In this document: positions 1 to 64,000 of the stretch, piece by piece
Layout: each line of letters starts with the position of its first letter
Position numbering within the stretch: position 1 is the first letter of the stretch
NCBI RefSeq assembly: GCF_001649575.2
Contig: NC_051450.1
Coordinates: 11,421,783-11,485,782, forward strand
Direction: 5' to 3'
Length of the DNA stretch: 64,000 nt
Origin: Kryptolebias marmoratus
Lineage: Eukaryota > Chordata > Actinopteri > Cyprinodontiformes > Rivulidae
Made by a program: the position numbers and the translations under genes
Notes under the pieces: model-generated
Databases searched by the model: none
The model's input: only the letters and a program-made list of their open reading frames with translations
Told to the model about the DNA's origin: nothing

Positions 1-3000
1 GAGGGAGTCATTTAAACATCAAGAATCAGTAAGTTTGTGTAATTTTCTCTTTATGTTGTGAACACCTTCACAAATGCACGATATCTGTAAGAAACTCAAA
101 GCTGGGGCAGTTTTGATAAAACTTTCCACGCACTGTAACGTAACGTAGCACAAGAAGAGTAACTTGTTTAGATCATGGGTTTGAAGCTCTAAAAATCAGG
201 CTTTAAAATGAGTTTCTATAGGACTAATAAGAGTCGGTGCCTCCACTGCATTTTCTGCAGTTTCCTTTGCCTCGGTACACAGATTCACCACGACGGCGAA
301 GTCCAACTGATTTGTCTTGAACGCCGTGTGGAAATCGCTACATTTAAGCTTTTCCAGTTCACATGAGGTTAAATCCTTGTGCTTATCAAACCACATCCAT
401 AGAGGAAACATACGCCAATTTAATATTTCCTGTAAATTTCTGGCTGAACTCATCTCAGATGCGTTTGCTTCCAGAGGTGTGATGCGAGGTCAGTGGTGGG
501 TGTTGGGAGGGCGGATGTGACAATTGATGGCAGCATTTCGGACCCTCCCGCTCCAGCTGCAACCTCTGGTGGTGCATTCATTAGTCCACACATGAGAAAT
601 CACCTGATTCGCTGGTAAGTTACCCGGCAATCTGTGCTGACGTCCGTCTCTCCAGCAATGGCACCGCAGGAGAGCGGTAAAGATTAAAAGTAAAAAAAAG
701 TCTGTGCTTTATCAGCGCCAAAAAACTGTATACGAGTATACTCCACCACAGCAGGAGGCACTGAGAATGAGGTGAGCTCCCAGTGAGCCCGAGCGCTCCC
801 GAGGCACTTTATCTCATATTTCTGAGCTGAGTAATGACTGAGGGAAAGAGTCTACAAAAACTCCAGGCAGTAGTACTGGCTGTCAGCACCTCGGCGGCGT
901 TATAACAGAGGAATGCGTCACGATAAACACGTAAGCTGCGCGACAATCAAGCAGCTGCAGGAATGCAGCAAACGTTTAGGCAAAGTGTGATCGGCGAAAA
1001 AAAAGAGAAAAGATTCAAAGATCTTCAAAGGGCCGCGTGCACGCAGACGTAATGATTTTTTTTGTTTTTCATACAATAAAAAGGGAGTGGCTGTTTCAAC
1101 ATTTACTGTCATCCATCCAGTCTGGGAAGATAACGGTCAAAGGAGTGCTATCAGGCAAAAAAAAAAAACACATCACGTTTCCTTATAGTCTGGTCTAACC
1201 AGTTGGACTGAGGCGCAACTGAAGAGTTTATTCCCAACTGAAACAGTCGAAGAGCCAAGAGAAAGCATGTGACCACCATAAAGAAGCCGAGACAAATGGG
1301 TCTAAAATCAAAACTCATTAAAATAATCCAGAATTGTCCAATCAAGACACGTGAGACAGCTAAAGATCGCTTCTCAGGCTTGAAATGAAGAGGCTGCGCC
1401 GAGGGTTCGAACATGTTTGAACATCTGACGCTAAAACAACACATTACAGTGTTTCTGCTGTTCACCCAGCTCTGGGTCTGCACAGCTGGGGAACACATTC
1501 CAGCGTTCTCAAGCTGCGGAAGAAAAAAAAAAAAAAAAGGAAAGAAAAGTTCAGGAATGTTTGGAATTCTTGACATTAATCTACAAACTTTTAAGAAGTC
1601 CCAGAGCTCAAGTGTCAGCCATAACAGAGACGAGTCTGAAACTGAACTCCTCCTCCTCCTCGTAAAACCAAGAAGAGAAGAGAGAAGAAAAAAGCCCTCA
1701 CTGGGATCAAAAGCGACTGGATTGGGCAGCTTGGAGATGAGTGTAAATCCCGCTGAAAGGTCGCAGGGCTCACATGGTGCCGCGCTCCCTGGGATGCATC
1801 GATCACAGCGGGACGGATGAGGTGAGATAAGCGAGACGGGAGGCAGCTGAAGGCCCGCAGCTCTGCGGACCGCTGCATCGACGTCCGCCTCCAACATCCA
1901 GCCGCCGCTCGGCTGCAAGGTGGAGCCCACTGACGAGGTTTAAGACGGGGCCGTGCGTAAGACGAGCCCATATCCTGAACCGTTTGCTGCCTCCTGCCAC
2001 AGTGAGCGGCGTTATATTTACAAAACCAAACTGAGACTAAACCTGCAACAGCAAAATGAATTCATTATTTATTAATGAGCTGAGCAAGTGGTTGGAAGAA
2101 GTGGATCACTTTCTTCTGCTTCTTTTTTAGCTACCAGTTCAGCTTTTAGTGCGTAAAGGAAGCTACTTTATCATTTAGGTTAACCTGTGTGAAAATCCTT
2201 GCTGTAAAGATGCTGATCACTACTAAAAAGGTCCAACAAATGAATAATTTAATAAATTCACTCATATGACATGAGTTACTTTGCACCTCTAACACATGTA
2301 GAAAGCGTCACGGTGCATTATAATCAGCGTTGACTCCACCATAGGTTTTTATCCTATCATATAGGGCTGGACCATATAAGAAACACAAGCGATATTATTG
2401 TTTGACATTGCGATAAACCCTGTCGTCATCATGTAAACCAGGTGTGGGCATCAAGGATCGACCTAATGTGTTATTAGCTTGAGACTTGAAACATAACGCT
2501 GTAAGATTTATTGTAGTCCAGGTCCTTTGTGATACTGATGTCTTGAAAGGGGGACAGTCCAAAAGTTATTCTGGTTTTCTTATTAAGCAGAACCTGAAAT
2601 CTCATTAGAGTTCACATGTTGAACAGAAGGCAGATACTAAGTATTGTCAGCAGTTGTGTAGCATTTAGTGAGAATAAAACCGAAACCTTTTAAAATATGA
2701 TGCTAAATACACTTTTATCAAACTATATTTAACTGTAGCCAGCAACAGAAATGTATTTTTCTATTGACTAATAAGCACAACATTTATTAGTCAATTAAAG
2801 TCATGATGCACAATGACATTTGGACTTTATTTGAAAATTCCTGCCCTAAAATTACTTTATGACTTGTTCTCCCCCAATTTCTTTTTTTTGTTTGCTGTTA
2901 ATCAGTGCTTCAACTCTCAACTAATTACTTCAAGCCCACGTTGTCTAAATGAAGTCCATGGTGGTTTTACGTGAAACCTTAACCTATTTCCCTGCGGTTT

Positions 3001-5202
3001 ACTCTGCAGGACCTCTGAGTCAACTTGTTCCTTCTGAAACAGAAAAGCAGAGAAGAAGAAGAAGAAGAAGGAAAAAAAAAGGCATCCGCACCTGAAGATA
3101 TGAAAACGTGACGCTGCCTGAAGAGGCACGATAGTGAAAGCTCCGCTGTGAAGAAAACCTGAAGGTGAAACAACTTTTGACACCTCGTCCTCGATGAATT
3201 AATTCATAAGGCCTTCTTGAACTCTTCTTCCACCATCAGGCCAGATGGAGGCTGACTCAAAGGCCATGAGGTCTTCCTGACCTTGACAAACTGCCAGCCA
3301 CACTAAAAACTCCTTGAGCGTGTCGGGAAGGAGCTACAAAGACTCATTAACCTTTATTAAATGAATCTGAATTTAACTAATAAACATTTTCTGTCTTTGA
3401 CAAACAGAATCATTTATCTTTCCCCCCTAAAGTCTTACTGCTTTTTAAATAGACTGCAACAGATCAGCCCGGACCAAACCAGCTGGGGGGGTGGAGGAGT
3501 GACAGGTGGTCAAAGGGATGAATGGGATCCGATCGGCCGAAAAGAAAAAACAGGCCACTCTGCTGAGAGGGAGGAAAAAAAGAAGAAGCTCAAAGCAGCC
3601 CAGAGAGGCAGAGCAATACTAACAAGAAATAAAAAATAATTTTAAAAATTGGAATCACCTGAACAGGTACAGCAACGTTTTTCTGAGCAGGACCCCCGCT
3701 TCATGAAGTGTTCGATGCAAGCCCAAGTTAGTAACGAACTAACACCGTTCAACACCGTTTGGTTTTTTTAACTGAAATTCGAAAGAAAACTCAAACAGCC
3801 GCGAGCATCACGTCGGTTCAGCACCGTCCCCGAGCTCGTCGCGCTCACGGCCTTCTGGTTTACCACAGCGCACTTCCTTTTCCTCCTTCTCCTTCACCGT
3901 TTGCCGCCTGGTAAACGTCGACACCACATCAGAGAGACCGTTCCACTCTTTAAGCTTCACCTGAGACTGACGGCCGTGGAAAACATCGGTCTGAAAGCTT
4001 TTTTTTTCGTGTTACAACCCTCTGATTTCCTTCAACGATACATTAATAAAGCAAATCGCTTCATCGTCCGGAACTGATCTATTTATTTCTTAGTTCAGCA
4101 CAAATCTGATCATAGCATAATACTTTATAAAAACAAACATAAAATCTGATTTATTTCCTGTTTGTTCTAATAAACTCAAAATAAAATGAATCATTTACAT
4201 GAAAAGCTGCCAAAGTTACAATAAATCAGGGGCATAACTTTACAGAAACTGAGAGCAAAACTCAAACAACTAAACCTAAAACAGCTTCTGACTGTACATC
4301 AGTCATCATATGTTGAATTAACCATGTCCCGTGTCATCCTGAAAGCCTACAGAAACATTCAGCTTTCTGTTTGTCACCGTCAAGTCATCAAACCCTAATT
4401 TAAACTCAAAACTCCCTCAACTAACCGGAGCTTCGAGCATTAAATAACATCTGCTCGAAGAACCACAAATAGCAAACATTTTAAGTGAGATCTTGAGTCG
4501 TTTGGTGCCAGAAAGGTTTAAAATATTATTTGAATTCAAAATATTCCTCTTCTTTTTTTTCTTCCAAAACTCACAATGCAACAACTCAAAATACTGTAAC
4601 AGATTCAAGTGTGTAACTCGAATTCCTTACCACAAAAAAAAACACTTCAAAAAGTCTGGAAGTGTCCCTTTTCGAAGAAATCCTCATTTCAAACTTGTCA
4701 TTTTAAGCTTCTGCTGAGTTATTTAGACTCTGAGTCTTTGTGCGTTGAGCCCCACTAACCTTTTCTGGTTCAAATCAGCATAAAAAAAATGAGCCAAATC
4801 TGCCGATATCCCCTAAAACTTTGACTTATAATTAAGACAAGTTGAATATCTTTAGAGGAAGTTGTAAAATCAGCTGATTCTACTGATCTGCTTCCTCAGC
4901 AGTTCATTTCATAATGCTTTACGGTTAATAAAATGAATCAGAAGTTCAACACTATCGCTGGTAAGAGCCCTCAGTGTGTGCTGTCAACATGGCCAGGTGG
5001 CCCACTTTGCATACTCTGTGTGTGTGTGTCCTTGTCACAGAGGTTAAAACACACTTGCATAAAAGAATACAAATGTTCAACCTGCAGCTCAAACAAACAG
5101 GAAACTATTTGAATATAAAATCGTACCCCTGCGCAGAGAAACCTGCGCGTAGACGTCTCACACTGAAACAGGGTTCCTATCTCTATTATTAAGACACTTC
5201 CT

Positions 5203-5204
<2 letters not shown>

Positions 5205-5279
<75 letters not shown>
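5205..5279. repeat. (GA)n microsatellite
   Basis: About 75 bases of GA dinucleotide repeat, interrupted twice by an AAAG unit, inside the probable abi1 intron. It is followed at about 5345 by a short ACAC-rich stretch. Confidence 0.95.
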
Positions 5280-6484
5280 GCATTTCCAGGGAGCCAGTCC
5301 TCAGAGTCAGCAGGGCAAACAGGAAACAGAACTCTGACCCGTCTGTGTGTCATACGCCCCACACACACGTACACACACACGCAGTCCGAAACCCTCTGTT
5401 GCACAAACAAAAGTCACTAAAACCAGTTGAGAAAGTGGGGCAAAGATCTGGGTTTGGTTACGCCATCTGTTTGAGCTCGCTGAGCTGCAGCAAAGCTGCC
5501 GTGACGGGAACACGGCGCACGGCAGGAGAAGAAGAAGAAACGCCAAAAGGAGCGCTGAGGGGACGAGCCGGCTCAAGCCGAGACACGTCGAGATGCGTCT
5601 GTTTCAGTCGGCAGAGCGAGCGTATCCACGGGGCTCAGGAGAACTCCAGCGGACAGCCCGACACCTCCCGAACGGAGCGGGCCTGGCATGCACCGAGGGG
5701 CTTCAAATCCGGCTTTCTTTGAACAAGGTGCTCTGCAAAAAAACACAGGGACCGAGTCGCTCAGACAAGACACCGATTTGAGCTAAATTTACATCAGGTG
5801 CCGCACAACGGCAACATCCTCCCCTCCCGACTCCTCTTTCTCCTCGCCGCTACGAAAAGGCAGTAACCCAAGCCAGAAGAAGACTGGTTTTCGCCACATT
5901 TTACAGCTCTTTTGTTTGGCTCTCGTGTTGCTGTTTTTGGGGGAACTTCATCTGGAGCGAAACTGTGCACCAAAACAAACAAAAAAAACTATTTGGGATC
6001 ACAAAGGTTCCCATTTGTAGCCACAAAACCCACCTCCTGACTTTCAGCATTAATTGAATCCGTTTCTGCTGCAGCGGTCCAAGCACACGCTTTGCTAATT
6101 GTCCGAAAGAGGCGCGCTTATTTACGATGACGGCGTTGTCGCGTTCAGCGCGGCGGTTTAATCGAATCATATCGGCCTTCAAGTTTGGACTGGATTGCTG
6201 TTTTAAATTTAGACAGCACGGCTATTAATAAAGCCTGAGGAGGTTTTAAGATGATAGAAGTTACAGAAACTGCCTCATTGAGGTGGTTATAAAATGGAAA
6301 AAAATAGGAATAAAATAAGATTTGATTATAGAAACTTAAAACATGAACACATGCCAGTTTAAGTTTAGTTTAATATAAGATAATGGGTTTTATTTCAACA
6401 TTTTTACTGTAGGAAAAAGAAAGCAAATCTATTAAGTCTTATTTAAAATCCATCTCCTTCACATTTTCTGTCTGACTACGTTCG

Positions 6485-6700
6485 TTTCTCTCAGAAAGTA
6501 TTCACTGGATGGACATCTACAGCTGATTTACTTTTGGAGTCAACCCAATCCAAGATGGATGCCACAGCCAAGACAAAAAATGGCTCTAACTCAGCCAGTT
6601 TTACAGCCACTGAGCTGAAATTTGGTGTGGTAGTAGCTGAGAGTCCTTCACAGCCCATGCTTCAAGCAGGCAGGTGACATGGATTCCTTCGGGGAATGCC
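6485..6700 (+). repeat. Dispersed repeat, copy 1 of 3
   Basis: This segment shares long diverged similarity with 34145-34470 and 54449-54700. The shared blocks include 'tctcagaaagta', 'acttttggagtcaaccca', 'atggccaccaca'-like and 'gtggtagtagctgagagtc'. It is an interspersed element of unknown class with no coding capacity, in the same orientation at all three sites. Confidence 0.75.
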
Positions 6701-8168
6701 AGGCCTTTGTTTCATTATTCAGGAAGCCGCTCAACCAGAAAGATGGTAAATATCAGGAAAACTGCTGATTCTTTTCTGCTGTATTGGACAATATTTGAAA
6801 ACCACGCTGTTAACCATTAACACGGGGAGGTAACAAACATCCCAACCAGGACTCCAGACAGAGAGTTTTCTCAATACTGTGTCACGGTGGGAAATCGGCT
6901 TGCAACGTTCCAGTCTCGTGTTACAACTCTGGGAAATCCTGAACAAGGAAACTCCCACATCTAGTTCCACTGAACATGTTTTTTTTTTTTTTCTCTTCAT
7001 TTTCCTGCTGCACTATCGGCACATTTAACCGCTAACAAAAGTGTCTCGGAAACAAAAAACAACAAGTATGTATGGGATATAAAGAAGTTGTCCGAACTCC
7101 TGTCCCGCAATGTCTGCCCCGTGACTTCAGAGAAATGGCGTAAATCCATCCGAGGGTGAGGAAGAGAACTAAATTACAGGGAGTCCTTGGGGAGTACAGC
7201 TGGAACGGACACACCCGCTGTAGCTGATATGGTGGGTTCCTGTTGGAAAAAATAAAATAAAACAAAACAGGCTCTATGCATGACTTCTGTCGGGGAGTTT
7301 GTCCTTAAACAGACAGCTTGCTGCGTGCTGTGAAAGAGGCTTATGGCTCAGATACTCTTAGATCAAAAAGCAACATGTTTTCGTCAGACTTCGCATCCAG
7401 ATTCATTTGTACCTTAAAAAAAAAAAGGAAAACAACAATGTGCATATGTGCTGCCTTTCTCTGAAAACACTTAAAGGAAGACGGGTAGTGAAGAGAACAA
7501 TTATGTCCCAACGAATAAGCTAAGAGAGCAGGAAACAAAAGCAATACCTCCCTACCTTTACTAACTTAACTTTGGCATTCCTTTCTCTGTCTCACCAGCC
7601 CACAAACTCAACTCAAGTTCCCTTAATTTATCTGCTCACATTCTCCGTTTACAGGCATTAAAATAAACTAAGAACAATAAAAGCCATGCCCTGACATTAC
7701 ATCATTGGTACTGAGTGCTTACAGGTCCAATAAGAGGCATTTTACCACCACTGTAATGGGATCCCAGTGGTGCCTTAAAGCTGTTTTTGTGGTAGTAAAT
7801 GGTGAGTTTAATGACCTTATGGAGTGTAAAGAGCTGACATGTAAGGCTTGTAATTTTGCTGACAATTAAAACAGTTTTGAGCGCATACAAAACTACGAGG
7901 TAATATATGTATATAGTTATTTAGTTTTGGTGGCTGTAACACGTAAAACGTGCAGGCCTTCCCATCAGTAGTAAGAGTGGGGAGTGCAGTTTCTAAACCG
8001 ACCCCGGAGCAGTCATAAAAAGTAGACACACCCTCTGGGTAAACGGAATAATTCGATCAATAGTAGGTGCAGAGAGACGCGACTGAAACGTCCCACAGCC
8101 GTAAAAGCACAGTCGTCAAATATTGTTATTCCAACTCGCTTTCAGAGCTCCTTTCACGCGCGAGACTA

Positions 8169-8531
<363 letters not shown>

Positions 8532-8775
8532 CTATTGTGGGATTCCTGGCCCCGATTTCAAACCGAAGATCGTCAATGATAGAAAGGAGGAGTCACTCAA
8601 TCTAAAAAAAAAAAAAAGAAAAGAAACCGTGTCCGCGTTATCCTCTCGGCAACATCTTTTTATATTTATCATCATTATCTATTAAATTTATCACACTTTT
8701 TTTTATTAATTTTAGCTTGGTTTTATAATCTAACCAGCTATGAATCCAATGAAAGATTGAGGGATGAGAATTTTT

Positions 8776-8776
<1 letters not shown>

Positions 8777-8836
<60 letters not shown>
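8777..8836. repeat. (CTAT)n tetranucleotide microsatellite
   Basis: About 15 copies of CTAT followed by a short TG run, between the abi1 first exon and the acbd5 promoter. Confidence 0.95.
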
Positions 8837-9123
8837 GTGTGTGTGTGTTTTTTACTTTAATGTATATTTAAAATAACAATCATCATCAATAAAACAAGTT
8901 ATTTAAATGTTGTTTAATTTGACCAAAAATCAAAAGGTAATTTGGTGCATTGCTGTTATGATTAAAACAGTGCTAAAACAATTTATCTACAAATATTGTT
9001 CAAAATAACTAAATGGGCCAATATTTTTTTAGTATAGAAAAAAAAACACAAGTGAAAGATCTTACTTTTATAAGACGCTTGCGTATCACGCTCCCGAGCT
9101 GGAAAAAGTGGATACAGACTAGA

Positions 9124-9385
9124 GCATGCTGGGTAGTGTAGTCTTACACGCAAATGAACGGTGAGCTACACGTGAACGTGTATGGCGTTTAAGAAGGAGA
9201 AAAACTACTTATATTTTCACTTCCTAACATGTACTTTCTTTAGATTTTATAACCTATCGCGTCTTTTCAAAAACCCGCTTGCTTAACTTTAAACCAACTT
9301 CCCAGGGCGAAGTTTCAAGGAAGCGCGGAGGATCATGGAATTTGTAGGAACGGTTGCCATCGAAAAACTACAATTCACAGAATGC
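9124..9385. promoter_or_regulatory. abi1/acbd5 bidirectional promoter with ZNF143-type motifs
   Basis: Three matches to the ZNF143/SBS consensus (ACTACAATTCCCAGCATGC) lie within 260 bases. The match at 9124-9142 is on the minus strand and ends in GCATGCTGGG. A weaker match at 9331-9348 is also on the minus strand (reading CCTACAAATTCCATGATC). A strong match at 9366-9385 is on the plus strand (AACTACAATTCACAGAATGC). ZNF143 sites are typical of TATA-less bidirectional housekeeping promoters. The probable acbd5 5' UTR follows, with a donor at 9482 (CAGG|GTAAG). Confidence 0.65.
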
Positions 9386-9729
9386 ACCCGGGCCCTAGCT
9401 TTTATTTGCTGTTCATGGCGTCTGGTTTAGGGCTAAGGGCAAGTTGCTTTCTGACGAATAAATAAGCGAATTAGTTCAGGGGTAAGTATTGTCGATTCAG
9501 AGCTTTTTCGTTGAACGTTTGGAAACGTTGGAGGCGTTAAACTTTAATAACGGCGTTACGGACGCTGCGTCGCACGCGAGTGTCCTAATACACAACTAGC
9601 TTAATCTCCGACTGTTGGTCAAAACAAACAGGCTGCTGTCAAAGAGTAACCCAGAGCCGTGTTTGTTTTTGTTTTCGCCGCTGTTTTTCACACCGCAGGC
9701 CTTGTGTTGGCAGCCTCCGAGCGAAAGCC

Positions 9730-12700
9730 ATGGAGGTGGAAAGTGTCAGCGTCGAGGAAGAGAAGCGCTTGACCCAAATGAGGTTCGACGCCGCCGTCAA
9801 AGTGATCAGGAGTTTGCCCCCGAACGGTGAGTAAACCAGCCCCCGCGGCTGCAACGACAAGGGTGTCAGCTTGGGTGATTTAGGAAATCCACTTTAACAG
9901 GTCAGACTTGACACTCTGCTGCAGCAGGAATGATCACAACAAGCAGTTCAAAAGCCTGCTCTGCCTCCAGGCCTTTCCTTATGGGGCTTCTTGCAGATAC
10001 TTTCTTTTCATCAGACTTTGTTTTGTTTTTCTTTCTCAGGTCCCTTTCAGCCCTCCAATGACATGATGCTCAAGTTCTACAGTTACTACAAACAAGCCAC
10101 TGTAGGACCGTGCAATATACCACGACCTGGCTTCTGGGATGCAGTTGGCAAAGCTAAATGGTCAGTGTGCTTCCATCACATTCCTGCCTTTTAATAAAGG
10201 AAACATTTGGTCAGGGTTTAGTTTCATTACTCTGTATTATTTTAGACTCAACAGATTTCACTGTGAGATCAACAGGGTTCCTTCTGGTGCTTGAAAGTCC
10301 TGGAAAATGCATTATGGATGTTGGATAATTTGCTTGGGAAAACTACGTTTGCCGTTTGATTTTTAGATTCAAAATAGTCACTTTGCGTTGAATAAAAGCA
10401 GGTCAGAAAGTTTCACAGCTGCTCCAACTCTTCCAAGTGTTGCATTTTATTTAAAAATCTCAGTAAACTGTGATATACTTTTATACTCTTGACTAAAAAT
10501 TAAACCGAAATAACACGCATTAAAGTAGTGAAATTGTCTTGTTGCGTGCACTGTTTTTTTAAATTCATTTATTACCACTATAAAGTGCTGGAAAAGCTTG
10601 AGAATTTCCTTAAAAAATGCTTGGAAAAGTGCTTGAATTTGACTTTGGGGAAGGTGTAAGAACAGCAGGGTTTCACTGACATCCATCAGAGGGGAAAAAA
10701 AAACGAAGCAAAAAAACCTCTGAAACAACATTGCGTAAAACTCTGTGTAAAACAAGACCGAAGCTGCAAACATGGCCTCCCTCTGTGTAATCTCAAACCG
10801 AGTCTCTGGACTCGGCTTGGAATGTGACCTCCAGCCCACAGAGCCGGACAGTGTCTCTCAAGGATCTTAGGAGAAAATCTCTGAAACTCTCTGTGAAGCT
10901 GCTGTCCTCCTTTGACCCTCAGTTTGCAGAAAACACCCTGTCCCCAGGCCTGTTGGGAGAGCCGAAAACACTCGATGTGGCTCAGTTTACTATCTGATCA
11001 TTTGATAATGCAGGGCTTCTTTTTTTTCCCCCTTCTCACTTTCATCATAAAAGGGACGCATGGAATTCCCTTGAAGATATGTCAAAAGAAGAAGCCATGG
11101 CAGCGTATGTCGATCAAATGAAGCTGGTATGTGTTCCACTCTGTGTTTTTTTTTTTTCTTTTGTAATGGATTTTAAATGAGCAACAAAATCAACGCCCGG
11201 TTGGATTTGCAGATCCTGGAGGGCATGCCCATAACGGACGAGGTGGAGGAGCTTCTGCGCGTCCTCGGCCCTTTCTACGAGCTGGTTGACGAGAAGAAAA
11301 AGATCTCACAGATATCGGACCTGAGCACAGGTAGGGTTAACCCTCCCACCTTCCCCCTTTTTATGGGTGTAGAAACAGCCTCCGGAGCTTAACCTTTTTT
11401 ATAATTTGCCTCCTGTTGCACGCTCAGCCCGTTTGACTCAGTTTGCTAGGCAACTGGAAGGCAAGTATGACTGTGTACACATGCAGTGTGTTGATGTAGC
11501 TTACAATCAGTGTGGTGCTGTAGCTCGTATGCTTTTAGCGCTTTAGAGCAGCTGTTGTAGTTTAGCACAGTTGAGGTCCTCTTCGCTGTCAGAGAATGAC
11601 ACGTTCATCTGAAACAGATGATAACTGTATCCACCGAGGCATTCAGCTGCATCAGCACCTGAGATCTGTAGCTGTCAGCTTTGTGTAAACGTAGAGTTGC
11701 GTAAAAAAAATAAAAAATGAAAGAGTTTGTGAGATTTGTCCTGATCGCCTTTTGCCGTGCAGGATTTGGCACCGTGCTAAATTCACTGGAAACCAAAAGT
11801 GTTGCAAAAAGCATCATAAGAAACATGGAAATGAACGGCAGTCTGGAGAGTCGGCCCGCCAGGCTCAAAGAAAGGGAAGAAATGCAACAAGAGGATGATG
11901 ATGATGAGGTGGAGGAGGAAGATGAGGAGAAGGAGGAGGAGAAAGAAGAGATAATAGAAGTTAGAAAAGGTAACAAAGTTCCTCCTTTGAGTGCGTTTAA
12001 ACGTAAGAATTTCTTTCCGGAACATTTGGGGTTTTAATTTTTTTTTCCTGCAGCTTCTCAACCAAAGAAGAAGAGTTCAGCCAGGAGACACAAACCGGCC
12101 CTCCTGAATGGAAAACCGGCTAACGGGGTCGCCCACGTGATGAACGGGGATCATACGAGAGCTGCTCCGAACAGCGACGACTCCAAGGAGGGCTCAGCGG
12201 GCGAGCCCCTGCTCAATGGACACCACACAGGTTAGAGAAAATAAAATCATCTCCCATTTTGATTTGGTTGTGTTCAGGCTCATATACACACACACACACA
12301 CACAACCTGCTGCCTGTGCTTGGGTATCAGTGGAGCATGTGACGGGATAATCTGCTCAGCTTCGTTCCGAGAGCCGCAGCAAATCAACATGCTCTGAATC
12401 TTTACGCATCAGCTGCTCTGGAACCGTTTTAATTCAATGAATTAATGACTCTGTTGATACAAAGCCTTGAGTTAATCGAACGACCTCCACGCCACAGATC
12501 CAGGGACCAGTCACCTGGCCAGCGACTCGGACAGTGAAGTCTACTGCGATTCTGTGGACCAGTTTGGCCAAGAAGAGGCAAGCAAAAGCTCGAAAAACAC
12601 AAATCTGGGTCAGACCAAATTAACGAGTCCACCTCAGAGGAATTCACTCGGTGCGTTTCTCATCTAGAGCTCGGAGCACAACCGATCTCTGGACGACCTG

Positions 12701-14155
12701 GATGAAGAGAGCCACGTCCTGCTGCCCATAGAGGAGCTGCAGGAGGACGTCCAGGGTCCCCCGCGGGCCCTCAGGTGTGGGGGTGAAGACGGAGAGGCGG
12801 GCGGGACGGGCTCACAGAGACAGAGGCTGACTGTAGACGTGCCGGGCAGCTCCTCGTCTAGGAGAGGAAGAGGTACGGTTGCACCTGCAGGAAGTTTGGA
12901 CTCAAAAGTTCTTGGTTTGAATCTGGTTGTGGTGGGAAAAGAGGCACAAAACACATTAAAATGTATCAAGAACGTAAAGTAATGTCTGCTTTTTTCTTTT
13001 AGGCTCCAGGTCTCCGGGCCTCAGCCCGGGATCTGCGATGTCAACGCACAGTGGTGGAGATGGCGACGGCGAGCGCTGGAGGGGCGGCGAAACGGCCGGA
13101 GGGAGCCTGAATGAGCAGATCGTCATGGCGCTGGCCAGGCTGCAGGAGGACATGCAAAGTGTCCTGGAGAGGCTGCGCACCCTGGAGGCTCTAACCGCCA
13201 GCCAGGTCGGACCATCTTACCTCAGAGGAGGGGAAACCGCGGTCCCAGTGGACTGGAATTTAGTTGTTGCTGCTTTAACCCTAATCTCATTAGTTTTTAT
13301 TAAAAACCGTCCAGGTTCAAGAACACACAGACAAAATTTACACAATTGCCTGCATTTCACAGCGGCAGGAGATTTAAAACATTTTTTCCTTTTCGTATTG
13401 TTCATTCCAAAAATGACACAGAGAAACTTTTTTTTTTGTCTCACCTCATTAAGAACCATTTATAGCACATATAGGTCAACAGACTTGTAATTAAATTATT
13501 TGTTATGGCAAAACAAACAGCATCTAATGGGCATTTCCATAATTATAAAGAACTGACACAACATTTAGGCTGCAAACAAAGTTCATATCTTTTTTTATTA
13601 TTATTATTATTTCAGCATGGATAAGGTTTTTGTTTGTTTGTTTTTTTAAATGACAGATAAGAGGTTTGTACTTTGGCTCAGTAAACAGGATGAACGGAGC
13701 ACCATCTATGCAGTCAGAAGCTTGTGACTTTTTATTTTTGAGCAAACATTTCCCTTTTTTTTTCCTGTTTTCACAGGCCAGATCAGTGGTTCTTTCTCCC
13801 ACGTATGTGTCACCTCCAGTGAAGAAGAAGAACTGGGTAAACAGACTCGACTCCATATTGGTGTTTTTTTTTTTTTCCTGAACTGCGTTCTGCTTTAAAA
13901 AGTACAACGAAGCAAAAAAAAAAAAACATTTGGACTTTGTATATGTTCTCAACCTAGAAGCCATCCTGGTGGCCTTTCGACATTTCGCCAGCCAGCGTGA
14001 TCTTCGCCGTTATATGGCCATTTGTTGTTCAGTGGCTTATCCGTTCATATTTGCAAAGAAGAAGAAGGTACAACTTTTATACTAGAAAGCGTTTTTTTTG
14101 ATGATGTGCTCAATTCAAACGTGTTTTTGTCCTTTTTAACAGGCGCATCAACTGA
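9730..14155 (+). CDS. acbd5: Acyl-CoA-binding domain-containing protein 5
   Basis: Tail-anchored peroxisomal protein that binds very-long-chain acyl-CoA and tethers peroxisomes to ER VAP proteins. Thirteen coding exons: 9730-9826, 10040-10160, 11054-11126, 11213-11330, 11428-11460, 11763-11969, 12054-12230, 12498-12577, 12668-12872, 13003-13205, 13777-13836, 13958-14067, 14143-14155. They give 498 aa with all phases closing. Order: ACB domain (about residues 10-100, with [12 protein letters not shown] and [12 protein letters not shown]); acidic linker; FFAT-like VAP-binding motif around SEVYCDS (about 288-294) in exon 8; coiled-coil segment [17 protein letters not shown]-terminal membrane anchor (about 467-486); and a basic tail QRRRRRIN matching the human tail anchor. 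Two introns have GC donors (11461 and 12578). A non-coding first exon probably ends at 9481 and rejoins at 9699. Paralogue a or b cannot be told. Confidence 0.93.
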
Positions 14156-16203
14156 TCCAGTCAGAAAACCACGGGGCGCAGACGTTAACGAGCCCCCCTT
14201 TCAACGTCTTCGATCGGGCTGCTAATAGCCGCAACTTCCTCCTTCCTGCTGATTAAAACTCCCAGCCCACTAATTTTGCTTTTGCACTACGAAAAGGATT
14301 TACGAGTTGATTTCTCGGCTGCGTTGCGCTGCGGATGTGGAATCGACGAGGGAGCGCGGCCGTACGCGGCCTGGACTGGAACCTGTTCAAAAACTGGTTT
14401 GCGCTCAGAGAGAATATCGTCAGCGTGGTTGTAGACCAACTACAGTAGCTTCTCGGTTGTCTTCGAGCTGTAGGTTTTGTTGCACAGAAAGAAAAAAAAA
14501 AAGAAAGTTCCTAATTTCATTAGCTGCCCAGGTAATGCTGCTATAATAAAACCTTGTAACAAGTGAAGATTGAATGTAAAACTGTACTGATTCGTGTGAT
14601 TCTTCCTCTTAGAATAAGTAAATATTTATTGTTTTTAATGCGTTTCGATGAGGGCATTGCTCGCCAGATATCAGCTGTATAAATGAGTTCTTTGCCTTAA
14701 AGTGATGAACTAAGTTGCTTTAAATCCTTCACTCATCGGTTTGTGACTCACGTCGGGTTGGTCCAAGTTTTTCACGAGTAGGGACAAAGTGCCTCATTGT
14801 CATCGTCAGGTACACCCATACTGTAGATTGAGTTCTAATTTCCTCACATTCAGTTATTGTAGCTGTCGCAGGTCTGGACCAAGTTATCATTAATCATACC
14901 ACCTACTGAGCCAAGAGGTGGGGAGGAATTTCCACTCAGATTTCTGATAATTGATGCATAACATGTCTGTTTTTTTTTAATGTTGTACCATTTAAATGCT
15001 AATATAGAAGATTATGTAATATATTTAATTTCCGTGTAAAGGTATTCACAGAGTTCTATACAAATTGTATACAGTAGCTGTACAGTTTAGATCAAAAGGC
15101 AATATTTTAATTGCGTGTGTGTATTAATGTAGAATACATTTACAAAGACTAGAATATGAATTACTGCTTTTCAGAGCAAGTATGTTTTAGTAACGACGCA
15201 AACGGTCGAACTTTTTACTGAAGCTTCTCCTGACTGCTCTGCCTGTGCAGAGGGGTGTGTGCATGTGATAATCGCAGCTGAAAATAAAGTTTTAACAAGT
15301 CGTTGAAGTCTGGCCGCGTCGTTTTTGGACATTGTTTGAAAGTTTAGTCTGTCGATCTTTAAGCTACAAAGTTGCACCGAGCTGATGATAACGCCTGCTG
15401 CTGGCAAAGTGGATAAGCAAAAGTTTGTGTTTGTAAGGATTTTTTTTTAAATTATTTAAGTACTACTGTTCTGTTTTCATGTAGACTAATTTAGCTTTAA
15501 ACTGAATGCTCATAGATTATGTGTTTCTGCCACTTAATACAAATTATCCTGTTTTTTTTTCTCAACTAAATGATTTTTTTTTATTATTATGTTCAGGGTG
15601 TCTTTGAAAATCAGGCTGTAGAAGTACATCAACAAAGAAAAGTTATAAAAGCTTCTCAAACAGCATTTCATTTAAAGAATTTGGGGTTTATTTAAAGTGT
15701 TTTGATGTTGTAGGGGAAATCTACAAGACACAACATAATAAAGACATTTTAATGATCCTTTTTTTTCTGAGAATAAAGCAGAAAAAAAATATCAAGTCAA
15801 AAGGGGTTAACTTGCAGTCTGGAAACAGAAACGACATAAAAGCAAAGAACCACTCCAACTGTAAAACAATGACGCTGAACGATGACGAGATTTATATTTT
15901 TAAAAAAAAGTCATGAATTCATTGATTCACTGATTTTCTTTTAACAGTGTTGCAGCCCTTAAAGAGACATTTTAAGGGTCCAAGCAGCAGAGAAACTGAA
16001 CAAAAATAACAGATCGTATGACAAATTAACCTTAAACATGAACAAAAACAGCAGCAGTTTAAGAATAAAGACATAACCACACATTAAAGTAACACAGATT
16101 TTAAATAAAGTTCCTTCCCACAGTATATAATAGTGATTGCACATAACGTAAAATATCTTTTAAAGAATTAGAGTGATCAGAGAACAGGTCGGAATCATTA
16201 ACA
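14156..16203 (+). other. acbd5: acbd5 3' UTR with two polyA signals; then non-coding
   Basis: AATAAA signals at 14545-14550 and 15283-15288 could end short and long acbd5 transcripts. The rest is AT-rich with poly-T runs. No coding potential was seen before the mastl 3' end. Confidence 0.6.
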
Positions 16204-16209
16204 TTTATT
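16204..16209 (-). terminator. mastl: mastl polyadenylation signal
   Basis: AATAAA on the minus strand, 77 bases past the mastl stop codon. It is the nearest canonical signal. Confidence 0.6.
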
Positions 16210-16285
16210 TAGAGGATTCTGTTTTTGTTGCTACTGCTAAATACTTAATCAGTGCAATAAAAAAAAAGAAGAAAGAAAGCCAGAG

Positions 16286-21841
<5,556 letters not shown>

Positions 21842-22572
21842 TATTCAACTGCTCCAACAAAAAAAAATCGTCTTGTTCTGAAACAGTCAGCTAGCCGTAA
21901 GTAAACACCTGCATGACAAAACAACTGTTCTGGGTTTGTTTTGAAATTTGAATTCCCTGTCCCGTCACGGGTCCTTTGACGTGAATTTAGTAACCTAAAA
22001 ATATGCCCGTGCAAAAGAATCAGACAAAGTGGTATGTAATTAAATATCATTCCTGTATTTAAAACATCAAGCTCTTATGTTGTTGAAACATTTTTTGTTA
22101 AACTATGACATAATAAACCATGCAGTTTGTGTATTAACAAACTTTACATTTCAATCAGGCAGTCACGACAATGGTCACGTCAAAAAAGTAGCAAAATAAT
22201 AATATATGTTTTTAGTGTTATTCTTGTTGTATACCTTCTCAAATGTGAATTTAAATTAAAGTTGTATTTTGATTTAAACTGAAATATTTTGAGGTTTTAT
22301 TGGCATACGTGACCATTATCGTATATACGTGACGCCATTATGCAAGCTGTACCCGGTAGTGACGTCATTTTGTAGTCCATTTGACCTCAGAAGCCGGAGA
22401 ATCCATTTGCTGTAGTTAGCTAAAAAAAAGTTGTGTAACTTCTGAGCGTTGTGTTAGAAGAACAACACAAAGGACACCGCTTCGAGGAGGATTCGTTTAT
22501 TAACATTGTATAGAGGGTCTGTCCTTACTCAGTTACCATCTAAATACATATTTTTAAATATTTTAAGACAAA
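21842..22572. promoter_or_regulatory. mastl/yme1l1 bidirectional promoter
   Basis: The 731 bases between two divergent start codons must hold both promoters. A perfect palindromic CRE (TGACGTCA) lies at 22360-22367, about 210 bases before the yme1l1 ATG, with a CRE-like TGACGCCA at 22330-22337. No TATA box is positioned convincingly for either gene. Confidence 0.6.
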
Positions 22573-31531
<8,959 letters not shown>

Positions 31532-31710
31532 ACGTTTAGGACTTTTTAATCATGTAAATAAGAAGCGGTGCAATCGAGCACAGGCCTTCGGGAGGCCTTC
31601 TCGTTCACGTTCGTTGATAATGTGAAGATTACGATGAAATGATCATGTTCCCCTCTCATCTATTTTTTTAACTGATTTAGTTTCGTATCATTTCCAGCAA
31701 AAGATCCTGA

Positions 31711-31739
31711 NTTTTTTTTTTTTTTTTTTTTTTTTTTNA
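31711..31739. other. Assembly ambiguity: N-bounded poly-T
   Basis: A run of T is bounded by single N characters at 31711 and 31739, in the yme1l1 3' UTR. It marks a homopolymer of unresolved length. Confidence 0.95.
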
Positions 31740-32274
31740 GCAGTTTTAAAGCACTTCATAATGAGGTGTTTTCTGTAAGTTAAATTAGGGACAGGTCAGC
31801 TTTCCTTTTACAGCAGAGGAGCTCTGTAGTAGCTGCATAAATTCATTGTCGACCCGACGAACACTGCAGGACCCTAAAGTATCTCAGTGTCGAACATCCT
31901 CTTCAGCTGAGGAGCTTTTCATCATTTCTATGTATTTCCCTCACATATGCTAGTTTTTGTTTTATTTATTTAAGTGCCCAAAGGTGTGTTCTTTCGTTCA
32001 CGGGTCCTTTCTGACCTCCTGTAAGTGATCGGTGAGAGGAGCTCACTGCGTGTAAATACTAGAAGAAAGGACTCATTTGGTGCTTCTTTCTGTTACTATA
32101 GACGAAGACCTTGAAACTCAAATATAATAAATACTACTCTCAGGAAACACTCGTGAATGTTTTCAATTCGAGAATTAAAGTTCAACTCCGGCATGAAACC
32201 TGATAACCTGCGGCCAGACAAGAAGGAAGTCTCCAGCTGGAATGTCGGCTCGTATGACGGAGTAATATGACCAA

Positions 32275-32280
32275 AATAAA
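32275..32280 (+). terminator. yme1l1: yme1l1 polyadenylation signal
   Basis: AATAAA about 745 bases after the stop codon, followed by CT- and T-rich sequence. An AATAAA-like 'aataaa' near 32127 is an alternative. Confidence 0.5.
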
Positions 32281-34144
32281 GCTGCTCTCACTCACAATTT
32301 TCTGCCTTTTTTTTTTCCTTTTTTTTTGTTAGAAAGCAAAGAAAGTCTGAAGTTCGGACAAATCACATCTGTTCTGAAAGCACAACAACATTGTTACTGA
32401 AGTGCAGCACCACTTTAGAATTAATGTGGAAATTGTTTTATTTTGAAGGCCTGTAGATTAATGAATTAAACATAAATCATGTTTAAAGATCAGGTCATTT
32501 AAACTTTTAGTGCAGGATGTTACAATACATTATATTCTTTTGAATTGTGTGTCATTTCTATCTAAATATTTTTAACTATTTTGACCAATGGTTCATATTT
32601 TAATGACGTTTTTCTGGTAATTTCAGATCAATTCTGCTGTCAAAGTGAGGTGACATTACCTATTAGCTACCACAGGTTACTGTTCTTTACTAGCTAATGT
32701 TAAAGCTGATGTTTGAAAGCAGCCTTTTTTTAATTTAGAACTGAAAGGTGTTAAAATAATAGCCTGAAATAGATCACCTGCTGTGGTTGCCTATGTGGAG
32801 TGAATGCAGCACATTATGTAACCATGGAGACGAGACTGTGCATCTTTTAAATACAATTTCTTATTTGTTTCTGAAATTGTGACCTTTTGAAATGGTTTCA
32901 CCTCTGGTTGCCATGGAAACCATCGCAGCATCATTTAAAACGGAGTTTTGAGCTGTACGCTCACACCTTTAACTCAGAAGATACCTCTGCGCATCAACGG
33001 CAAGAAAAAAATAGTTTAACGTGAAGTTGGAACAGCTGGTAGGTAGATTAGTAAGTTTACTGTAAATAAAAGAGGACAAAACTGCTAAATTCATACTTTT
33101 ACTGATTGTATTTATTGGTAAAAACCACAGTATCCCCTCACTGTCTTCATCAACTAATATTTAATTATAATTTTGTAGTTTGTTAGCAAGTGTTTGCATT
33201 CAATTTTGGATTTTACCTTTTTATTGTATTTTCATAATTGTGCATTTTAAGTATTCTGTAACTAAAACAGAAAAAGGAAAAAAATAAAAGTTGTAGGCCT
33301 ATTTAGTAGATAAAAGGAGCCTAACCTAACTATATTTCTGTGTTGTTCAGCTTATTTCCTAATGTCCCTTCTGCTCCCTGAGTCCTCCACTGCCTCTCAT
33401 TTTCTGCATGTTGTTTAAATTAAAGTTAATTTATTAAATAGAAAACTCTGGTATCAGACTGTGCAGTGTGCCTTATTTTTTGTTTTTACCAGCAAACTAT
33501 AGAGATCCTTTTTTTTAAATTAAATCTTGTGCTGTCGTGTATCAACACAATGTTTTATTTATCATTTATGTATGAATGGATGTGCACAAACTTAAAAAAT
33601 ACGAAACAAAGTGTGGTTTTCTTCAGTTACAAGTATGAAGCTGTTCTGTATTAAAAGAGACGATTAAAAACTTAATGAAAGATCCAGTTTAATCTGGTTC
33701 TAAGCTGTCTGTTGTGTCGATACGACCCTGGTTCATGTCTTGAGTTTAGAAAGCTCTTCGTGCCTGATTGATTCATAGTTTTGTTTAGGATTTGTTTAAA
33801 AGAGAATAAAGAGCAGATTGTGTGTCTTTCAGTGTTGCACCATATTTATTGTACAGTGTTAATCTGATGAGGTCAAATGTTTCTTTTCTTTTTTACTTTG
33901 CAAGGCATTCTCTACATGTTTGTGAAAAATTTGGTTACTGTTTTGTCACTGCGGTCTCACCAGAACACCCCCGTAAGATAAAACCTGAATCTGAAAAGAA
34001 CTTAAAAAAAAAAGAACTTTAAAATGTGTGCATGTATCCGATGTATACAATGCATTTTTATTTTAAACTGGTAAAGTTGTAGAAATACAGACTTAATTTA
34101 TTTAATGAATGAATAATTAACATTGCTTACCAAAGCGTGCCTGT
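32281..34144. other. Intergenic, no gene seen
   Basis: AT-rich DNA between the yme1l1 3' end and pks copy A. Only very short frames and no recognisable domain were found. It contains two X-box palindromes (listed separately). Confidence 0.6.
32818..32920. promoter_or_regulatory. Two RFX-type X-box palindromes
   Basis: GTAACCATGGAGAC at 32818-32831 and GTTGCCATGGAAAC at 32907-32920 both match the RFX X-box (GTNRCC, short spacer, RGYAAC/RGNAAC). The second is close to perfect. They lie 2.2 kb before the start of pks copy A and about 1.3 kb past the yme1l1 stop. Confidence 0.5.
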
Positions 34145-34470
34145 GCTAACTGTCTGTTAGCAAAATATCTCATAGACCACCAGATGGATTTTAATGAGGC
34201 TCTCAGAAAGTAACCACTGGATGTACATCTGCAACTGATTGACTTTTGGAATCAATCCAAATCAATATGGCCACCACAAGTTCTTGGCTTTTTGGAAAAC
34301 AAAAATATCTATAACTCAGTCATATTTGCAGATAATAAGCTAAAATTGGTATTGTGGTAGTAGCTGAGAGTCACCCCTGACTCATACTCTGAGGGCTAAC
34401 AGATCGCATGAGATCTTTCTTTAAAACTTTGCAAACTTTGCAAGGCAGCCGGTGGCATTCATTTGTTCAA
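34145..34470 (+). repeat. Dispersed repeat, copy 2 of 3
   Basis: The longest of the three related copies. It includes a 'ctgttagcaaaatatctca' head, the 'actggatgtacatctgcaac' block, 'atggccaccacaag', and 'gtggtagtagctgagagtc'. The same phrases recur at 6485-6700 and 54449-54700. Confidence 0.75.
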
Positions 34471-34964
34471 GGAATGTTAGTTTCATTCCAAACTGCGATG
34501 TGTTAGCAACATCTTTTATTGTATTAGTCATGCAGAATTCAACTCATTCTGTGTTTGAACATCATATAGAATTTAATTATTTGCTTTAACTATTGATAAG
34601 CAGTTCCTTTCACACTACAGTGACAGTTTGGATGTTAAGGATGCCAGTAAAAATCCTGAACAACTGGACTTGAGCAGTCAGTGATCAAAAGTCTAATGAT
34701 GAGAAAACAAGGTGCTTTTTTTCTCTCTGAGCTGCAGCTGCTTGATATAAGCAACCATGAGATAAAAGCAATTTACCTTCAGAGGTGAAGCCAAGATAAC
34801 CTGATTGTAATGAGCAGTTTTTTTGTGAGAGGGAGGGGGAAAAAAAGCATCATTTATTCCTGTTGCTGGATCACCTTAACCTGCAATTAAGGGATTTGGT
34901 TCCAGCTGAGACACGCTGAGCCGGGACAATGTCTTCTTGTCTCTTCTCTTTGACCTGGCCCGAT

Positions 34965-35104
34965 ATTTATAAGAGGCTGCGAGGCTGCAGAAGCCCCATT
35001 CTGACGGAAAACAGCTGAACATCAAACCCCAACATGGCGAGGCTTGAAAGGTCACTTGACGTTAAAATAATTTAAAGTAACTTCATGAACACCTTGACAA
35101 AACG
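34965..35104 (+). promoter_or_regulatory. Core promoter and 5' leader of pks copy A
   Basis: A TATA-like element (TATTTATAAG, 34965-34974) sits about 135 bases before the start codon, so transcription would begin near 35000. The leader contains a complete 13-residue upstream reading frame (35034-35075) and a second out-of-frame ATG at 35085. Confidence 0.5.
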
Positions 35105-38100
35105 ATGGAGGACGCAGAGGATGACGTGGCTGTTATTGGAATGGGATGTAATTTCCCTGGAGGTAAGATTTTGAAATGAGCTGAAGTTATCTTCTGTTGT
35201 GCAAGATAAATTATGATTATTGTCATTTGTTTTTGTAGGTGAGGGCTTGGATAATTTCTGGAAAGTTCTTCTGGAGGGAAAGAATTGTGTGGTAGACATT
35301 CCTGCTGAGAGGTTTGACACCAACTCCTGGTACAACGCTGACGTCAACAAGACTGGAAAGACACAAACAACCAAAGCAGCTCTTATAGAAGGGTATGTGT
35401 TTTATTGTCTTATAGAGATAGCTTTTTTTCCCTGTTTCAGTTATGATAAATAAATTTTTTCATATTCCAGGTTTAACGAGTTTGATCACATGTTTTTTGG
35501 GATTTCGGAGGTGGAGGCTGACTCCATGGATCCTCAGCAGAAACTCCTCCTGCAGTGCACATATTGGGCGTTAGAAGATGCAGGAGTAGCCATGGAAAGC
35601 ATCAGCAGAAGCAGAACTGGTGTTTACATAGGTACTGCTCTCACATCTTACATTTCAAATCTGAAGTGCAGATTAAAGATACGACCCCCGCGACCCATTC
35701 TGCTTTAATTGTGCTGCTGCAGGCCTTATGAACAGGGATTATGAGATGATCAGAAACAACAATCCAGACTCAATAACTCACTTCAGTGGCACTGGGACAG
35801 CCACGAGCGTGGCAGCCAACAGGATTTCCTTCACCTTCAATCTCACCGGACCTTCGTTTGTCCTCGACAGTGCCTGTTCTTCTTCTTTGGTGGCTCTGCA
35901 TGTAGCCTGCCAGGCTCTAAAGCAAGGTGAGAATAACTGCTTGCTCTAAAAACAATTAAAGATTCACATTATAGCAAATAGATCAACCCAAAGCTGCTCT
36001 TTGGATGTTAGCTGTTGTTTGATCTGTTCTCTGTCAGTATAATCTCACACATCGTTGAGGTCTAGGCTCTGAAGAAGGCACTTTATGACTGGTAGTATTT
36101 TCTGCTGCACAGGCAGTGTGTTTATTATTATTGCTCTGAAAATCTGAGACGGTGGGGAATCTGATGCTTTTCCAGATGGTTTTGTATGAGGGATCCCCAT
36201 CAATGCCTGCTGAAATGCAGACACAAACCAGGATAGAAATTCCACCAATATTCACAAATGCCTACAGAAACATGTACAGTACCATGCCAAAATTTTAAAC
36301 TACTCCTAATTTAATCATACTTTACTTCCAAGCAGTCAGACTTTCTGTTTCAAAGTGATCTTCATGAATAGTTATTCTGGTCTTCTGATGGTTTTTCAGA
36401 GTTTTTCTTGGGACTTCAGCTGCTTATTGCTTATATTGTGCTGTGTGTGCTTAAAAAAGGAGAAAAGTGGAGGATAAAAGAAGCAGTGTCAGTCCTAAAA
36501 ACTTTCTACAGCAGATGAACAATATATGAAAGTCATGTCTTTTAGACATTGGGAAAACAAATCCAGCAAAGACAAATAGTGGAAAACTAACCAAAGTTCA
36601 AATAAAAACTTTGAAAGCCCATCAGAAAACTTGGAAAGCTATGGATCAAGACCTTTTTAAACAATTACAAGAAAGTCTGGCTTATTCTTAGAAGCAGAAG
36701 CTTGAAAAATATGGATAACCTTAAACCACTTTCAATACTTTGACTTTTTGAAAATCCTTATTTTGAATTCCGTCTTTCATCTAGGAGACTGTGAGATGGC
36801 GCTGTGTGGAGGAGTTAACTGTGTCATAGAGCCAAGAGTGTTTGTTGCGCTCAGCAAAACCAGGATGATCTCGCCTGAAGGAACCAGCAGACCTTTCTCC
36901 ATCAGCGCTGACGGTTATGGCAGAGGGGAAGGCTGCGGTGTCATACTCCTGAAACCTCTCAGAAAGGTAAGTAAGTGGTTGATTTTCTTGAAAAAGAAAA
37001 CTTATGACAAGCATGATCTGCAATTGTGAACTACAAAGATACTTGGAAACAAACAAATGATCTCTTTTTTAATTTAAAGGCTATAAAGGATTATAACAAA
37101 ATATGGGGCATCATATGCAAAACGGCAATAAACCAGGATGGGCGCTCTAGCACTCCAATCACCAAACCCTCCATGACACAGCAAGAAGAGCTGCTGCGAG
37201 GAATCTACTCAGACAATGAAATAGCAAACGTTCAGTACATAGAAGCTCATGGAACTGGAACCCCGGTTGGAGACGCAACAGAGGCAGGAAGCATCTCCAA
37301 CGTCATCGCTAATGTCAGACCTCCTTGTTCAAAGACACTGCTGATTGGGTCTGTGAAAGGTAACATTGGACACACAGAGTCTGCAGCCGGAGTGGCCGGA
37401 CTCATTAAGGTACTCCTAATGATGAAACATAAAACCATCGTTCCATCAGTTTTCTACTCTAACAATAACTCGAGTGTAGATGTAAAAGCTCTAAATCTAC
37501 AAATTCCAAGTAAAACTGAGAAATGGGAGGCAAATCAATCATTGGGGAGGGTTGCGGGGGTCAACAGCTTTGGGTTTGGGGGCACAAATGCACATGTCAT
37601 TTTAAGAGAACACAGTCATGAAGTAGTTCCCATAACAGCCTGGGTAAAACTCTTTGTATTGTCTGCATCTTCAGAGAAAGCATTGATCCTGACCATCACA
37701 GACACCCACCAAAGACTTTGCAACGATCAGACCAGTGACTTACACAGCATTTCATACACCTCAGCATGTAGGAGAAGTCACTGCAAAAACAAATTTAGGA
37801 AAGCCTTTTTAACATTTACCCTCCCAGATTTAAAACGGCAGCTCAAATCTGAACTGGAGACAAAGTTTGAGCCAGTGAAGCCTGATGTCCAGGTGGTGTT
37901 TGTATTTTGTGGGAATGGTGTTTCCTACTGGGGGATGTGTAGGCAGCTCATGAGAGAGGTTCCTGCTTTCAGAGAAAAGGTTAGAGAAGTCGAAAACGCC
38001 TTCCAGGCTCACCAAACCATCGACATCAGTCGATTGCTTGCTGGTGAATGTGACAACAGCAATTTCAGCCAGCTGAATGTGGTTCAGCCTCTTCTCTTTT

Positions 38101-41100
38101 TAATTCAAATCGGTATCGCCACTGTCTTGAAGCACTGGGGTGTCAAACCGAATGTTATGCTCGGCCACTCTGTTGGGGAGGTCGCTGCAGCTCACTGCTC
38201 AGGTCTTTTGTCTCTTGAGGATGCCGTAAAAGTGTTGTACCACCGCAGTACCCTTCAGAGCAAAGTGGCAGGAGGAAAAATGCTTGTGGTCAGCAATGTA
38301 GCTGTAAAAAAGGTTTTAGAAGTTCTTGCAGCTTTCCCCGAGGAGATCAGTGTAGCTGCTTACAACAGCCCTCAGTCCTGCACTTTATCAGGAGATGCAG
38401 ATGCTATAGATGCCCTACGAGAGAGACTGATATTCATGTTTGCTGACAAGAATCTCTTCCTTCATGTCTTGGATGTTCCTGCTGCTTACCATAGCTATAT
38501 GATGGATCCAGTTCTAGAAGACCTTGAAAGAAGCATTGGTACTTTGAGCATTAACAACACGGAGTGTGAGCTTTTTTCAACAGTAACTGGAAAAAGGTGT
38601 TCAGATGGTGACTTTAGTTCTGGCACATACTGGGCAAATAACATCCGGAAGGCTGTTTTATTTGATGAAGCTCTCTGTGCTGTCATCAAAGACAGAAAGT
38701 CTAGAGAAAACGTGGTATTTGTGGAGATCGGACCTCGAAGGGCTCTTCAGAGGTACATATGTGAGACTCTTGGAAATGACACCAAGGTTTTTCCCTCTGT
38801 CCAACCAGAGAAGGACTGTGACTCAATCTCCTTGACTTTGGCCAGGCTGTTTGAATTTGGCATTAATGTAAACTGGAATGAGGTCTACAGGGGTTGTGAG
38901 ACATTGCCCACAACTCTTCCGGCCTGTCAGTTTGTCAACACAAAGAAAAATGTGAATTTTGAAGCTTTAAGAAGAGGCAATAAATCACTGACTGTTTCTC
39001 ATCATAGGGTCATATCCCCCCAAAAACAGGATAGGAAAGAAGTAATGTATAACCTCTCATTGGAGATTGCACCATATCTATGGGAGCATAAAAATAACAA
39101 TGTTTCCATTGCGCCAGGTGCATTTTATGTTGAGTTAGCTTTTTCCACAGTGATGGCGAACCTGATGCCAAAGAAACCCATTTCTCTGCTCAGCCTCAGT
39201 GTAACATTTGAGAATGTGCTCACTCTAAACCTAAAATCCCAACAGATGAAGGTGATTTTCGAACAATCAGAGACAGAGGCCTTATTTCAGATACAGTCTC
39301 CTGTTGCAACACATGCCTCAGGCACTATCAGGTGCACAGAGCAACAATCATTGTTAGAGGAATCAACCATCTGTGTTGATATGATCTACCAAAGGTGCAA
39401 ACTGGTTCTGACCAGAGAAGAGGTTTATTCAGTTCTGTTTCAAGCAGGATTTGAGTACGGCCCTCTTTTCAAACAACTGGACAACGTGCGTTATGGAACC
39501 GAATTCAAGGAAGCTGTCACAACTTTCCAAGTCCCTGCTAAACTTCAGCAAAATCTCCATGAGTGTGTAATTCACCCTGTGCTTCTGGATTATTTCATGC
39601 AAATGACCTCTGTGATAGCAATGAGACAACTAGCAGCCAAACAGGGATTTCCTTCACGTATTGGAAGTATCACCGTATCCGGACCCCTGCAGAATGAAAT
39701 GGTCCTGTACTTGCGGGCAACTCAGGAGACAGAAGACTTCCTTGATGTGTGTGGTTGCTTTTCCACCACAGAGGGGAACGTACTGGTGGAACTTAAGGGG
39801 GTAAGGATTTCTTTTTTAGGCTTGATTTCAAATGCTCCTCAATCGTTATTCTTTCATAATGAAACAGTTGCATTAGCAAATGAAGGAGACGTGCAAGACT
39901 GCAAAATAAAGGCAATTATCTTTGAGGATCAACTTGGCATTGCTAAAGGTCTGAGACCGTACTTATGTCCAGAGTCAGTCCTTGTAGAGGGCAGAAAGAA
40001 GCTGACAGCAGGTGAAGTTCGAAGCTTAGTGTTTGACTCACTGAGCAGAAATGAGGATTTAAAGAATATCCTTTTCCTTTGGGGTGTTGAAGACCTCAGT
40101 CACTTGTCCTCTGAGGGGATCCTGGAGTGCTCTGTGACTTGCTGTGAGATGTTTCGCCAGATTGTTTTAGCTGTCAAAGAGAGCAAAAGCTCCTGCGCTA
40201 TAAGGGTCATAACTTACAGATCGACAGAAACCACTGTGGACCATGTGAGTTCTGCTTTTGTGCTTTCCGGTATGTTAAGGACTTGCTCTGCAGAGATGGC
40301 AGGTCTTTATTTTCAGCTGGTTGATCTCGCATCTATAACCAGCGAAGACATCAGTACTCTGGCTCATATGATTAAAACCTCCAAACAACAAGAGGTCAGA
40401 GTCAGTAAAGGGCAGGTATCAGCAATAAAAATAGCACAAACTACAGTGAAAGACAGAGATTTGTTTGAAGATGAAACACACTCGGTGGATCTGAGAGAGT
40501 TTGTCCTTCAGACTACCGACCCATACAGAATGGCTAACCTGTCTACCATCCCTGCTAACTCTGATGGAAGTCTTGCCCAAGAAAAAACAGTTGAAATTCA
40601 GCTTACCAATGTGTGCATTCATTCCTCTGATTTCTTTCCTGTCAGCACTTCCCATTTCAACTTTGGCAAGACATTTTACTGGAACAAGCACGTGACACAG
40701 AACCACAAGGTTCTGGCTTTAGATTTTAGCGGCATTGTCACATGTGTTGGCAGAGATGTCAAAAATCTAAAAGTTGGAGACCATATTGCATCATGCTATC
40801 CTGTCACTGCTGCCACGAAGATTGTGATCCCCGAAGCAGTGTGCTACGGCACAAAGACGCTTCCATTTTTTAGAGAAACTCCATGTGTGTCTTACTTCAT
40901 ACTGGCATGGGAGATGTTACAGAAACTGCTGTCTGAAGTGAAAAAAATGGACAAAAAGTTGGCAATAATCTCCCCAAACCCAGCCTCTGCTCTTGTGAAA
41001 GTTCTTGCTCTCACGGCAAGCAGGTCCGGCTGGAACGTTTCCTCTCGAGCCCATTTCACTGATGAACCGTCGCATTTTGACGCTTTTGTTTTTCTGCCAC

Positions 41101-42530
41101 CTTTTGATCACTGTTTGGAGGCAAAACGTGACAGTGGGGGTCTTGTAAAACACGTTATTTTTGTGCGGAGCAGTCACATGTCACCTTTAATTTCCACAAG
41201 TGGATTTGCATCAAAGAATGGTCAAATTCACATGCATAATCTTGATGTGGCTTGTGTTCTCCAGAGAGCCAACCTACAAGCACAAAACAGAAAAATCTCC
41301 AACTGGCTTCTGTCATTGGGCTTCGAAGCAGAATCTTTGCCTCTTAGAGGGGAGCTGAATCAGACAAATGAGTTTGAGTCCTATTTCATGACAACAACGG
41401 TGCAGCAAGTTGTTTTTCACCATGAAGGATGTGATTTCCCAACATCTGAGAACCACTTGCTCACAAAACCCAGACAGCTTTTTAAACAACACTGTGTTTA
41501 CATTGTAACTGGTGGCTTGTCTGGTTTGGGGTTTGAGACAGTTAAGTTTGTAGCTCAAAATGGTGGAGGCTGTATTGCAATACTGTCAAGAAGTGCTCCA
41601 TCTGATAACGTACGGTTTGAAATGGATCTCCTCCAGAAAAGATTTGGGGTCATTATCCTAAATGTCCGGTGTGATGTTTCTGTGTCACTGCAGGTGGTGG
41701 ATGCCATCTCCAAAATTGGACAAAGATTTTCATCTTGTCCAATCAAAGGAGTGTTTCACAGTGCTGCTGTGCTGCATGATGCACTGATTGAATCCCTTGA
41801 TGAGTCTCTCTTCAGAAAGGTCTTGAAACCCAAAGTAAGTGGTGCTCTGAATCTCCACTTTGCAACACTTCACAACAAACTAGACTTTTTTGTTTGCTAC
41901 TCTTCCATCTCATCATTCATTGGCAATGCCTCACAGTGCAACTACTCAGCAGCCAATTCTTTCCTCGACACGTTTTGTCATTACCGGAGAAATCTTGGGC
42001 TTGCTGGTCAGTCCATCAATTGGGGTCCTTTGAATCTTGGTCTGCTGCTGAATAAAGGCCACTTTCAAAAGTTCTTGGAGGCCAAAGGGTTGATGACAAT
42101 GAGTGTGCGTGAAGTTCACGAGACGCTTAAGAAGTGTCTTTTAATAAACAGACCGCAACAAGTAATATGCAAATTCAACTTCAGAAACCTTAACTTACAC
42201 GTTCTTTCCCAAAACGTGTTTCTCAGGGAGCGGCTGTCAAATTTAGTGGAAGCAGTGCTCAAAGAGGAAGCACAAGAAGAACCCAAAATTCATCTTTCTT
42301 TGTCCACACATGAGAGTCTGAAGATGATTATCGGTGAAATACTGAGTGTGAGTGCAGTTGAACTGGATGATAATTCCTCTCTGAGTGCAATAGGTATTGA
42401 CTCATTGTTAGCCATGACTCTGCAGAACAAGATTTTCCAGGAGACAGGAGTAAATGTACCTCTGGTTGTGTTACTGGACCCCAACAGCACGCTTCTCACT
42501 TTAGTCAATGCTGTCCTGGACAGTGGCTAA
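35105..42530 (+). CDS. Type I polyketide synthase, copy A
   Basis: Animal FAS-like iterative PKS of the vertebrate group that includes fish pks1 (otolith formation) and the parrot pigment PKS. Six exons: 35105-35162, 35239-35392, 35471-35631, 35723-35926, 36785-36966, 37080-42530. They give 2069 aa with all phases closing. Order: KS (about 8-425; Cys176 in DSACSSS, EAHGTGT, GNIGHTE); AT (about 523-820; Ser617 in GHSVGE, catalytic His in AAYHS, malonyl-like); DH (about 900-1190; His923, Asp1090 and Gln1094 kept, but Asn replaces Gly in HxxxGxxxxP); structural KR half; ER-like region (about 1424-1640) without the glycine-rich NADPH motif; KR (about 1725-1910; TGGLSGLG at 1730, Tyr1875); ACP (Ser2028 in GIDSL). 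No thioesterase follows. Tail-to-tail with copy B. Confidence 0.93.
36270..36730 (+). mobile_element. Internally deleted Tc1-like element in pks copy A intron 4
   Basis: The left part resembles a fish repeat that also lies in pks copy B intron 2 ('actttacttccaagcag', 'aaagtgatctt', 'cagctgcttattg'). The right part resembles the 3' end of a Tc1-type transposase frame ('acaattacaagaaagtctgg'). The core is missing. Identification is by recalled similarity. Confidence 0.5.
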
Positions 42531-44035
42531 TTTTATGAAAACGTTCAAAGACCTAAATGATTGTGCAGATTGATACTAAATATGGGGATATATTGTAGCA
42601 GAGAAATTATTCTAATACAAAAGTTTATTAACTTGTTGCCTTAAGTCTGCCACTACTGATTGCTGACAACAATTAGAGGTTTATGGCTACTAGAAAATAG
42701 CTTATTTTATAATAGGGTTCTGTAGGAAGGTTTTGAACATCTTACCATGCAAATTTTTGTTACTATTGTGTCATAACTACTTTTCTACACACAGCTGTTA
42801 GATTTATGTAAACATTTGATCATCTTTAAGACTTTTTAAATGATAAACACTGTTTGACAAAACCAACCTCAGTACTATTGTCCTGAATTTCACTTTTATT
42901 GCTCATATATCTTGTTTTGTTGTCAGAAGGTATTTGTGTTATATAGCTTCTTTCTTACCAACATGTAAAAACAACCCGGCACAAAAACACACTTGTTTTT
43001 AATGTCTGTATGAATGTAAGATAAAACTAAAATGTCTATGTATATTTGAAGTCATAAGAATTTGTAATTGTGCTTTTGTAATATGTAAGTTGTGGACTGA
43101 ATGTACTGAAACAACTGTGAGTTTGATGTTGTGCGATTTAAAACGTAAAGGACTGAATATATAAATAAACCAAGTTTCTTTATTGCAGCGTGATTTATTG
43201 TTACAATGAAGAAAAAAAGGACAAAATTGGGTTGTGAAAAAAGAGAATTTACTGGCATCACATTTTCAAACACTGAAACAAAAAAATGTTAAAAAAGTGA
43301 AAAAAAGATGTTCTAAATAAAATTTTTAACATATCTGGAACGAAGCATAGTTTTTGCAGAATCTTTAACATTGTTTTGCTAACAAAAACTGATGGAAACA
43401 CTTAATAGATTTCTTTATCTTATCTGTTACTTTATCATATCATAGTTTATTTACAAGTTTAAATCAAGGACGTTGTTCTTTTTTTTAACATGTAATAAAT
43501 TAATGGCTCAAACAGCAAAAGACACATTAATTATATCTGTTACCAATAGGTTTATGAGACCTGGCAGAATACAGCATCAAATTTTTCCACCTTCATCATA
43601 AAGCTGATAATCAGTCAGAACATATCAGTGATAAGAAGTGACCTGGAGCAAGACACTGGATTTAATACAGGTAGATAAGCTTAAAGATAAAACTCTGTGA
43701 GGAACATTTATTAAAATTTAACAATACAGTACAAAATAGTAACTTTAACAAACATTTCTGAACTTTAAAACAACCATGTACCCCCCAAAACATATATTTT
43801 ATGTTTAATGCCAACTGTTATCTTTTTATTTTAAAAACAAATGGAATTTATCTGCATACAAATGAGTAAATTTTGATGCCTCTGAAAATGCAACAAAAAG
43901 CTGAACATTGGTAGAAAAATCTGTACAAAAAAAAAATTATACTGAGATAAACACGTGGCATAAACACAAAAATTCTACTCTATCTCAATAGTTATGTAAA
44001 CATCTCTATTAAAGCTGTTGATTTTGTTTTATTTC
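42531..44035. other. Convergent intergenic region shared by both pks 3' ends
   Basis: AT-rich, no coding potential. On the plus strand AATAAA lies at 43164-43169 (copy A). On the minus strand AATAAA lies at 43825-43830 and 43707-43712 (copy B). The two transcripts would end within about 550 bases of each other, and longer 3' ends would overlap. Confidence 0.6.
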
Positions 44036-47000
44036 TTACAGTCTTGTTGAAATATCTATGTCACCCACGTCTTCACTGTCACTCCCACCTTTAGCTGCGT
44101 CACTCAGCGCAGTGATCACCGTTGATAATGTGGCGGTGGGATCCAACAGTTTCACCAGAGGCACATTCACACCTCTCTCTTGAAATATCAGATTCTGCAG
44201 CGTCATGGCCTGCATTGAGTCCATGCCTAACGAAGAAAGAGGGGACTCTTCGCTCAGCTCACTTTGATCAATGTTGATGGTCTCGCTCACCAGAGAGAAA
44301 ACATATTCTTTCGGTGAAACCAATTCGGTTTGTTTTGCCTCCAAATCTGCTTCTTTGGATTTTTGGAAAGCCTCGTCGACTAATGCTTTAAGGCGCAAGG
44401 TCAAGGCTCTATTTTGAGAGAGGATGTTGTACCTGATGTTCCTGAAGTGAAACCTGCAGACGGCTTGTTGGGGCCGGTTGAGCACGAGGCACTGCTCCAA
44501 GCTTTTATAAATCTCGGCCACGTCTAACACCATCATCCCCTTGGCCTCCAGGAAGCGATGGAAATGCTCTTTGTTCAAGAGCAGGCCGAGGTTCAGCGCT
44601 CCCCAGTTGATTGACAGTCCAGGCAACCCAAGCTTGCGCCTGTACTGACAGAACAAGTCAAGGAAGGAGTTGGCCGCCGCGTAGTTTGTTTGCGACGCGT
44701 TTCCCAGGAACGCCGAGATGGAGGAGTAGCACACAAAGTAGTCTAGCTGGCAGTGCTGAGTTGCATGGTGTAAATTCAAGACGCCATTTATTTTGGGTTT
44801 GAAGACCTTCTCATAAAGCGATCTGCTCAGGGTCTCGATAAGCCCGTCATGCAGGACAACCGCACTGTGAAACACCCCTCTGACCGGATAGTCACCGAAC
44901 TTCTGCCCGATGACGGTGAAAACTTTGTGCACCTGCTCAGAGACTGATACGTCACACTCCATGCTTGTGATGCAGTTTCTACACTGTTTCTGGATGTTGA
45001 GTAGCTCTTGCTGCACATCTGATGTTGGTTTGCTCCTGGAGAGAATGACAACATACTCCCCGCCTCTTTGAGAGATGAACTTGACTGTTTCAAAGCCTAG
45101 CCCAGAGAGACCACCAGCCACAACGTACACTGCTTTCTTCCTGAACAGCTGTTTTTTTCCTGGCAACAGTGGAATATCAGACAAGGTACCACTCGTTTTC
45201 TTCCCCAGAGCTATCACTGGAAGTTTTTTTGAGCTGAAATATGACGCTGGTTTCTCTGAATCAGGACTCTTGCTTTCAGATTTCAAACTCTGAAAGGTGA
45301 AGCTTTCAAGAGCAAACTTCCTGCCTAAGTTCAGAGACTTCAGCCAGTGATAAATGTGAGGCCTGCGTGCTCTCAAGTACCCCTTTTGCAAAATTACTTG
45401 CATCTGAATTGTCTGTACACAAACACTTTCCTTTACATTTTGGCACAATTCCTGAGCCAACATACTTTGCATTTGAGATTCACAGATAAATACAACATGC
45501 CGGACACCTGGAAAGTTGCAAGTTTTAGCAGCGAGGGATTCTCCAAATGGTGGTAGAATGACAAATTCATCCACTTGGTTGACAAAAGAGCCATTACACT
45601 GTGTATCAACAATCACGTTCCACCCAGATTTGTTAGCAGTAAGGGCCAAGACTTTCACCAGAGCAGAATCAGGGTCAGAGCAAATGATCCCTAAATTTTG
45701 CTTGGCTCTAGACAAGGCTCGATGGAGTATCTCCCACACTAGCACAAAGTAGGAAACGCAGGGTGTTTTCTGAAGAAACGGGAACCTTTTGGTGCTGTAG
45801 CATACATTTTCTGGCACTTGAACTTTAGTTGCAGCCACAACAGGATAACAAGCAGCAACTTGGTCTCCAACTTTGAGTTTCCGCACATCTCTTCCAACTG
45901 CTGTCACTGTACCGCTGAAGTCAAGAGCAAGTAATCTGTGTTTCTGAGATGAGTATTTGTTCCAGTACAGTGCCTGGCCAAATGTGAGATGTGAGGCACT
46001 GACAGGGAAGTAATCAGATGAATGAACACATATTTTACTGGGTTGAATTTCAACAGCTGAGTGGCTGATTGGATCAACTTCCTTGTCAACAGGAATGGCG
46101 CTCAGGTGAGCCATCTTATGAGCATCAGATGTCTGAAAGATGCAAGGCTTGGATGTTGGACAGGTGTAACTACCCTCTTTGGTTTCAGCGACCTCCAGAG
46201 GGGTGCGGACAATTGAAGGTTTCAAGATAAGCCCGTTCTTTACCACCAACTCTGGGTACTCGTTGCAGGGATGTGATCTTAGGACCTCAGAAAGAGCTTC
46301 AATGTCTTGAGCAGAGACAGTGTTTACATCAATCAGTTGAAAAGAAAGATCAGGTAACTCTGCAGCAAATGATCTTGTCATGCCAGCAAGAACAAAGCCA
46401 GGACTTACGTAGTCCACAGTGATGTCAGATGATCGGTAGGTTACTGCTCTGATTGCTTTGGAGAACTGAATCTGCTTCAGCTCCAGGACTATTCGACGAA
46501 AGATTTCACAGCAGCTTGCCAGATTCTCCAAGATGACATCAGCCACCTGTGACGTGAGGTCCTCTGTGCTCCACAAAAATAGCACCTCATCAAAGTTTTC
46601 TTTAATATTTGTGATGTTGAGATTTGTCAGAAGAGAAGTAAACCCATTGTTTAAGACATCTTTTGCATATGTGAAAGAAACATGCCTAGATTTTGGGTCC
46701 AAATGATGTTGCAGAGCTTTCGAGATCCCCAAATGATCAGAGAAGATCAAGGCCTTTGGAGCAGAAGAAGAAGGAATACGTTTAGGGACAACACTGAAAT
46801 CATTGTGGTAGAAATATTCCTCCCCCACATGAGAGCGACTGCCAAGATACTTGATTATCACATGCGTCAGCTCAGCCAACACTCTGCCTTCTTTATCTGC
46901 AAAGCAGCCGCAAACTTCAAAGTGATCCGTGCCCACGTCAATTGCTCTCAGATAGATAATCATCTCATTTTGCAAAGGTTCGAACACTGTAAGGCTGCCT

Positions 47001-50000
47001 ATTTTGGCAGGAAATCCTGGCCTGCCTGCAAAGATGTGCTCCACTGTAACAGGGAGAAGCTGCATCAAATAATCCAACACAACAGGGTGAATGTAGTAGT
47101 CGTGCAAATGAGGCTGCAGCTCTTCTGGAACTGAAACAGTTGCAAAGGCCTCCTTTAGATCCTCCCCATAGTGCACATCTGCCTTATTCTGAAAGACATC
47201 TCCATACTGGAAGCCTCCTTGAGAGAGATACCCATAAAACTCCTGAAAATTCACAACAGAAGTGCATCGTTTGTAGATGGAGCTTAATGAAATCAGGTGC
47301 TCTTCGATCAACCTCTCTTTCTTTGAAACCACTGTGCCTGAAGCGTACACTACAGATGAGGAAAACACAGTGAAACCAGTCTCCTTTTCCTTTTGTTCCA
47401 ATTGCACCTTCATTTCAGGAGAGTTTTGTGTTAAAACAAATGGACTGTGAAAGTTGACACCGAGCTGCACTGAACTGAGGGGTACTTTTGGCTTAGCGCT
47501 GGCCAGGAATGCAGCCAAACCCATCTCAGCGTAGAACGCGCCAGGGATGATGGGTATGTTATTGTGCTTGTGCTCTTTCAAGTAAAAAGTGGCATCAGAT
47601 GAGAGATTGCAGGTGAAAATGTTGCTTTCACTTCCAGTTTGACAGAGCACAGGATGACTGCTTGGCTTGTTATTCTGGGCTGCTCTGATGATAACGTCTT
47701 TATCGGAGCAGTCGAACTGGTACCTTGGGAAGAACAATGGTGTTGTCTTGTAGCTTTTGTAGAAGCTGTTCCAATCCACCTGAATGCCCAGCTCAAACAG
47801 TTTGGACACAACAGACATGGCTGATTCGTGATCTTTCTGTGGTTCCACTGAAACAACAACAGCTGTGTTGTTTCCCAATGTTTCTATGATATTTCTCTGC
47901 AGTGCCCTTCTTGGCCCTATTTCTACAAAAACTGTAGTTTTTCTTCCTTTAGCTGCTGACTTCAAAGCCTGCTCAAAAGCAACTGGCTCGCGGATGTTTC
48001 TCGCCCAGTAATGGCCTGAGCAAAAATCCCCCGGCTGGACTTCCTTCCCTGTAACTGTGGAAAACAGCTCTGTATCAAGGTCATTCTCCTGTAAGAAGCC
48101 AATTGTTGACTCGATTTCTGACAGAATTGGATCCATCATGTGACTGTGGTAGGCAGCAGGGACATCCAGTACACGGAGGAACAGGTTCTGACTGTCAGCA
48201 GAGCTGATAAACTCCTTGTGAAGGCAATCAATTGCATCTGCATCACCGGAGAGGGTGCAAGACTGTGGGCTGTTGAAAGCAGCAAGGCTAACTCTTCTAG
48301 AGTATTTAGGGAGGACAGAAGCTACCTCTGATACAGCTATGTTGCTGACCACAAGCATCTTCCCTCCTGTGACTTTGGTCTGAAGGGTGCTGCGGAAGTA
48401 TGTGACTTTCACAGCATCCTCGAGAGACAAGAGGCCAGAACAGTGAGCGGCAGCAACTTCCCCCACAGAGTGTCCAAGCACAGCGTCAGGTTTGACACCC
48501 CAGCACTTGAGTAGGGTGGCAATACCAACCTGGATGGCAAATAGCAAAGGTTGGACAACATCCGGGCTTTTAAAGTCAGTGCTTTTAAAGTCAGTGCTTT
48601 CAAAGTCGCTTTCGAGTGTGCTCAGGATGTTCAGGGAGCTCAGAGTTTGGAAAAGATGTGCAACTTCTATGATCTTTGCTCGGAATACAGGCTCATTTTT
48701 CAGCAGCTGTCTGCACATGCCGTGGTAAGTGACACCATTTCCACAGAAGACAAACACTAATCTTGGATCTGAGAGGGCTGGGCTAACATTTTTATCAACA
48801 GTGACCTTTAGCTTCTCTTTAAGATTGTCTACTGACGAGACTACAATGGCCTTTCTGTATTTATGCTTTTGGTGGCTTCTTCTGCAAGCTGATGTGTACA
48901 ACAAAGAATCTAGATCAACTTTGTTGTGTAGTTCCAGCTGTTTAATGGTATCCTCAATCATCATCTTAAGAGATTTTTGTGAATTTGCTGATGTGACAAA
49001 ATATTTCACTTGCTTCTCATTGATTGTGTGCTCAGCACTTGACTGGATGTGCTGTCTGACTATGACGTGCGCGTTTGTTCCCCCAAACCCAAAGTTGTTC
49101 ACTCCCGCAACTCTTGCAGTGGAGGATTTCCATTCCTCAGCTTTCATCGGAATTTTGATGTTCAGGGTCTTTGCATCAACACTAGCAGTTTCAGCCGAAT
49201 AGAAGACGGATGGAACAATGGTTTCGTTCCTCATCATCAGCAGAACTTTGATCAGTCCGGCCACTCCAGCTGCAGATTCTGTGTGTCCGATGTTGCTTTT
49301 CACTGAGCCTATCCGCAGTGTCTCTGAACCAGGAGGTCTGGCTTTAGCGATGATGTTGGAAATGCTTCCTACCTCTGTTGGGTCTCCAACCGGGGTTCCG
49401 GTTCCATGAGCTTCTATGTACTGGACGTTTGCTATTTCATTGTCTGAGTAGATTCTACGCAGCAGCTCTTCTTGCTGTGTCATGGAGGGTTTGGTGATTG
49501 GAGTGACAGAGTGTCCATCCTGGTTGACTGCAGTTTTGCAGATGACGCCCCAGATGTGGTCGTGGTCTTGAAGGGCCTATTAATTAAAAGCAGGAGTCAC
49601 AGTAAAGTCAAAACAGACACAAGTATATACAGCATCTGTAAAAGGAAAAAGTACTCTGTTGACAAAAAATGGTTTCATTACCCTTAGCAGGTTTCTTACC
49701 TTTCTCAGTGGTTTTAGGAGAACCACCCCGCAGCCCTCCCCTCTGCCATAACCATCTGCTCTGCTGGAAAAAGGTTTGCTTGTCCCTTCTGGTGAGATCA
49801 TCTTGGCTTTGCTGAGCGCCACAAACACTCTTGGCTCGATGATGCAGTTGACGCCTCCACAAACAGCCATTTCACAATCCCCTGATAAGATAAAACCCAA
49901 TTATAACCTCACTCAATAAAATTTTAATGCCAGATAAACGATAAAACACAGAACTGTCTTTCAGCAATAGTTGTCCACCCGCTAGTGGGCAGCGGTTCAC

Positions 50001-53000
50001 CGAGTTCAGACCTTGTTTAATGGCCTGGCAGGCGAGATGAAGGGCGACAAGTGAGGATGAGCAGGCACAGTCAATGGAGAGTGAAGGTCCAGTGAAGTTG
50101 AAGATGTAGGAGACTCTGTTTGCTGCGATGCTCATGGCGAGCCCGGTTCCAGTCCAGTGGTTGATCACATTGGGGTGCACGTGTGCAGCGTTCGTTTCAT
50201 AATCTCTGTTCATTATACCTAAAAAAAAAAAAAAACGAATGGGAGCTATACTAGATGGTTCTGGATTTAAGGCTTGAATTAATAAAACTTTCAGAGTTCC
50301 AGCTTTGGCTTTGGGACAAGCAGATAATTGGGTAAATTTTGGCCCACACAAAACTAAAGACACAACAACAGGACCCACATATTTACCAAAAAACACTCCT
50401 GTCCTGGTCCCGCTGGCTTTCTCCATCGGAATTCCAGCGTTTTCTAAAGCTCTGTAAACACACTGAAGGAGCTGTTTTTGTTGAGGATCCATTTGTTCCA
50501 CCTCGCTGTCACTGATGCCGAAAAACCTGTGGTCAAATTCATTAAACCTGTACAAACATACAAAACCAGTGAATTAATGACATATAGCACTGTGCAAATG
50601 CTTTAATCCCTCCTTAATTTGTCAATACTTTGCTTCCAAGGAGCTACACTTTCTTGTAATCTTTTAAAGTGGTTTTAATCAAAAGTTCTTCAAGGTTTCG
50701 GAAGGTCATTCAAAGTATTTTGGGGTTTTAGCTGCTATTGAGCTCATTTTTTGTCCTTGTACTGGACCAGGACAGCATACGGTGCAGTTTGTGCTCATAC
50801 AAAAAGAAGGAAAAGAAGACAAAAGTGTCGGGCCTACAGGATCTACACATTTCAAACTAATATCACTACTTCAAAATATTACAACATGCGCTATTAGTGA
50901 TCCAGACAGCAGCAAGTGCCAGCTAAATCAATGCAGGTAAAGATGTTTCCTTTTAAAAAAATGAAAAAAGTTGTTTTTACAAACCATTTTATTTCTTTTT
51001 TTTAAGTGTGTGTTGTCGTTACACTACATTCCTATCCGTAAACTGTGAAATCCTTAACAATAATACTATTAATCATTAAAAAATAGAATCCGGAGTCGTT
51101 TTGTAAGAAGTTCTGGTATAATTGTCGTGAAGCGTGGAAAAGAGGGCGAACCCGGAGTGCAGACTCTTCTAAAAAGTACTAATTTATTAAAGCAAAAACA
51201 ACACGAGAACAAAAAGGCTGACGTGGCAGCAAACAAACTAAATACAAAAACATAAACTAATGGAGCGGCAAGGCAAGGCAAGGCAAGGCAAGGCAAGGCA
51301 AGGCAAGGCAAGGCAAGGCAAGGCAAGGCAAGGCAAGGCAAGGAACATGCATGGACAGGAAAACAAGAGCAATGAATCAGCGGAGTAGTGAAGAAATTGA
51401 CCGGGTTTTAAACACTGGGGATAATCAGGTGAAGTGGGCACAGGTGAGTAACGAAGATTGACGACAGGTGGAGATGGGTGTGGCAGAAAGCAGGAGTAGA
51501 CTGAGGGCAAAGAGAGGATAATGACAAACAAAGACCATGAGGACAGAACCAAGAGGCAGAGACAGACAGAACATGAGAACAAAACCAAAAGTATAAAATA
51601 AAACTCAAAAATGCTAGAAATCATGACAATAATTTTCCAGCAAAAAGTAAAAGCTACAAAGAAATATTCAAAAGTAAGGCACATTTTTTTTTAAAGATAC
51701 ACAGGCATGAAGAAAAGATACCGGGCCATTATCTACACTGAACATGCTCGTTATCAAAACACATAAACGGTCATATATCTGATTAGGTTACGATAAAGTT
51801 CAAAGCCTTTACCCATCGATGAGGGCAGCCTTGGCAGTCCGGGATTTACCCGGTTTGGTGTCATCAGGGTCATACCAGCTTGAAATGTCAAACCTCTCCT
51901 TGGGGATCGACACGCAGCAGTTTCTCCCGTCAACAAGAACCCTCCAGAAATTGTCCAGGCCTTCTCCTGTTGGTAAAAGAAAACGTCAAAGAATTATCAA
52001 AAGAACGAAGGCTTTTAACATCAACATAAGATTTAAGTTTAATAGGGGGGAAATAAATAAAATTTTAGTTTGGCCGTTAAACGCTGATGGGGTTGCAAAG
52101 GAGTCAAAAGGTTTGGAAGCCAGTCAGTTTGATTATATTCAGGTGCAGCAGTCCATAAGAGCAGGTGGGAACGCAGCCCCACCTAAAAGAAAAAAAACTC
52201 ATCCGCCCCACAAAGCAGTTCCTCCTAATAAACAATGGGAATGACTTAATTACTTAGCTTGCTGTGTATTGTTTTGTTCAGTCTTTTTCAACTATTTTGA
52301 CAATTTTAAATGAAATTTATTGATTTATTTTTGTGATTTATTCTCAGTTTTTGACTTATTTGCTGTAATAAGGTGGTACAGGTCTGCAGATTTAACATGT
52401 CGCCTGTTGGCGGTGATCAGGACTGCAGGGCAGCTCCGACAGAGTCTCATTAGGGCTAAAACATCCCGCACTGTGGACACATTCTGCTGGGTTTAGCTCA
52501 CTGATACAGCCTTACGCCACATGATCTTATTTAATGGAGGTATAACTGCAGCATAACCTGCTGTGTCCAACAGTGGAGATGTTCTGCTTAAAATCCATTA
52601 ATGAGACTAAGTTTGGAAGATAAATAATCAGTCAGCAGCTTGGAGCAGACAGATATGAAGAGAACACAGAAGATTAAAGACAGAGGGGACATTTTCTGTC
52701 TGTAACTGTCTACATCAGCCACAGGTGGATCTTATTTATCTTATTTACCTACAGCATGTGTCTGCTGTGGCTCAGTGGTTCTGAGGTTTAGTAATATGAA
52801 GGCTGCAGGTTCAAACCCAGGTAAGGACTGTAATCAAAGGGTTAAATATATAGATATGCCAGCATCACCGCTTTAGTTTTATATGTGTTAGAATTTCTTC
52901 ACAGTTTTTCCACCATTTACCTTTAATAAGCTCAGCTATTATTGCAGAAATATTACTTTAAATAAAATGAGAAACCCAATCCTGAAACACAAACCTGTCT

Positions 53001-53885
53001 GTCTGTTTCATTTTACCAAGTTAAAACTAAAAATACTCCAGTTTCGGGTGGAGGTGGAGGCGTCTGTTTCTCTGGTTTAATTGTCAAACTGAACTGCTCT
53101 CATCAGACACAACACCGAGAGAAAAAAGGCAACAAGTTTATGCACAAAAAAAGGAAAAAAAAAAGAATATTAAGCAATATAGCCTATCTTTTTTTCACAG
53201 AAAATGTAACAAATTGTAACATTTGTGTGGTTATTGATTCAGGAAATGAATGACGGCTCCACTAAAAGTTATGCTCAGGAGCATCGATTGATTATATTAT
53301 GATTGTTATTAAATAACCCACTGTGTGATGTTTGTTACATCATTTGGTTACGTTTTAAAGTAACTACCATAAATGATGCAATATTTTAACAAGCTTTGTC
53401 AAAACTACTAAATTTCCATTTGACCTTTAAAGAGTTGAAGTATATATTACAATAAAAAATGAATGTCTTGTAAAGTACAAGAAAAATGGCACTACGGTTA
53501 CTTTACTTCACTGAAAATATGCAGGATAAAATACTTTAAAACGTCAAAATGAAACTTTTCTTTTTAAAGGAAAACCAAAGTCCCTTTTTTATTCATTTTG
53601 AAAATATGTAAACACGTTTATTCTTCTTTTACAAAGAAATCCCTAAACAGTTCAGTGAGTCTTTTCATCATCTCTGTTATTTACAAAATGTATGAATCCA
53701 GGATATAAATCGGATGTGATCTTATATGCATGAGGCAGAAAGAGCAGAAAGAGCCGTAAAAGGTGAAAAACCCTACCTCCTGGAAAATTGCACCCGATTC
53801 CCACCACAGCGATCCCGTCCTCTGCTTCTTCCATCCTGACGGGACGGAAAGTATCAGCCGCGTCAGCATCACTTCCAGCCATCAT
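44036..53885 (-). CDS. Type I polyketide synthase, copy B
   Basis: Second animal FAS-like PKS, colinear with copy A over its whole length. Six exons: 53777-53885, 51813-51966, 50387-50547, 50012-50218, 49700-49881, 44036-49576. They give 2117 aa from the ATG at 53885, or 2100 from 53834. The 53834 start aligns with the start of copy A (MEEAED against MEDAED) and has a good Kozak context, so it may be the true one. Internal exon lengths equal those of copy A (154, 161, 182; 207 against 204). From the longer start: KS Cys194 in DCACSSS; AT Ser641 in GHSVGE with AAYHSHMM; DH with His and D...Q kept but Asn at the Gly position; ER-like region without the NADPH glycine motif; intact KR (GGLSGLG, SSIS, NYAAAN); ACP Ser2058 in GMDSM. 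No thioesterase. The exon 4 donor is the unusual GTCTGA. Confidence 0.92.
48566..48610 (-). repeat. Three tandem 15-base units inside copy B AT domain
   Basis: Two identical 15-base units and a third diverged one, in frame, encode a STDFK-type pentapeptide repeat just before the conserved VVQPLLF segment. Copy A has a single unrepeated stretch here (NSNFSQLNVVQPLL). Confidence 0.85.
50580..50830 (+). repeat. Tc1-associated dispersed repeat in pks copy B intron 2
   Basis: Shares 'tactttgcttccaaggagc', 'cttttaaagtgg' and 'ttttagctgct' type blocks with 36270-36480 in copy A intron 4. Both are in plus orientation although the host genes face opposite ways, so the insertions are independent rather than inherited with the gene duplication. 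Confidence 0.5.
51121..51630. mobile_element. Non-autonomous DNA transposon (MITE-like)
   Basis: Ten-base terminal inverted repeats (ATTGTCGTGA at 51121-51130 and TCATGACAAT at 51621-51630, one mismatch) bound 510 bases with no coding frame. The interior has the GA/CA-rich pattern of common fish non-autonomous elements. No clear target duplication was found. It sits in intron 2 of pks copy B. Confidence 0.55.
51267..51343. repeat. (GGCAA)n pentanucleotide array
   Basis: About 15 near-perfect copies of GGCAA inside the MITE-like element, ending at 'aggaacatg'. Confidence 0.95.
51967..53776 (-). other. Intron 1 of pks copy B, with a tRNA-like SINE head
   Basis: A 1.8 kb intron without coding potential. 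At about 52757-52818 a stretch has an A-box-like segment (GTGGCTCAGTGGTTCTGAG) and a good B box (GGTTCAAACCC), as in the head of a tRNA-derived SINE. No full cloverleaf can be drawn, so it is not called a tRNA gene. Confidence 0.5.
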
Positions 53886-54075
53886 CACAGAGCAGCGCAA
53901 CAAAACTCATCTCTCAGGTGTGCGTTTAGTGCAGCTTAGTGACGCTCCGGTGCATCTTTACATCCATCCCTCTCAGATGTTATCAGGGTCAGACTCGCAG
54001 CACATTCTTATAGGCAGCTGCTTTTGGTTATTAAACATTAATGGCTGAGTGTATGCGTCACCATGGAGACGAAGG
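53886..54075 (-). promoter_or_regulatory. pks copy B promoter: X-box, TATA, upstream frames
   Basis: On the minus strand, in order toward the gene: an RFX X-box palindrome (54057-54070, GTCACCATGGAGAC on the plus strand), an E-box CAGCTG directly before a TATAAG element (about 54007-54013), then a leader with at least two short upstream frames. One upstream frame (53869-53910, 14 codons including stop) overlaps the first in-frame start at 53885 but ends before the start at 53834. Confidence 0.5.
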
Positions 54076-54448
54076 ACTCCAGTGCACACATATATGGCAC
54101 CTTGCAGATGATTAGGCTGAGTTTAATCAGTGTGTTATACAACATGGACACGTTCATTCGGGTTAATCAGTTAAACTTCATCTGATAATCTGCTTTAACC
54201 TAAAGAAATAACACATCAAGAACTTATCCTTACGTTCTCGTATTGTATATTGTCAACAACAATTAAAAACAGCTTGTTTAGCAAGACATTCATTAAATTT
54301 TATTTCATTTTTTTTTGATAAGTTTTGCAAAGCGCCTGTGGGTCCACGCAGAAGTTGAAAACTGCACTTTTTGACTTGTAGGTCAAATAAATATCGCCCG
54401 CCTCCAAAAGGCGAATGCAGACGATAATGTTTGTGCTCAGTGTCGTCG

Positions 54449-54700
54449 TCTGTTGGCAAAGTATCTCATGAAGCGCTGACAACGTTTCGTTGAAACTTGC
54501 AGAAAATAATCCCTCAGTGTGCATCTACAACTGATTAACTTTTGGAGTCAACCCACTTGACCATGCCTCCCACAGCCAGCTGACCTTAAAAAACACAAAA
54601 ACAAATAAAGCTTGATTAATTTTACAGATACTGTGGCTAAATTTGGTGCGGTAGCAGCTGAGATTCCCCACACATGCTACGAGCACCAGCAGACCGTGCA
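54449..54700 (+). repeat. Dispersed repeat, copy 3 of 3
   Basis: Related to 6485-6700 and 34145-34470 ('acttttggagtcaaccca', 'atttggtgcggtagcagctgag'). A second partial head ('ctgttagcaaaatatctcatgaacc') follows at about 54749. Confidence 0.7.
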
Positions 54701-56909
54701 AGACCTCTGTTTGACAATTTAATATTAACTATTTGGAGTCAACCCTGTCTGTTAGCAAAATATCTCATGAACCTCGGGACAGGTATGCCTAAAACTGTGG
54801 TGTTGCAGCCAGGGGTCACGCGTGGTAACTCACATGAGATTGCACACAACATTATTTCCATTGTTTGACCAAAACAGCTCCAACCCTGTCATTTAATAGC
54901 TTTAATATTACACTTTATCTGTATTTTATTGCCGCTATTAATCCTCCTCACTGTCACACAGTCGTACCAGAGCTGCTCATGCATGTTTTTAATAGTCTTT
55001 ATCTAAACGGTAGCAAAGCCCAGAAGTACAGCATGTAAAATGTTACTAGTCGTACAATAAATTGCACAACTGACTCGATGACCTTGCTCGGGCTCCTGAT
55101 ATGTTCAAAAATTCAGCTATTACAAAATGTAGCTATTACAGTTATACTAAAAAAAAAAAAAAGCTTGTCAAGTTTCTGAGGGGGTTCAAGGTGTCGCCGT
55201 TATTTAGTTAAATTAATCTAATCTTTATGTAGGTTACAAAACTGACCACAGCTGGACTGTTTGGCATCTTTTCAGCTGGAACACCTGTGGGTGTGATGAC
55301 CTCGGAGAGTTAGTTGCAAATAGGGAGATAAGACTGAAAATGTGGGTGGCAGAAGTACACCCGTCTATAAATAAAGTTATACAAAGTCAGGTGACTAGAA
55401 AAGTCTGCAGCTTTATAGAAAATACAAAAAACCCCCAAAAAAACCCAAATTCTGGTAGATGTGATCCAGTCTTTCATCGTGAAATCTTCCACTTGACCTT
55501 AGAGGAAGTGCTCGAAATGAAAAGGAAAAAAAAAGCCACAAAGCATTTTTTAAAGCCCGTTTATCGTTCTGCTTTCAGACAATCTGGGTTTACTTAACTT
55601 CAGGGCTGCTGCTGCTGTTGAGCTGCAGAGATCGAGACCCATGCAAGCCAGAAAACGTTGCCGTGTCAGGAAACCTCCGAAGCAGCCATCGATGACCTGA
55701 GGCTGAGGAGAGGTGAGTCGCAGCACCGGTTAATCAGTAACTTCCAGTATGGAGAAGGAAGAAAAATTATTGTTGTTTGTCTTTTTTTTTTTTTTTTTGA
55801 GCAACAAAAGCTGGAACAGCTGAGGTACTGTAGCAAGACGCAAGGAGGACTTTGAGCTGAGAAACGACCCGTTTCACAAGAAGACGTGCCAAGTTCAGGT
55901 TTCATAACCAGAAACACAAAAACAGAGAAAAAATGAAGTAAAGTTACTGAATTGAAAATTTCAAGCTTGAGCACTTCATGCGTGGTTATGTAGGTTGATT
56001 TGTTCTGCATAAAAATCTGAATTTATATTTAGTAATCAGAGCAGAAATCCTTGTATTTTAATTGTTTTTCTTTTACGCTACAGCTGAGAAAACTGCAGCT
56101 CCAAAAATTTTAAAACCTTTTTCATTACTGTCTGAAAATAGGTCATAAAACATATTACTGTTAATAAAATGGGTTAATGCGCCATTACAGCATAGATTTC
56201 CCTCAGTTTTAGCACTGACAGCCACCTAAAAAAAATCCAGAAATAATATTTTTACAATTAAGAACAATAACTTTACTAATGATGGCAAATATTGAACAAA
56301 TTACTGTCAAATCAGAAAACATCTGGAGCCCTTCTTCTTTTGCAAACATTATTGTAAGTTTAAGACAAAGTAATTGTTTCTGAACAGTTTAAAAAACAAA
56401 CAACAGACAAGCTCTGAGAGTTGAAAAACAGATTTTCTTTTTAATTTATAAAAGTATTTAGAACATCAGAGGTAGCAAAGAGATCCTCGAGGTGGGGTTG
56501 GATTCGACCTCAGAAACTCCCCCCAACACCAAAACCCGGAGTTAAATGGATCAGTTGAGGCACATAAGATGGATTTTATAAACTGAATGTGAACGCTGTA
56601 GTTTCCTAAATATGAGAAAAATGACTCAGTGCAAGTTTCCTATTAGAGTCAAATGTCAAAAAAAAAAAAAAAAATCAATATAACCATAAAAAAAAAAAAA
56701 TTGTATCCAAATGGACAAAAAGGTCATACAAACTTATTTACCTGAGTCAAACTAAATGTGTTAAGAACATTTACTTATACAAGAACATCTGGAGGAATCT
56801 TTATGTAACAGGAAGTAATAAAAGTCATTTCCTTCTAGCTAGTGTTTGTGAAATAAGAAAGTGTTGCATAAGTTAGTAAAGTGACAAGCTGAAGGGTCTT
56901 CTTGTTGCT
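54701..56909. other. Intergenic, no gene seen; rdh-like 3' UTR at right
   Basis: AT-rich with poly-A runs and no recognisable coding segment. A minus-strand ATTAAA at 56440-56445 may serve the SDR gene to the right. Confidence 0.5.
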
Positions 56910-58830
56910 TTATTCCCACGTTATGGAGAGCATCTGACAGCTCAGCTGCCACAGCTTCTCAGCCAGCTTGTCGTTTTTTCCAGCAACCGAGCAGTTGGCA
57001 GGAGCGCAGTCACTGTAAAAAAAAAAAAAAAACACGATGAGTTTATCATTCAAACACGCTAAGACCCAACGCGGAGGTCTCTGCTCGTTTGCACCTGTAA
57101 TATCCGCCGCTCTCCTTCTCCAGCGACGGCTCCACGGCGCAGTAAATCGTCGTCTGGGCCCCTTGGATGGAGTCCTTGGTGAAAGGCCTGGCCATTTTCA
57201 TGAAGAACTGCTGGGGGCCGCTCAGGTGGCGCCACAAGTCCGTCTGAACCACCCCTGGGTGGAGCGAGTACGCCGTCACGCCTGTGCCTGGGCGAGAGAG
57301 CACGCGTGTGCGGTTAACAGCAGCGGCGAGCGGCGAATACATGAACAGCAGAACACAACAGCTCCCCTGTTTCTACTTCTGTTAATTCTCTCTTTGAAGT
57401 TTCTAAAAAAAAACCCAACTACAATGGAACATTTAGGGTTGCGAGTAAGGATCCACCAATCGTCTGATTGTGCAAATTTGCGCTAGTAACGGCACATCAC
57501 CTAATGAAGAAAACTCAAAGTTAGCTGTTTGAAATAGAGTTGGCATCAGAATTGGCAAGTCGGAGCTTTACAAAAAAAAAAAAAAAAAAGATTGGAATTT
57601 GTACCTTCCAATCTTTTAGCCAGGGAGCGGGTGAAGAGAACGTTTGCGAGTTTGCTCTGTGCGTAGGCCTTGTTCTTGTTGTAACACTTTTCACTGTTGA
57701 TGTCCTCCAGGTTGATCGACCCCCAGGAGTGGGCCATGGAGGACACGGTGACAATCCGGGCCGGCGCCGATCTTTTAATCAGGTCCATCAACAAGTACGT
57801 CAGCAGAAAGTGACCTGGAAAAAAAAAAAAAGAGAAGACTCGAGTTTCAGAGCAGAGAAACGCAGAAGCAGAACAGTGTCGCAAGTAGTTTCTGAGAACT
57901 AACGTAACCAAAACTCACTCGGTTTTGAACTTAGACAAAAAGTCTTTTTTATGTTCAGAAGGGAGACAAATTGATGGTAAATAATAATAATAATAAACAA
58001 CCTTTAGTGAAGCTTTGAGCCATTTGACTTTAAGTTCATAACTTTGTCGGGTTTATTGTTTTTCTTCTCATTAAAGTGACTTCTCTCTCCCTGCTGATCA
58101 AGTCATCACATTCCTGAAAGAGACTCTTACACTTGGTGGAATCTGTTATATATTTAACGTTTCTTGTAGCAATTTGACCACAAATACAACGCAGCATAAG
58201 CTTACCAGCAAAGTGCAAAGACTCGTACAATTGTAAAAACAAAAACTGCCATTTGAATATGGTGTAAATCGACAAACAAACAGTTTAATTAAAGAACATC
58301 GAAGAAGAAGAAAGTGCAGCTATAAGCTGCAACACGAAGACCTCCTGAAAGGGAGAGCTGTTTGTCGAGACGGAGGAGGAGTTTGAGTGATAGCGGAGGA
58401 GACTGTGATTGTCAGGGGGACCAGCTGGCATGAGAAGATGATGAGCCATATTGCTGGAGTTGATGACTCCCAGCCTCTCCAAACCAGTTTATGATCCGAG
58501 CTGTAGACTTCATGAGTACCACTCAAGATTTCTTTTGTAGAAATGGTCTTAACAATGGTAGATGGCTTGCACTTGTATAGCACTTTATCTAGTCCAAGGA
58601 CTCCAAAGCGCTTCACACTACAATCATTCACCCATTCACACAATGATGGCAGTAAGCCACATTGTAGCCACAGCTGCCCTGGGGCTGACCTTTGACCTTG
58701 AAATCAATAAGGATCATCCCTGACCCACGAGGTGACCAGCTGTGTAGTCTGACATTTCTATGTGAAAGGGTGACAGAGTTAGAGCTGAAACTGTCCACGG
58801 ACAGACAGACAATATAATAAAAACTATAAA

Positions 58831-58880
<50 letters not shown>

Positions 58881-61089
58881 CTCTGCATCTTTAAGGATTT
58901 GGATGCACAAAAAAAGCACTTTGTGATTAATTGTTAGTTTGTTAAAGTTCCTGATAGTCTCAGACGTTCTGGCTTTCTGTAAGAGCCGATGTCTGGACAA
59001 AAAGGGGTTTTTAAATACATTTTAGAAAGGAAACCGTCTACTATTTAAATCTTTTTTTTTTTGTTGTGTACCTGTTAAATGAAACCAAATTAAATATGGC
59101 AGACGTGTCCTAATCAGAGGAAAAAAATGTACGGAAATGAACAAAATTATGTTTTTTTTTACCTATACAGGTAAATCAAGATTATTAAGCTAAATCATGG
59201 CAATAATCTCAAATAATCACAAGTGAACAGTTAGAAAGTAACAAGTGCCAGAGCTCGTGATAAAATGAACCTCTGCATAACAGCTTTGAATGAGCACACC
59301 TTGTCCAGAGAACTCTGTTCAACAGTTTTGCTTCTTATTTGATCGAAACACAAGAAAAATCTGCGTTAGACCCTCTGATTGGCTGTGAGATACAGAGTAT
59401 ACACCCACTTCAGTCTGCATACATGCAGAGATTGAAGCTGCAAAGAAAGAAGTTTGAAAATCACACACAAAAGTGTTCAAGAAATCTTGGCATGGAAAAT
59501 AATCTTATCTTCACGATAAATTGTACCGCTTATCAAAGCAAAGGAGTGCCCTATCAGCAATTAGGTTTGAATAATAAACAGCACTCATTCTTAATAATAA
59601 ATCCTCCTAGAGATACAGCAAGTTAAGTTGAACTCAGTTAAACTAAATGTCCTTATCAGTGAATTTGGCACGAAAGTTACCTTTAAAAAAAGCTCAATGC
59701 AAAACATATCAAACATCATTTTGTTTTCATCTAAACAAGCTGATTGTACGTTTATTTAGTAAAAGTATGAAACTGACTCAATTACCTTGCAGTGAATCAA
59801 TGTAAACAACAATATTTAGCTTTAGATTTAGTTCCATCACTGCAAATAGGCAACCAGTGCGCCCCCTGCTGGATGGTTCATGTAACTGAGGACCAGGACT
59901 GATGGAAAAAAAGCAGCCATGGTCGGAGTTATTGGACTGATGATCCAATAAGCTGATTATCTGTTGGATTCATCTTCTGGTAAACAAGTCAGGTGTTAAA
60001 TGAGAACAAGAGCTGAAAAAATAATTGTTACAAAGGTCAAAGGCAGCACAGATTGGTTGGATTTACCCATGTGATTAACGCCGATCTGCATCTCAAAGCC
60101 ATCTGCTGTTTTCCCATACGGACAGACCATAACGCCGGCATTGTTGATGAGGAGGTTGAGTTTAGGCTCATCTGTCGAGAAAGCAAAAAACAAAAACAGT
60201 TTAAGACCTCATGGCTTTTCGGGTAACCTCCAGGGGACCGCTTCGCCTGGGAAACAAACGGTTTTACTTTTGTTGACGGCTTCGGCAAACTCCCTGATGG
60301 ACTTGCTGTCCGACAAATCAAGTTTCATGCAGATTACGTCGTCGTTGCCGGAGCTCTCAGCGATTTCTTTCACAGCCGCCTGTGCTTTCTCCATGTCCCG
60401 GCACGCCAGGATGACTCTGGCCCCTAAACAGAAGAAAAAAAGGAAAGAAACAGGCCATAAAACAACAGTAAGAGTAGAAAAAAGCACAATAAAATGAGGT
60501 TGATTACTGCCACTAACACAGAGCATTTATATATTGTGCAGCCATATAAAGTATTCCACAACCTATAAAAGTTGTAACTTAATACAAACAAGTTTGTGAT
60601 TAAAACACAAAGCCAAGTGTAGAAGAAATATAGGACATTGTTTATTGAGTTTATGTCACAGACAAACAAACAGTATATCTGTTGAAGCCTAAACTTGGCA
60701 GGCAAAAAGATGCCAAGCTAAATATGCTTCCAAAACCACCAAACAGTGGGGGTTCAGTCAGGTGTACCTCTCTTTGACAGGTCTATGGCTGTTTCTTTAC
60801 CGATCCCGGTGTTGGCGCCTGTAATGACCGCAGTTTTGTCACTGAGTTTTACATCAGAGGACCAAGGAGCCCGGAAAAGATTTCTGTGGAAGTTGTGCAA
60901 ATCTCAGATGACTCAATCGACCACATGATGGGTGTGATAGAAGAAAAAACAAAAACCAAAAGCAGGACACTGGCTCGCCTGCGATAAGAGTACTAAATTT
61001 AGCGAATAAATTATCTTAAAGTAATTAAAATACAACTAGTAAATATAGTTTTAGGACATATAACACCGCCCTTACCTTACAGCTTGCAT
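56910..61089 (-). CDS. Retinol dehydrogenase-like short-chain dehydrogenase (RDH11/12 type)
   Basis: NADP(H)-dependent SDR of the retinol dehydrogenase 11/12/13 group, which interconvert retinals and other medium or long aldehydes with their alcohols at the ER. Seven exons: 61076-61089, 60768-60883, 60268-60423, 60067-60171, 57605-57814, 57095-57287, 56910-57012. They give 298 aa with all phases closing. Visible: cofactor loop TGANTGIG (about 31-38), NNAGVM, catalytic serine in VSSMAH, and YAQSK (Tyr and Lys). [12 protein letters not shown] and the C-terminal end LSITWE are typical of the RDH11/12 branch. The first exon codes only MQAV plus a split Arg; the alternative of starting in exon 2 is blocked by a stop. 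The hydrophobic N-terminal anchor of mammalian RDH12 is absent. Likely orthologue of fish rdh12-like genes. Confidence 0.9.
58535..58690 (-). mobile_element. SINE 3' tail fragment
   Basis: Reverse complement of the fish SINE tail pattern ('aagcgctttggagtcc', 'gctatacaagtgcaa'), related to the tail at 29500-29636. It lies in intron 4 of the SDR gene. Confidence 0.55.
58833..58880. repeat. (TA)n-(CA)n compound microsatellite
   Basis: About 16 TA units followed by about 8 CA units in intron 4 of the SDR gene. Confidence 0.95.
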
Positions 61090-61749
61090 TTTCCTTAAAC
61101 ACAGCTGGCAGCTCGACTTTATTAAAACGATAAAACCGGACAGACAATCCTACTTCAACAGAGGAGCATCTGTGGACTGAAGAATGGCAAAGCGGAAATA
61201 TCAGGAACAAGTTATCGTTGACGGGCTGAAGTTTCAACCAATCGGATGCGACCCAGTCGGTCTTAGACGGCGCTAATTGGTTAAAATAGAATCCCGGGTC
61301 CCGCCTTTATGTTTGGTGTTTCTGATTGTTATTCCGGGTTGCGCAGGCGGAGAAGAGTTCCTACTTGATAAAATAATAATAAAAAAATAAAAAACAAAAC
61401 AAAACAAAACAAAATAAAATAAACACATTTTAATTTCTGAGTACACAGGCTATATAAAATAACAATTATGGTCATTAATGAATACAAGTTATTCTGTTTT
61501 CTAAAGCCAACATTTTCATTCTTAAAAATGTAAAATGATAAAAATATATATTTTATCACAACATCACAAAGCTGCCCCATCACTAAAATATAACTTGAGA
61601 AATAATAAAAATTCTAGACTTGCTTTTTTTGGTACTGTCTTACTTTGTCCATTTAAAAAGTGATTTCTATGTAACATACCTAGTCAATCAATTAAACAAA
61701 AACTGGTTTGAAACTAAAAAAATACATATATAACCTTAAGGGGTTTTAT

Positions 61750-62090
61750 GGGGTGATTACTCCAAATATTCCAATCACCAATAATACACAAAATGGTCAG
61801 GCCAGAGATACAACAATGAGTGTCTATATCCACCTGTGAAACATGGCGGATCTGTTATTGTTTGGACTTTATTTCTGCCAAAAAGAGTCCTTCTCAAACT
61901 AGATAAAACTGTGAATGCAAAAAAGAAATTTTCCATCTCGCCATATATCTGGAAAACTTCTGATTGATGATGGCCCCATTTTTTTTAGCAGGGCGGTGAG
62001 CCCAAACACTCTGTTTCTAGACCACAGTCCCTATTTTTTTTTTTTTTTAATTGTGATTGTCTTGATAAAGAACAGAGGACAGAATGCCAA
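61750..62090 (+). mobile_element. Tc1-like transposase remnant
   Basis: Diverged pieces of a fish Tc1-type transposase gene on the plus strand: 'gtgaaacatggcgga' (about 61835), 'tttggactttatttctgcca', 'tatctggaaaacttctgattg', and 'gagcccaaacactctg' (about 61997). Frameshifts and stops break the frame. The similarity is recalled, not searched. Confidence 0.55.
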
Positions 62091-64000
62091 AACAATTCAA
62101 CCAAAAATAAAATACGACAAAATTGTTTAAGAATGTGCAGACTGCGTAAAAAAAAAAATGCAATCGTATCAAATATTGTCTTTTAAGCTCTTTAAAATGG
62201 CACAAACTATTTATCCTTCATATGTTCTATTCCTACAGATACTGAAGTTAGTTTCAAATGATGCTTCTTCTTTTTTGTCTTTTGGAGTCGTTTAGTTATT
62301 TAGCGCCCACTGAGTCACAAGAAGTGCAACAGAAATCCTATAGCGACTCTTTTATTTTTATTATTTTCTTTATATTAATGGTGGTGTAAGATTCTGGCAA
62401 TAATTAACAATAAATATAATTGTGAAAACAAACTCGGCAACGTTGGGAAAAGCCTGAAAGTCTGAAAAGTTAAGCTTTGACACAATCCTCCCATCACTTC
62501 ACAGTAATGTGTGCCATTGTCCAGCAGGTGGGAGCACGGCACCGTCTCCACTGTACAGCAGCTGAGTTGTCTCGTTTCACTTTGACAGCAGCACTGTGTC
62601 TCTGTGTTTGACTGCAGCCCTGCAGATGGACACGTTGAGTAAACCATCAGAACAGGCTGAGATCTCACACATTTTTGAGCAACGATTTGCATGAAAACTC
62701 ATTATCTGTCACCTACAAAAGGCGTCAAAACACCATGAATGACCCACTGATGAGCTGCAGACACAGTGCCAGAGCTAAAAGAGGACTCATAATGTATATT
62801 GAAATTAATCAAAACAGGAAGCGCTGCACCGGTCATCAGCTGATTGTGCATAAGCAAATATTTCCTTCCCTTTTCTGTGCAAAACCAGGAAAAGATGAGT
62901 GTGTCATGTATGAATTGGTGGGAAATATTTTGAATTGTGACTTTCTGAAACATAAAACGAGGCCTCCTAAATGAATGGTAAATCTCATGGTGGAGACATT
63001 GGTTTAGGTGGTAACTGCTGCAAAAATGTCATATTCAAAGAGGTATTTATTGATTAATTTAGCTTAACTTAGCTTTTTTTACTCAATAAAATGAAAATAC
63101 AGCACACAAACTAGTTTACTGTGTATGACCTGATCTCAGTTATTTGTTCTATTTGTCTCTGATTTGATATTTCAGGCATGGAAAAAAATAAATAACACAA
63201 GCGCCTATTTGTTTATAATTTCATGCTGGTTTCTATTTTGTGTTTGCTGTTGTTGTTTCAGACGGTCATTAGACATAACAGTTTAGTGAAGCCATTACCG
63301 GCGCCGCATTAGCAGCAGTCCCTGAAGACAATGGAGAGGCAGGAGGAAGCACTGAATGAACCACGAGAACAATTCATTAGCCTTATAGGGGGTATTAATA
63401 ATACACAGTGGCAGATGGCAGTCAAGAGGATGCAGTTTTTATGTTTATCAACAAGACAATAAGTCAATAAACAAACAATAGGATATATCTCAAACTGGTA
63501 TGGATGAATATTGGCATAAATTAACTAATAATAGTAATAATAATAATAATAATAAAGCTGTGTTTAAGTGCAACTAAATGCACCTGTGATAAAGATAGAA
63601 AATAAAACAAATAGAAATAATAAAAAGAGGAAATATTTGTTAATTTGTTTCCATTTCTTTAGCTGAATCTATATAAAAAAAACAATTTTTCACATAAAAA
63701 AGTATTTCAGCAACGACCCATTACTGTATATTTACTCATACTTATGACCCATTTAAACTGACCCATTACTATTTTACAATATTAAAATGTAGATTTTTTT
63801 TTTTTCTGTAACATAAACACTCTTGCCAATGTCCCTTATTGCTCCCAAACGAACCAAACAGACAAAACAGATTCATAAAAATAGGCAGATTAAAAAATAA
63901 AATAAAAGATACAAAATGTGAAAGCCTAACATCTTAAAAGAAAAACAAATATATATTTTTGATCCTGGGTTTTATGTATTTTAGATGTTAAATGAACACT
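62091..64000. other. Intergenic, no gene seen
   Basis: No coding exon was recognised. It holds an (ATA)n run at about 63527-63555 and a less AT-rich, higher-complexity block at about 62440-62900 that could be conserved non-coding DNA. Confidence 0.5.

Follow-up and report, generated by a model that had tools for sequence, protein, structure and literature searches.

The 64,000-nucleotide stretch of Kryptolebias marmoratus DNA analysed here (the window) carries two complete type I polyketide synthase (PKS) genes, which face each other tail to tail. Rebuilding of the exons, combined with a domain search, places gene 1, of the pks1 type, on the forward strand at 35105..42530, where six exons (35105-35162, 35239-35392, 35471-35631, 35723-35926, 36785-36966 and 37080-42530, of 58, 154, 161, 204, 182 and 5451 bp) encode a product of 2069 aa. 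Gene 2, the paralogue named fasn2 in databases, occupies 44036..53834 on the reverse strand, and its six exons (53777-53834, 51813-51966, 50387-50547, 50012-50218, 49700-49881 and 44036-49576, of 58, 154, 161, 207, 182 and 5541 bp) encode a protein of 2100 aa, which would be 17 aa longer if translation began at the in-frame ATG at 53885, the point where the preliminary description ended the pair. The convergent intergenic stretch (42531..44035) measures 1505 bp from stop codon to stop codon and contains candidate poly(A) signals, read by eye, at 43164-43169 (AATAAA, forward strand) and 43707-43712 (TTTATT, which is AATAAA on the reverse strand). An RDH-like reductase adjoins gene 2 and might be a pathway partner.

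All five intron positions coincide in the two copies, as do the phases at exon entry (0,1,2,1,1,0), and every intron is bounded by GT-AG, which bears out the earlier view of two intact genes that form an inverted duplicate with a common intron pattern. Neither copy is a pseudogene, as had also been stated: internal stops are absent and the active-site residues of KS, AT, DH, KR and ACP are present in both. A TAG inside gene 2 might be read as a sign of decay but agrees with the codon at the splice acceptor of exon 6, because the genome match starts one codon ahead of the exon (49579 as against 49576). In an alignment of 2103 columns the two proteins share 52% identity. Elsewhere in the 680.65-Mb genome, further matches to the KS family or to the gene 1 protein are found only on C17 and C5, and these presumably represent FASN and OXSM, respectively.

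Identity of the two genes

In the protein tree gene 1 falls within the pks1/otolith clade, which holds cyprinid proteins named pks1 and a 2051-aa Oryzias sinensis protein of the same length as OlPKS, and which we recognised by such names and protein length rather than by matching the OlPKS and zebrafish sequences by accession. Over its length the gene 1 product matches the deposited K. marmoratus protein P0001 at 100% identity. Judged by its sequence, gene 1 is of the pks1 type, that of medaka olpks and zebrafish pks1 (wu:fc01d11), and the medaka gene likewise has six exons and the domains KS-AT-DH-KR-ACP. These genes are reported as necessary for otolith formation (PMC4604110, PMC6531356), and each of the five catalytic domains is given as required for otoliths in medaka (PMC4604110, Table 1); all five, with their active-site residues, are found in gene 1. 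By analogy with these counterparts the compound made by the gene 1 enzyme would most likely seed otolith calcium carbonate. The Oryzias protein is 67% identical to gene 1, and the otolith function, shown for the medaka and zebrafish genes, is one that we infer for gene 1.

Gene 2 groups with fasn2-named proteins of other fishes, separately from pks1, and is 99% identical to the deposited K. marmoratus protein P0121, named Fatty acid synthase 2; here it lies on one chromosome with pks1, in the same window. Medaka OlPKS-2 and zebrafish si:dkey-61p9.11 are its probable equivalents. Outside the tract described below, 2716 of 2775 comparisons between species show fasn2 to be the more conserved of the two proteins.

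Domain layout and enzyme type

The KS Cys is found in 126 of 132 gene 1-type rows of the alignment (five gaps and one Leu) and 145 of 148 gene 2-type rows (three gaps), and the ACP Ser in 130 of 132 (two gaps) and 148 of 148, respectively. The Ser and His of AT, the His and Asp of DH and the Ser, Tyr, Asn and Lys of KR (the Lys scored at residue 1838) are present in all 132 and all 148 rows. The glycine of the DH motif HxxxG is replaced by Asn in both genes, which might suggest a broken DH, yet mycobacterial mycocerosic acid synthase (9d2z, 9d2y, 9d30) carries the same Asn at His+4, and all 299 rows keep the His and Asp of DH; we therefore do not regard the domain as inactive.

The layout of gene 1 is KS-AT-DH-(psiKR-psiER)-KR-ACP, with aa 1165-1725 (39813..41495, forward strand) comprising a structural pseudo-KR and an enoylreductase (ER) remnant that lacks the GxGxxG cofactor motif. 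This motif occurs in only one of the 299 rows, and the structure model of the psiER is of low confidence (mean pLDDT 56.7). Mycocerosic acid synthase aligns with the fish proteins in one piece from KS to DH, and its psiKR-ER region has the same fold; in the fish proteins, unlike in that enzyme, the ER is without the cofactor motif. The domain search gave no match to a thioesterase family in either gene at E 0.001, so that neither the working ER nor the C-terminal thioesterase by which an animal fatty acid synthase is recognised is found. The name fasn2 is therefore misleading, as the layout of gene 2 is not that of a second fatty acid synthase. The 25 NCBIfam matches listed, of 47, are all to models of bacterial PKS or fatty-acid enzymes, and none reaches its cut-off. 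As far as the domain composition tells, both enzymes are partly reducing type I PKSs with the mycocerosic-acid-synthase-like layout KS-AT-DH-psiKR-psiER-KR-ACP. Because the KR and DH residues are intact and the ER is without its cofactor motif, each would be predicted to build a chain that is reduced, dehydrated and unsaturated.

A tract shared by the two copies in the KS domain

A search for inverted repeats (20-nt exact seed, positions 34400-54200) found only one, with its left arm at 37067..37459 (forward strand) 85% complementary to the right arm at 49197..49589 (reverse strand), 11,737 nt away. The silent-site peak lies in the KS domain at gene 1 aa 276-343 (37146..37349, forward strand), corresponding in ungapped register to 49307..49510 of gene 2 (reverse strand); we regard these as the two sides of a converted tract. 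Exact runs of 48, 31 and 23 nt are shared there. In K. marmoratus, the species in which silent sites were compared (other fishes were compared as proteins), silent-site identity of the paralogues rises locally above background: four-fold sites are identical at 38 of 49 positions over aa 255-365 versus 165 of 449 outside, and 27 of 31 consecutive ones match at aa 276-343, a run reached in 1 of 20,000 shuffles. At the protein level gene 1 aa 255-375 shows an identity of 0.82 to its own gene 2 and of 0.86 to gene 1 of Austrofundulus; since the own paralogue is not the closest, the last conversion in K. marmoratus was not recent.

Across fishes we built trees from the segment at gene 1 aa 262-351 (37104-37373, forward strand; gene 2 counterpart 49283-49552, reverse strand). 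In 23 of the 75 species that have both copies, these group as sisters, as against none of 75 in each of five control segments; four other segments give one such pair (AT), three (ER), two (aa 352-400) and one (aa 190-252). Local support for the 23 pairs is at least 0.90 (rounded) in 11, 0.55-0.88 in seven and given as 0 in five, where the copies are identical over aa 276-343; presumably FastTree assigns no support to identical copies. Within species, identity between the copies averages 0.875 at aa 281-320 (75 species), with 0.814 for gene 1-gene 2, 0.798 for gene 1-gene 1 and 0.836 for gene 2-gene 2 comparisons between species. Thirteen of the 75 species reach at least 97% identity at aa 276-343, compared with 44-72% in three other parts measured; in Spinachia the tract is identical at 90 of 90 residues and other parts at 46-69%. 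The mean identity of the copies outside the KS core is 51%. Nothobranchius and Channa show the sister signal, yet the longest contig differs between their copies and linkage there is unproven.

Linkage and age of the pair

Where both sizes are given (55 species pairs), the longest contig is of identical size for both copies in 49, including Boleophthalmus, where 25,000 for both may be a cut value; in Nothobranchius, Scophthalmus, Channa, Brachionichthys, Colossoma and Astyanax the sizes differ, which may reflect no more than the use of different assemblies. Linkage in other species is judged from contig sizes only, adjacency and orientation being read directly in this window. The idea of the two copies as a novelty finds no support: the listing of 2015 in PMC4604110 (Table 2) has three pks genes in medaka, two in zebrafish and two in fugu, and gene pairs of this kind are already known in fishes and very old. 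What seems to be new is that the duplication apparently predates crown teleosts and that about 90 KS codons evolve together. The preliminary description was silent on the age of the duplication, the ER remnant and the gene-conversion tract.

An origin before the crown teleosts is suggested by the protein tree without KS. When the KS domain is left out (and with it Salvelinus_alp and Megalops_5, which lack the cutting motif), elopomorph copies fall in both the gene 1 and the gene 2 clades, with a pair of Megalops_3 and Paramormyrops_2 outside both. The inverted duplication that gave rise to the pair would thus most likely date to stem teleosts. The KS-AT tree rooted with bacterial PKS instead unites clupeocephalan gene 1 and gene 2 (SH-aLRT 98), elopomorphs are unresolved in the full-length tree, and the Megalops copies are placed differently from tree to tree. 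We do not date the duplication from the bacterial-rooted tree, because long branches meet there (as flagged) and its KS part is affected by conversion; indeed, conversion can explain why the KS-AT and KS-free trees disagree on the age of the pair. The bacterial sequences came from a scan with an alignment as query (21 loci, 13 used); a scan with a single protein found no relative. The best 120 matches covered in each protein search did not extend to tetrapod relatives.

Origin of the tract

Taken together, the pks1/fasn2 pair very probably arose by an inverted duplication in stem teleosts, followed by recurrent gene conversion confined to the KS catalytic core. The conversion tract means that the copies have not simply been diverging since a single duplication. 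They would have diverged throughout save for a KS tract of roughly 200-270 bp, where repeated conversion between the two arms of the inverted repeat (11.7 kb apart here) would in many lineages have kept a species' copies similar. Where inverted or tandem paralogues convert one another, a short tract results in which the paralogues of one species resemble each other more than their orthologues, as seen in pks1/fasn2; the present case differs in that conversion would be restricted to the catalytic core of a single domain in a 2000-residue enzyme.

Strong purifying selection on the KS active site of both copies could make conversion unnecessary, and the tract does hold both KS catalytic histidines, with motifs in or beside it among the invariant columns. 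Selection on the protein would not, however, account for the agreement at silent sites, and parts of the tract vary among species (gene 1-gene 1 identity is 0.73-0.76 at aa 281-310 and 321-350, compared with 0.88-0.97 at aa 201-240 and 341-380), whereas within a species the two copies change together, so we consider this explanation highly improbable. We give just as little credence to a DNA-level element in exon 6, an enhancer or a splicing element, that fixes the silent sites of both copies: the silent-site peak starts 66 bp into the exon, but the tract protein differs among species and agrees within them, which a conserved element would not produce. A young duplicate pair, or a fault of the assembly, would fit the matching exon sizes and the union of the clupeocephalan copies in the KS-AT tree, and is nevertheless practically negligible in view of the low overall identity, the presence of both types in at least 75 species, the equal contig sizes and the elopomorph copies in both clades of the KS-free tree; an artefactual inversion, raised in the preliminary description as a point for an assembly check, is likewise very unlikely, given the divergence of the copies and the linkage of both types in other species.

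The same description proposed a division of labour between otolith and pigment. Its otolith half stands, as gene 1 sits in the otolith clade, while for the pigment half we found no link for either fish copy in the literature surveyed, which was not aimed at fish pigment cells. Polyenes made by a bird PKS colour budgerigars, according to PMC10764717, which speaks for the idea; in PMC4604110, however, the other two medaka pks genes are reported to lack expression in embryos or adult tissues, and a kidney transcript is listed for the second zebrafish gene. That the copies have divided into one enzyme for otoliths (gene 1) and another for pigment (gene 2) thus appears improbable.

What recurrent conversion would mean

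Returning to conversion, one could speculate, though we think it rather unlikely, that the inverted layout has persisted from stem teleosts onwards in part because it lets the KS core pass from one gene to the other, that a shared chain or mixed KS dimers limit conversion to the KS while AT, DH, KR and ACP have specialised, and that gene 2 is a second player in the otolith PKS1 pathway. In any case, fasn2 is a little-studied gene to which its conservation now draws attention. Trees based on the KS, the domain used in PMC4604110 and PMC10764717, can mislead on fish duplicates. The pair also represents a natural swap experiment, in which a KS segment has seemingly been exchanged many times and neither animal PKS has been broken; such repeated exchange without damage predicts that pks1 and fasn2 should each accept the KS core of the other.

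Two intact genes at one locus

The stretch examined (C21:11421783-11485782, forward strand, of a 680.65-Mb, 300-contig genome) carries two intact PKS genes facing tail to tail, as the preliminary description had claimed. Gene 1 (+, 35105-42530) encodes a protein identical over all 2069 aa to Kryptolebias marmoratus P0001, and the gene 2 product (-, 53834-44036; 2100 aa) is 99% identical to P0121 of the same species. Both have six exons (58, 154, 161, 204 or 207, 182 and 5451 or 5541 bp); their phases are equal, all introns are GT-AG and neither reading frame is interrupted by a stop. The terminal stop codons are 1505 bases apart and the proteins share 52% identity. A search of the 680.65-Mb genome found no further PKS; the remaining matches lie only on contigs C17 and C5 and are presumably FASN-like and OXSM-like, respectively. 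Intron 2 of gene 2 contains a GGCAA array (5-nt unit, 51257-51353).

Upstream of gene 1 are an ACBD5- or ACBD4-like gene with an ACBP domain (9589-13490, +), a gene without a family match that we take to be MASTL (16249-19865, -) and a YME1L1-like gene with a Peptidase_M41 match (23000-31500, +). Since this gene order is conserved in vertebrates, the locus that holds the two PKS genes may be ancestral.

Relation to known fish PKS genes

Excerpts of one study describe the cloned medaka olpks (2051 aa, six exons) as needed for otolith mineralisation, list three pks genes in medaka and two each in zebrafish and fugu (its Table 2), and report that the two other medaka genes are not expressed (PMC4604110); otolith-less zebrafish mutants are tied to pks1 in the portion available of another (PMC6531356). 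The protein trees place gene 1 with cyprinid proteins named pks1 and an Oryzias protein of 2051 aa, and gene 2 with entries labelled fasn2 or Fatty acid synthase 2. Given these multiple genes and this placement, the existence of the pair is not new. Among papers listed on gene conversion or concerted evolution together with polyketide synthases in vertebrates or fish, none deals with fish PKS, judged by titles and abstract openings.

Oryzias also has, alongside the ordinary fasn2 type, long-branch fasn2-type proteins of ~2200 aa (P0237, P0239), possibly OlPKS-3. In Megalops (tarpon) the count of PKS proteins is at least five (P0113, P0114, P0241, P0242, P0266), four on sequence of one size (70,001,344) and one on another (24,589,123), which is a local expansion.

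Probable gene conversion in the KS core

Silent sites of the K. marmoratus pair single out one segment of the KS domain. Four-fold degenerate sites match at 38 of 49 positions within aa 255-365 (gene 1 numbering) and at 165 of 449 outside it (0.37; random expectation 0.25). The best 31-site run has 27 matches (aa 276-343), equalled in one of 20,000 shuffles; all three identical coding runs of at least 20 nt (48, 31 and 23 nt) fall in this region, which also forms the sole inverted repeat in 34400-54200 (20-nt exact seed). Purifying selection on the protein does not account for these matching silent sites.

At protein level the same segment stands out across 75 species with a row in both the gene 1 and gene 2 clades (g1, g2), the pairs being hand-picked from among the matches listed. 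Over aa 281-320, a species' own copies share 0.875 identity, compared with 0.814 for g1 and g2 of different species, 0.798 for g1 between species and 0.836 for g2 between species. In 17/75 species here, and in 18/75 at aa 321-360, no other g1 is as close to the g1 copy as the g2 of the same species. In the tree of the tract (aa 262-351) own copies are sisters in 23/75 species and 60/150 rows are misplaced relative to the best g1/g2 split; in five controls (KS N-terminal half, post-KS, DH and both KR segments) both counts are zero. Other single-segment trees give one, three, two and one sister pairs for AT, ER, aa 352-400 and aa 190-252, with 7, 7, 11 and 20 rows misplaced. Local support (rounded) is at least 0.90 for 11 of the 23 pairs and 0.55-0.88 for seven; the five printed as 0 are species whose copies match fully over aa 276-343. 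Tract copies are identical at 90/90 residues in Spinachia and 89/90 in Gasterosteus, Betta and Monopterus, with shared residues absent from the other fishes displayed; in the other parts measured the two copies have 45-70% identity.

A DNA-level element does not account for this variation between species; recurrent gene conversion between g1 and g2 explains both it and the silent sites. The copies would have been repeatedly converted in the KS tract while other segments diverged. The upstream edge is gradual, because aa 241-270 vary between species like the tract, yet show a within-species excess of only 0.016-0.022. Small, nominally significant excesses elsewhere (e.g. 0.015 at aa 761-800; 0.011-0.016 at aa 1401-1520) may reflect weak further conversion or composition. 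In K. marmoratus the last conversion is not recent, since its tract protein (aa 255-375) has higher identity with the g1 of Austrofundulus (0.86) than with its own g2 (0.82).

Age and linkage of the copies

The KS + AT tree with a bacterial outgroup, in which joined long branches were flagged, unites clupeocephalan g1 and g2 (SH-aLRT 98), while the full-length tree joins g1 to bony-tongue fishes (99/96) and leaves elopomorphs without clear placement. In the KS-free tree, Megalops_1 and Anguilla_1 join g1 (93/95), Megalops_2 and _4 join g2 (98/98), Megalops_3 groups with Paramormyrops_2 outside both clades, and gar, bowfin and sturgeon also fall outside. We prefer a duplication in stem teleosts, after the holostean split, and conversion that has distorted the signal from KS in the trees.

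Linkage appears usual among fishes, because the sequences carrying g1 and g2 are equal in size in 49 of 55 species pairs with both sizes given. Two of the six others (Nothobranchius, Channa) have the sister signal; their differing sizes may mean either unlinked copies or different assemblies.

Enzyme architecture and function

In both genes the last exon encodes AT, DH, KR, ACP and the C-terminal half of KS (Pfam), and earlier exons the N-terminal half of KS. As first described, both copies keep the catalytic residues of these domains. In an alignment of 299 proteins (302 fetched among the matches listed, five partial, chimeric or fused ones removed, two rows from this locus added), the KS Cys is kept in 126/132 g1 (five gaps, one Leu), 145/148 g2 (three gaps) and 19/19 other rows, AT Ser and His, DH His and Asp, and KR Ser, Tyr, Asn and Lys in all 299, and the ACP Ser in 297 (two gaps). 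In medaka olpks, by the excerpts available, single-residue changes in KS, DH, KR or ACP gave 0% rescue and an AT change nearly abolished it (98% without otoliths) (PMC4604110). The HxxxG Gly of DH (gene 1 residue 927) is present in 110/132 g1 and 53/148 g2 rows, its place being taken mostly by Asn, Asp, Ser or Lys in the rest; this may be the 'DH*' of PMC4604110.

The ~560 aa between DH and KR have a predicted fold resembling the structural KR plus ER regions found in mycocerosic acid synthase and in reducing PKSs (lowest Foldseek E 1.9e-12; mean pLDDT 56.7, rmsd large across the full length), and GxGxx[GAS] occurs at the ER cofactor place in 1/299 proteins. The domain order is therefore KS-AT-DH-psiKR-psiER-KR-ACP, with no thioesterase match in either gene. 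From the general chemistry of PKSs, such a layout would yield an unsaturated, polyene-like chain and need a separate release step, which is what we predict for both enzymes. Upstream of gene 2, and sharing its strand, are short-chain dehydrogenase exons (57046-60526, -; adh_short matched below cut-off by two of four frames tested). We take them to be retinol dehydrogenase-like; if it acts on polyene aldehydes, this reductase could be a candidate partner for PKSs without a release domain.

Of the proposed division between otolith and pigment, the first half holds to the extent that orthology leads us to infer that gene 1 is the otolith-seeding PKS; no support for pigment was seen in literature not aimed at fish pigment cells. 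Gene 2 is unlikely to be dispensable, because outside aa 201-400 the great majority of species comparisons (2716 of 2775) show stronger conservation of its protein than of the gene 1 protein (means 0.734 and 0.667).
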